NCBI GenBank assembly: GCA_905250025.1
Contig: CAJNOJ010000113.1
Span: 62,001 to 126,000 of the forward strand
Direction: 5' to 3'
Origin: Adineta ricciae
Taxonomy: Eukaryota; Rotifera; Eurotatoria; Adinetida; Adinetidae
DNA: 64,000 nt
Within the stretch, counting starts at the first letter, position 1. Each line of letters starts with the position of its first letter. The notes under the pieces are model-generated. The model did no database searches, had not been told where the DNA came from, and worked only from the letters and a program-made list of their open reading frames with translations. Shown here one piece after another: positions 1 to 64,000 of this stretch. The translations under genes were made by a program, and so were the position numbers.

Positions 1-2571
1 CTTGTCGTTGCGCCAGCGGACAAATCCTCACGGTTGACGCGTATCAGCAGACTGGAGTGGATACCAGTAGCAACAACGTCAACTTGACGACGCCATCCTT
101 CGTGATAGACAATCTCATATGTTAACAGTACTTTGGATAGTTGATTGTAGTTCTTAATGATCTTTTTCGCACCAGGATATTGAAGAATTGTTTTATTGGC
201 AACGAATACGTCCATGGGTTGTTGGATACGCTTGTATAATTGACGCGCCCAGGTTATTCGACCTAAATTGGGGGAACAATCAACGATAAAGATCAGGAAA
301 CATGAATTTTACCTGCTACTGGTGGTAAGTCTCGTGAAATCAATGGATCTTTGGCGTGTTTTTGATAAATTTTGGCCACTGTATCTAAATCCTTAGAGTA
401 CTGCTGTAAAATTTTGGCATATTTATCACTGATGCCAATATTTGGTATTTGTAATTTCTCGAAACGTTTCAATGAATCAAGCGCTCGTTCGGTACTTCGA
501 ATGGTGTTGAAATACTTATCAAGAAATTCATTTAAACTCGCATGAAGATCGGATATCGACCGATCGAAGTCGGCCAAGTCATCGTCAACATCCTGTTTAC
601 GTTGATCCAAGAAATCATAATCTTTTTTCTTCATCGACGTTACAATCATATTAAATTTCGAATGGAACGGTGCAATACCTTCTATTTTCGATTCCGCTAA
701 GTGCGAATAGATATTGATTTTCGCGAACATGTCAATGATCTTTTCGCAACGTCGAACAAACGAATCAAATTTGCCGAAGATATACATTTCACTAAAATCA
801 AATTGCCGTTCGGATGGATCAGCTGCTAATTTCGCTTTGGTTGATTGAAAACAACGTTGATATTCAACATTCAATTTAATACAATCACGTAACTTCGATA
901 TGACATGAGCTTGATTTTGCGACCAAATCGTTTGAGTATAATTCTCTGTGACATACATTTTCGATGTTGTTATCATTTGATTGGTGATCTACGAAGGAAT
1001 TTCAGTGGCTTTCTTTATTTCTAACAGAGAAAATTAAACTTACTTTAACGAATAATGATGTCATTCGCTCCGATGTGTTGTAATATTGTGAGATGGAGTG
1101 AATCATTCGTACAGCATTGATTAGGCCGGGAATGCCTTCTAACATTCCAACAGGATCGGAATTATACAGTGGTTCACAGAATTTTTCCAAGGTATACAAG
1201 TATCGGACGTTATCTTTCGCTTCATTAGCGGCATCGGTGATTTTGCCATCTAGAATTTTCCATTGCTATGATGAAAGATTGTAAATTAAGAGAATTTATC
1301 GTCGTTGAAGGAACTTTACTTGAATAAGTTTCGATCGTGCTGTCTGTAAAATTGTTAGTACAGCTTTGACATCTTGACCTTTGATTTGATAGAGGAGAAA
1401 GTTGAATTTTGTCATACGTTTTTTCCAATAGTCAAGTTCAGCACGTGGACCGATATTATCTGCTTCTCGACGAATTTGTTCACTCTCCGCGAGAACCTAT
1501 GATTGAAACAATTCACAGATACGACCAATTTCACAGTCAGAATTCGTTATTACTTTTTCCATCTGTTTAATCCATGTTTTCATTGTTTCTTCGACTGATG
1601 CCAGATGTTCATTATTCGATGCAACAGATATATAATCTCCTGCATGTTGCAATTGTGTTAAATCAATTTTATCACAAGGTTTCAAAAGAATTCGCTCATT
1701 TATGCTTTCTTGGGCGCTGTTCAACATTGCAACAAAGTTATTCAATCGACTGAGGAAATCAACTTTAACCAATTGATTGTTATCTGAGCCTGTTAGTTTT
1801 CCCCAGGTCGTATCAGATGTTTGCAGATATGGTAAATAAATATCAGCGATCGATCGACTCAACGCCTGAAGCAATGGTTCGGTGTTACATTCGAATGTAT
1901 AGAAGCAAACTTCCTAGAAATTCAACAAAAGTAACCTCGAAGAGCAATCAGTCGGTAAGCACATACATTAACAATATTTTGTCCGGTAATTTTTGTTTTA
2001 TTCGAATTTCGCAAGAAGCATAGACAAATTCCGCGTAGACTTTGTTCTTCTAGATTCGCGATCAGTACTTTCGGTTTTGCAGGCTTTAGACCGGCTGTAT
2101 TGGTACGCGTGGTATACGGCGAGTAACCACGGCGATGTGAATCAGCTAAAATACGTCGTAAACATGTCGATCATGCAAGCAGAGAAGCAAGGATTTACTT
2201 TCATTGTGCTGAACTTCAGGTTCTTGGTAGAAAAAGACCAAATATTGGTTCCCATTGACCTCGAAAAACTCGTCTATGAGATTAAACTACAAACAAACCA
2301 ATTCTAATCTAGGAATTGCAAAGAAATCGAATAGCATACATTTTGACTTTCGACGACATTGTCTTCGACTTCGGATCGATCGATGCCAAGTCGTGTTGCA
2401 ATAATATCAAATAAATGTCGATGTGTTTCATCAAGAGTTGCTCGTTTTTGATCTCGTTCATCGCGGATACGTTGCTAAAACAGACGAACTTCCTCAAAAT
2501 GAGCCGAATCATTGACAAAAACTTACTGCAAGTTCCGCCGCCGAAACATTCGGCCTCGTGCGTGTCATCAT
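1..2571 (-). CDS. DNAH5: Axonemal outer-arm dynein heavy chain, DNAH5/DNAH8 type (5' part, partial)
   Basis: Motor-protein heavy chain of the ciliary outer dynein arm; this part is the N-terminal tail (DHC_N1), which binds other chains and the doublet, not the AAA motor. Nine exons on the minus strand keep frame: 2571-2527, 2474-2340, 2286-2199, 2145-1967, 1913-1554, 1496-1320, 1265-1044, 988-313, 262-1 (714 codons plus 2 nt). Recognised from remembered DNAH5/8 sequence: [25 protein letters not shown] followed by [45 protein letters not shown] and [15 protein letters not shown], in family order. The start is the double ATG at 2571, six bases after an acceptor-like AG (2579-2578). The rest of the gene lies beyond the left edge. 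DNAH5 versus DNAH8 orthology cannot be settled here; many invertebrates have one gene for both. Confidence 0.9.
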
Positions 2572-3867
2572 CTTGACCTAAATGGTGCTCAACTTCGTTG
2601 TTGTAACTTTTCTTCTAGAACAACATCAAGACTAAATATTATGCTTACTCCGCACTAATATTTCATGGCAATGAATCAAACAATAACATTGAGAACTTTC
2701 TGTTTTATTTTATATGAATGTATATATGCGTTGTTAGGTGCGTTGATGTGTGTACGTTAAAGAACAGACGAAGAAATTGAAGATTTCTCTCTCGTCCAAT
2801 TTAAATGAGAAATAGAAAGAAAAACACAAATGTATATGTTAATCAGACATGTTACGAGGAAGAAAGAGAAAGAAACTTTGATCACTTTCGTCGAATTTGC
2901 AATTAAAGACAAATCATCTTAATCAAAATGTTAAGGAGAAGAAAGACTTGAATGATTTGTATGTACACACTCATCCTCTTGAATAATTCAAGATGTTTAT
3001 CTTTGTAAAAGAAAACGCACATTTGCTCTCTTTTTCTTAGTTATTGTTTTCTTTGTCTTGTCATTTCAAATACTTGATACTGTCGATGTTCTCTCGAGTA
3101 GATGGGATCGAAATGAAGATGAATTGGGTTATTGTTACCATGGTAGTACGCGTTTCTTTAGATTATGAATGCTACTCAATGGTTTCTTCAATTATTATAA
3201 TTGATCTTAAAAAAATAACAAAGAATGAAACTTTTTTTATTTCAACATTGTAAAAGTAGCTGTTTGGAGTTGGTAATGATTGTAAATTTGTATTTTCTCT
3301 TTTCTATTGACATTCGATATTCGATCAGAGGGTGAGCGAGAGAGAGAGAGAGAGAGACGGCGAAGAAAAAACCTATTAACTTATTGGCAAAATGTGATTA
3401 ATTCTGTCATTGTTATGTAAAATGCTATGACAACGATTAGAAAATGTAGAGTAAATGTGTAATAACACATGATTTTCTCAATAAACGTGATTCTCAATTA
3501 GTGAGTCAATCATTCGAAGAGCGAAGCGCGATGAAAAAAAAAGAATTTTCATCAATCGAAAGATGCCGCTAAGTGATTCCATGTTTGCAATCCAGATAAG
3601 TTTCGAATGTTTAATTTTGTTACACATAAGCACTGTCGATATATTCTATACGCCCATTTAACATACATCTTTTGAGAACATGTTATTTATTATTGCCTTA
3701 GAAAGAAAGTCTGTCTGATTACAGATATCGCTGTGCACAGCCTTCTGCTGCTTATTCCGCTCGGAAATTATACTTAACATCTATAATGACGTTTAATGAA
3801 ATATGTAACAACATAAAGACATTTCATAAATAGTGTAAGAGACTTTCTCACGATGAAGACTAAGATG
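2572..3867. other. Intergenic between dynein 5' end and GPCR 3' end
   Basis: No convincing coding exon. It should hold the promoter and 5' leader of the dynein gene and the 3' end of the GPCR gene. The ORF at 3044-3253 (+) has no recognisable motif or coding character. A GA microsatellite lies at 3338-3357. Confidence 0.5.
3338..3357. repeat. (GA)n microsatellite
   Basis: A perfect GA dinucleotide run of about 20 bp, in the intergenic stretch downstream of the GPCR gene. Confidence 0.9.
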
Positions 3868-5400
3868 TCAAAGTAATTCATTGGAAGGAATCAGATTCCC
3901 ATCATCCGTTGGATTTTGTACTATGATCGTCGGTAAATTATCGATAATTAGAGATTTCTTCTCATGGAGTTGACTACCATTGAATTGATGATAAGAAAGT
4001 TTCGCTGCAGTTGTTGACGTTGTTCGGCCACCAACGCCACCATTAATGCCCATCAATTGTTTGGCAGTATACTCTCGATTGAAATACACGGCATCCGATC
4101 GACGATCCTTGTTTGCATAACGACAATCGTCGCATAGGAGAAGTAAACTCTGTCGGAATTTTGTTGACATCACTGAATACAACAAGGGATTGATCTATAG
4201 AAAAATACGAAATATATATGATGATGATCGTAATTATTGTTTAGACGCAGGCACAAGTCTAAATACTGTTTACACAGTAATAATCATTTTGCTTGTCGTG
4301 AAAATTACATGTCTTCTAGGACAGACTTGTATTTGAGGTCTTGACAAACTTACTGCTGAATTAAGATATAAGAATGAGCGTGTGATGATGGCGATGAAGG
4401 AATATTTGTGGAAGCCGATGGCAGCGATCTCTTCGAATTGGTACCGTTGATGTACATAAGCCCAGATTTTGTATGGAATGATAAATATGAAGAATGTTAG
4501 GATCAATGTGATGAGCAGTTTCGCTACTTGACGACGGTAACGCGTAACAATTGAATTGTCACGTAAGAGTGCTTCGCGACTGAATAATATACAACAAATC
4601 GAGAAATGCCAATAGCAGAGCATTAAGAAAATGAAAATATATAAATATAGTGTACACAAAATCAAGTAAATATTTTTCCATGATTTAGGAAACTCAGTGA
4701 AACCTAAAAGATGGAAACGTTTCTTAAAATATCAACGTCTGTATATTTAATTTACATGTTACAATTGTTTCACCATAGATAGATTGAGCAGTTCCTGTTT
4801 TCGAATACCAAAAGAAAGGTATGGAAACTAAACATGACAGAATCCAAATGAAAACGACAATAGGCAATGTTCGAAATAATGTAAATCGAAGTGCAGATGT
4901 CTAAATCAAAACAGACATACATGTCACATGCGATTCTAAATGCTTTTTCTCCTGTACTTTCAATGGTTGACAAATAGCAACGTATCGCTCATAACTGATC
5001 GCCATGATAGTCAACACTGAACATGTCGATGTTACATTTTGTACAAATGGACCAAAACTACCTAAAAGAAAAAAACGAATTCCTCATCCTTCGAAACTGC
5101 TCCGAAAACAAAACACATACACATAAATTTTCCCAGGCGATGTTTATCTTCGCCATATAGATGTTGATAACCTTCCGGCGTACAAAATATTAACAGAAAT
5201 AAATCAGCCATGGATAAATTTGTCAAGAGAAGATTCGTAGCACTACGCATGTTGCGGTACCGCGTTACGATAACAATCACCAGGATATTTCCAGTAACTC
5301 CAAATAGTAAAATAATAGTGTAGAAAATACACGCTGTCGTTTGCACACCGGGCAACCATTGCACATAATCAATGGTATGATTACTTTCATTAGAGAACAT
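3868..5400 (-). CDS. Rhodopsin-family (class A) peptide-type G-protein-coupled receptor
   Basis: Seven-transmembrane receptor expected at the plasma membrane. Five exons keep frame: 5400-5121, 5061-4958, 4900-4756, 4703-4354, 4194-3868 (401 residues). Seen: N-glycosylation sites NES and NHT before TM1; TM1 with GNILV; TM2 with LSMADLFLL; the TM3 end SYERYVAIC (ERY in place of DRY); TM4 ending in SIPFFWYS; a cysteine in extracellular loop 2; a long TM5; TM6 with FIFIIPYKIW (F-x-x-P in place of CWxP); TM7 NSAINPLLY made by joining exons 4 and 5; then a Ser/Asn-rich cytoplasmic tail. The TM2/TM3/TM7 signatures resemble the TRH / growth-hormone-secretagogue / neuromedin receptor group, but the ligand cannot be deduced. 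ATG 5400 gives a normal extracellular N-terminus; an upstream leader exon is possible. Confidence 0.88.
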
Positions 5401-7422
5401 GTTGGTTTTTAAAGTAGAGAGATTAGTCTAAAATACCATGCCATTAAGAGATCTAGTGTGATAGATGCTGTTCTAAGAAAAGAACAAAACAGAAATTCAT
5501 TTCGCGACCCTTGTTCATCTTGGTGAAATTGTATGGAATAGGAGAAAGGAAATGGAGAGGCATATAATTAAAAAACGAAATCCGATCTGCTCTTATTTCA
5601 TAAATACAGGTGCTTTCTAAACCTCGAAGCTAGAGTATCTACTGCAGTCTCTCTCGCAGACTGAGTTCTGAAAAACTGAAGCATCCTCGCGATATTTTCC
5701 TTTGTGTATGGTTATGTCGATGATTGACAAGGTTAATAATGCAAAAAGTATTGACCGTCAAAAACATCAATGTGAGGAAAATCCCTAACGAATGACACAT
5801 ATAATTATTCGACTTCGATGAGCATTGCTCGAGAGGAATACTTTTGTCAAAAAGTTGACAAGTACTATTTTTTTTTGTCTCGATAAAACGAACAATACAA
5901 AAAAAATCGAAAGATCGGCAGCATCCGACAGGAGTCTTCAATTGAGAAAAAGAAAAGAATACAATGATCTTTTTTGATTTCATCTTCTTGAAAAGTTCGA
6001 GCTAGAAGAATGTTCATCGATGACGTGCTGTGAAAGTTTTCTTTTATATCTTGTCAAGGATTTCTTTGACGTAGAAGGAGGAGTAAACACGACTTCTATT
6101 CAAATGTAAATTATATGAAAAATTTCGTCTATCTATTCTAATGACGTCAATCAAGGCAATCTTGTGACTCCTGAGAAAATCTCGTTTCTTTCGTCAAAAA
6201 TTTATTACTGAGAAATTAAAAAAATCTTACTTTATTATACATTAGTTCATCTCTTAGCTCAAAGTTAGCTACTTTTCTTTGTCTCATCATATTTTCTATT
6301 CCAGAATCTGAACTCTACTTTGCCTTGAGATAAACTGAGAACGAAAGAAAAACGACACCGAAAGTGCATTGAACTAATCAAATTTTCTAACCTTGTGTGG
6401 CTACTACTCAAAGGCAAAGTAACGACGTTATTTTGCTAATTCCGATCCAGACCATGACTATTCTGATCAAACGATTGATTAGAATATAAATGATCGAATC
6501 GATAGTCATGTCGATCTATTGTAAGAAAAAGAAAGAAATGTTTAGAAACTTTCACAGACAAGGAACTACGAAAATTGCTCACGGCGATAATATATTCTTG
6601 TTTTCTCTTCAATAATTAGTATATAATGTATTTCATCTCCTTTCTCGAAGAGAAAAATTAGTCACATTTCAATAACAAACTAGTTATTTACCATCTGATA
6701 TATTGACAGGGAAGATTTCACTTTTATACAATCGAGTGCATTGTCTTCGTACCGACTGGTAATGAACAAAGACGAATCTGAATAATAAATGAGACTCCAG
6801 GCTATTCCGATGTCTCCGAACGTCCTCCTGGACTAGGAAGAATTTTTAGCACAAAACCTAATTGCCTGGTGAAGTTGCGCTGATGGGAAGCCCTTTTTTT
6901 ATCGACAGAAACCTTTTTTCTTTCTACTCGAATATAAATTCAACTAATTACGCCTAAATTCATCAACTAAAAGATTTTCTTCTTATCCTGTCTTAAACCT
7001 AAACATGATTAGGATACTTCCAGATATAAGTGACGTACATGATTATTTCATGAAACAAATAAATACTTTACTATTTCATATAAACTTTTCAACATTTCGT
7101 CGATATTTTATTCATCTTTCACTTTCGTCAGAATCATCATTCATGAAATAATTAATGGGACAAAATTGCCCCTAGGATAAATAGCATCACTTTGCCACAA
7201 ACGTACTATTCAATCAAACGACACGTATAAATAGAAACAGAAGACTGATAATCAATTCGATCAAAAGTACGACTCCATGATGAAAAACTGAATCCATTGA
7301 AATCCATTTGAAGCCCAGTCTGTTATATCGCACAATCCGTCGCATCGAAATTTAATTAGACAACTTCTCATTACACAGATGACATACGACACGTTGCACT
7401 GTGAAGAGAAAGAGAGAAAACG
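5401..7422. other. Intergenic, no supported gene
   Basis: This AT-rich stretch lies between the divergent 5' ends of the GPCR gene (minus) and the sacsin locus (plus). I see no recognisable exon, tRNA or transposon. A 114-codon minus ORF at 5639-5983 has one hydrophobic stretch but no family resemblance and simple-sequence content. Confidence 0.5.
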
Positions 7423-7612
7423 ATGCCAGCATTCAAAAATACTAAATACAACACACCCGATTCGGCTTCTGACAGAATACGTTGTTCTAGTCAAAAGTCA
7501 ACGTATGAAAAATGTCGAATTCATCATCCTGTTGACAAACAAACGCTATTTTTCACACGTTCGCTCGTTCATTTATCAAAATATCAGGGACATCTGCATC
7601 GACTAATGCGAG
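7423..7612 (+). CDS. Candidate sacsin alternative first exon (head 1)
   Basis: ATG at 7423 opens 63 codons plus one base, ending at a good donor (G|gtaaag at 7612/7613). The peptide is Ser/Lys/His-rich (NTPDSASDRIRCSSQKSTYE and onward) and ends in phase 1, the phase needed by the acceptor at 13795. No other downstream plus-strand exon would accept it. It is the most distant and least certain of the upstream heads; the frame also stays open past the donor to about 7656. Confidence 0.4.
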
Positions 7613-9563
7613 GTAAAGTTGATATCATCTCGATTACTTCTCATGGTCGTTTCTAACTTCTTGTGTATGAATGTTAAATATCAATGCATGCGAAGCTTTG
7701 AATAAGTATTGACAAAAGAGTCAAATAAGTATATCTTTTTCTTTTATCAAATATTGACTCGCATCAGATGAATTACAGGCAATCAAAGTGATAATCTACG
7801 AGATATTCCCAATGCATTGTGAACATGTGCATGTAATCCATTTGAAATTCTTAGTAATCACACATGATTTCTCTCTTTTATTTGAACACCATTGTACATA
7901 TCTTAACCGTTTCCTGTTCTAATCTATTTGAAATTCGCTATTGACCCTCATTTTCTTGCTGCATTTTCCATTGCCAAGTCTTAATTAACGGCTGGAGTAA
8001 TATGCTTTGCTATTCGTAAGGGTAGGAACTTCTAATGTTCAATGATCTTGTCATTACAATGAAAATATAAAAAAAGACACGTATAGGCGCATTTGATTCC
8101 TGAACAGTTTCACACAATTAAGAGGCTCGAGACATTCATTGTGTTTCGTTTGAATTATTTCATGAAATGAAGAATCGAAACGGAAAAAGTTGAAGGATCA
8201 ACAGATTAAACGCAATGATTTCGTTTTTCCAACATCATCATAGTCGACACTTCGTTCTTTGTTTGCAAATACAAAAGAAATCGAGACGTTTTTCTTTTGT
8301 ATGTAAAGTGTTCGAAGTATTATTTTTTCTTCTTTATCTTCGTCAAGTGTTTAACCTCAAATTTAAAGTAGAAGTTGAGAAAAAAAAGAAAACGAACTCG
8401 AAGCAATATTCTTTCCGACGACAAACTTGAAAACGAAAATTCAAAACGTTTGTTTATTATTATTGTTTTTTCGTGAGAAGAACACGAGCCAAACGTTCGA
8501 TGATTAACCCTATTCCACCGATGACAGTTATCTCAGTTTATTTTTCTCACTCTTTATTTATACACCAAGGTTGAATATTCCCATCTAGACAGTATTTATT
8601 GACATACATGCTGAATTAATATCAGATATGAAGTATATGCATTATAGAAAATAATCGATTTTGAAGGACCAAAGGAATATAATTTCACTGCTTCATCTGA
8701 TGATACACATCGATCGGAAGAAAAGTAAATCGAATGATCCTTATGAGACCAATCGACTGATACATACGTACGCAAATATATATAAATACATAAATGTATG
8801 TGTGTGCTTCGAAATAGTAGTTCAGTGCATAAATTATTCATTCTGGTGTTCGCACCCAATAAAGCACATGTTGATTGTCTGACTTTTTTTTATTCATATT
8901 GTATTTACTGTTCATGATGCGAACAATTTTAGAAGGCACGTCGTTAATATTAAAAAAAAATCATTAGTTCCCAGTGTCTAGCATTGATCTTCTTAAGTGA
9001 CAGAAAGAACAAGAAAAGTCATTCATAATGACCGTCTGTCCAAGCTCAATCGAATAGCTGTACACATAATATCTCGTATTTATTCGCGATAATCTAGGTG
9101 AGAATGAACAAATGTTTTTCTTTCATCAACGACATGTTTTGAAAAGTTGTCCTAATTTAGATCTTTTATTTGTCTAGTTATCATTAAGACATTTATTTTA
9201 TCTCATTTGTGTACATTAGTACTCTTCGCATTTTCTCTCTCTCCTTCTACGTTTCGCCGTGCATTAAAGCAATAACCACAATTATTCTGCACGTTACATT
9301 GTACAAAAGAACGAAAATACTCTCCGCTTCTGTACACGTATACGTACATACGGAAGAAAAGGCGAAGAAGAAGAAGAAGAGAGACAGAAAAAGAAAAAGA
9401 AAAGGAGACAAAAAAGCCGGTTCGTTTCTTCGACGTACGCTTGCGTTGTATCGATCATATCGTCGTCATTGGTACTACCCGTCTTGGATCGTCGTCATTA
9501 TAGAGTTAACCTTCGATTTTGAATGTTTCAAATCTCATCATTTCCACATTGATAACTATAATT
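7613..9563. other. Intron or intergenic stretch between sacsin heads 1 and 2
   Basis: No coding exon is supported. The ORFs at 8215-8430, 8596-8859 and 8661-8882 are composed of simple AT-rich sequence. The purine-rich stretch 9355-9415 translates to a Lys/Arg run that is probably not coding. Promoter sequence for head 2 is expected here. Confidence 0.45.
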
Positions 9564-9738
9564 ATGATGCGAAAATTTCGTCGAATCTTTCGTGCACCCT
9601 CAACTCCGCCATCCGCCGCAGCACCGACTAAAGATGAAACTATGCACAAGACGCATAGCTGTGACTCAACGTTGGACGACGATGCGTCATACGTCAAGAA
9701 GAGATCATCGCCTGTGACCAATTGTTCGAATTCGGCAG
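9564..9738 (+). CDS. SACS: Sacsin alternative first exon (head 2)
   Basis: Opens with a double ATG (MMRKFRRIFRAPSTPPSAAA) and continues Ser/Thr-rich for 58 codons plus one base, ending at the donor G|gtaaaag. Joined in phase 1 to the acceptor at 13795 it gives a continuous 3575-residue sacsin reading frame. The basic N-terminus with alternating Arg and hydrophobic residues could be an amphipathic membrane or mitochondrial-type targeting stretch, which is only a guess. The ORF continues upstream to 9519 from a non-ATG codon, so 9564 is the start chosen. Confidence 0.6.
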
Positions 9739-12700
9739 GTAAAAGAAAGAAAAATATATATATGAAAGATTCGAATGTTTTCAGTTTTTTTCTTGTTTTC
9801 GATTCCATTGAGATTACACGTCAAGGTGAATTTGCTTTCGTGTGTGCATTTATAAGTTTTCTACATTTGCGTTTTTGCGTTTTTTTTTAAAGTCATTTCA
9901 TCTGTATCAGTTGGCCGATTGTGATCTGACAGGGATATGCACGGTTAACTTATGTAGGGAGGTAAGAGCGTACGATCAATGGAGAATGTGACTACTCATT
10001 TTCTATTCAATCTTTGATCATTGAAGATATAATGATCATTTCTAATTAGGTTTTGTTGATTGTTCACACATAGTTGTAGTCATACGTATAATGTCCGGAT
10101 AAAGAATTTCTTTGATCGTTTAAGAGAATAGAGAGGAAAGAAATCCAGACACACACAAAACATCTGGTGGTGTTAGTCAACCGACATAATATACTCTCAT
10201 TTACCATCGTCTTGTATATAAATATTCTTCTTAGTTACACAGCGTACTATTCGAGATATGTTTGTATATATTGCGTGGGCTTGCGTTCGAACATTCTCAC
10301 AAAACACGCGTACAAGGATAGTAACAGTCATATGGCTTCGGTACGATCGAGGCAATGATGATGTGAGATATTGATAGTAATAAATGAAACGTATTCTTCA
10401 CCTTTAACATTTGACGCATCGAGGTGAAGACAAGTATTGTATACAGAGAGAGAATAATAGATAAAGAAATACGTACATGCTTCCATATGACTACGTTGGA
10501 GAAAAGAAAACGAGAGATTTATCACTCGTGATCAGCTGATTGTATCTCTAAGCAACTAGATAAGAGATTTTGCTCTTGACAATCAAGTAAAAAAGATGAA
10601 AGATTTTCAATTAAAAACAAGGTTATCTCTAACCAAAATCGATTTCCTCTAGTGATATGAAAGAGAAAAAGTTATGCTAATCTTTTTTTCCAAGATATGA
10701 ATGTCTCGAGGAAACCTTTCGAGAAGTCATAGTTCGATGCGATACCGTCAATTGAATCGACCTAGCTGAGAAGAATATATCGTTTTCACTCGACGTAAGT
10801 GTAATATGTATCTACGTTTATACAACGTAAATTGAGTACTTCGAAGTTGGTTATTTGATATCGATTTTCGCGTCTTTTTCTTGTCGTTATATGGATCAAA
10901 ATCGGATCAATACACTTGTCTAGTATATATAATACATCGACGTACGAATTACTATTGATGTGCACAGGATACGTTATTCACACGTCTTCAAGCAACCGAA
11001 TCTGTCGAGGATAAAAGGAAGAAAAAGACGAGAAGAGTAATCGTCAATAACAGGTATTTGAGAATTTTTCTTAGATACATATTCTTCTTTCTTTTTTGCC
11101 ATCTGTCTCCTATCTTTACAGAACACTGTGTCGTAATTGAGAATACATAGAATATATTGAATAAACAGTCGAAATATACAATTAAATAAATCGACAATGG
11201 ATGAACAAAGTTAAAACAATTGTGTTGATAACCTCTCTCTCTCTCTTCCTCATCTGCGAAGTCTTTCTCTTCACGTTTATTTCTAAAGAAAACAAGAAAT
11301 CATGCTTCATCTTCTTCCGTTTATGTTTCTCTCGTGCAGACATAAAATCCCTCGTATGCATTTAGGAGAAGTAAAATGGCACAAGCGAGTCAATGACGAC
11401 GAAGAAGAATAATAACCACATTTGATTTTCTTCCTATTGTGTGCATGTTTTGCTTAGTTTTATTAAACAAGCAAAGTTCTCTTCTCGTTTGTGTATGTTT
11501 GTGAGAAGTCAAAAGTAGAGATCTGCATTTTTGATCGTACGTTGACGGTTTTACTTGTGGTTTTAACCGCCAATGAAGAATTCCCGACGCAAGCGAAAAC
11601 GGCTATTTGCATCTGTACCTACTCAACACGGTGAGATTGTTTTTTGTCTAATAATCGCAATCGAGGCCCTTTTAGTCACATGCAGTAATCGAAAACAAAA
11701 ATTTTCGTTTGTATAGTCAAATCAGCATAGTTTTCTTTTGGGTAACATTTGATCTTTTTCTCTATTCATGCATACCGTAGCCAAAAAATAATCCCATACC
11801 TTTGCATTTCTTTTTCTTTCGATTTGTTACTTATACAAGACATTTAAGTGCACTTTAATATTGAAAAAGGAGGTATTTTCTTCGGGTAAATTTTTTATTG
11901 TTAGCTTATCTCACATTCGCTTTTCAATTTCTCATTTTTCATGTATGTAGAGGGATTAATGATTGATTGTTTGATCGTTGCATATATCCGATAGAAATAA
12001 ATCCTGTCGAATTCAAATCTCATGGAACAGGGCGCATTTTCTGCGAGGAGGAAACTCATGACCGTGTGTGTGTATTTTGTGAATCAGCGTTTACCTTTTT
12101 TCTTTTCCACACACTTTCAGCGAGAAATCGACGCCTTTTTCTTCTGTAAGTAGATAAGTAGCTGACGTGTTTCATATGCATGTCATCGCCCGAGACTATT
12201 GGACGAGGAGAAACTCTTTTGTGAGTATTTATAGTAGAACAATCCTCAAATGATTTGTTATCTTCTTTTTGGTTCTCGCGCGCAGACGTCTAGAAGGTTA
12301 AATCAAATACCGAATAGGTTTCGATATCTCCTTGCCGTTTAGACTTTCGAATCTGAATCACACATTTGTTTTGTTTTTCATTACCTTTCTAAAAACCAAA
12401 CCTTGAAGTTGTACATCATATCGAATAGTAAAATCAAAGATAAATAGTAGTAAACATTGTGACTCGCATTTCGATGCGTTATGTCGTTGTTCGAGTACAC
12501 CAAAGAAAACATGATATGGTTATACGTATCTATAGTGATTTACTATTTGTGCTATAAACTTTCGATCTATTTATGGCATATGATCGTCGATATTTATTAT
12601 CATAGAACGAGTAAGATTTCGTTTGTTTTCGACAGATATGTGTAGCATTCATTCGAAAAACTATGGTGCTGGATGAGTGTTCGCGTTATTTATTCTTAGT

Positions 12701-15700
12701 AGACATTGTTCAGCAAGACAATTTGTTTAATACATGCTTGAGTTGTAATCTTTCTATCTATACGGTTTGTTTACAGTTAACTTTCTTGATCTTAAATCAA
12801 TCCGTCAAAATCAATTTAATCATCAAATAGCTATTGTTTGAAACCAATGAGTGTACACATGAATAATAGTGGGAGAACGCAGACGTGTCATTAGATCGCT
12901 CTCTTCTCTACTTGGTATGTTTGTCAGGTAGATAATTATATTATTCAACTCGATTATTCACGGAACGTTTTGAACAGTCATTGTGAGATTATTTGTGAGT
13001 AGTTATTTGCTTTCTGCATGACATGGAGAAGTGCGCGCACGTCCATCGTATAATTTGTTTTTGATAGGTAAAATGAAATGTGCTCGGATATATTCTATCC
13101 ACGTGAGCTTTTAAATAGACTTACTTCGTTCAATTCTCTTTTGTCATTGTTGCTGTATGTATACGTGATAAGGTCGACATTTCTCTCGGTCGCCATATAT
13201 TGTCTTTCTCCTTCTCGCTCTCTCTCCCTCCGTTAGTCGCCCTTCATTCTTTCGTTCGTTCCCGTCCATCATACGTAGAAGCACAGGAATACGTTAGTGA
13301 AAGCGCTCATCTCGGCATGTTTTTTTTTATTCTCCTATCGTATCGAGAACAAAATAATTAGTCTTGATAAAAAGAGAAAGAAGGCAGGTAGCCAACTTGA
13401 CCGAAGTCAGCACTATTTTCTACTGTTGATGGACATGAAGCATGATGGATTGAAGTCTAGTAGGTTGCGCAAACTCGTCGATGTTACGACTGCTTCTCTC
13501 TCTCTCTCTCTTTTTCTCTATTCTTCTTCACTTCAAGAAGAATATCTGATTACGAAACAATTGTACAACTTGTTGAAATGAAAAAGAAGATTACTCTTTC
13601 ATATCAATGATTTCACTTCTATACTATTCCTTCTGTTCATTTTTTCCTACTGACCTACATTGTTGTCTTTTGATAAGAACAAAGAAGAAAGAATAGGACA
13701 ATATTTTGTCAGTTTCGATTCAATCCCATTTTTTGATTAAATCAAAGTTGTACAAAGGTTAAGTAAACAGTTTCTCTTTTTTTTGAATATCTAGAATCAC
13801 CGAAAACAACAAATCCTACTCCACATTCACCATCGCCTTCAATATCCGACGAGAAACAATATGCAAAAATGCGCGTTATATCTTCTCCAGTCTTTCAATT
13901 ACGCGATATAGTTCACGCTCTATTAACATCATCCTCCTACGATCTAATATCAACATTTTTAACTTATGGACAATTATTAGGTGCATCATCGATTCATGGC
14001 TATCTCGTTGATCCTACAAAGGATGCTCAATTACTTATTAATGATGATTATACCTCCTCCCAAGGTATTGCTCTCTACGTTACCTATGATATGAAACTAA
14101 GTGATCAACAATGGAAAGATCAGTTCGGCATCCATGAATCAACAAGTACTAAATCGAAAAATCCGGCGACGTTTTTTCCTTTAACAGATTATTTATGTAT
14201 ACTAAGTGGCTCACGAGTGATATTCTACGATCCGAATGAACGTATTATCAACGAAGATCGTGCATTTGTTTCGATCTTTGATTTAGAAACAGATGATGTC
14301 ACTGCATTTAAAAATCAATTCTCGAAATTAGATTATTTTCTATTCAAGTCGAAAACGTACTACAACGGAACGTTAATTCGTCTCCCATTGCGAACCATTC
14401 TCACGCAAAAGCAAACGTTAAATGATTTAAAACAACAGATCTACAGATATTTCAATCTGAATAATTCATTGATCGATTTGTTACTGACGCAATTGAATTT
14501 GAGCACCATCGATTTCGATTACACGAAAGACTTCGAGATCTTCCAACGCTTTCTATCCTACGAGAAGCAGTCACTTTCAAGTATACACGATAATCAATCC
14601 ACCACGCAAATTATTCATTTAACATTATCTCGATTAATAAATGAAATTAATACAAGGTTCGTATAGAGAATCGATGTTATTTCATCGAGCGGAACAATTC
14701 GTGAGTTCAAAAGATAATCGACTGATAAACTTTAAAGGTTATGAAATTTTTTTTCTCTTTCGCGCTGCACATCCCGATGACCGTGAGCATCACCTTCATT
14801 GAAATAGCTGATAATACTCATTAGGACGGCAGAGTAGAACAGATGTGTATGACATCGAAGAACCGATCGGGTCATTGATATCGTATAGGAGTGTCATAAT
14901 TGTCTGTTTTGATATGTTTATTGATGGTTCAAGACGAGACAGAGATAATGTTCCATGAAATGATATATATATCTTAACCTCTAAGAGATCGGATTTCGAC
15001 AGGATTAGAAATGATACATACATTTGAATTTTAGTGATGTGTCTTGTTGGCTTTTATCGACACATACGAATCAAAGTGATATTGGCAAAAGTAAAACTGA
15101 GTTGAAATTACTACTTCCACTGACGCCGCTTAGTCTTGCATCGGAATCGCACAATTCATCAGCACAATCGTACAAATACCAATTAATCCAAATAACCTCA
15201 TCTCGAACTCTGTACTGTCACTCAACGGCATCAGTAAATCTATCAGCAAAGGATGACCTATCCGCACATTTACGTCAAATCAACTTTCCGCAAGCGTACG
15301 CATTGTTTTTGAAAGATCTATCTCGATTAATAAAACCAACGATCACGTCGCCATCGAACTTATCCATCGATCTGATTTGGGAACTAATGCCTGATATCGA
15401 TGAGCATCAACGTTTATGGAATGACAAACAGCAATATACTTCGCAATCCCAACCACGAGTTCATCTGATCAATAAAATCATACCCGATATGTGGAAAGAA
15501 ATCGGTAAGACGGCAGTTTCTTTTTCTATGCATGTTCATATTGAATTTGTTCGAGGCAATGTTCTATTAAGTTGCCATGAATAGGCGATTTGAACAAGAA
15601 ATCAAGTAGAAATTCGTTCTTCACTTTAATATGAACAAATCTCTTCTAGGTAAACAAGAACTGTTCTATTCCGTAACAGATGGCTGGGGCTATGTTGCGA

Positions 15701-18700
15701 TTGAGGATATGATCATCAATAACGTCGAAGCAGGACCCATTCAGGATGTCCTCACATTTGTGTTTTCTGAAGCAAATGCACCTATTGTTATCTTACCGTC
15801 TCACGTTATCAATGGTTTGTGTAAATATTCAAATAAACAATATTTACAAGTGATGACACCGTTTCACGCATCGGAGTTATTAGCGAAGAACTCATCGTTG
15901 CTTCTGCGTTTATCATTCCAACAGAAAGTGTCTCTCTTAAAATACATCATTTTGAATGATCCTGATCCGAGTTTAGTATTGGAATTAGAATTGTTGCCAT
16001 TAGCAAATCATACGTTCGCAACATTTCAAACAAAACAAGCGATTACGGTGTATGTCATGGATCGAAATTTGAATTTCTTGAAACTATTTCACAAGGAGCA
16101 ACATGATCGGTTTCTAAATCCGATGATCGATCAAGATTTATTCGATAAATTATCATCGAAGAATTTTCAAGGTAAGACAGACATGTATATTGTTTTGCTT
16201 TGATTTACACTTGATCAGTATTTGTCTTTCTCGTCTGTTGCTTTTATTTTACTTTCATCGTTTCGAATTAAGTGGTAAATCTGTGAAGAGTGAAAACGAG
16301 CAGAAGGAAGAAATTGTTGGTGAAGAAAGATTTTTGTTGTTTTTGTTATATAGTAGTTACCTTCTATTTCTAAGCACATTTTTCTTTTCTTTCTCACGTA
16401 CTTGCTGAGTTTCAACAGAGTGAAGTTTTTATTCAAACAACGGGCAGACCTAGTAAAGCGAAGCCAAAAGAAGCTATGCGTGCAAGAGAGGAAGGGAGTG
16501 AGAGAGAGAGAGAGAAAGAAAAAGAGCGGCAGAGAAAAGAAAAAGAAAATGTCTTTAACTGCAACAAACTGAATGTCGACGACGACCGCAAGTGGTACTA
16601 TAAACCGATAGCGACAATAAGTGCGACTACACGTGTGTTGTTTTTTCTTCTATTTGGTTTCGAAAAAGGTGAATATGTATCGACCAGCAAATTATAATAA
16701 TTCACCGGGAAATTATTCTGATCGTTATTCGAAAAACAGTCGAAGGGCGGAATCAACTTCACCAGCGTCTCATGATCGAGGTAATGAATAGTGAGTAAAA
16801 ATATTCTTGCGATAACGAAAAAAAAACAACGAATAAATATTCGCCAAAGTCAGATCGAATAAAAATGCGTGTATATGTTTGTTTTCTTTATTATATTTAT
16901 CTTCATATGTGGATATAAGTAGAAATGTTCAAGGTGAACGAGAAGTTGTTCGAATAGCAAGATAAAGAAAAGTAATGCTGGCATTTTGTGTGCGTGTGTG
17001 TGTTATTAGTTAACCTTAAGTGATGATCAAGGCTTTCTCTCCTGTACGTATGTTCTGCACATGTCATAAGATGATCAAAGAACATCGCTATCGACTTGAT
17101 TGTAAATGACTAAGCAGCAATTAGATTCACTATGATTTATCAGTTCAAGTAGGTTTGGAATGGGCAGATCGAGGCCGTTTTATGTCTAATGCATACACAT
17201 GTTAGAAGAGTTGAGGTTCAGTATTTTTGAGCGCAAGGTCAATTGAAACCATACTCAACTGATCATTATCATTATCTGTAGATTTCGAAACGAAACGAAT
17301 CTAACGTAAGAGTCTTTGTCAACACAAGGTGAAGTGAGTTTTGTGCATGTTTATTGTATCTCTTCCATGGTCAATGGTTTAATTATCAATGCGCATATTT
17401 TCATATCGATGCGGTGTGTAGAAGATCGGCTTGCTGTATTTAACTATACATCTAAGGCTACAAATGAGTCTCGTTAATCTTTTCAAGTTCTTTCTTCGCG
17501 CTTGTCGCATAATCAAGACAACGAAGCAGAAAAAGTGATTGCATTCTCGCAGCTCTCTTTTCAAGTGAATTGTTTCAAAGTAAATAAACTATTCATGAAA
17601 TATGATGACACGATACAGATTAATAATAACCGTCTGATACAATCAGCCGTTCACAAGCGATTACTTATTTATTCTGACACATAACAACATACATTCAAGC
17701 TCTATCTCTAGTGTGTTTCCTATGATTATTTTTTCTCTGCCTTTCCTCCCTGTCTCTCCCTCTCTCTCTACTCTCCTTTTTCTGTCTCTATCCCTCATCT
17801 AGCCACAGCTCAACAATTGCAGTTCGAAATTCTACTCGACCGTTGTTGGTTGACGGCTACAGTAAGCACTTGAACTCATATGCATGGATGCTTCCTTTCT
17901 TCGATTTTTTCCACGTTAAATACATACATATACTTACATTTATATGTGTACATTTCATAAGATGACGATGAGTGTTATTCTAACGAATACTTGGCAAAAT
18001 TGATCTGTCAATATCGACTAGTATCATAGTAAAACAACGAAGAAAAGGCGAATTTTCTTCAAGGATTTACTACGATTATCATCTTCAATAGGAAGACTAA
18101 ACGAAACAAAACAATCGCGCCGAAGAAGAAGGAAATTGAATTGAAATCGATTAAATACCGATAAATCGAACTTCTTTTTCTTCTTCTTCTTTGAATGGGT
18201 AATATGAATTGTGCAAGAAGTTCACATTTATCGAACAGATCCGAAACGACTTCTTTCAACGATCAGCCTTTGTCGTCGAAGCGCGTATATCGCTACAAAG
18301 AACAATCATCTGTTCCATCCTCACCTTCGAATTCAATCTCGAAAGGTAATATATTCCTTATTTGCTAACACCATCTCTTATTGACATCAAGCTTTATAAG
18401 TGATTTTCAAGAGTTCTCCTTGTTCCCCTTTATGTATATATATATATTCATTCACACTTGAATTTATATATCCGAATTGAGCATGTCTATGGCATTTATT
18501 GAACATGAGAGAAAATACCAGTACTTATCGTTCGATATTTTCAATGTTAAATAACGAATGAAAGCTTAGAATAGCTGCGTATAATTAACCGTTTGGCAAA
18601 CAAATCTGTAAGAGATTACGTTCGCTGTAAGGTTTCAGTTTCGATGTATGGGATATCAGTTGAAACAATTGTAAGCATCGTAATAATAAATCTAGATTTC

Positions 18701-21700
18701 GAGTACATTGTTGTACGGAACGAGATATCGTATCGTAAGAACAGGAGAAAAGAAAAAAAGTCAGAAAGTAAAGGCAGTGATTTTGAAAGGATTTCGTGAG
18801 CAGTTAAGTTTAGAATTATATATGTGTGTTCAAAAGGTCTAATATGATGAAGGTCGTTTGGCCGATGTTCTTTGACAGGAGGAATACAGGCAGGAATTTG
18901 AATATGTGATGAAAAAAAGAAAACGAGAAGAGAGAAAAAACGGACTAATCGAAGAACAGAGATGGGTATTATTGATTGTATATAGAACATAAGAAAAAAT
19001 CCTTCGATCAGGTCTATATAATCTGGAATCATTTGGACAAGCTCACTTTCTTCCTCTTCGACGTTGTTTCGAATGGCATCAATCAATCATAGTACTAGCT
19101 CGTCGAAAAAACGTCATGTATCTTTCAATCACTTTCTGGCGTCGAAGAATCTCTCGATCTTTCGCTGTAAATCTCCGAATATTGATAATCCAAATCCAGT
19201 TGTATCATCGTCGTTGCCGGTCTGTCTGGAAAACGGTTGGTTGAAAGAACATTTACCACAGCCTCTCTCGCTCGATCTTCAACTTTTCAAAGACATCCTG
19301 ATAGACAATGATGAACCATCAGCACCGAATGACCATGGTACACGATCTAAGTAGTTCTTGAAAATATTCATGCACTCTAGGTTTTTTGTCGTAGAATGTT
19401 TAGAGAAGATGAGAAAATAGAACTTTCGTTACGTTGAGAATATGTTGCGAACTTTTGTTCTTCGAAACAAGAAAAAGAGGTCGATATTTCCGATAAGGTA
19501 ACATAGCACTATTAACAAGTCGTATTGATATACAGAGAAAATTGTAGTTGGGTCGACCTTTCACATTATCTTTACAGATATTAGAGAAAAAACATTTTAC
19601 ATGTGCTCATTACACTGTATGGTAATGATCGGAAAAATGTTCCTTCATGTCAATTGAAAACCTATTAAAAAAATAAACTTATCTCAAGGTAATCAATAGA
19701 CATATCGAAACAAATTTGTCTCGTTCCTTTCCCTACTCGAGTATAGGCAGTGAAATCGCACGAGAAAAAATTGACGAAATTTCCTCGAAGGTCACTGATT
19801 ATTGCGAAGGAATAGACATTATATGGCGTATTTCCCTTTATTTCAATTGGCACACATCTACGTCGATATTTTGTCAATAGATTAGAATAACATGTGTATA
19901 GGATTGTATAATCTGGTTCCTTTGGAAGTGATTGATCTAGTTGTATCAGTTTTATTATTAGTTCATTTCAGTTCAATCAAGTTTCTCTCAAACGACATGT
20001 GTGTATGTTAATGATTACGTAAAAAAATATCGACCACAATCATTTTGATAACAACTTCATTATGTGATGACATTACATAGCTGCATTCTACCGGTGCACC
20101 GTGCTACCATGAATAGAATAGAAAGCGAGTAACAGAGAGTGAGAGAGAGAAATGAGAATCAGTGATGGTATTACTCTTCTGCTTGGTAATATATTGTGTA
20201 TATTACTGTTCTCTTTTGCTGTTCTCTCTTGATTTTTTACCTTGCTGCTCTTTCTTCTCACTCACCACACCGATCGTGCTTGAATACGTTCTCTTTCTCT
20301 CCTTTCTCTCTCTCCTTCTCTTTTTTCCTACGAATATACGTACAAGTTTTTTATGATGACGTCCCTGTACATACGCCACCACTCTCTTACTATCACTCTT
20401 CTTCTTCATCACACGTTCGCCGTACGAAAAGAAGAATAGAGTGAAGATTGAGGATGATGATTACGATTATCGTCTAGCCTGAAATAAAAAACTACATCAT
20501 ATACATACATATATATATCCGTGGTATACGTTCAACTAAAGATACTATGGATGCAAGACATAGTTTTTCAGCAACTAAACCAACAGCTGATGAACAGAAA
20601 CCGCATACTGCCAAGAATCATAATGAGACTAATGTACAAAGTCATCGAAATCCATCGACACCGACGATGACCACGCGTTATTTTCACCGTACTCCTCTGA
20701 TATTTCCTCAACACCATCAACAACGTCTTCGTACACCATCTCCAAGATTTTCTTCGTCGTACTTGGGCCCGTTAAATCAACATCGTTCCCGATTCTTATC
20801 TGCTTGGGATCTTACTCCAAGACCGAGTGCGCACGCCTCAACACGTAATACATCAGTCATGACTCCAACGCCAACATTATTATCTGAACAATATGATCGT
20901 GAAATGCCTTCTCCCCGAGCACCGATGCAGAATTCCGCTGCTCATTCGTACGATGAAAATTCATATTCTCTCCAATCAATGATTCCTAATACATCACGCA
21001 ATTCTTTAACACCTAATTCCACACCTATTCTAGCTCCGAAAGCCAATGAAATGAATTCGCGTTCTCCACGAGTAAATATGCCTCCTAATTCATCACGAAA
21101 TACATCTGGAATACCTTCAACGCCAAAATCAATACCAAAACAACAACCTGATGAAACATCACGTTCGACCCGACCGTCGATGCATAAATCAACTCGCAAT
21201 ACAATTACATCTCTTCCAGCACCTCCATCACCATCAAAGCAACAAGATGAAAGTTCACGCGCGTCAAGACCATCTATACACAATTCACTACGCCACTCTC
21301 AACCAACTACTCCAATACCTACAGTAGTGCCGCAACAATACATTGAGGGTTCGTGTATCTTGAACAGTTGCGCTTTTCTTTAATTAGATACATCTACACG
21401 TATGAAAATTGTGTAATAGACTTTTCATTCCTTTCTTTAGACATATCGCGATCAGAGATATGTACATACTTCAGAAATTCTTAGACTTACTAATCAGTTC
21501 AAGAAACAATGGAGATATTTATCTTTCTGCGCTGGCATATACTTTTCAGTTGTTTTATAAGGATAAAAATAGAAAATGTTTCAAGTAAATATCAGTTAGA
21601 AGAAGACAGTGCAAAACCTGTCATTTATCCTTGGTAGAAATGACAACAAAAAAACTCATCGTTCACATTCGAAAAAAGTTATACATCAACAAAAAAACTT

Positions 21701-24700
21701 TTTTGTCAGATTCTTTCTTAATCAACAGACCATAATAAAACAGAGTGCGCTCGCAGCGTAATACGTATGGCATAATGTCTCTCTCTCTCTTGATTAGATT
21801 TTCTTTCTTTTTTTTCTATTTTAAAGAAGACCTTGTTCTTGAAAAAGAATAAACAAAAACCGAAAATCTCATCATCGCCAAAGCCAAAACACTTTCTCTT
21901 CACTTGCGTACACATATCATCGTCAATCCTTAAGCGCTTTATATATTTTCTTTTACGATTGTCATTACACGAGAGAGCTAGCGACAACGTGACAATCGAA
22001 TCTCGAACCACAAAACCACATATGTTTATATATACGTATAAATATAAGTGTCTGATTGCTTTCTCTTTCTCTCTTTCGACGCGAACGAGCGAATGCATGA
22101 GTAGACTGCTCATTGTTAAGAAGGACATCCAAGTATGTATATGTGCGAGACGGCTCACATCCAGATAAAGACGTTTAGTTTTTTTTTTTTTAGAAGAAAA
22201 CACTGTAGAGAAACTCCGTTTGTCAGATCAGAAGTTCGTTGATTGTTCCTCTTCTCGTTCGTTGAAATTGTTAATGAATTGAAAAGAAGATTGCTTGGAA
22301 TTCATTATTTCTTTTCTGCTCTTTTGTATAAGAAAAAGAAACGATCGAATTTCTAACAGTAATGAAAACGGACACTATTCAATCTTGACCTCTTATTGAC
22401 AATTCTTTTATACACAGCTGTTACTATCACAATCTCGTTGCCATTCGTACGTTGTTAAAAGTATAAAGACCTAGACAGACATTGAAGTTGTTCCTTTTTT
22501 TCTCTCTTCTTCTTCTTCTTCTTCATCTTTCGTACACAATAAAACTGTAGACAAAGACAGACGATTGGGATTAATCAATCAATAGATCGACAAAAGCAAA
22601 ATCCTTCTCGTCTTTCTTGTTGACATTTGCTAATAAACTGAGTATGACGATGAATTTATTTACTTCGAAGCTTTCCAGAATTTGAAATCAACTCGGTATC
22701 AGCTGGAGAAGTTTTTTTCTTTGTCTTTATTAGATCGTACACAATTGCAAACAATGCCAGCCAAAGATTTCGCTGATTTAGTTATGTTACCACGAGAATG
22801 GCGTCGTGGTGATGACTGTATACAGTGGCCACGCACTCACGACTATTACAACATTCCATGGCTTGAAAATCTTTGGAAATATATCAATGAAAAGCTTCCC
22901 AACGACTTAACACTCCTGGAAAACACCAACATACTCTATTTGCAGCCAAGTTCACGACCGTTAGGCTCAGCATCGAACAATAACACCATATCGTTATACA
23001 AACTATCGAAGAACATCGGCCTTATCCAGCTGCCGACTGTGCCGAGTAAAGATGATTTAGCTATACAAAAAGTGCTTTTGAAACTGAACTTTCACTGTGT
23101 TGAACCCTTTCCCGAAATCATCCGTCGGCATAAACTAATCGAAGAGTATGTTCCTCAGCTCTCATGCTTAGGTTTATTGCAAATTCTCAAATGTCGCCTA
23201 AGACATTTTACTCAATTGAAGATTCAACATGAATTCAATACACTATTAAACGAACATGATATGAAATTACTTCGACAATATCTATCACGTATTATGACAC
23301 AACAATTAGATGATTCAAACATTCAATGTATTAAACAACTGCCCATTTTTGATAATGCCTATGTCATTCATGAAAGTAATCACCATACACAAGCCCAAAA
23401 CCAACAACAATATTATAAATACATTAGTTTGAATAATATTTTATACATTTATGAATCTGGGACGAAACTACCAATTGATTTACAACCACCGAAACAGTGT
23501 ATTCATGTAACGGATAGTGATTCACGTATTCTATTGGATAAATTAGGCTATGTCATACATGATTTTACACATGTGGCAAGATATTTAATCACAGCAATCG
23601 GCCATCAGCAACAATCGAATATTCAACAGCAACAGAATGCAACGAATATCAATCTAAAAAATGATCAACATAAAATGTTATTCCTAGGAAAGTGGTTACT
23701 ATCGAACTGTTCGAATTTGATCTTGAGCGATGCTGTTAGTCAAGATACCTTATCATCGTGTCGGTTATTTCTCAATCGAAAAGGGGAACTATGTTCGTGC
23801 CAACAAATGTTCGATCCGTCATCATTTCACGTAAATAATAAAGAAAAATATTTAAGTCTATTCGAATTAAAATACCTTCCCGCAATCGAACTATGCAGTG
23901 TACATGAATCGTTAACACTATTAAAACATTTGAAATTACGCCAGTTTTACGATATCAAATGCGATGAATTGATCGACATATGCGAAGGGACAATGAAAGA
24001 ATCATCATCATCAACAGCCGGCAAACGTTCATTGATGTTGTTACTAGCTGAATTTATCATCGATATTTTACATCAGAATTCGAAATTAATCGAAGAATAT
24101 TCGCAATCGAAACGGCTCAGTCTGAAACAATATTTGAATATCACAGCTTGGATGCCAGTTATGATTGAAAGACCACATGGTTATCCATTGTCATTAACAT
24201 GGCAAGGTAAGTGTCATATTGGAGTTCTCTGAATTCACCTTGATGTTCCCTATCGATCGAAATAATTTGTCAATTAAGGCAGAGGTCAGTGACGTTCATT
24301 AGTTCAGTTGACAACGAACTTTTTTGATTAGTGGAACGATCAACAATGTCATCGGTTATTGTAAACAATCTAATTAATTCGTATCTTCTAGGTTCGATCG
24401 ATACTCGTCGATCATTCGTTAATCCACGCGAAATTTGTGATAAGACAAATGCGTATCTCGTAGGCGGTGTAGCTTTGGTTTCATCGATTGATCTTCCAGA
24501 ATCGTTTTATCATACAACACGTTCATCGAATCGAACAATACTTGACTTCCGTGAAATTAAACTTGACCTATTGATCAAACAATTGAAATGCTTAGTTCTG
24601 TGTTATCAAAAAAGTTCAGCCCATGAACAAAAAAACGAAACATTCGATTATCTGAATCTATGCAAACGTCTCTATGATACATTGACACATTTTACTAATA

Positions 24701-27700
24701 CGAATGATATACACAACGAAATGCGCAAGTGTAATCTAACTGAATGGATATGGAATGGCACGAATGGATTTTCGTCGACGAATCAGATTTATCTTGTCGA
24801 CAAAACACATCCACTAGCATCGTATATACAAATTCTTCCATATGAATTATACAGCTATCGGAAATTCTTCGAATCCATGGGAGTGAAAAGTCAACCGGAA
24901 TCATCAAAAATCGAAGATTTATTACGAAATCATCATCAACAACCGATTGACGAGAATCTCTTTCGATGGATTAAAGAAACCTACACAACTGACCGTCGTC
25001 TATTACAATTGATCAACGACTTCGAATTGAAATCCCATGCAAAGTCTAACACCAACCACCACCATCATCATCATCATCATCATCACCAACAACCACAAAC
25101 AAATAACAATAATAATTCAAAAAGTAAAAATCTTCACGACGAGCAAACGCGTATTACTTTCTCGAGCACACTTGATTTGTCCGATGACAAGGTCTATCTT
25201 TATTTACCAGGTAAAATTTCAAGGACAGTTTATTAAGACGGGTGCATCCTCTTCTTTTCTCCCATAGATATATTCAATAAGCAAACGAATATAAAAGAAA
25301 CAGTAGTTCAAGCATTATCAACCATATCGAAAGAGAAGAAGACTCAATTATTAACTGAAGAAGATTTCTTCATTCGGAAAATGTCCGGCAGTGAATACCA
25401 GAAGAATCTCTACGATCACTATCGAGCATACAATGATTTACTTCTGCCCAATTTGAATGTCCTACCGAAGAATGTCAAGGATACGCTGGTTCTATTCGCA
25501 TTGGACAATGCGGATAACACAATGTTGAATATTCTCAAGCAACATTGTTGTATTCCGTGTACACCAAATGGCCGAACATTGAACAAACCATCGAAATTAA
25601 TTCATCCTTATTGCCGTCTAGCATCGCTCTACTCCGATATTGATTCGTTATTTCCATACGGTGGGCAAGATTCATATTTACGAGAAGATCGGCTCAATGT
25701 TTTGAAATTACTCGGTAAGAAGACGACTGAAGCATATGTGATATTTTCCGACGGAAAGAATGTTGATGAAACAAATCAATTGACTCGTATTCGAGTTATG
25801 AGAGGGTAGAGAAAATGTTAGATTAGATATCTTTCACGCCTTTTTTTCTGCCAAATAATCAGTCATTTTCGATCGTAAGCAGTATCTCCTGAAAATCAAA
25901 TGTAATTTATTGAATATTTCTCCTTCCGCGAAAATAAATATCTTCAAGGACATTGATATACTTTTAATTACAACGATCTATCTTACGAAAATAATTTTCC
26001 TTCACTCTCGATTTTCTCTCTGCCTTTTAAATAGGTATGAAATGTGATGACAACCTTGTAACATGGCCCGAATTAGTCGAACGCTGCGAATCAATTCAAC
26101 GTATGCGTGATTATGATCTTGCCTATGAACGTTCAGTCGCACTTCTTCAAATTCTCAATGATATGTTAACGATGTCGAATTCCAATCCGACGAGAACCTT
26201 CGACGAGAACGATGACTCGTCCGATCGTCGTTCTCGACAATCGTCGTCGTCGAATTCACGAGAGAAATCAACAACGAACTCTTCGTCGTCGATTTCAAAC
26301 ACACATGAAGCACTACATGATAAAGAAGCGCGCACACGCGCATCGATTCAACTTCGCGAATTAGCATTCATTCCAATTAAACTTCGTCCACAGGAGTTAA
26401 ATGGAATCAATTTAACGTGGATGGGTGACAAATATTCGAAACGTTTGTTCAAACCACGCGATGTACTCTCACCCCAATACGAACAACTCGTTTGTTCAAC
26501 ATGGCCCATAGCCGAACAATCGAAAGCGAATCAAGAACAAATTATCATAACTAAACAAGTCGAACATTTTCTTGCACTTGATGACGCAACGAAGATCGAA
26601 TTGAATAACATTCTCAAACAACTCGACGAAATCTCCAAGTTATCAATTGTAAATAGTTCCGGAACAGTAACGTACAACCATCAATTAACGTCGAAATACA
26701 TACTCGACATGAGCTATGCGATTTATGATTACATTCAAGCCTTCTGCTTTCCGCATTTACAAAAATCGAATGAATTAGAATTTCGTTCGTCAGCTATGGG
26801 TCCGGAGCAAATTGAAACCGTTAAAAACGAAATCCGACAATTCTTCTCGCAGCGTCGATTAGTTTACTTCACTGATACCTCATCCGTCGATACGTATTTG
26901 TTTCTTTCTCTCTCTCAGCTATTATGGCAATCACCGAATCCATCGTCGAGTAAACATTCCAAACATTTAAAGCCTTACTACTATACAATACCTGTTTCGT
27001 TGCAAAAGACTTATCGACATTTCTTCATTGATTTACTACAAATAAAAAATCAACTGGATGGAAAGGATCTTTTGAATATCATCGACCAAATTCGCAAGAA
27101 GTATGGTACGAAGCCGATCGATAAAGACGATTTGAGTTTATTGCAAAACATTTATACGCTATTGATCGAACAATACTCGAATGTTTTTCATACGAATATT
27201 CAATTATATTTGCCAAATGTTGATTGTGTGCTTCATTTGGGCTCGAATTTATTTTTTTATCCGTTCGAAAGAGAACAAAATGGTAAGTGGAAGAATGCCC
27301 CTGTGCGTGTGTGTTTTTCTCTTCATTTCGTTTTCTTCGTTCTATCCACCTCTCATAAATAAGGTAATTCATCCGTAACATTCTATATTCTTTCATCTTT
27401 CTTCGATTTGATGCATAATCATCGACATGGTCAATTAAATATAAATGTAAATATATACATATTTCATGTTGATGATGATGATCATCATCATCTTCTTTAC
27501 GGTATGTTTTATGAGCTTTCGAATGAGTACACAATATATGCAAACATACTCAGCAGTAGTTTGCGTTATTATAACTGTAGCCTTGTCGTTCTCCTGATCA
27601 TTGCTTACTTTCTGATTGTATTTGAAAGTAAGAGTACATTTCTTCTCTCGATTCTGTCCGTCATCTTATCGCGTCTGTGAAGCCATCGACACAATTGCCG

Positions 27701-30700
27701 TTGGTTGTTGTGGTTGCAGTCTAGTTCGCTGTGCATAACTCTTTATCAAGCAGAAGAAGAAGAAAAAAACGAAAGAAGCACAGTTAGTGTGTGTGTGTGT
27801 GTATACGTCTTATTGTTCTCATATGCAATGTCATCGACACCACGAAAATGCAATGATCAGACAATTTACTTCAAACTTCCATGCACAATAAATTGTAAAG
27901 GAGAAAGGAGAAGTTTTTCTTTCATTTTTCTCTCTGTTCTACCAAACACTTTCGCGGTTTTCTCCTCCTGTTCTTCTTTTACTCTCTCTTTTATTATGTT
28001 TATCTCTCTATCAAATTTCTCCAGTTGTATTTTTTTTATCTTCTATTTTTATTTTACCTGTCTGAGTTATTCCTTTTCTTCTCATATATTTATTTTCTTT
28101 CGTAGTGTCAACTTCTTCTCCAGCCGCACAGAACGAACATTACGTGCATCCATCTGTTGATCGACGTGTTTGTCTCAAGGCCGGTGTTAAAGTACAGAAA
28201 AATCCCATTGCTACTGCAACAGTATCGTCGGCAACTCTACCAAACACGTCAATGACGAACACTTCATCCCCGACGAACAATAATTCGTCGCGCTTATTCC
28301 CGAGAATCTTCGGTAATAAGAAACTGGAATCGATTCTTGCACGACTCGACGATCCACACATCAATCCACAATTAGTCGAAACAATGGACGAATCCAATCC
28401 GAACATCGTCTTAGAATTTCTTCTCGAATCTAATAAACATACTCAAATAACGAATAACTTATCGGATGATGATATTATCATAATATTAAAATATTTCAAT
28501 GATTTTTTAACAAGTGGTTTTCAAGGTAATTTTCAAAAATTACGTGAATTGAAAATTTATAAGCCACTTTGGGGCATTGCATCCACGGATGACAAACAAC
28601 AGCCAATTCAGCAATGTTGTTCATTGGAAAACTTTGCACACGTGTATATTCTGAATGAAGAATGGTCGAATATAATTCGGCGTTCGTTCAAACGAAATTT
28701 CTTCACCGAACAGTTCCATGAGAAGAAAACCGTTTTACTAATGCAGAAGAAAATCGAACCGTTGAGTAAAATCTTCACACACATACGATTCATCATCCCG
28801 TCGGATATGGAGATCTTTTCTCAATTGTGTTTGCCGCATTTCAGAAAACTAGATGTTCGATCACAAGCGAATCTACTGAAATATTTTACCGATGATATCG
28901 ATGATAAGTTATTTCAACATGAAAAAGATCAATGTCGAAAGCAACTGCACGATCACTTGGAAATCTTTACACAATCGGCAAACAATCATCATCATCATGA
29001 GCATTTACATAGAACAATGGGAAGTTCGAGATCATCGGTAAGAATTTCGCTAGCGAAGCTTCGACATCATGCATTAGATTTCTTCTCTCTCTTGTAGCGT
29101 GATCCACCGGAAATCTGTCCGATCTTTGAATTGTACGATCCACATATAAAAAATATCCGCTCAATATTAGATGTTCATCATTTTCCCGATGAACAATTTC
29201 ACACGCCAACAATGCTCAAGTTTCTTAAAGAATGCGGCCTTCGTTCGTATATTCCAACCGATAAGTGTAAACAAATCATGGAATCAATCCAATTGAATGT
29301 TAAACAAGAAGGTTGGACGAATGAATTGCGTAAACGTTCGAAATATCTCTACGAACACTTACTCACCAACTGGACACGTTACGATAATTCCATCCTTGAT
29401 TATAAATTTCTCGAACCCCATCAAATGCATTTCGAAAGTGATGATCTCATGCAATTGCACGAACAATACACAAATTCTTCGGATAATATCAATCCTGCCG
29501 AACATTTTCGACATACGTGTATTAAGCTAAGCGATGGTGAATTGCTGAAAGATGCGAGATTATGTTGGACATCGTCGTATTTATTGCCAGAATTCGTTCG
29601 CCTTGAACAGTATGATGATTTCAGTGAAAAACAACAACCCATCGAACAGAATGCACTGGACTTCTTCAAATTAAATAAAAAACCATCGTACGCTTTGGTA
29701 CAAAAGAATCTTTCCAATCTTGCCAAGAAATTCTCGCTTAAATACCATAAAATCAAGTTAGTTTTCGATTTTCGCACGATATTTCTCATATCGTCTCTCT
29801 CTCTCTCTCCTTTAGTAATAATCCCAAATCATCTCCAACAGTCATTCCCCAACAAGGTACTGACGATATTCTAATATCAGTATTGAAGACCATTTATCAT
29901 TATTTCCAATACGAGATCAAACACGAACGTCGCGCCGAGATTTACAAAGAATTAGAAGATCGAGAATGCATTTATTCTCGTACACGTCGACAATTTCTTC
30001 ACGGCAAATATTTTTGTTTGAATCTACCCATCGCCGATGAAATTCCTCCGTTTTTGTTCTCACTCGATCAAGATTTTCATGAGTATAAAGAATTCTTTCT
30101 ACATATCGGTGTTCAAGCCGATCCTCACCCGATGTTATACGGCGACATTCTTCGGAAATTGTCCAAGGTCTGCGACCAAGACTATCTGAACTCCAATGAA
30201 TTGTGCAAATCGTTGAAAGCAATGGAATGTTTCTTTAAATACTTAGCTATTAATTCAACGATTAACTCGCAAACAAAACTACCTGGTAAGATCGATTTGC
30301 TTTTTCTATAGATTTCGACTATTGAAAAAGACTCTCCTCGATGAATAAAGCACCTGCTGAGATCGAGTACTTCTTTTCGCAAACTTTCAGCTATCGAGAC
30401 ATAATTACTTAGAATGTTTCGCGCATGCTTTATTCCCTATACTTTTTTTTTCAATTGATGAAGTCGTACAGATCGTTTTGGGGCTTCGATCGAAAATAAT
30501 TCAAAGGCTAAACGTCTATCGACGCTTTTTCTTGTTTCCTAGGTCTTTACCTTGTAACGAATGATTTTAAATTAGTCAAATCTAATGATATTGTCATCAT
30601 GGATGACAAGAGCAAACTTGATTATATGACGAAATTAGTTCATGATAAATTCATGTTTAATCCAAATGAACGTGTGCTAAAACTTGATCCTAGTCCATCG

Positions 30701-33301
30701 ACAACGAATACGAAAACAAATTCATCTATAACACATGTGAAAGATATCATTGATAAGATCTTTGTGAGCCAACGTCCGGTACTTTTCTCGCAGAAGTATG
30801 AAGAATCATTTTCGATCACGATTCCCGAAGATGAAGAATCTCATCGACAGCGTTTTCTTTTCAATTTGGAAAGAAAGTACAACCAGTTGTTGTCCTCTCG
30901 ACATTTACATCGTTGTATGGCACGTGTGATTGCCAATCACGTCGCTCGACAACAAAACCCGAAGATTATCTCCATGGATGATGTGGAAAATCTCATTCGA
31001 CAACGTTTAACATTTGTGAAAGTCACTTGTGTCGAGTACCTCGAAACAAACTTAGTTTACAAGAAAACTCAACAGAAAGTCGATCAATCTGTGGATGAAA
31101 AAGCTGTTTATTTGGTTGCCGAAGGTGAAGAGAACATTACGTTATACATTAGTATGAAACACACTGAACAGCCTTATTTTACCTTATGTTTGGCACGAGC
31201 ATTGAGTCCGTGCCTAGGCTTATCCGAATTACAACTGGATAATTCAGTCGTAGCTGCTTTACTGGCCACAACCATTGGACAAATGTCGAAGTTTTTAAAT
31301 TTAGTTAACGTAGCCACCGAAGAAAATATTTTATCAACGCTCAAATTACAGTATATCCCATCGCCGGGCAATGTGTATGGCGATGATATCGAACAATTAC
31401 AACAATTCAATGTGGAATTGCATCAAATTTTACCTGGAGATCTGTGTGTTTACCGTGATAATGATTTGTATATTTATTGTGAAGTAGAGAAGATTATTAA
31501 AGAATATCCGCATCAAGCAACGAATGATCAGGAAAATCGCTCATGGAAGAAGAGTAATTCATCATCAATCATAGCATCCTATGTGTTTATTTGTCGAGTG
31601 AATGATGCAAAAGATACTCAACGAATCGAAGCAGCAAACTTTTATGTTCTCGAACATTGGTCACGAATCTTCGATGCTGTGCATACGAAACCTGTGGATG
31701 AAAGAGAAACATTCAAATCGACAGCATCGAGTTCATCAAGTAATACCCAAGGTAAGATTGAACAGCTCGATCTCGACGAATTGTCTGATGTATGTTCTTT
31801 TTAGGAAAAACTAACGGCGAAAAGGATAAACATAACAACGAGAAGTATTCGTCATCGTCGCGACGATCGGAACGAAATCATTTCGAAAGTACTGGCTTTA
31901 GCAGTGATTCTGGTTCAACCAATGGGTTCGATAATACGAAAACTCATCGACAGACATCTGCTGACAGTGATTCCTCGAGTAACCCAACAACGGATTCTCA
32001 ATCGGACTCGGAATCAGCCCAAACCAATGAACAAGATACGATCGATAAAACTGAACTAGAGTTGACGAAGACAGAAATTTACAATGCTGTTCGACAAGCT
32101 TTTCAACTAACTGGACAAGAACGAAAGAAAACTGTGAAGAAATTATTACTGAAATGGCATCCCGATAAAAATCCCGGTCGTGAACGTTTTGCTGCCGAAG
32201 TATTCAAACATTTACGTAAACAAATAGATCACTTCGAAAACGATCCTCTCACATCGTTCTTCAATACATTCAATAACTTTCATCATTCACCATTCTCAGC
32301 CTCAGATCCGAAATTCAGCTGGAACAAGCACAGTTCGACCTCAACGAAATCCAATCAACAATCGAATTCATCGTCAGCAACAGCGGATGATCGGTTCGGC
32401 AGTTTTGATAACTTGAATAAAGACGCGAATGATGAAACCAAACGTAGCTATCAAGACATACCCAATGGAAGTAACAATAAAGACCATACAGATAGTCACG
32501 ATGCCGATGGCGGTTCCAAGGGTCGATTCAGTCCACATCGCTCATCGTCTTTTCGAACAGCGCGTGAAGAATGGCAGTATCGTCGTCAGCATGGCTTTCA
32601 ACGACGCCATGGATTTTTCAGTACAGCAGAAGAAAACGTTGGACCAACGAACTCCAATGGCACCAATTCTCAAGCAACCGGAGGAAGTAAGTGTTGATAA
32701 TTTTCTTAATAGAAAACTCGTACATGAGAGTTTTGCTTTCGTTTTTCGTAGAAGAAAGTCCAAATGCACGTCGAAAACGTAACTATCAACAATCAGAAGC
32801 CGACCGATGGCTTAAACAAGCACAACATGATCTGGAAAGTGCATACAGTGACATGCATTCATCGACTGGTCAAGTTGCCTATGATTGGGCTTGCTATAAA
32901 TGCTACCGAGTAAGATCCATGTTTTGCACAGGTGCCTCTTTGTTCACAGATGAATGTGTTTTAGGCGGCAGAAAAAGCATTGAAAGCTTATCATTATTAT
33001 AGAGACACAGGAAAGAATATGACTGCAGATATTCCTGGATTATTAATCGGTGTTGACAATGATGTCAGAGAAATTGGTTATAAATTATATAAATGGATTG
33101 GCGATCCAAATCGTATGCAATATCCCAATGCAGCACGATTTGCTAAAATTCCCGCTGAAGTGTTCACAGTTTGTAAGTAGAGCTCATTCACATCGAAGGT
33201 TTGAAATTACACACGTTTTTTGCTTTTCAGCTCAAGCTGAGCAAGCCATTGAATATACGAAAGAACTATTGAAGAAGATCGAAGATATCATGTATCCATA
33301 A
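9564..33301 (+). CDS. SACS: Sacsin-like giant co-chaperone (degenerate GHKL module, sacsin repeats, DnaJ, HEPN)
   Basis: A large cytoplasmic chaperone-type protein; vertebrate sacsin acts on intermediate filaments and mitochondria. Shared exons: 13795-14656, 15035-15504, 15650-16171, 22671-24206, 24332-25210, 25268-25714, 26035-27282, 28106-29037, 29098-29756, 29816-30285, 30543-31751, 31805-32686, 32752-32909, 32965-33172, 33231-33301. With head 2 the frame is continuous for 3575 codons, versus about 4579 in human. Domains: one GHKL/Hsp90-like module at about residues 70-350; sacsin-repeat body to about 3130, with typical blocks such as GWGYVAIEDM, CCIPCTPNGRTLNKPSKLIH and LFPYGGQDSY; DnaJ at about 3220-3290 with WHPDKNP (HPD at 32158-32166); HEPN at about 3435-3575 with EADRWLKQAQHDLESA, CYKCYR and AAEKALKA. 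I see no N-terminal ubiquitin-like domain and only one GHKL module. Ten of fourteen shared introns are phase 1. A ten-His tract (25057-25086) lies in the body. Gene identity is very secure; N-terminal exon choice is less so. Confidence 0.9.
9739..11572. other. Intron/intergenic stretch between sacsin heads 2 and 3
   Basis: Contains no supported exon. Several ORFs of 60-70 codons on both strands are low complexity, and none ends at a phase-1 donor from an ATG. Confidence 0.45.
11573..11630 (+). CDS. SACS: Sacsin alternative first exon (head 3), basic
   Basis: A short exon of 19 codons plus one base, MKNSRRKRKRLFASVPTQH, ending at donor G|gtgag. The phase matches the acceptor at 13795. The RRKRKR cluster looks like a monopartite nuclear localisation signal, so this head could send sacsin to a different compartment. 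Too short for statistical support by itself; it is backed by start codon, donor and phase only. Confidence 0.5.
11631..13794. other. Intron upstream of the sacsin pseudo-ATPase exon
   Basis: No exon supported. Short ATG frames such as 12180 onward end at donors in the wrong phase. A TC microsatellite lies at about 13495-13511. The 3' end carries a polypyrimidine tract and tag acceptor at 13794. Confidence 0.5.
13795..14656 (+). CDS. SACS: Sacsin exon encoding the degenerate GHKL ATPase-like module
   Basis: Begins AA TCA after the tag acceptor at 13794 and ends at AG|gttcgt. It aligns with the sacsin Hsp90-like module: QGIALYVTYDMKLSDQQW corresponds to the GPAL-x-V-x-N-x-x-F-x-x-x-D-W block, and CILSGSRVIFYDPN to the FSGDxIxxxDPH block. 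Where functional modules have the Asn/Asp N box (NADDAGAT) this one reads LTYGQLLGASS. Where they have the glycine-rich GxGFNSVYH box it reads KNPATFFPLTDY. The nucleotide-binding residues therefore appear lost. Confidence 0.8.
16675..16780 (+). CDS. SACS: Sacsin internal first exon (head 4)
   Basis: ATG at 16675, 35 codons plus one base, donor G|gtaatg. The peptide MYRPANYNNSPGNYSDRYSK and onward is Tyr/Asn/Ser-rich and looks disordered. It lies six bases after an AG preceded by a T-rich tract (aaaaag|gtgaat), so it could be an internal exon or a trans-spliced start. Phase 1 fits the acceptor at 22671 or the one before 17803. Use as a first exon would yield sacsin without the ATPase-like module. 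Confidence 0.5.
17803..17861 (+). other. Exon-like 59-nt segment with strong polypyrimidine tract
   Basis: About 75 bp of almost pure pyrimidine ends in ctcatctag at 17802. The following 59 nt are open in the frame expected after a phase-1 donor and finish at ACA|gtaagc (phase 0). The peptide would be about 20 residues with the core QLQFEILLDRCWLTAT. A phase-0 acceptor exists at 22679 (ttccag|AAT). It could be a cassette exon, a decoy or noncoding; no homologous stretch is needed in sacsin at this point. Confidence 0.35.
18195..18345 (+). CDS. SACS: Sacsin internal first exon (head 5) with myristoylation-like N-terminus
   Basis: ATG at 18195, 50 codons plus one base, donor AAAG|gtaat, phase 1. 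The protein starts MGNMNCARSSHLSNRSE: Gly2 with a small residue at position 6 (Cys) matches the general N-myristoylation pattern, and Cys6 could be palmitoylated as in dually acylated proteins. The remainder is Ser/Arg/Lys-rich. Spliced to 22671 it would give a membrane-anchored sacsin lacking the ATPase-like module. Confidence 0.55.
19073..19337 (+). CDS. SACS: Sacsin internal first exon (head 6)
   Basis: ATG at 19073, 88 codons plus one base. It is Ser/His/Lys-rich at first (MASINHSTSSSKKRHVSFNH), then mixed with a Leu/Pro/Asp-rich end (LSLDLQLFKDILIDNDEPSA). It ends at CAT G|gtacac, a weaker donor but again phase 1. Coding character is good. No known domain recognised. Confidence 0.5.
20547..21348 (+). 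CDS. SACS: Sacsin internal first exon (head 7), repetitive S/T/P/R-rich
   Basis: ATG at 20547, 267 codons plus one base, proposed donor GAG G|gttcgt, the same donor type as the intron after 14656. The protein is basic and disordered, rich in Ser, Thr, Pro, Arg, Asn and His. From about 20830 it consists of about five degenerate repeats of 32-35 residues with the pattern NSSRNT..P.TP..P.QQ.DE.SRS.RPSMH. Motifs of the [ST]x[IL]P kind recur (SMIP, SGIP, TSLP, TPIP), resembling EB1-binding SxIP motifs, along with many proline-directed Ser/Thr. The ORF reads on to a stop at 21383, so a stand-alone 278-residue protein is the alternative. Confidence 0.55.
21349..22670. other. Intron sequence before the sacsin repeat body
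   Basis: No exon supported. Overlapping opposite-strand ORFs (21718-22203 minus, 21833-22168 plus) are simple-sequence shadows of each other. Confidence 0.5.
25057..25086 (+). repeat. CAT/CAC repeat encoding ten histidines in sacsin
   Basis: A run of ten His codons, followed by Gln and Asn codons, inside exon 24332-25210. A second smaller His cluster lies near 28986-28998. Both are expansions in what is probably a loop of the repeat body. Confidence 0.9.
27283..28105. other. Long sacsin intron (823 bp) with possible His/Asp-rich head exon
   Basis: Lies between the donor G|gtaagt at 27282 and the acceptor tttcgtag at 28105. ATG 27411 opens 30 codons plus one base to a donor G|gtatgt at 27501, again phase 1; the peptide begins MHNHRHGQLN and ends VDDDDHHHLLY. 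If used it would start a sacsin form containing only the last part of the body, DnaJ and HEPN. Support is weak: short and low complexity. Confidence 0.3.
32752..33301 (+). CDS. SACS: Sacsin 3' exons encoding the HEPN domain
   Basis: Three exons (32752-32909, 32965-33172, 33231-33301) encode the C-terminal HEPN helical bundle. Helix 1 is ADRWLKQAQHDLESAYSDMH. The centre reads WACYKCYR then AAEKALKAYHYYR, the usual position of conserved F/W-x-C-F-K-x-Y. It ends EYTKELLKKIEDIMYP with TAA at 33299-33301. In sacsin HEPN mediates dimerisation and binds nucleotides weakly. The order DnaJ then HEPN is diagnostic for sacsin. Confidence 0.9.
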
Positions 33302-34161
33302 GGACATAATCGATCCGTCGGCCCTCCTTCCTCATCTCTAGTCAAATGTTCCTTTCTCTCTCTCTCTCTCTCTCGATTTCTTACAGTATGCGCTCGCATT
33401 CATCCTGTTGTGACGTATCATTTCTTATTTCTGTGGTTTTCTTTTCTCGTCGTTTTGCTTCTCCTTATTAACAATGAGAGATGGTCAAATCATCTCTGTT
33501 CTCCCCTTTTGTTATACATTATTTTTTGCCGTTGCTCTTCGTTTTTATACAAACAGTTCTAGAATTAGCAACATGTTTTCTTAACACAATGAAATAAGAG
33601 ATGAGGGGGGAAATTCATGTACAAAAAAGGTCAATTCATATTTCTCATTTTCTTTTTTTCTACGATTTTGTTCTCTTGTCTTATCCTACTCTTTATACTT
33701 TCTCTCTCTCTCTCTCTAGTTAACGTATACTAGTGATGTGCTCGATCGTGGTGTGTTAACCTTCTACTACTTCAGTTGTTCGTTTCTTTTCATACATTGA
33801 TCGAAATGCAGAGAGGAGATGCATGTTTGTGTGTGTGTGTGTGTGTGATTAGAAAAACAAAATAATAAGAAGCTCCAATGGAATTTTTCTCTTTCTTCCA
33901 TACGTCAGAGTGTCCGTGGTGATGATGTTCAAGTCGAATAATAAAAATATTATAGGAAATCATCAATTGATGACGTTTTCAATCGAATAACTCTTCAACT
34001 GTATGAGATACTTTATTATTGCAAATAAATTCAAAGGAAAAGGTGAATGAATAGAGCGGATAAAAATAGTCGTGCATTAAGAAAAGCGATATGAATAATA
34101 TGAATTTGAATAATAATCATATAGAAAGAAAAAAACAACAAGAAAATTTCATAATGTTTGT
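33302..34161. other. Convergent intergenic region, sacsin 3' end and giant Ig gene 3' end
   Basis: The two large genes converge here. Contains CT microsatellites (about 33355-33374 and 33701-33717) and a GT run (33828-33847). No coding exon seen; both polyadenylation regions should be here. Confidence 0.6.
33828..33847. repeat. (GT)n microsatellite
   Basis: GT dinucleotide run of about 20 bp in the convergent intergenic region. Confidence 0.9.
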
Positions 34162-34520
34162 CTATTTCGAATATTGAATGAGATCATTCATTTGAACGCT
34201 GTATCCATCTGGTGAATCAACAATCGGATTGGTTTGTGCAATTTGTGGAAACCGATTGTAGAAGATAATTTTGACTACTTCGGGCCAGTTTAGCTTCTTG
34301 CCACGACCTAATTGTTGATTGGAATTTTGGTATAGATAGTTGGAGAGAACGTTTAATAAACGGTCGCGTTCTTTCAATTGATCCTGCGGTGTTTTGAAGT
34401 TCTTGTCTTGAGTCATATTGAAGAGGATGTCATTGAACGATGGAGGAATATCTTGTAAACCGAAATGAAGGAATAGTGGACGAACTTGTGTTTGAATTTG
34501 TTGAACTTGTTGTTCAGGAG
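34162..34520 (-). CDS. C-terminal tail exon of the giant Ig protein
   Basis: The last exon (about 118 residues) is not an Ig domain. It is helical-looking and Gln/Asn-rich, with blocks such as VRPLFLHFGLQDIPPSF and LNWPEVVKIIFYNRFPQ. I do not recognise the fold. It follows three small exons that finish the last Ig domain and a short linker. Confidence 0.7.
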
Positions 34521-37500
34521 CTAAAAATGAGTGGTAAACTATCATTTAACAGAATAATTCTTTCTTACTCAATCCGGTTAAATTGATGGTCGCCGTCGCA
34601 GATGTTCCTGGTTTGCGTTCTAGATCAGCATACTTGATGTACTTTGTTCATTTATTAATTCTACCGCTTACCTGTGACTGTGACGTTGAAGTTCATGAAA
34701 TGCGTTTGTACTTTGTGCTTGACATTGGCCACATATCTACCAGCGTGAGCGTATTGTGCATTTTTGATAATTAAACGATGTGTACCAGTTTCCGATGATT
34801 CAAAAACAAAATGTTCACTCGCTTGTATTTGCTGGCCATCTCTTGACCATGTTACTTGAGGTAATGGTGAACCTGGTGCATGACATTCGAGTGTACATGA
34901 ACCACCTTCACTCACACGTACTTCGACTGGTACAGATGATTCATCGGAAACGTCTATACAAATCGAACAAAGTCAGTTTTGGTTTTCTGACGGATTCAAC
35001 TTACCTCGAACAGTAACTTTACTTATTAATTCAGTTATACTCACAGCACTTTCTACAACAGCCTAGAAAAGAAAAAGAGAAAATGTAGGAAAACCAATAT
35101 GACACGTAGATATTTCTTACTTTGTACATTCCTGCGTCAGTTAATTCGACATCAAGTAATTTCAAAATATGTTTCGGTCCTTCATCGATCATGATGATGC
35201 GATTTGGTTTGACTTGTAGTGGTTTATCATCATGGAACCATGTACATGCAGGTAAAGGTGAACCGTTGGCAGTAACTGTAATTGTTACTTCTTGCCCACG
35301 AGACACATCGAAGTCTTTCAGTTTCTGTTGAGTAACCGGTGGTGCTAAAAGAGTAAAATCAAAAGAAGTTGACTCTCTTCAAGCATTCTCATATCAATCA
35401 CTTACGAAGAACATCGATATTGATTTCAGCTGTGTGTGTACCGTATTGATTTTCAACTTTGCATTCGTACTTGCCTGAATGTTTAACCGTTGCTTGTGGA
35501 ATAATAAATATTGAATGACCGGTTTTCTCGTCAACTTGAATATCAAAGCCATCCTTATTGGAAAGAACTTTACCATCATGTAACCAAGTGATTTTCGGTG
35601 GTGGATGCCCTTTGACCATACATTCGATGGTTAATCGTTCACCTGTTTTGATTTGTATGAATTTCGGCGGAGCTTGTGTAAAGATCGGCGCCTGTTGACC
35701 AACAACGCGAATGATTCGTGTTCGAATAGAGCCTGCTGTACTGGTGATGACTGCTTGATATTCGCCAAGGTATCGTTCGTCAAAATGATGAAATACAATA
35801 CGATAGATGCCATCTTCTGTAACAACTATTTCGTAGTCAGACGACTTGTCAGATAATTCTTGACCATTCAATAGCCATATAACCTTCGGTCTTGGTTTGC
35901 CTTGTGCACGAATCTCCAAGAAGAATTTTTCGCCAATCTTCGCCGTATTCGCAGTTGGTGAATCATTCAAATCGGCTAGTAATTGTGGTTTTTCTTCTTT
36001 GACATTCAGTACTGTTTTGATTTCTAAGACACCACCCTTATTTTTGATTACCATTGAGTAAGTACCTTTATCATTCGTGCGTAAATCATCGATAACTAGT
36101 TTGTAAGAATTGTATTCATTTGTAACGAGCCGTATGCGATCGTCGAATTGGATTTCTTTTGAGTCTTTATACCATGTCACGGTATTATTCTCTCCACTGA
36201 GACGTATCGGTATTTCAGCTTGATCACCAACGTTATAAGTCAAATTTGGTTCGAGTTTTGATTCTAACTTCGGCTTCGTATGTACCGTTAATGTTGTACT
36301 TGTTTCAACCTTTTCTAGACCGTTATCAATAACTGCTGTGTATTTACCAGTGTCAGTTGTATCAGATTTCGGTATTGTCAATACAGTCTGATTTGGATTA
36401 TCTTTGGATGTTTCGATCTTGTATTTAGGTGAAGGTTTAATTGGTTGACCATTGAACAGCCATGTCACTTTTGGTTGTGGAAGACCATCAGCTTCAACAG
36501 TCAATGTTGTCGGTTCACCCGCAACGGCGTCCGTTGTTTCTGGTAGCTTTGTCTTAACAATTAATGGTGCAGTGACTGTGACTTTAATAGGTTCAGTTTT
36601 TTGTTCACCTAATTTATTCTTAGCAATTAATGTATAAGTACCTTGATCATCTTGTCCAACATCGGTCGTAACCAATCGACAAACTTTCGTCTTCTCATCG
36701 TATGTTATTTGTGTTTTCGGTGATGGTTTGACTTCTTTACCATCTTTCATAAAGATAATATCCGGTTTTGGTTTACCGTCGACAATATATTCAAGTATTA
36801 AAGTTTCGTGTTGTTTCAAGTCGGTTTTATTCGGTTTTGATGACGGTTTGATAGAAACATCGTCAACAGTTGTAACTTGAACATTGGCACTTGTTTTGCC
36901 GAGAGGATTCTCAATGTCGATACGATAGTTACCTTCATCTTCAGGACGAACATTCTTTATCTTAATTTCATACGTTGTAGAATCAGTTGGACTCGGAACA
37001 AGTTCATAATGGTCACCATTCAGTGGAATTTGTATCTCATTCTTATATAATTTAACTGTTGGTTTAGGTGTTGCTAAACATTTGAAGAGCATCGTTGCTG
37101 TTTGGTTAACATGTGCTTCACATGTCGGTTGTGGTTTTTGTAATAATTGCGGTGCCGTTTCAACTTGTAATTGAACAACTTCTTCAATCGGTTGGCCAAC
37201 CGAATTTTCCAAACGTAACGTGATCGGACCAGCATGCTTAGGCGTTGCTTGATTAATTGTCAATACGCTCTTGCCTGTTGCTGTATCGGTTTTGACTTCG
37301 AAGCCGTCCTTCGGTGTCACTGGTTTACCATCACGTAACCAAGTCACTTTAGGTGCGGGATTTCCATCAAATTCGCAATCGAATTGAGCTGGCTGACCTT
37401 CTTTCACTGTTACCAAGGCTTGCGGTTTCTTTTTCAATTCTGGTGCCTTTTGAACGAGTACTTTGATTTTCTTTGATTTAACTTCACCAACATCATTGGT

Positions 37501-40500
37501 GACAATTGCCTGGTATTCACCACTATCTTTTGGTTTAGCATTTTTGATTAATAATGTATATGTCTCTTCTTCTTCAACAATTTCGTAGCTTTCCTCAACA
37601 GTTTCGATAATCTCTTCGCCATTCTTATACCATTTGACTTTTGGTTTAGTGCCAGTTGCTTTAATTGTCAATGGGACTGTTTCTCCGGCTTGCACGCTGA
37701 TATCTTTGGCGAGGTCCGATTTGAGACTTGGTTTGATTTGTTGAACATTAAGGTTCAATTTCACTTCTGCTGTGCCGGCACTATTTGTTGCTTGGCATGT
37801 ATATGTCGCCTTATCGTCGAGTTGAGTATTGTCAATAATTAATGAAGAGCTATCGTCTTTGTCGATAGTCTTGATACGTTTATTGTCAATCGTCAATGGT
37901 TGGCCATTCTTCAGCCATTGAATTTGCGGTCTTGGTATGCCTGATAATTTAACGTTTAATTCAGCAGGTTCACCAACAGTGACTTGAATATCTTGTGGTT
38001 TTGTATCAATTTTCGGTTTCATGACAACATTCACGTTACATGTCGATGTAACGGTACCTTGTGGATTCGTTGCCACAATCTTGAATTGTCCACCATCGGT
38101 TAAATCAACACGATTGATGGTTAATGTCTGTGTGCCGTCAGGTTTCGATTCAATCTTTTGTTTTGTTGTTGATTTAATTTCAACATCGTTTTGAAACCAT
38201 TTAATTGTTGGCTTAGGAATGCCTTGACATCGACAGGTTAAAACCAAATTTTGTCCACTAATAACATCCGTGTCTTCCAATTTGTCGACAAATGCTAGAG
38301 GAGCGGTAACAACGAGGTTCGTCTGTTCTTCGACTGTTTGAGCAGGATTTTTTGCCCGAATGGTGTACTTGCCTTGGTCTTCTTCTTTGACATCGGAGAT
38401 AATCAAACGAACTTCATCTGTCTTTTCGTCATGTTCAATACGAAAGCGTGCTTTATCCTCTAATGTTGTGACATCTTTTTTGTCTTTCAAGAAAGTTATT
38501 TCTGGTTTAGGGTGACCAGACACTTTACATGGAATGACGACTTGTTGACCTTGCACACCTTCGATTTTAGCCGGAAGAGAACCGATGACAGGTGCAACAT
38601 GAACATTTAATTTAGCTTCACTTGTTATTTCGCCTTCGCTATTTTTCATCACGACTTTGTAGACACCTTCGTCAGTTGGTTTAGTTTGCTTAATTTTCAG
38701 TTCGTATACATTGCCCTCTTTGGGTGTAATTACTTGAAAACGTTGATCATTTGCTGGAATTGGTTTACCGTTAAAATACCATTCTGGTTTTGGTGCTGGA
38801 TTACCGGTAGCTTCGATCGACAAAGTTGCATCTTGACCTTGCACAACGCTTTCGTCTTTTAATGGTTTACCCATCTTCGGGGTTGTACGAACATCGAGTT
38901 TGACGTCGTGTGCTACTTTACCAGCAGGATTTTCTACTTGACATGTAACAACTCCCGCATGCTTTGTCGCATCCACTTTTCGCAATATTAATGTTGTCTT
39001 TTGTGTCGGCGTATCGAATGCAATGGTGCAATCGGCGTTGGGTGTCAATGGTTTACCATTCAATAACCATGTCACTTTCGGTACGGGAAATCCGGAGAGT
39101 TGCGCTTCGTATGTAACATCTTTGCCTTCACTTACGGATGCGTCTTCAGGTGCTTTGACAAAGACGGGAACTTGTTGAACGGTTACTTTCGCTTTTTTCG
39201 TTTTGACAACACCAGCAGGATTTTCAACTGTCGCTTGGTATTCACCTTGATCATTGATCGTTGCCTTGGGAATGCGGAGAACAGCGGTGACAGTTGTATC
39301 ACCTGGTTTTGTTGGCTGTTCGATTGTAACTGGACCAACTTCATTTCCATCTTTGTAAAATTTCACCGTTGGTGTCGGTCGACCATCGAGAAGAAGACGA
39401 TAAACCAGTTCATCACCTACATTGATTGTCTGCGATTCTAAATCATTCTTTAACGACGGTTTCACTTCTAAAAAATAAACAGAATACTATGCTGAAAAAA
39501 GAATACTAAAACACAAACCTTTAACAGTCAAATTGACCTTGGTATCCACGGATCCAACTTTATTAGTTGCACGTGCTGTGTACGGTTGAGAATCTTGCGT
39601 TGTCGTATCATTGATAACCAATGTCGATTGTCCATTATCATCGTTTATTATTTGAATACGTGAATCAGGTTTCACTTCAGTACCATCGGCTTTATGCCAA
39701 GTTATGACCGGTTTCGGTATAGCAGAAAACTTGACATTCAATTTGGCTGTTTCAGTCAATAAGCACGAGACATCGGCAGGTTTACCTTCAACTTTTGGTT
39801 TAGCTAAAACAAAAAATTTTGGCAACGTCTGGAGGAAATATTGGTGAATACATACTGCAAACGTCGACATTCGCTTTTGTCTCAATTCTTTCTTTTCCAT
39901 TATCGGCGACAACTTTGTAGACACCAATATCAGGCATATCCGCTTTGTTAATGGTCAATGTACTAAGAGGACCTTTTGTATCAACACGTGTCTTCTGGTT
40001 CGGTTTGATTTCCGTATCATTGAAGTACCTTTATGAGAAAATCGAGTTCTTTAAACAAAGGGCATTAAATCTCAATCAACATACCAAGTTAATTTCGGTC
40101 TGGGTACACCTTCGCATTCAACAGTTAAAACGCCATTCGAACCTTGAATGATATCTAAATCGCTCAATTGGTTGTTAAACTTCAATGCTGCAGTCACGTT
40201 GACATTAGCTGTTGAATCGACTTTGCCAACTTTGTTTTTCACTGACAATGTATATGCACCCATGTCTTCTTCTTTCACATTCGGAACAGTTAGAATACAT
40301 TCGTCACCAATACGTTCAATTTTAACACGATCAGATGGTGTCAGTGGTTTTTGATCTTTCAACCATTGAATATCGACTTTTGGTCGACCATTAACGTTGG
40401 CTTTAAGAACCAACGGTTGATTCAATGTCACTTCTTTATCCGTTAATTGTGGTTCGATTCGTGGTGTTTCTATAGTAGACAAAAAGAAATGAAAATAGAG

Positions 40501-43500
40501 AGAAAACAGGCATCCATTTGGACATACCTAACACTTTCAATTGGACGGTTGTCGCCGTTTCACCAAGTGGGTTTTTCACTTTGATATCCACGGGCGTCTC
40601 GTCTTCAGGTGTGACATCATGAATGATTAATTTCGATGTTGTTGGGGATTCTTCAATAATTTCATACTTCTTCGATGGCTTCACTGGTTTACCACCATGA
40701 GTCCTTTTGTTAATTGAAAACGAAAAGTATTCTGCACTGCATTACTCTAGTATTCAACTTACCATTCGATTTCTGGTTTTGGTGCTCCGGAAACATCCAC
40801 AGTGAAGACAGCATCAGTATGTAATAAAGCTTCGGTATCTGTTGGTTTCTTAGTAATCTTTGGTGCCGCTGGAATATATATTCGAATGTATAGAACAATA
40901 CAATCCCAGACGAACTCTGTTTACTTACTCTTAACTGAACATGGCACAGTCTCTTCGATTGCTCCAGCCGGATTTTCAGCTTTTACCGTAATCTTTCCAT
41001 CATGTTTCGGCGTAGCTTGTTTAATGGTCAATACCGATATACCGGTCGCTTGATCGGTTTGCACATCAAAACCGTCCTTAGGCGTGATCGGTTTTCCGTC
41101 AAATAACCAGGTGATTTTCGGTACTGGATACGCATCAATCTTCGTACGAAATTCAGCTGGTTGGTTTTCGTTCACATCGACTGGTTTCGGTTTTTCGAGA
41201 AATTCTGGTGATTTTGTCACCGTTAATTTGCCTTTTTTCGATTTGATTGTTCCACCGGAGTTAGAGATGACTGCTGAATAATCACCTTGATGTTCTGGTT
41301 TACATTTATTGATTTTCAAAATGTATGTATTGGATGGAAGATCGTGTATGATTTCATAATCTTTATTCGTTGGAAGAATCTCTTCGGTATCATTCTTGAA
41401 CCAATGAATATTCGGTTGAGGATTTCCAGTTGCTTTAATACTGAATTCAGCTGGTTGGTCGCGAATAGCACTAACATTGCTTAGATCTGATAAAATTTGT
41501 GGTTTGATTTCTTTGACAGTTAAGTTTATCTTTGAATCGATTTCGCCGACTTTATTTGTCGCACGGGCAATATACGATGAGTTATCAGTGAGGTCCGTCT
41601 TTTTGATTTTTAAGATACTTGTACCATCAGGTAATTCACTAATTTCGATATTATCATTCGGTTTCAAAGGAGTGTTCATGTCGCTTGCTTTGAACCTGAA
41701 ATTAAGGTACAAAAGAATGAAATACAAAAAAGAATGAAAGTCAACAAACCAAGTCACTGTTGGTTTTGGTATGGCACTAAATTTCGTACGTAATTCCGCT
41801 GGTTCAGTGATTTGCACAGTCACATCATTGACTTTACCTTCCACTTTTGGTTTAGCTGGAAGAAAATAATGGTAGAATAATAATGTATATGTAAAAAGTA
41901 AGAAATCTTACTGCAAACAGACACATGTGCTTTTGTTTCAATGGTACCGTCTGGATTCGTGGCAACACATTTGTAAACACCTTCGTCAGTTAAGTCAGCT
42001 TTCGGTAATGTTAATGTATGGGTATTTTGTTTCGAATCGATCTTAGTCTTTGGAGTATTTTTCAGTTCTTGGTCATTAAAATACCTGTGGAAATATAGAT
42101 ATGTAGAAAGTAAAAGGTTAAATGAGAATATTTTACCATTTCACCGTTGGTTTTGGTATACCGTTCGTCTCGACAGTTAATGTGCATGGTGATTGTGACA
42201 AAACATCTTGATCCTTCAATGGTTGAACAAATTCCAGTGGCGCTTTGACGGTTATTGTTGAACTAATCTCTTTTTGTCCGACTTTATTCTTGATCAATAA
42301 TGTATATTTATCCTGATGATCAGTTTCATCCAGTGACTTAATAGATAATTCACATGTGCCATCAGGCAGCGCGGTGACCTTATGTCGATCATCGGGTTTA
42401 CATTCTTTACCATTTTTCAACCATGTTACAGTAGCTTTTGGTCGTCCACCGATGACTTTACACTTAAGAGTAACATCAGAGCCAACAGGTTGTGTAATAT
42501 CACCAAATGGTTGGTCGACAAGTGGCTGTTCAAGAACAGTTAATTGGGCCGTAGATTCCACATGACCGAGAGGATTATCAGCTGATACACGATATTTTCC
42601 TTCGTCTGTTGCTTTAACCTTTTTAATAATCAGAGTATGTGTCGTACCATTCGATTCAATAATATGATCGGTATCTGGTTTGATCGGTTGATCATCTTTA
42701 GTCCAAGTTATTTTCGGTCTTGGGGAACCATTTACATCGACAACAAAACGGATTTCATTGTCAATCATAACTTCTTGATCAGTTAATTTCTTCGTCATCA
42801 CTGGGACAGCTAAAAGAAATGAAATGTTAATATGTTGTTGTTCATCTCTCATCGGACTTACTTTGAACATCAAGTGTGACCGGTGCATCGGTTGTGCCAG
42901 CAGAATTTTCCACTCGACAAATAAGTTCACCTGCTTGTTTAGGAGTCGCACCTTTGTGTTTCAATGTGATTTGACCAGTTTTAACATCGTACTGACTCTC
43001 AAACCCAAGATCTGGTGTTAAAGGTTTACCATCTTTGAGCCTAAGGGTAATGATATCTTACGAGAATGCTCCTCATCCAAGAAACTATCTTACCATGTCA
43101 CTTTTGGTTGTGGATAAGCATCAATTTGTGCATCGAATACAACATTTTGTCCTTCTTTTACTGTTTGTGATTGCGGTAGTTTAACGAATTCCGGTTTCTT
43201 CTGAACAATGACTTTCGCTTTTTTCGACTTGACTGTTCCACCAGGATTCGTTGCTTGTACAGAATACTCCGCCTGATGATCCGGGGTACAATTTTGCACC
43301 GTTAATGTGTATGTTTGCTTGTTATCATATGTTATTTGATAATCTTTATTCGCTACTGGATTGATTTCCTCATTACCTTTGTACCATTTGACTTGCGGCT
43401 GAGGTAAACCAGTAATTTCTACTTGAAGTTGTAATGGTTTGCCTTTTTCAACAATCTGTTGTTCTTCTAGATCACGAACAATGGTCGGTTTGATCGAATT

Positions 43501-46500
43501 AATAGTTAGATTCATTTTCGCTTCAACTTCACCAAAACGATTTTTAGCTTTACAAGTATAAGTGGCTTTATCATCCATTTGCGAGCGAGCAATTTTCAAC
43601 GAATGAACATTTGGTTTGTCTTCATGAATGGTTACGCGTTGATCAGTGGTCACCGGGACATTATCCTTGTACCAAGTGACTTCTGGTTTGGGAAAACCAG
43701 AAAATGTACATTCGAGAACTGCGGGTTGTTCAACATTGACTGTGACATCGGCAGGTTTGCCTTCAACTTTTGGTTTACCTAAACGCAAAGAATTGATCAA
43801 ATACCGTAGGAAGACGTTGATCGTGAGACATACTTCCGACGACTAAGGTACATGAGGTTTCAACTGTTTTACCGGTACCATTATCAGCGACGGCTTTGTA
43901 AACACCTTTGAAAGAAGAGTAGATGATGATGTTTCGAATGAAAAACGAAATTTACCAGCATCAGTTTGATCAGTACGGTTGATTATTAACGAATGAACGT
44001 TTTGTTTCGATGATATCGCTTGTTTCTGTGTAGATTTTAATTCGATATCATTGAAAAACCTATAGGAGAATCCAATTAGCAAACTTCGGTTTCATTCTTT
44101 CATATCTTACCATTTGACATTGGCTTTCGGTATACCCTGAACTTCACACGTTAACACTGCGTTTTGTGTTGTTAGCACATCCGTATCTTGTAGTGGTTGA
44201 ATGAATTTCAATGGTGCTGTGACTTTCAAGTGACCATCTGTTTGATTTGTTCCAACTTTATTCTTCGCTACACATGAATATAAACCTTGATCTTCTTCAT
44301 GAATATCTTTTATGATCAATTTCGCACTCCCATCTTTGTCAACAGGCACTACTGAATATTTCTTGTCATCCGGTTTGATTTCTTTGCCTGCCTTCAACCA
44401 AGTTAACGTTGGTTGTGGCGTACCTGTAACTTTAACGACTAATTCAACTGTTTCCTTTTCAATGACGGTTTTATCTTGTAAACCAGAAACGAAATCAGGT
44501 CCATTGATAACATTCAGTTTTGCTTCGGTTTGAATTTGTCCAAGATCGTTCGATGCTTGTGCACTATACGTTCCATTGTCATTTAAGGTTGTATTCTTTA
44601 CAATGAGTTTATGTTGATTAGTTTTTGTATCGTATGAAATATCATATTTATCTGATGACGGTGTTATTGGTTTACCGTTGACAAACCACTTAACAGTTGC
44701 TTGTGGTGATGCTTGAAATTCGCATGTAAATGTCGCTGAATTATTAACGACAACCTCTGTATCTGTTAATGGTTTGAGAAGAAGAGGTGCCGAACGAACA
44801 TTAATGTCAGCAGTTTCTTCAGCTGAGCCAGCAGTGTTCTCAGCTCGAACAGTGATCGGGCCAGCATGCTTTGTGGTAACATTTTTGATCGATAATGTTG
44901 CGGTACCTGTCTTGGTGTCGAATGTTGTCTCATAACCTTCTTTTGGTGAAACTGGTTTACCACCGACTAACCACGTGACTTTTGCTTGTGGTAGTGCATC
45001 GATTTGACATTCGATTTTGCCCGTTTCTGTTTGATTGACAGTAATTGATTGTGGTTTTCTGATAAATGTTGGTTGTTTTTGTATGGTAATTTTACTCTTC
45101 TTCGATTTGATCAGGCCAGCGGCGTTGGTTAATTGTGCCTGATATTCTCCCATGTCTTCTTGGGTGGCATTTTTAATAATAAGAAAGTATTCATTCGTTT
45201 TCTTATCCTCTTTGAATTCAAAACGTTGATCAGTTGTCGAAGTGATTTCCGTATTATTTTTAAACCATTGACATGATGGATATGGATTTCCAGTGCCAGC
45301 TATGGATAGAATCAAATCTTCTCCTTTGATGCCTGTGTAAGTTGAATCAAGATCACGTGTAATACTTGGTTTGATCGCTATCAAGAAGAAACAAAAGTTA
45401 AGACATGCGTTGCCTTACTTAAGAATAACTTACGTTTGACAGTCAAACTCGCTTTTCCTTCGACTTCACCAGCGATGTTTGTTAATTTGACTGAATAAAC
45501 ACCTTTGTCGTTCATGCTGGTGTTGTTTATTGTTAAGACGGATAATGTTGCGGTCTCTTGTGTAACAACAAACTGCTGATCATCAGCTGGAATTGGTTTA
45601 CCATCTTTGTACCAGCTGATGGATGGTGTTGGATTACCAGAATATTGACATTGCAGACGAGCGGTTTCGCCGATATTAACCGATACATCGCCGAGTTTAT
45701 CTACTTTCGGTTTCGTACAAACAGTCACTTTAGCAGTGGCTTGAACTTTGTCAACAGCGTTTTCAGCAACAACTGTGTATTGCCCATCATCGGCTGCTTC
45801 ACCTTTGAGAATTGTCAATGTGTAGACACCATCTTTTTTCGCATCGACTTGGTGTTTCGTCGCTGTTGGTTTGATTGGTTGGCCTTTGAATAGCCATGTG
45901 ACTTGCGGTTTCGGAGCACCGGTGATCTCAGCAGTAAGAACGACAGATTGACCAACCAGAAGCACAGAATCTATTGGCGGTCTAACGATTTGCGGTGGAC
46001 CTATGGATCAAAATCTGTAGAAAAAAAGGCAATAAGAAAACAGTTTTGTTTTACCTAAAATTTCGACGTGTCCTTCGGTCTGTGCATCTTGATATTTAGC
46101 TGTGTAAACACCTTTGTCTTTATCTTCTGTTTTGGATATCACTAATCGATGAACCAATCCGTCAATTTCTTCTTGAATATCCGTTATTGGTTTTCCATCT
46201 TTAAACCATTGTAAAGCAATATTGGGTTTATTAACTGCACACTGCAGCTCGCATTTATCACCTCGTTTGATTTTCAAATTCTTTAGTTTGTCTGTAAAGT
46301 CGAATGGTTCTTCCTTAACAAATAGTTGACCATTAGTTTTCGTTGCTTCGTCAAGTGCACAAGTTATTTTCGAATCATTTTCACTCAGTAGACAATCTTT
46401 CAAAACAAGACGACGTGTTTTACCGATGGCTAACGTTTGAGCGCGTTGATTAGGTACGGGCTGATCATTAATATACCATGTGACGGGTGCTTCAGCTTCG

Positions 46501-49500
46501 GAGATATTACATTCGAATGCTGCGTTTTTACCTTCATGTACAGTGATATTTGAAAGTGGCTTAGTGAATGTGACAAGACCAAGGCGTGATGCACGACGGT
46601 CTTTACCAGCACCTGACTTCGGTACGCCTAATCCACGTCCATCATCACCGTCTAAATCGTTAGCACCACCTGTGCCGGAACGTGAACGACGTCCAGCATA
46701 GTCGGTTGGTGATAAGCCCAATAAATCCCCACTTTGACCTTTATCATATGTTTTCAATTGTGCATCTCCAGTTAATTCGAAGTGCTTCAACTGGTATTGC
46801 CAACCTGGATTGCCGGGACCTTTCGGTTTACCTTTGGCTTTTCGTAGTTGACCCCAATCGGGACCAGGTTCACGTTCACGTTCAATCGCTTCCATCTTTC
46901 GTAAAATACTCTTGTAATCAATAACTTCTTCAGGTTTCGTGACGATAAAGCATGACACAGGCTTTGTGATCGTTTTATGAGCATTCTGTATAGTAACTGT
47001 ATAAGTACCTGTATCAGCATTTGAACATTGATTAATTTCAAAGAAGTGTGCATCAAGTTCTTCATCATAATAAAGAGCGTATTTCGACGTGTTTTCTGTA
47101 AAAGTTTTCGCTTTCCCTTTCGACCATACGACAAGTGGATATGGATCACCAGCGACTCGACAACCAAATACTGCGGTTTGTCCTTCCAAGCACGAGACTT
47201 TCTCAGGCGTGTCGATGAACGATGCTGCTTCGCCTGAGACAGTTATTTTACATTGAGATACTTTTTCACCGCCCGGATTTTTGGCTCGACATTCATATAC
47301 ACCTGAATCACTTTCTTGACAATCATGTATGGTCAATGACCATGTCGCTGACGGTGCATCGTACACGATTGATATACGATCATTTTCATCGAACACTTGA
47401 CCATCTTTCAGCCATGTGAGACGTGGAAATGGTAAACCACTGACTTTCAAATCGACTTTCAAGATGCCTCCAACAGGAAAGAGAGAATCCGTTAAATTCT
47501 TGGTAAAATTCGGTGGTGCCAAGGCTGAAACGAAGAAGAAAAAATGAAAATCAATGTGTCGTACTAATTAGTAAGAGAACATACGAAATAAAGTCAATTT
47601 TCCCACACTTGATGCTTGTCCAAGTGAATTCGTGGCTGTACACGAATATGAACCTGCATCCGATGTTTGGGCATTTGCAATTGTAAATACATACCAACCA
47701 GATTTTAATTCTTTTAATGAATATCTAAAATGATAATTGGTAGACCTTCGTACAAGATTCGAGAAAGAAATACGGCTACATACCGGCCTTTCAAATCAAT
47801 AGGCTTTTGATTGAATCCGAAATCTAATTTAGGTTTTGGATAACCAGCAACTTGTAAACGAATATCGATATCACAATTTTCCACACCCTCCAGTTTTTCT
47901 AATTTTTGTAAGAAGACAGGCGCGACTTCAATCACAACTGTTGCTGACGTTTTCGTTGTTCCAAGTGAATTTTGTGCTGAACACACATAGAATCCTCCAT
48001 CATCTAATTGAATATTCTTAATGCTCAATGAATACGTTCCACGACGTTCTTCAGCATTAATTCTTCCAGGATAAAGACTAAAATCGATCGGTATAGCATC
48101 CTTGGACCAGACAATTTTTGGCTCGGGATACGCATGTATTTGCGTTTCCAAGCGAGCCGTACGTTTAATTGGAATAAACAAATCTTTTAGTGGTTGAATG
48201 ATAACCGGTGGTGAGGAGATTCGCACGTTGATTTTACCAGTAATACGACCAAGATTATTAGAACAAATAATTTGATATTCGCCTGCATCTTGCGCTGTAG
48301 CATGACGAATACGTAATTGATGATGTGTACCATCTGATGAAATTTGATATTTATCATTTGTTATCAAGTCTTCTGCTAAATGAGACCATTTAACATTCGG
48401 CGGTGGTAAACCAGCTATTTCAACATTAATTTTACAATCTTGTCCATCGACAACAGTGACAGTTTCAGGAAGTTTCACAAACGATGGAGCAACTTCGATG
48501 ATAACCTGAGCATCTGATACACTGGTATCATTACCAAGCGTAGCTTTAACACTGTAATAACCAGCATCGGCGGGAGTCGCTTTTTGAATAGTTAAGACAT
48601 GAACTTTATTGCCTTTGACAGATGGGACAATACGATCGGATTTAACAATAGGTTGATTATCTTTCATCCTAGATTAAAAATTGTTAATGTGCACGACTAA
48701 ATAAAATTGTAATTCTTACCAAACGATAGTCGGTACACCGTTTTTAATATTTACTTCACAATCAAGCGTTAACGGACGTCCTTGAGTTACTGATGTATCA
48801 CGAAGTTGTCGTTCAAATAATGTTGTTAAACCTATATGAAATTCGATAGGTAATTCAAGAAAATCCAGATGTTTTTATCCAACAAAATACCTGCAACATT
48901 AAGGTCAATTTCTGTTGAAAATTTTCCTGCGCTATTGCTTGCTGTAATCACATAAGTTCCCATGACTTCTGCACCTGCTTTCTTAATCGCTAAGTAGTAC
49001 ATATCGTTTTCATTTGTCAATTGATGTACATCATTCGAAGATAGAACCATGCCTTTTCGTGTCCACGTAACTGTCGGTGTTGGTGTACCGGATATTTTAA
49101 CAAATAGTTGAGCACTTTCACCTGCATTGATTTCGGTTGATTTCGATTTATCAAGTATCTTTGGCGCATGTTGTTCACCAATGATTTGTAATTGAACTTC
49201 ACGCGAAATTTCCGAAAGAGCATTTTTAACTACACATTTAATTGTACCACTATCATGATCTGTAATATTACTGATTCGAAGAATCGCCAGACCACGTTCT
49301 TCTCCAACTGAAATTTTTCCACCAGAATGTAGAGCTTGTCCATTGAGAAACCATTGAACCTAAATAGATCCGTATCGTTGTTTATTCAAACTGAATGATC
49401 ACGAAAGGACTTACGTCTGGTTTTGGACTTCCAGCAACTCGACAAATAAACTCTGCTGTATTTCCTTTGACAGCTTGTGCTGTTTTCGGTTCAACAGTAA

Positions 49501-52500
49501 ATGACGGTGGTACACCTTTCATTTCCAATTGACCTTGTGATTTAACATCTCCAAGGCTATTCTTCAATATTAATTCATAATTTCCGCTGTTTTCTTCCTT
49601 GAATTGTTTGATATTAAGTACATGTGTATTGCTATCATTAGCACGATCGACTTTAGTAAAAACGTTGCCATCGACTGATTTCGTACTTGAAATTGGTTGA
49701 CCATCTTTTGTCCATTGCTGTGCAGTATCATATTTCGATTTACAAGTCAATGCACAGGGCGAACCAAGATCGACTTGAACTTTTGAAAGACCTTGAATGA
49801 TAGCTGGCTTTTGTGTGACTTGCTGTTGCGCTTGTTCAAGATTTGGCGCTGTTACACTCGATCGTCGTCGTTGAACAGGTGGTGTGGGTACTGCTAATTC
49901 CGCTTCTTCAAATGCTGCTCGTCGCTGATCGATTGAATGTGCTGATTTCTTCACATGACACGTACTGATTGTATGACCAAATGTATTCTGTGCTTGAGCT
50001 TTATAAACACCCAGTTTCTTATGTTTACCAGCAATTATCAACTCATGACGATATGTGTGAGGATTTAACGATTCGACTTTTCTATCATAGCCATCACCCA
50101 TAACCACTTTTCGATCATTAAATAACCAGATCAGTTCTGGTAATGGATTACCAGTGATAATACATTCTAGGCTACAAGGAAGAATTTTTGAGTGATAGCA
50201 TAGTTGAAGAGAAATGTATCTTACGTAAGTAGGTCATCTTCATTGATATACAATTCACTTTCGAGTGGTTGAGGAAACGTCGGTTTGCCTTCAGGTATTG
50301 TGAGCGTACTTGACCGACGTCTTGGAGTAGTTGTCGACGTTTCGTTTGACATTGTTTCTCCTTCAGTTGTAGTACCACCACTGGCACCAGAAAATGAGAC
50401 TCGATGTTGACTGAAACAGATTCAGAAAAAATAGCTTTATTTATGCTCTTTCATCAAACGAAAAAAAACATTATTTTGTTTCATGTCTCAGTACTACTGA
50501 TTAGGACTCGTTTAACAACGATCGATCATAAAATGATATACAGGACGATTCCTTCCGTGTCGATGATCTTATCCAATACAGAAATGACGATTTCTGTACA
50601 TATGCTAACGTTATTTTCGCCATAAATCTGCTCATATAAGGTTACTATCAATTCATCTTCGTTGATTACCTCCCTCGTCGTGGAGATTGCATCCTTGCTG
50701 TTCTTCGTCTTCCAATGAAAGAAGGAAAACTTTAATATGTATTAGCGACTATCATTTTCTGTTGATTCATCAGTTTGGCTGTACGTAAATATCAGAAATT
50801 ATTCTTTCCTGTGGGTGTAAAGTATCTTCTCTAAAAGCTAGACGAAACAGATAACATCATAGTAACTGACAATAACAAAAAAAAGAAAGAAGTGTACTGT
50901 TGTCTCCACCTCCTACTTCGTGCTTGCTTTAATTTCTTGTTTTCCTAAACAAATCTAACGTCCTTTCAGTACTGTCACCCATCTGCAATCGATTTGTCTT
51001 ATTCTCTTTCCTCTCTCTCTCTCTCCTCCTTTTTCGTACTACTGTCCATATGAATGTATACAATACATTCTTAGTTAGATTACATATATACAAAGGGTTT
51101 TTCCTCGTTCTACTTAGTGTTTGACAATACGCGACGTTCTGCTATTTTCTTTTGCTGACACTTAAAATAGGATTAATAATGGCATGCGTTCTCTCCCAAT
51201 CTTATAAACTCAGTTGCCCCTCTGTTGTTCTCGCACAATTACCACATCAAACAGTTGCTAGAGAATAGGAAAATCAGAAAGAGTAGAGATTAGTTAATTA
51301 GAATATCTCATGTATGCGTACGCTTGTATGTTAATGAATTAGAAAAGAAGAGAACGAAAAAAAACTAATAAACAAAGATAGAACTAGATGATTATTAATT
51401 GCAGTTGCTTTTACCACCCACCAGACATAAGTCGGATTTGTTCGAGAATTTTTACTCAGTACCTTTCTAGAAACAAAAATATCTATCTTTTCTTTGTTTT
51501 TCATATTGACTCATGGGTAGATAGATATATATATCATAGACAGATATACACATTTGTTTGTTTATCATCACATCATACCATCATTTGAAGCATTACTGAC
51601 TTCACCCACACGATGATACATGTTTGACAAGGTTATTCTCAGAGACAATATGTATAACAATTGAAGTTTTGTTGTACGTACAATAACACTACCCAAATTA
51701 TTCAAAGAAGATTAATGAATATATAACGACCTTGAAGTTCTTTCACTATATATTATATGCATAAATATATAGAGAGAAAAAAAGCAAGCAGTACTTGTGA
51801 GACCGATAAAGTATACTTATGCGATACAGTTAAAGCTCATGTAGAATTTAACCGATAGCAGAGGGACAGGCGAATGTACTCCTAACGAGAAAATCTAGTT
51901 AGCAGTATGATACCAAGGTTCTATCTATCGCAAAATATCAATAAACTATTTAACAATTCTACTTATTTTCACTGATCCGAATAATAATATTCTGAATAAC
52001 TTCGACACATACTCATTTGCTGTTTGTACCAAAGTCTTGTTAACGATTTGCTTCTTCGTAGGTGTATGTAATTGTACTGCGAAGCTTGCTAAAATGATAG
52101 GAGGGTCAAATATGTATATACAAAACTTATCTGTGCTGTTTACACACCTCGTTTAACATTAACTTGTGTTGTACTGATGACTTCACCTAAATCGTTGTTG
52201 AGAACAGCTTTGAATTTACCATCATAATCAGATGTCATCTTTTGAATTGTTAATGTGCAACAGAACATTTGATCGTTATGTGATTGACTGATGTTTATTT
52301 GAGATGAAGGAAGAAGAATAGTTGATTTATAATACCAGGTTATCTAAACAATAAAAAGACAGATAATGTTATATAAACTGGTCACTCATCGACAGAGGAA
52401 AGTATAATATACGTGAGGCTCTGGTTGACCAATGTAGCTAACATTCAGTTGAAGTTGATCATCATGATTTATAGTAATGGATGGTTTGAGACGTTGTGTG

Positions 52501-55500
52501 AATTTCGGTGGAACTGATTTTTGTTCGATCGGAACTACTGGAGTAGGTTTTACTTCGTCATGATTGCCATTGGTTAGCGATTTAGACTCTGGAGTTGACG
52601 ACACATTGGAATCTATAGACAACACTTTTTCGATGATCACAGGTTCTTGTTTCTTTTTGGCAGACACCTTTTGCATATCTGCAACTCTGGGTTCAGACGA
52701 TATCTTCTGACTGGTCAAAGTATCAGTATGTCCGTTGAAAATGGCCCGTTTTGCTGATATTGATTTCTCAGCTAGAGTGCAGGATGTGTTGGTTGCTTTT
52801 TGAGTGACAAACTTTGGCTTTTTGTCCATAGATTCTTGTTGTTGAGTTAGAATAGTAGTTTCTTGTTTTACATTTGTCGATTTCTCTACGGGAACATCAT
52901 CGTTCTGAATACTCAAGGATGATGAAGACAAGACTGATTCCACTTCAGTGCTGGCCGTCGATGGGCCATTTGTTGGCGGTAAAGTTACTTCAATTTCATG
53001 AGTATCATTCTGTACCTGCTCGTTAACTGCATTATGTTGTAGTTTTTCTGCTTCAGCGAGAGTGATAGATGGTTTTCCTAAGACTGTGATTGATGTCACA
53101 TCAGTTTTAATAATCGTGTTTGGTGCATCCGACTCGGCAACAAAAAAGTGTTTGGTGTCATTTAAAACAGATAGCTCATTTGTTTGTAAAGTTGATGTCG
53201 ATGGTATGATTTCTACAGTACCTTCAATATGGATGACTGTGGTCGGCTCCAATGAAGCAGATATGATGTCTTGAACAATCTTCTCACGCGCATGAACATC
53301 ATCGGTATCTTTTGTTTGATCTGGCACGGTTGCAAGTGGCAAAAGATTCGGTTCCATAGGTACAGTCAATGATTCTTGTGAATATTCTGGCATTTTATCG
53401 CCAATGATTGTTAAGGTAATAATTGGCATCTGTTCATTTGTCGTTGCATCTAAATAATTCAATTCGTGTGAAATAACCGTCAGCAGCGTTGTTTACCTGT
53501 TGCTATAACTGGATCTGTAGAACTTGTCGAGACGTTTGACACCGAAAAATGGGCGATCGGCGTATTTTCAAATGTACAATTGATAAACGGCGTGCTCTCA
53601 ATCGATGAAACTATCTGATCAAGAACTTGATGGGATAGGACTTCTACTGATTCTTCAACCTGAGACATAATCGAATCCAACGGTGTATCGTCATCAACAT
53701 CCGAAGCGATAGCTTCTGGCAAATGAATCGTTGTCATTGGCGCTTCTGTAGGAATAGTCGCCATATCGTTCATTTCGAATGATTTTTGATCGACAACAGT
53801 TTCTTTTACTTGGAATAGTCCATCTTCAACATGAATTGTTTCGACTGCCTGTTCGATACAATGTGATGCATCCGTAGGCAGAACTTGTTCGATTCTTTCT
53901 GTTGTTATCGTTTGTTCGTCAGCTATCAAATTCGGTTGAACAACAAATTCAATATGTTGTTGTAAACAATCACTTGAAATTGATTGGTTATTGTTGGCGA
54001 ACATATGATGGGACATACTCGGTGAATGAAAGCTATAATTGAGATAATGCTCATCGACATAATCATTCGTATTCGAAAGATAATTTGAAGTTTGCGAAAA
54101 TCGTGAGGAAGATCGTAGTTCAAGAATATCGTTATCCATGATAATGTCGGACCACTGTTCGACGTTGTTAAGTGCTTCATCAAGTGAGTTCGGCGAAGAA
54201 GATATAACAGATGTTTGTTCGACACCATTTCCATTGTGATCTGAAATTTCAATCGACTGCTGCTGCTGCTGGACGGAAGTGCTGGCAGACATTTCTGGAA
54301 TTGGAAGAATCTGTGGAATGTCCTCATAAATATGTTCTTCTGAATTGTGCTCGATCGGAGGTGGAGGTGGAAGTCGGAATTTCTTTGTAATCGATTTGGT
54401 ATGATCCTAGGACCAGAGATAACGAACAAGGATTATTACAAAGTTTGTATGCTTCTTCTAACTTACATTTTTCATTCGCTGATCATTCATTGCCAATCGT
54501 GTCAATGAATCGTCGTTTTCAAATTGTTCAATTGGTTCTACATGTTCAAATTTCGACGATGGATCAAAATATGCAATATGCCGTTGACCATACAAATCTT
54601 TGCCAATCGACAGATCAAACGATTCGTACAGTTTTTGTTCCAGTGACGGTTGAACATCTCCTATTGACACAATCATATCTTCGTCCGTCGGTGTTGCTGT
54701 TGACATCGATGATGACGATTTATCATTGAAAGAATGGATTTTTAATTCTTCATATTCCGATGATTCACTTGATGATGAATTATGTACAGCAGGCAAATGT
54801 TTACTCGATGCTCCATTCGAATGATATACGGCTATTTCCCTACTTTTATTTGACATATCATCTTGTATCACATTGTAATCTGCAATATGAAAAACATGGC
54901 GTTTGAAAGTACGTGCGCACATTATTAGATTCTCCTTACGTGCATTGTGATTATCACTTTCATCTGAGTCAACAGTAACGATCGTTTGGGTCATAGCACG
55001 ACCATACAGATTTTCGACAAAGAACGTATATAAACCTTGTAATCGCGAAGTAATCGATTCGATAATTAATATCGATGAACAATCAGCATTAACAATTAAT
55101 CCGTCTTCGACAGGCTTCGCTTGTTGGTCATACGAATGTTGTACTTGCCAAGTCGATTGACATTCCGAGGTGGGAGAAATATACTCAACAAGAAAATGCA
55201 ATTGTTCACCCGGATGATATTGGTACGAAGGTTGAAGTAAGCGTGTTATAGTCGGTGGTACAAATCGATCAAGAGCCTTAACTGATGCTGATGACGATGC
55301 ACCAATAGGCACTAAACTTGTTTCTATTGTCGGTGTTAATAGCTCTTCGTTTTCATCAGGACAATCTAAAAATTATAAGAATTGATCGATCGAGTGGAAT
55401 GCAAGGCATCTAACTTACTATCAACAAAGAGATATGCACTCGATTCGTCATGTAATCTTTCGTCATCATAGCTGATGTAAATCGTATAAACTTTTTCATC

Positions 55501-55821
55501 CCGTCGTTGACAGTGTTGGATATCCATCCAGTAGCGATTATCTTCGATTGAACAGCCAAATTGATATTTGAAAGTGTTCTTCATTCCGATTGATATGTCA
55601 TTTAAACGCCATTCGACTTTTAACAATGTGAGATCGATTGGTTTGCATGTTGAGATGGAAATTAAGCGTATCTTGGCTTCGAATCTGGCTGATTCACCAT
55701 GCAGAACCGTCAATGACTTTAATTCTTGTTCAAAGCCAATTTGAATGGTATCATTTCGTTTGTATTCATCTTGATCATCCGTATGAGTCAAATTTGAAAG
55801 AAAATCCTTGTCAATAGTCAT
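34162..55821 (-). CDS. Giant multi-immunoglobulin protein, titin/twitchin/UNC-89-like
   Basis: Probably a sarcomeric or cytoskeletal scaffold. Thirty-five exons keep one frame of 6077 codons from ATG 55821 to TAG at 34162. Main exons: 55821-55419, 55365-54940, 54879-54467, 54406-53497, 53449-52413, 52343-52148, 52088-52013, 50410-50225, 50171-49415, 49359-48891, 48668-47784, 47524-46055, 46000-45434, 45377-44111, 43778-43094, 42809-42137, 41695-40929, 40469-40085, 39803-39519, 39467-35406, 35344-35121, 34953-34672, 34520-34162, plus short ones between. From about residue 1215 it is nearly all I-set Ig domains (roughly 45-50), with the usual P-x-P-x-x-x-W, L-x-I and D-x-G-x-Y-x-C/A patterns. 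No fibronectin III, kinase, RhoGEF or transmembrane segment was seen. A charged linker at about 46600-46920 (VIDYKSILRKMEAIERERE, then PDWGQLRKAKG) resembles linkers in twitchin/UNC-89-type proteins. No signal peptide supports an intracellular role. Exact orthology cannot be decided. Confidence 0.85.
35406..39467 (-). CDS. 4-kb exon of the giant Ig gene, about 14 Ig domains without introns
   Basis: A single 4062-nt exon with phase-1 ends. It covers the last of the six-Ig super-repeats. In earlier super-repeats the same domains are split by introns of 50-60 bp, often inside the conserved Trp codon, so this exon most likely lost introns or arose by retro-type duplication. Confidence 0.85.
50411..52012. 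other. Long intron (1.6 kb) separating N-terminal part from Ig rod
   Basis: Donor GA|gtatgtg at 52012 and acceptor gtttcag|T at 50411, phase 2 on both sides; the frame otherwise stops 20-odd codons past 52013. It is far longer than neighbouring introns. The exon after it contains an in-frame Met (MSNETSTTTPRRRSS), so a second promoter for a shorter rod-only isoform is possible. No other exon seen within. Confidence 0.6.
52413..54406 (-). CDS. Disordered acidic N-terminal region of the giant Ig protein
   Basis: Exons 54406-53497 and 53449-52413 encode about 650 residues rich in Ser, Thr, Val, Glu, Asp and Gln, without Ig pattern until the end (IGQPEPH then ITWYYK across the next intron). The start has a proline run (FRLPPPPPIEHN) and a tyrosine in HIYEDIP, the sort of sites bound by SH3 and SH2 domains. 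The amino-acid content suggests an extensible or docking segment. Confidence 0.75.
54940..55821 (-). CDS. N-terminal Ig-like exons of the giant Ig protein
   Basis: Two exons (55821-55419 and 55365-54940) encode divergent Ig-like domains with motifs such as LTVLHGESARFEAKI, LLKVEWRLND and LQGLYTFFVENLYGRA. ATG 55821 follows an AG acceptor (55869-55868) behind a T-run; reading from that acceptor stays open, so either a 5' UTR intron, another upstream exon or a trans-splice site lies here. A candidate intron 54939-54880 is in frame either way. Confidence 0.7.
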
Positions 55822-57040
55822 AATTATTAACAAAATTCGAAAAACTAATAATGCATATTTATTTGTGCTGAAAAAAAAAGATGATAATATTCTCTGAATA
55901 ACAAGAAGACGAAGTGTTGTGATGATTGTTGTTCAACAGCTGTATAAGATGATATAATCCAAAGAAGGGGGAGAGAAACAAAACGAGATATCAACAATAT
56001 CTTCAAGAATGATAGGTTACTAACACATAAGAGATACTTTTCTTCTTTTTTTCCCCATAATTGTTCATCTTGAGTACGCTTCGAGTTATTCCAAACATAG
56101 AAAATCAGAAGGAAAGAATGACCGATACATTATATGTATGTCGAGAAAGATGAGAAGAAAAAAGCATCATTAATGGTCTGAACGTCTTCGACTGATGATA
56201 GACATCGATGTCAACATTGATGATAGAAGACTAGTGATAAGAAATTTCGATTTCTCGAACGAACAGATCCATTCGAAATCAATTATACACATGATTAATA
56301 AACGACCAGATCAACACTGGAATTTTCATAGATAATTGCTCCTTAACATTAAAATAATAAATAATAGCAAATCGATATGATTAGATTTCTATAGCATATC
56401 ATCGAATTATATAATACTGTTTTATAGAATTCATGTTGCTTTTCCAATTTGAGATTCAGTATCGAGTAGAGATCAAATGTAGGTCAACTTACGAGAGGTG
56501 ACAATTTTTGTTTTCAATCCTGAATGTGACAAGTTGACTTTGCTTATGTTTCTTACACGAGAAAGTTTTTCAATGGACATTTGACTTCGATGTCGATATT
56601 CACGAGTCAATTTCTAAATTAGCTGTCAAATATAAAATATGCTTGGAAGAAAAATCTGTGTTTGCTTCTTCTCGCTTTTTCTCGTTAGGGAAGACCATTT
56701 GATTGTTATTGTTATTCTTTCTTGCTGGGCTCTAATAATATGTGAACTGTGGGGATAAGATATAGAAGAAAATATCCGTCTACCGATCGTTATTTTCTAA
56801 CGAGAAACAAAACATCAGATGATCGTTTCATTGTTTTAACAAGCAGTCAATCGAATGAAGAGAAAAGTCATGTCAAAAATGTCGGTGAGCATCGGGTACG
56901 ACATGGAACACATCGACAGATGTTTATCTGTGAATTGACAAAAATATATATGTATATTTTCGTAGAAAAATAAGATATGATGTATAGAAAAACAAAGCAT
57001 TGTGGTTGATCGTGTTGTTCACCGAGGAAACCAACGAATC
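55822..57040. other. Intergenic, upstream of giant Ig gene
   Basis: No coding exon supported. The plus ORF at 56749-56973 lacks features. Presumed promoter of the giant Ig gene and 3' end of the small Ig gene. Confidence 0.5.
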
Positions 57041-57572
57041 TCATGTTGGACAACTTGTCATTAGTTTTTTAGCACCTAGAAAAAAATGTACTTGTTTTCA
57101 ATGAAACGAAATGATACAATCTTCTTACCACCGGGCATGACTCGACCAGCCATATTCAATATGGGAATTTTCTTCCAAACTTTGTCTCCTAAATGATTGC
57201 ACAGATGAAAATTTCGAGAAAAAAAAGCCAAGAAGATTTTCACTAACGATCGTCAGTAGTTAATTTAACTTCCAAAGTTTCCACCACGTTGTCGTGGCTT
57301 GTCGCTTCACAATGATATGACCCAGAATCACAATCGAGTACTGAACGGATGCAGAGCATGCAGTGTCCGGTCGCTGGATCATATCGATGCCAAATGCGTA
57401 CACCTCGCACATCGACCAGTTCACCATTAGCGTACCAAGCGATCGATTTGATACGCTGACAACGAACGTAACATTCAAGAAGAACATTGTCACCTGCTCG
57501 ACATTTGTAACTTTCGGAAAGACGAGTAAGGAAGAGTCTTTCAGGAATATTGTTAGCCTTCTGCATTGCCAT
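57041..57572 (-). CDS. Small single-immunoglobulin-domain protein
   Basis: Three exons keep frame: 57572-57248, 57188-57129, 57075-57041 (139 residues, TGA). One Ig domain: CRAGDNVLLECYV (strand B Cys), SIAWYANGEL (core Trp) and DCDSGSYHCEATSH (D-x-G-x-Y-x-C). The tail is short and basic (DKVWKKIPILNMAGRVMPGG). No signal peptide, so probably intracellular, as for muscle Ig proteins. It lies 1.2 kb upstream of the giant Ig gene on the same strand. It could be an alternative 5' end of that gene, but the phase does not fit the acceptor before 55821 and a stop is reached. Confidence 0.7.
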
Positions 57573-59228
57573 CGTCGTCGCGAGAAGGAGGTAAACGAGA
57601 AAACAATGTCCGATCGATCAATTGATTGAATGATTGATTGATTAGTCTTGAAATCTAGACATAGAGAAAGAGAAAGATGAGAAAGCAAAAGGAAATCAGT
57701 GATGAGCGAAGAATGTTCCCCGAAAGCGACAATAATAATAACAACAACAACAAATGGCATCAAAATGTCATCCACAAGGAAGGTCACACATCGTGCGAGC
57801 CTTTTCGTCAAGTAATAATTACTTGTTTCCTTCTATAATTACGTCCATTTGTAAAATGATTATTAAGCTAACAAGTATCTAAGAGTGAAAAACATCATAG
57901 AATGAACCGTACGCATCCATATGTTATCAATATATCCTCATTCTTCCATCGATACATAATTAAATATAAATGTAACAACGTCCTTGGAATTGGTGTGCAA
58001 GATCTCGTATTTTCTTCTCTCTCCCTCTCTCTCTCGCTCTCGGTTCGTTTTCTATCCTTTTCTTACGGGAAAAAAACAAAGTACAGTATCTATTTTTTCT
58101 ATTCTCATTCGACTGACATCTCGACTGTTCTTCCCATCGAGTGCTAACCGGCAGGATATTTGTCGTTTATAGATGCATTTCTTCGAAAATAGACTGATTA
58201 CATACGGGTGATATAGACACATCAAAGCCTGTCTGATAATATTACCAATGACGCTACTCTTTCATCATTGTTTAATTTAGAATATCATCTCAATTGCAAG
58301 TTTATTTGTTTGTTAAAAAGTACAAATAAAGTCTGAAGTAGATCAATAAACAAAGGTATCATTGGATTTGAAATGACCTTCATTCGATCCGAAATCTAAT
58401 CGGACCAGTCTGAACTTCTTGACTTTCATCTTTCGAAGAAATTTTCAATCATATCTGATTGTATCACAGTCAAAAATTGATCGATGTTATCTTCCAGTAA
58501 ATGACTGTTCTTTTCAACACTCCGTGTAGCCAACAATTCGATTAGGTCAACGATACTACAGCTAATCTTTAGTGTTGATAATCATGATCAATAGGCCATT
58601 TTTTCTCTACGATAAATTTCATCAATTAGTTATCAACTATTTGAATTCGATAAGAAAATTTCTCCTCGACCTTTTCCTTTTCCTCTGCTCTACAAATAAA
58701 TACCAAAATAGATCAGAAGATTACTAATATTTATCTCACAAAACATGCATACAAGAAAACATGTTTTCCTGCAATTACAAACCTGCTATTCGAGAGACAA
58801 GAACAAGCAAGACGTACGCAAACATCAATTCGTTTCCTTTTTCTTCTACTTTAAATAATAGTAGAACGTTTTCGAGAGAACATCTTCTTCTCCTCAAAAT
58901 ACATTTCTAATGAGCGACGACGATCGCATCCTTCCACTTCCCACTTGACTTCCTACTGTTGAAAACGTTTGCAGTTCGGAATAAAATGGTATATTTCTTT
59001 TTGTTTTTTGTCACCAATGTTCATACACACACACACACACACACTCGCACATCGAAGTGCACAGAAGAAGGAGAAAACGACATAGGTACAGAAAACGAGA
59101 GCGCGCGAGACGAGAGAGAGAGAAAAAGAAATGAGTACAATTGCAATTGTATGGAAAGAAAAACGTTGAGTGACATATAACAATAATAGTAATAATAATA
59201 ATAATAAAAAACGTTTTAAGACTATAAG
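57573..59228. other. Intergenic between small Ig gene and FAM199X homologue
   Basis: No supported exon. Includes a CA microsatellite (59025-59044) and a TAA-rich run (about 59180-59207) close to the end of the FAM199X coding region. Confidence 0.5.
59025..59044. repeat. (CA)n microsatellite
   Basis: CA dinucleotide run of about 20 bp in the presumed 3' flank of the FAM199X homologue. Confidence 0.9.
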
Positions 59229-60245
59229 TTATGATAAAATATCTACTTCAATATCTTCATCGCATTTGGTTAGTTCCAATACTTGATGATGTTGAGCATT
59301 AAATAAACCTGATCGGTGTTCTTTAGCAGCTTGGCGCTGTTCTTTGCGCTGTCGTAGTTTTAAAGCTTTCTCGATACGTTGATGCAATGGATCACTCTTA
59401 TTCGACGACAACGATGAATAACCATCACTTTCATCATTCATAGATCCGCTCGTGCCAATTAGATTGAATTTAATGATGTTTTTAATTCGCCGATGTTTTT
59501 CGTCATTCATTTGAGAGAAATCTAAGATAAACTCGGTTTGATGTGGCATTAGTTGTGGACCATCGGGTTGTAAAATTCGAATAATTTCTAGTTGTTCTCG
59601 TCGTCCAAGTTGCTTGTTAATAATCAAGGTTAAATCATCGGTTGTGGCTGTTTGTTCATCACTAGTCATTTTCGACCATAATTTGGTCGGTAGTTGTCTT
59701 CCATGATTGTTTGTACGGTTTTTTCCTCGAAGTTTTGGTGACGAGGGTGCACTGCGTTGCGGAGCTGGTAAAAGACTAGACGGGTTTGGAAATTGTTGAA
59801 ATAATGAACGCGTATCATCTAATTCAGAAAAATAATCATTCTCAAAGAAATCTGAGAGGTCAGATGTGCCAATAAAATCCGCTTCGATTCCAAGGAATAG
59901 ATCGTCAACAACACCTGAACTATTACAACCACTGATATCCATGTAGAGATCATCGGAGCAAACTGACATAGACTTTGATGATGTTAAATGATTGGATGAT
60001 GACTGAACATTATTTAAAGCAGCGGTTAAATCTGGTTGAGAATTACTACGTGACATAGATGCAAGCATATCAGAATTAAGAAATTGTTGTATGGATGTTT
60101 GACCATGACTATTAGGATAGGTTAATGTCGGATAGGGTGGAGTGTGTAAGGAAGGATTGGTGATTGTGGTAGTCGAATACGAATTATTCCGCATACGAAA
60201 TGATGGATAAATTCCATGTTCAAGGTTATTTAATGAAGGCTGCAT
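59229..60245 (-). CDS. FAM199X: FAM199X homologue
   Basis: A conserved metazoan protein of poorly known function. Single coding exon, 338 residues. Recognised from remembered human sequence: LWSKMTSDEQ (human LPWSAMTNDEQ), LGRREQLEIIRILQPDG (human MGLREQLDIIKIIDP), TEFILDFSQMNDEKHRRIKN (human [20 protein letters not shown]), and a C-terminal basic block LRQRKEQRQAAKEHRSGLFN followed by DEDIEVDILS (human ends DHEADVDVLM). The N-terminal half is Ser/Asn-rich and diverged. The ATG at 60245 lies three bases after a ttttcag acceptor. The gene is 96 bp downstream of the CSTF1 stop, same strand. Confidence 0.85.
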   Translation of the reverse strand: MQPSLNNLEHGIYPSFRMRNNSYSTTTITNPSLHTPPYPTLTYPNSHGQTSIQQFLNSDMLASMSRSNSQPDLTAALNNVQSSSNHLTSSKSMSVCSDDLYMDISGCNSSGVVDDLFLGIEADFIGTSDLSDFFENDYFSELDDTRSLFQQFPNPSSLLPAPQRSAPSSPKLRGKNRTNNHGRQLPTKLWSKMTSDEQTATTDDLTLIINKQLGRREQLEIIRILQPDGPQLMPHQTEFILDFSQMNDEKHRRIKNIIKFNLIGTSGSMNDESDGYSSLSSNKSDPLHQRIEKALKLRQRKEQRQAAKEHRSGLFNAQHHQVLELTKCDEDIEVDILS

Positions 60246-60341
60246 TATCTGAAAAGAAAAAAAAACCATACAAAAGATGAATATTGATATAACAATAACA
60301 GAAAAAAAAAGAAAGAAAGAAAAAACTTTGTCCTATTCATT
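60246..60341 (-). promoter_or_regulatory. CSTF1-FAM199X intercistronic region with 3' splice acceptor
   Basis: Only 96 bp separate the CSTF1 stop codon (60344-60342) from the FAM199X ATG. The stretch, read on the minus strand, has pyrimidine-rich tracts and ends ttttttcttttcag|ATA ATG. There is no room for a normal promoter and no upstream donor of an own 5' exon. This is the expected form of a trans-splice acceptor in an operon. No AATAAA was seen. Confidence 0.55.
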
Positions 60342-61963
60342 TTAGTCACCAAACAATGTTCTTTTACACCAAAATCTTGCACGATGATCATCGGAACATG
60401 TGACAAAAGCTGGTGCTGTTGGACTATGTACAATACATTTTACAGGAGCATTATGACCTAAACCCAATAGACGTTGTCGTTCAGCATTACGCGAATTCCA
60501 ACAACACAACGACGTCGCTTTTTCATCAGGATAGAGTATATAATCTTCTGTGTGATTAAAAACACAAGTCGCACGATGTTCTTGCTTAGCTAATGTACCA
60601 GCACCGGTATAGTGAATTAGACAACGCTAAAAGTTCAAAGCGAATAGAGTAAGTTTGAAAGAAGGGATGATGTTCTTACTGCTGTGGATAATTCCCACAG
60701 ACGAACTTGTGAATCTTTTCCACTGGTCAACAAATACTTGGAATTTTTTGTGAAAGCTACTGAGCAAACTTCTTCACCATTATGTGCACCATCGAATGTA
60801 TTTATGCAACGATTTGTTACACCATCCCAAATTTTGAATGAACCGTCTTTCGATGATGTAGCAAACTGTTTTCCATTCGGTGCCCATTTGACACAAGTTA
60901 TCGCTTTGGTGTGCTGATCTTGCGGTTGAGTTGAGACAAAGCAGCGGCCTGTTTCCACGTCGTACAAACGTGTCACAGGATGCTGTGTACCAACAACTAA
61001 CCAGTCACCGCTTGGATGAAAACTCAAACAACGTATCTGATCAACTTCCTTGATTGTACGAAACGACTTTTTCGTTGTTGATTTAGCGTACTCGAAAAAT
61101 TTTATCGTATAATCACGTGAGCCCGATGCAAGAATAGGATCGAATGGATGAAAGTCCAGACATGTGACTTCGTCGGCGTGATCATAGAGCGTTCGAATGA
61201 CTGGATGATTATCCATAGGTGGTTCGATGGAAGATGGTGCATAGTCTAGACCGAAACTATTTTTAATAAGCATTCTAAAAGCAAAGATTTATGTAGATGA
61301 ATAGAGACGATGCTCGTCAGTTGATTTTTCTCATACCGATCCACATCAAGAATTTTAATCGATGCATCTACTGAACCGGTAGCGATAATCGATCCAGTTG
61401 CATCGAAAGCAGCGGCACGACAAGGTGCTTTGTGAGCAGTAACATAAAATGTTTCGTACGAGCCAGCATCTGGACTAGTAATTGGTGAATCAGATTGATA
61501 ATCAAAATCAAGGCCTAGAAAGAAATCTTCTACGTGCTTCTTTTCGAGCGAAAACAATGATTTTTCTCACCTATATCTTGGACGTTTTCAGCAACAACGA
61601 TCGATGATTTTTGTGCTTGTTCTAGCTCTTCATCAGCTTTTAAACCAAGTCGAACAATGTGAGTTAATCGATCTGACGGTGGACATGGCGGAGATGTCTT
61701 CAGAGGAAAAAATGAAGTTGATAAGAACCAAAACTAGAGTCTGATTGCATTCGAATCTCACTTGCAGAAGATTGGAAAGCGATACAGCCAATTGTTGATG
61801 ACCATCATAGAATAATTGGGAAATTATTAAACGATAGGTCGTTTCACGTAAACGTGTTTCACTGCGAATCTAAGTGAAATATAATTACGCATACTGCAAG
61901 TAATTGGTTTCGACATACTATTTGTGGAATGTTTAAAGTGCCGGGCGCGACTGTCGAATCCAT
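60342..61963 (-). CDS. CSTF1: Cleavage stimulation factor 50-kDa subunit (CstF-50)
   Basis: WD-repeat subunit of the CstF complex that binds downstream of the cleavage site in pre-mRNA 3' end formation; nuclear. Six exons keep frame: 61963-61919, 61869-61762, 61697-61571, 61514-61337, 61274-60680, 60626-60342 (445 residues; human about 431). The N-terminal dimerisation part has [15 protein letters not shown]40 blocks follow in family order: [123 protein letters not shown], and the end [18 protein letters not shown] 61963 gives a start of the right length. It appears to be the first gene of a two-gene unit with FAM199X. Confidence 0.95.
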
Positions 61964-62780
61964 CGTCGAGCTATTTGTGGATCAATGGGAAATGTGAATA
62001 ATATAATGACGTAAAACACGAAGGAAAATTGGTATTCAGAGAAAGAACGACAAAGAAAGATCGAAAGGATAGATGAAGAACTTTTTCTTTCCTTTTTTTT
62101 CTCTCTCCGTCTTTTGTTGTTGTTTTTTGTTTTCGGTTTCCTCATTGGTTATTATAAATAACTTATCTTCGCTCGATCCGAGAATAAATCTATAGATGCA
62201 GATGTCGTATGCGATCATACATTCGCCTAACAAAGCAAGCAAACGCTGGAATAAGCGCAGACTTACTGCTTCGAGAAAAGCTAATTGAAAATTTCACTTT
62301 GATTTATCAATGTCGATCGCTGTGATGCGAACAAAAACTAGCACTATTGATGTATATCATCATTTGATCAAAATGAATTTTTTTTTTCATTTGAAAATTA
62401 TATCATTTCTTTTTCCTATTGTAAACATATATGACTCCATACACACTTTAAAATCCGTATCGTAACTACAAGGTTATATTTGTTACAAGTACTTCTATAC
62501 TCATCTGAACTCGATGTTTCATGTTCGACCACTACAACACTTTCTCTCCGTTTTTTTTTTGTTCGACCTTTTCTTCTTCTTCTTCTTTAATGTTCAGTCA
62601 CTCATACTATTCCTTACGTTCATGTAAGGTGTATCCTTCTCTTCTATCTGCCGACCTCCTTCTTCATATTCACACGTGTAGCTATCACAGATAAATGACG
62701 CTCTTTGATTCGAGTTCAGACCTGCACATGTATGTATGTTCTGAATACAAATTATTCTCATATCATTATATGTACATATA

Positions 62781-62788
<8 letters not shown>

Positions 62789-62812
<24 letters not shown>
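62789..62812. repeat. (AT)n microsatellite
   Basis: AT dinucleotide run of about 24 bp. Confidence 0.9.
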
Positions 62813-63224
62813 CTTTTCGATTAGACTCATTATAGGCCATCTATTTAGAACCGCAGTAGCCGACGGCTCATTCGAGCGCGACACTTATTTGTATTCAATA
62901 GAACGATGAGACTCGCATACACAGGAAGAAATAGTTTACTGACCATTTTACTCATCGTTCGATCTGCATAGGTATTCAAAGGTCAGAACTTGATCCATCA
63001 AAGAAAAGATCAAAAGGAGGCCGACCATTCTTAATGATTGTTTTTTCTCTTCTCGTTCGATAGGAAGATTTAATCAAACGATTATTTTCAATAAAATACT
63101 ACGATTGAAATTTAATGACATACATTTTCTTTCATTTCTTTTTACTTTTATTATCGTTCATGTCCGTAGATAGAATATTTGAATCACTGTTGTTACTGTC
63201 TTGCCTTTACTCTCCGTTTTTTCA

Positions 63225-63250
63225 CTCTCTCTCTCTCTCTCTCTCTCTCT
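63225..63250. repeat. (CT)n microsatellite
   Basis: CT dinucleotide run of about 26 bp. Confidence 0.9.
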
Positions 63251-64000
63251 TTTCTTGCGCGGCGCAATCGAAGTAACTCATCATCGTTTTGCTTCATTTT
63301 AAGAGAACGGAAACTTGAGAAGGTCATCTCTGTATATTCGATGTTTATATATAAACATACACTTCTAAACAAAAACATACTTTCCTTATAAAACATAGAT
63401 CTCTGATGAAATAATGAAGCAAACATCGACTACACACACGCACTTTCTATGCATGAGTGTGTCTCGTAAATTGAAATTGATCGAGTATATAATAGACAAA
63501 TAGAAGATATTTCTGGCAGATAAAAATTTCGTGTCATTGACGTCTATCATTGTCTATTAAATGAGTCCGATAGAATATTATTAACTAGGAGGAAAATCAT
63601 TGAGAAAAAAAACGAACACGCGTGTATACACGAGAAAAGAGAGAAATCAAGGTCTTCATTACCTTGATTTTCTCCTCATATATGTTGTACATATATAATT
63701 TTGATGAGAGAAATTAAAGCAACATCAGTCGTTTTTCTTTCTTTTCATGAACTATACTATCTGTTGTTATTTGGTTAACTTGATTCGTTCAACATTGAAT
63801 AATTTGTTACAGTAGTTTGAAGTTTGTAACGGGGAAGAACCTTGTTCAAATGACATCGGAGAAAAGTCTTCTCCATAGAGAAAAAATGAAACGAACAAGT
63901 CATACTTCCTTCGCCGTTTTCATTTTTATTCATATGAATATCGAATTTTTTTTTTTCATTGCATCATTTCATCACGTCACATAGACATACACATACACGA

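Follow-up and report, generated by a model that had tools for sequence, protein, structure and literature searches.

A probable bank of alternative first coding exons serving three entry points of a sacsin-type gene in Adineta ricciae

The 64,000-nucleotide stretch of Adineta ricciae DNA analysed here (the window) probably holds a single intact sacsin-type gene with a bank of mutually exclusive first coding exons, termed heads, and three entry acceptors, and the rotifer probably makes a set of sacsins differing in front end and length. The locus is also present as an allelic copy, C37 (95%), and as a more ancient duplicate, C11 (67-77% in exons), for which no allele turned up; a search of viral contigs for a second species gave no relative. 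Over five exon stretches, 141 of 355 four-fold sites were identical between the window and C11 (0.40, chance 0.26), so that synonymous change is near saturation and sequence without constraint would be expected to be mostly gone. Across these two diverged copies, ATG, phase, donor and peptide kinship are nevertheless retained, and the spliced frames are open. From sequence we infer that the head exons are transcribed and spliced in this manner. The original prediction of one sacsin body with interchangeable N-termini is thus strongly supported by conservation of the ATG-peptide-donor arrangement in the old duplicate.

Table 1. Features of the sacsin locus in window coordinates, with the acceptors that the heads are predicted to join
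Feature	Position	Strand	Description	Predicted to join
Head H2	9564..9738	+	58 aa plus 1 base, begins MMRKFRRIFR	13795
Head H3	11573..11630	+	19 aa plus 1 base, polybasic MKNSRRKRKR	13795
Head HX (added)	12511..12610	+	33 aa plus 1 base, hydrophobic, transmembrane-like	13795
Conserved non-coding block upstream of H9, candidate promoter	13028..13428	+		
Head H9 (added)	13429..13459	+	10 aa plus 1 base, MDMKHDGLKS	13795
Entry point A and sacsin exons with SACS domain	13795-14656, 15035-15504, 15650-16171	+	spliced frame open	
Head H4	16675..16780	+	35 aa plus 1 base, begins MYRPANY	22734
Head H5	18195..18345	+	50 aa plus 1 base, MGNMNC...	22734
Head H6 (doubtful)	19073..19166	+	possible end 19166 rather than 19337; KKRHVSFNHFL core	
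Conserved non-coding block upstream of H7, candidate promoter	20013..20546	+		
Head H7	20547..21348	+	267 aa plus 1 base, Ser/Pro-rich	22734
Entry point B and sacsin exons	22734-24206, 24392-25210, 25268-25714, 26035-27282	+	spliced frame open	
Head H10 (added)	27828..27894	+	22 aa plus 1 base, MSSTPRKCNDQTIYFKLPCTIN	28106
Entry point C and C-terminal sacsin exons to stop	28106..33301	+	gene model; HPD-bearing J-like domain, HEPN domain	

Seven heads in unusually long introns had originally been proposed, joined in phase to acceptors at 13795 and 22671. All seven ATG-to-GT segments were found near the predicted positions, each able to end one base into a codon; the segments, their phase, the long introns and acceptor 13795 (C11 counterpart at 26796) stood, while the head at 7423 and acceptor 22671 did not. 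The latter was off by 63 nt and, with no C11 counterpart seen, was dropped for 22734, which scores 9.5 against 5.0 bits and has its counterpart at C11 35399. Since 22734 has the same phase as 22671, the phase argument survives. Acceptors 13795, 22734 and 28106 are all phase 1, as are 10 of the 14 body introns, a caveat that the prediction had itself raised. The intron before 22734 measures 6562 nt, against 53-378 nt for the other body introns except one of 823; the 105 training introns span 34-90 nt, a set restricted to short introns by construction. For five proposed heads (9564, 11573, 16675, 18195 and 20547), C11 shows at the corresponding position an ATG, a phase-1 donor and a peptide related to that of the window; the head at 19073 is doubtful. 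Three had been overlooked, at 12511 and 13429, which fit 13795, and at 27828, which fits the third entry point, 28106. The Ser/Arg-rich, basic, disordered style ascribed to the heads does not extend to that at 12511, which is hydrophobic.

The SACS domain was matched in exon 13795-14656 (PF25794, E 4.5e-12, 46.7 bits against a cut-off of 32.8, profile 52-203 of 247). As this sole match lies after 13795, the SACS domain would be missing from proteins whose heads enter at 22734 or 28106. A C-terminal HEPN domain (PF05168, E 1.8e-14) follows a J-like region with an HPD motif at body residue 3156, where DnaJ scored 24.7 bits, below the cut-off of 27.8. No ubiquitin-like domain was found in the exons scanned singly or in the three heads scanned, H2, H7 and HX. 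The three repeats of the vertebrate type were likewise not found, the exons scanned singly giving a single SACS match in a scan that may miss domains spanning exons; vertebrate sacsin architecture need not define invertebrate sacsins. All nine heads tested gave one open spliced frame to the stop of the gene, of 1551-3534 residues.

Phase by itself is weak evidence, the introns scanned holding 78 allele-conserved ATG-to-phase-1-donor candidates on 50 distinct donors. Under a joint peptide-and-donor criterion, whose thresholds were chosen after the comparison of donor surroundings had been viewed, 24 of 355 matching-place phase-1 pairs passed, on 7 of the 50 distinct donors; of the 4868 mismatched phase-1 pairs, none did. 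Nor did any matching-place pair pass in the other phases (0/225 in phase 0, 0/178 in phase 2), and mismatched pairs gave 2/5415 in phase 0 and 1/2838 in phase 2. The ATG-peptide-donor arrangement recurs in matching order along C11 for H2, H3, HX, H9, H4, H5, H7 and H10. Phase-1 donors are retained there for these eight heads, seven passing the joint criterion and H2 standing by its peptide; HX, H9 and H10 came to light in the very comparison that is used to support them. Frame 0 was the top-scoring frame for H2, H3, H4, H5 and H7, all of which had been named without conservation data. In-frame stops occur upstream of every head within 56 codons in three copies, which is expected of non-coding DNA and is little proof.

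Among the heads assigned to 13795, the counterpart of H2 at C11 22400-22544 begins MMRKFRKIFR and has the ATG and phase-1 donor; its peptide scored 56 (frames 56/37/18), and with donor surroundings only 7/14 identical it failed the donor part of the joint criterion. H3 corresponds to MKRYKRKRGKK at C11 24353-24404 (donor surroundings 12/14, criterion passed), a counterpart spotted by eye, the automatic best match having fallen elsewhere and equalled the shuffle maximum. HX passed with a 43-aa counterpart at C11 25526-25655 (peptide score 64, frames 64/42/48, donor surroundings 12/14); a start at the in-frame upstream ATG 12481, present in the window copy and absent from C37, was set aside. H9 passed with MDMQPDKFNS, of equal length, at C11 26151-26181 (donor surroundings 10/14), its donor being GTAGGT in the window and GTAAGT in both C37 and C11. 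The head at 7423 (H1) was rejected, its ATG being ATA in C37, where a 2-base gap breaks the frame; its best match in C11 scored 29 against a shuffle maximum of 38.

Of those assigned to 22734, H4 matches C11 29851-29950, beginning MYRSNFY, with 5 identical and 8 synonymous codons among 32 aligned and donor surroundings 11/14; it passed the joint criterion, and its local score was 43 against a shuffle maximum of 44 and a 95% point of 39. H5 also passed, at C11 31361-31520 (beginning MGNTPAC; peptide score 62.5, donor surroundings 10/14). Its start, MGN with a cysteine, may be an N-myristoylation signal. H7 aligned to 113 aa at C11 33168-33507 with a peptide score of 260 against 75 and 59.5 in the other frames, 36 codons being identical and 33 synonymous of 111. 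H6 resembles KKRDVIFNLFL at C11 31680, with an ATG at nearly equal distance (frames 24.5/3/-2.5), but it failed the joint criterion entirely; its phase-1 donor in C11 scores only 0.22 bits, and of the conserved donor pairs the best (19117 and C11 31727, 11/14) is phase 0, a misfit to 22734. H10, assigned to 28106, passed with MSTTPLKRSNHTIVFKFPSSVN, of equal length, at C11 40666-40732 (donor surroundings 12/14); its frame scores of 59/55/23 make the frame test by itself weak. A further candidate at 20165 (peptide score 46.5, frames 46.5/39.5/33.5) was rejected as conserved DNA upstream of H7, with donor surroundings of 3-6 of 14 and a gap in the allele.

Between the window and C37, codon changes in the nine heads number 28 non-synonymous and 21 synonymous, or 15 and 7 once H7 is left out. 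The corresponding counts are 37 and 134 for seven body exons (of 15, eight were tried and a gapped one excluded) and 136 and 49 for pseudo-codons of introns. The heads thus appear to be under little constraint between alleles, which counts against their being first exons.

In the mechanism we propose, every head would bring its own ATG, end one base into a codon and splice to one of the three phase-1 entry acceptors. H2, H3, HX and H9 would join 13795 to give proteins of ~3500 residues with the SACS domain; H4, H5, H7 and perhaps H6 would join 22734 to give proteins of about 2900-3100 residues without it; and H10 would join 28106, the product having 1551 residues and retaining the J-like and HEPN region. 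This pairing follows order and phase, and upstream heads could reach a later acceptor too. Most heads would have their own promoter, and separate promoters are favoured on the basis of conserved non-coding blocks lying upstream of H2, H7, H9, H4 and H10. Window 13028-13490, which runs through H9, aligns to C11 25782-26213 (67.5% identity, E 3.5e-46), and 20013-20896, which takes in part of H7, to C11 32608-33502 (67.1%, E 2.8e-108). GA/CT tracts, six in three intron stretches with four lying <=450 nt upstream of a head, were too few to judge as a common promoter mark.

Alternatively, and in our view this is unlikely, the same set of isoforms might arise from a few promoters that yield long precursor RNAs, their 5' ends being set by spliced-leader trans-splicing at different acceptors upstream of the heads or directly at 13795, 22734 and 28106. 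Trans-splicing itself likely occurs in this organism, the genome holding 41 copies of a spliced leader, each with one mismatch to the bdelloid leader, against 0 for a control pattern. These leader copies, together with the allelic and duplicate copies of the locus, accord with a bdelloid rotifer origin. More than half of bdelloid transcripts are trans-spliced, according to PMC1925144. At the locus, each copy has an AG 5 nt before the start codon of H7 (4.1 and 4.4 bits), H10 has a 5.9-bit acceptor 74 and 51 nt upstream in the two copies, and conserved body ATGs stand just inside two entry exons (MR[VI]ISSPVFQ and MPAKDFADL). However, no acceptor among the nine heads is both well scoring and similarly placed in two copies, H7 and H10 coming nearest; a leader spliced directly to the entry acceptors would leave the conserved in-phase head peptides unexplained, and the conserved upstream blocks look regulatory.

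Somewhat less probable again is that only some segments are true first exons, the others being chance ATG-to-donor stretches in conserved regulatory DNA. The abundance of phase-1 candidates, the failure of H1 and H6, the weak frame test of H10 and the weak constraint between alleles would all fit, as would the high peptide scores of conserved DNA upstream of H7 on the reverse strand at 20266-20409, which spoiled the reverse-strand null there (lower ones arose at 10301-10419). Nothing comparable appeared, however, in wrong phases or mismatched pairs, and synonymous codon changes are present in H2, H4, H5 and H7.

It is improbable that some heads, chiefly H7, are short nested genes or end at a retained stop instead of joining the body. 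The H7 donor is atypical (GTTCGT/GTGCGT) and is followed by ~20 nt of coding-like conservation, so translation of H7 might continue to a stop, its frame running past the donor as EGSCILNSCAFL-stop in the window and EGACIMNSCVFDFSC-stop in C11. Yet the gene model has GTTCGT as the donor of body exon 14656 too, and the phase of the H7 donor fits 22734. That all seven segments are chance products, such as long AT-rich introns would be expected to hold, accords with the failure of H1 between alleles but is made very unlikely by the joint-criterion statistics and the near-saturated synonymous sites.

In clustered protocadherin and UGT1A loci, as would be the case here, arrays of variable first exons are spliced to a common body, but those exons are tandem duplicates of each other encoding large domains, whereas the rotifer heads are mostly short and seem unrelated. 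In dystrophin, unique internal first exons give shortened proteins minus N-terminal domains, as internal first exons would here; there an internal promoter mostly has a single first exon, whereas one rotifer entry point has three or four. Plectin heads join one common exon, whereas the rotifer locus has three entry points, which also alter length; plectin is not a sacsin, and its isoform use is proven, whereas that of the rotifer locus is predicted. The likeness to plectin (PLEC), a giant protein in which, according to PMC8468861, a dozen alternative first exons give differing short N-termini on a common body, lies in just these short variable ends on a shared body. Vertebrate sacsin (SACS) shares the SACS-type domain and the J-like and HEPN ends, but the human protein (4579 aa) has a ubiquitin-like N-terminus and three repeats (PMC8745260 and PMC3629688), whereas the rotifer exons and three heads scanned gave no ubiquitin match. 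The terms 'isoform' and 'alternative' are absent from the main texts of both papers on sacsin. An open-access library gave no report of a sacsin with alternative first exons or alternative-promoter isoforms, no account of alternative promoters in bdelloids and, among the titles listed, none on this locus; sacsin appears there in a rotifer context in one paper, in a passage about expression and in a reference.

Multi-kilobase stretches full of conserved head exons are unexpected in a gene with mostly short introns (12 of 14 being 53-378 nt). The differing N-termini (hydrophobic, MGN with cysteine, polybasic, basic and disordered) may direct one chaperone-like body to different places. Tentatively, as a possibility short of an even chance, the first-exon bank may encode the address of a sacsin co-chaperone, heads on a long, medium or short body giving location-specific and SACS-less sacsins, and may predate the duplication that separated the C11 copy. 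Read as addresses, the heads would range from a transmembrane anchor and an acylated N-terminus to leaders, polybasic and basic, and disordered arms. If transcribed, the locus would unite within one chaperone gene a plectin-like first-exon bank and internal starts of the dystrophin kind, and a role for sacsin without its SACS domain would become testable. Natural variants of the N-terminus that carry candidate targeting signals would be of use in probing sacsin's site of action.

The body of the sacsin gene was reconstructed as 15 exons forming a single open frame that terminates IEDIMYP-stop, and was assigned to sacsin because of its SACS domain, which lies in the first body exon, a HEPN domain and a J-like domain whose score falls short of the Pfam threshold. 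Ten of the 14 body introns are in phase 1, and their lengths are 53-378 except for two (6562 and 823), which are those containing candidate alternative first coding exons (heads); the other heads lie upstream of 13795. The 257-nt intron at 30286-30542 appears to be missing at the same place in an older duplicate of the locus (C11). SACS-domain matches across the 130 Mb genome number 19 on 14 contigs, the three copies of the sacsin locus included, with 18 flagged as exceeding the threshold either by themselves or together with neighbours, and constitute a sacsin family expansion.

The window, bases 62001-126000 of contig C113, has an allelic copy on C37 (95.2% identity over a single 35 kb alignment), and DNA identity with C11 is 67-77% in exon alignments. 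When a stretch of C11 served as query, no C11 allele was detected. Over five exon stretches, protein identity with C11 is 0.80 and 141 of 355 four-fold sites are identical (0.40, chance 0.26); synonymous sites are near saturation, so that similarity surviving elsewhere is informative. Allele divergence at 6000-8000 is 34-41 substitutions per 500 bases, against 5-37 in the 8000-22500 bins. C11 exceeds the window by ~10 kb (~8011-21400, reverse-complement coordinates) in the interval separating the head cluster from the gene upstream of it, GPCR-like by eye.

The original prediction proposed seven heads, H1-H7 (ATGs at 7423, 9564, 11573, 16675, 18195, 19073 and 20547), each ending at a phase-1 GT donor. 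H2, H3, H4, H5 and H7 are supported by C11 counterparts in the same order, each running from ATG to phase-1 GT. In the automatic comparison with C11, every one of 100 shuffles scored lower than H2, H5 and H7, whereas H4 exceeded only the 95% point and H1 and H6 did not reach it; the H3 counterpart was spotted by eye. The proposed frame scored highest in all five heads, with synonymous changes at 7/40 (H2), 3/17 (H3), 8/32 (H4), 10/41 (H5) and 33/111 (H7) aligned codons. H7 encodes 267 aa in the window (20547-21348) and 113 aa in C11 (33168-33507), the extra part resembling, by eye, a Ser/Pro-rich repeat expansion. H1 was rejected, as its ATG and frame are missing in the allele. For H6, a related KKRxVxFNxFL core was found near a C11 ATG (frame scores 24.5, 3 and -2.5), but with splice-site models built from 105 short introns its phase-1 donor there scores 0.22 bits, and the donor pair that is best conserved is in phase 0.

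Candidates kept between the window and C37 were matched against those in C11 using a joint criterion (peptide score >=20 and donor surroundings >=10/14 alike) whose thresholds were set after a first look at the data; pairs 600-1500 nt off the expected place were excluded from both the matching and mismatched classes. Among phase-1 pairs, 24 of 355 at matching places passed, many of them from ATGs nested within H5 and H7, and none of 4868 mismatched. The controls gave 0/225 matching and 2/5415 mismatched passes in phase 0, and 0/178 and 1/2838 in phase 2. The passing pairs represent seven of 50 distinct donors: H3, HX, H9, H4, H5, H7 and H10. H2 matches C11 strongly at the N-terminus, yet its donor surroundings (7/14) exclude it.

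HX, H9 and H10 are three further heads from a systematic scan. At the HX donor, CGAGTAAGATT is common to the window and C11. The H9 donor (13455-13465) reads A/GTAGGT in the window and G/GTAAGT in both C37 and C11, and its splicing could differ between the two alleles. H10 reveals a third entry point, at 28106, outside the coordinates originally predicted. A conserved donor-like CTCAAG/GTAAT[CT]A at 19613-19720, with no conserved ATG seen, is possibly a non-coding first exon.

Features of the sacsin locus (window coordinates)
Feature	Position	Remark
Body exons 1-5	13795-14656, 15035-15504, 15650-16171, 22734-24206, 24392-25210	spliced open frame
Body exons 6-10	25268-25714, 26035-27282, 28106-29037, 29098-29756, 29816-30285	spliced open frame
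Body exons 11-15	30543-31751, 31805-32686, 32752-32909, 32965-33172, 33231-33301	spliced open frame
HX	12511-12610	hydrophobic; best 19-residue hydropathy 1.61 (C11 2.21)
H9	13429-13459	ten residues in both window and C11
H10	27828-27894	in 823-nt intron before 28106; 22-residue C11 partner, equal length
Non-coding block before/into H2	8606-9593	C11 alignment
Non-coding block before/into H9	13028-13490	C11 alignment
Non-coding block before/into H7	20013-20896	C11 alignment

Several results weigh against the heads. Between alleles, 28 non-synonymous and 21 synonymous codon changes were counted in the nine heads, against 37 and 134 in seven body exons (of the 15, eight were tried and one was discarded for a gap) and 136 and 49 in intron pseudo-codons, indicating that the heads are much less constrained than the body. 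H7 alone contributes 13 and 14; the remaining 15 and 7 come close to the ratio in introns. For H10 the frame test was weak (59 vs 55), coding-like conservation extends beyond the H7 donor, and reverse-strand controls showed that conserved upstream DNA is able to mimic peptide conservation.

Since conserved non-coding blocks precede or enter them, shorter ones in the case of H4 and H10, at least H2, H9, H7, H4 and H10 probably have separate promoters. Spliced-leader trans-splicing could instead supply the 5' ends: an acceptor-like site lies 5 nt upstream of H7 in both window and C11 (4.1 and 4.4 bits) and another upstream of H10 (5.9 bits in each). A sequence one mismatch from the bdelloid spliced leader occurs 41 times in the genome (control pattern, 0), which together with the C37 and C11 copies of the locus points to a bdelloid rotifer; its occurrences on C6, C8, C43, C77 and C99 are often in opposite orientation, ~150 bases apart.

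Entry at 22734 would omit body residues 1-618, including the SACS domain, and entry at 28106 through H10 residues 1-1947. The head N-termini may also direct targeting: H5 starts MGN with a cysteine nearby in both window and C11, consistent with a myristoylation pattern, H3 is polybasic, and HX is a candidate membrane anchor.

By term counts, 'isoform' and 'alternative' are absent from the main texts of the sacsin papers PMC8745260 and PMC3629688. No paper on a comparable sacsin or bdelloid locus was found in the open-access literature searched. Dystrophin has internal starts, as the sacsin locus would have. The locus would also have multiple alternative first exons with short N-termini, like plectin, for which a passage of PMC8468861 describes a dozen. 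The sacsin locus would unite plectin-type and dystrophin-type plans.
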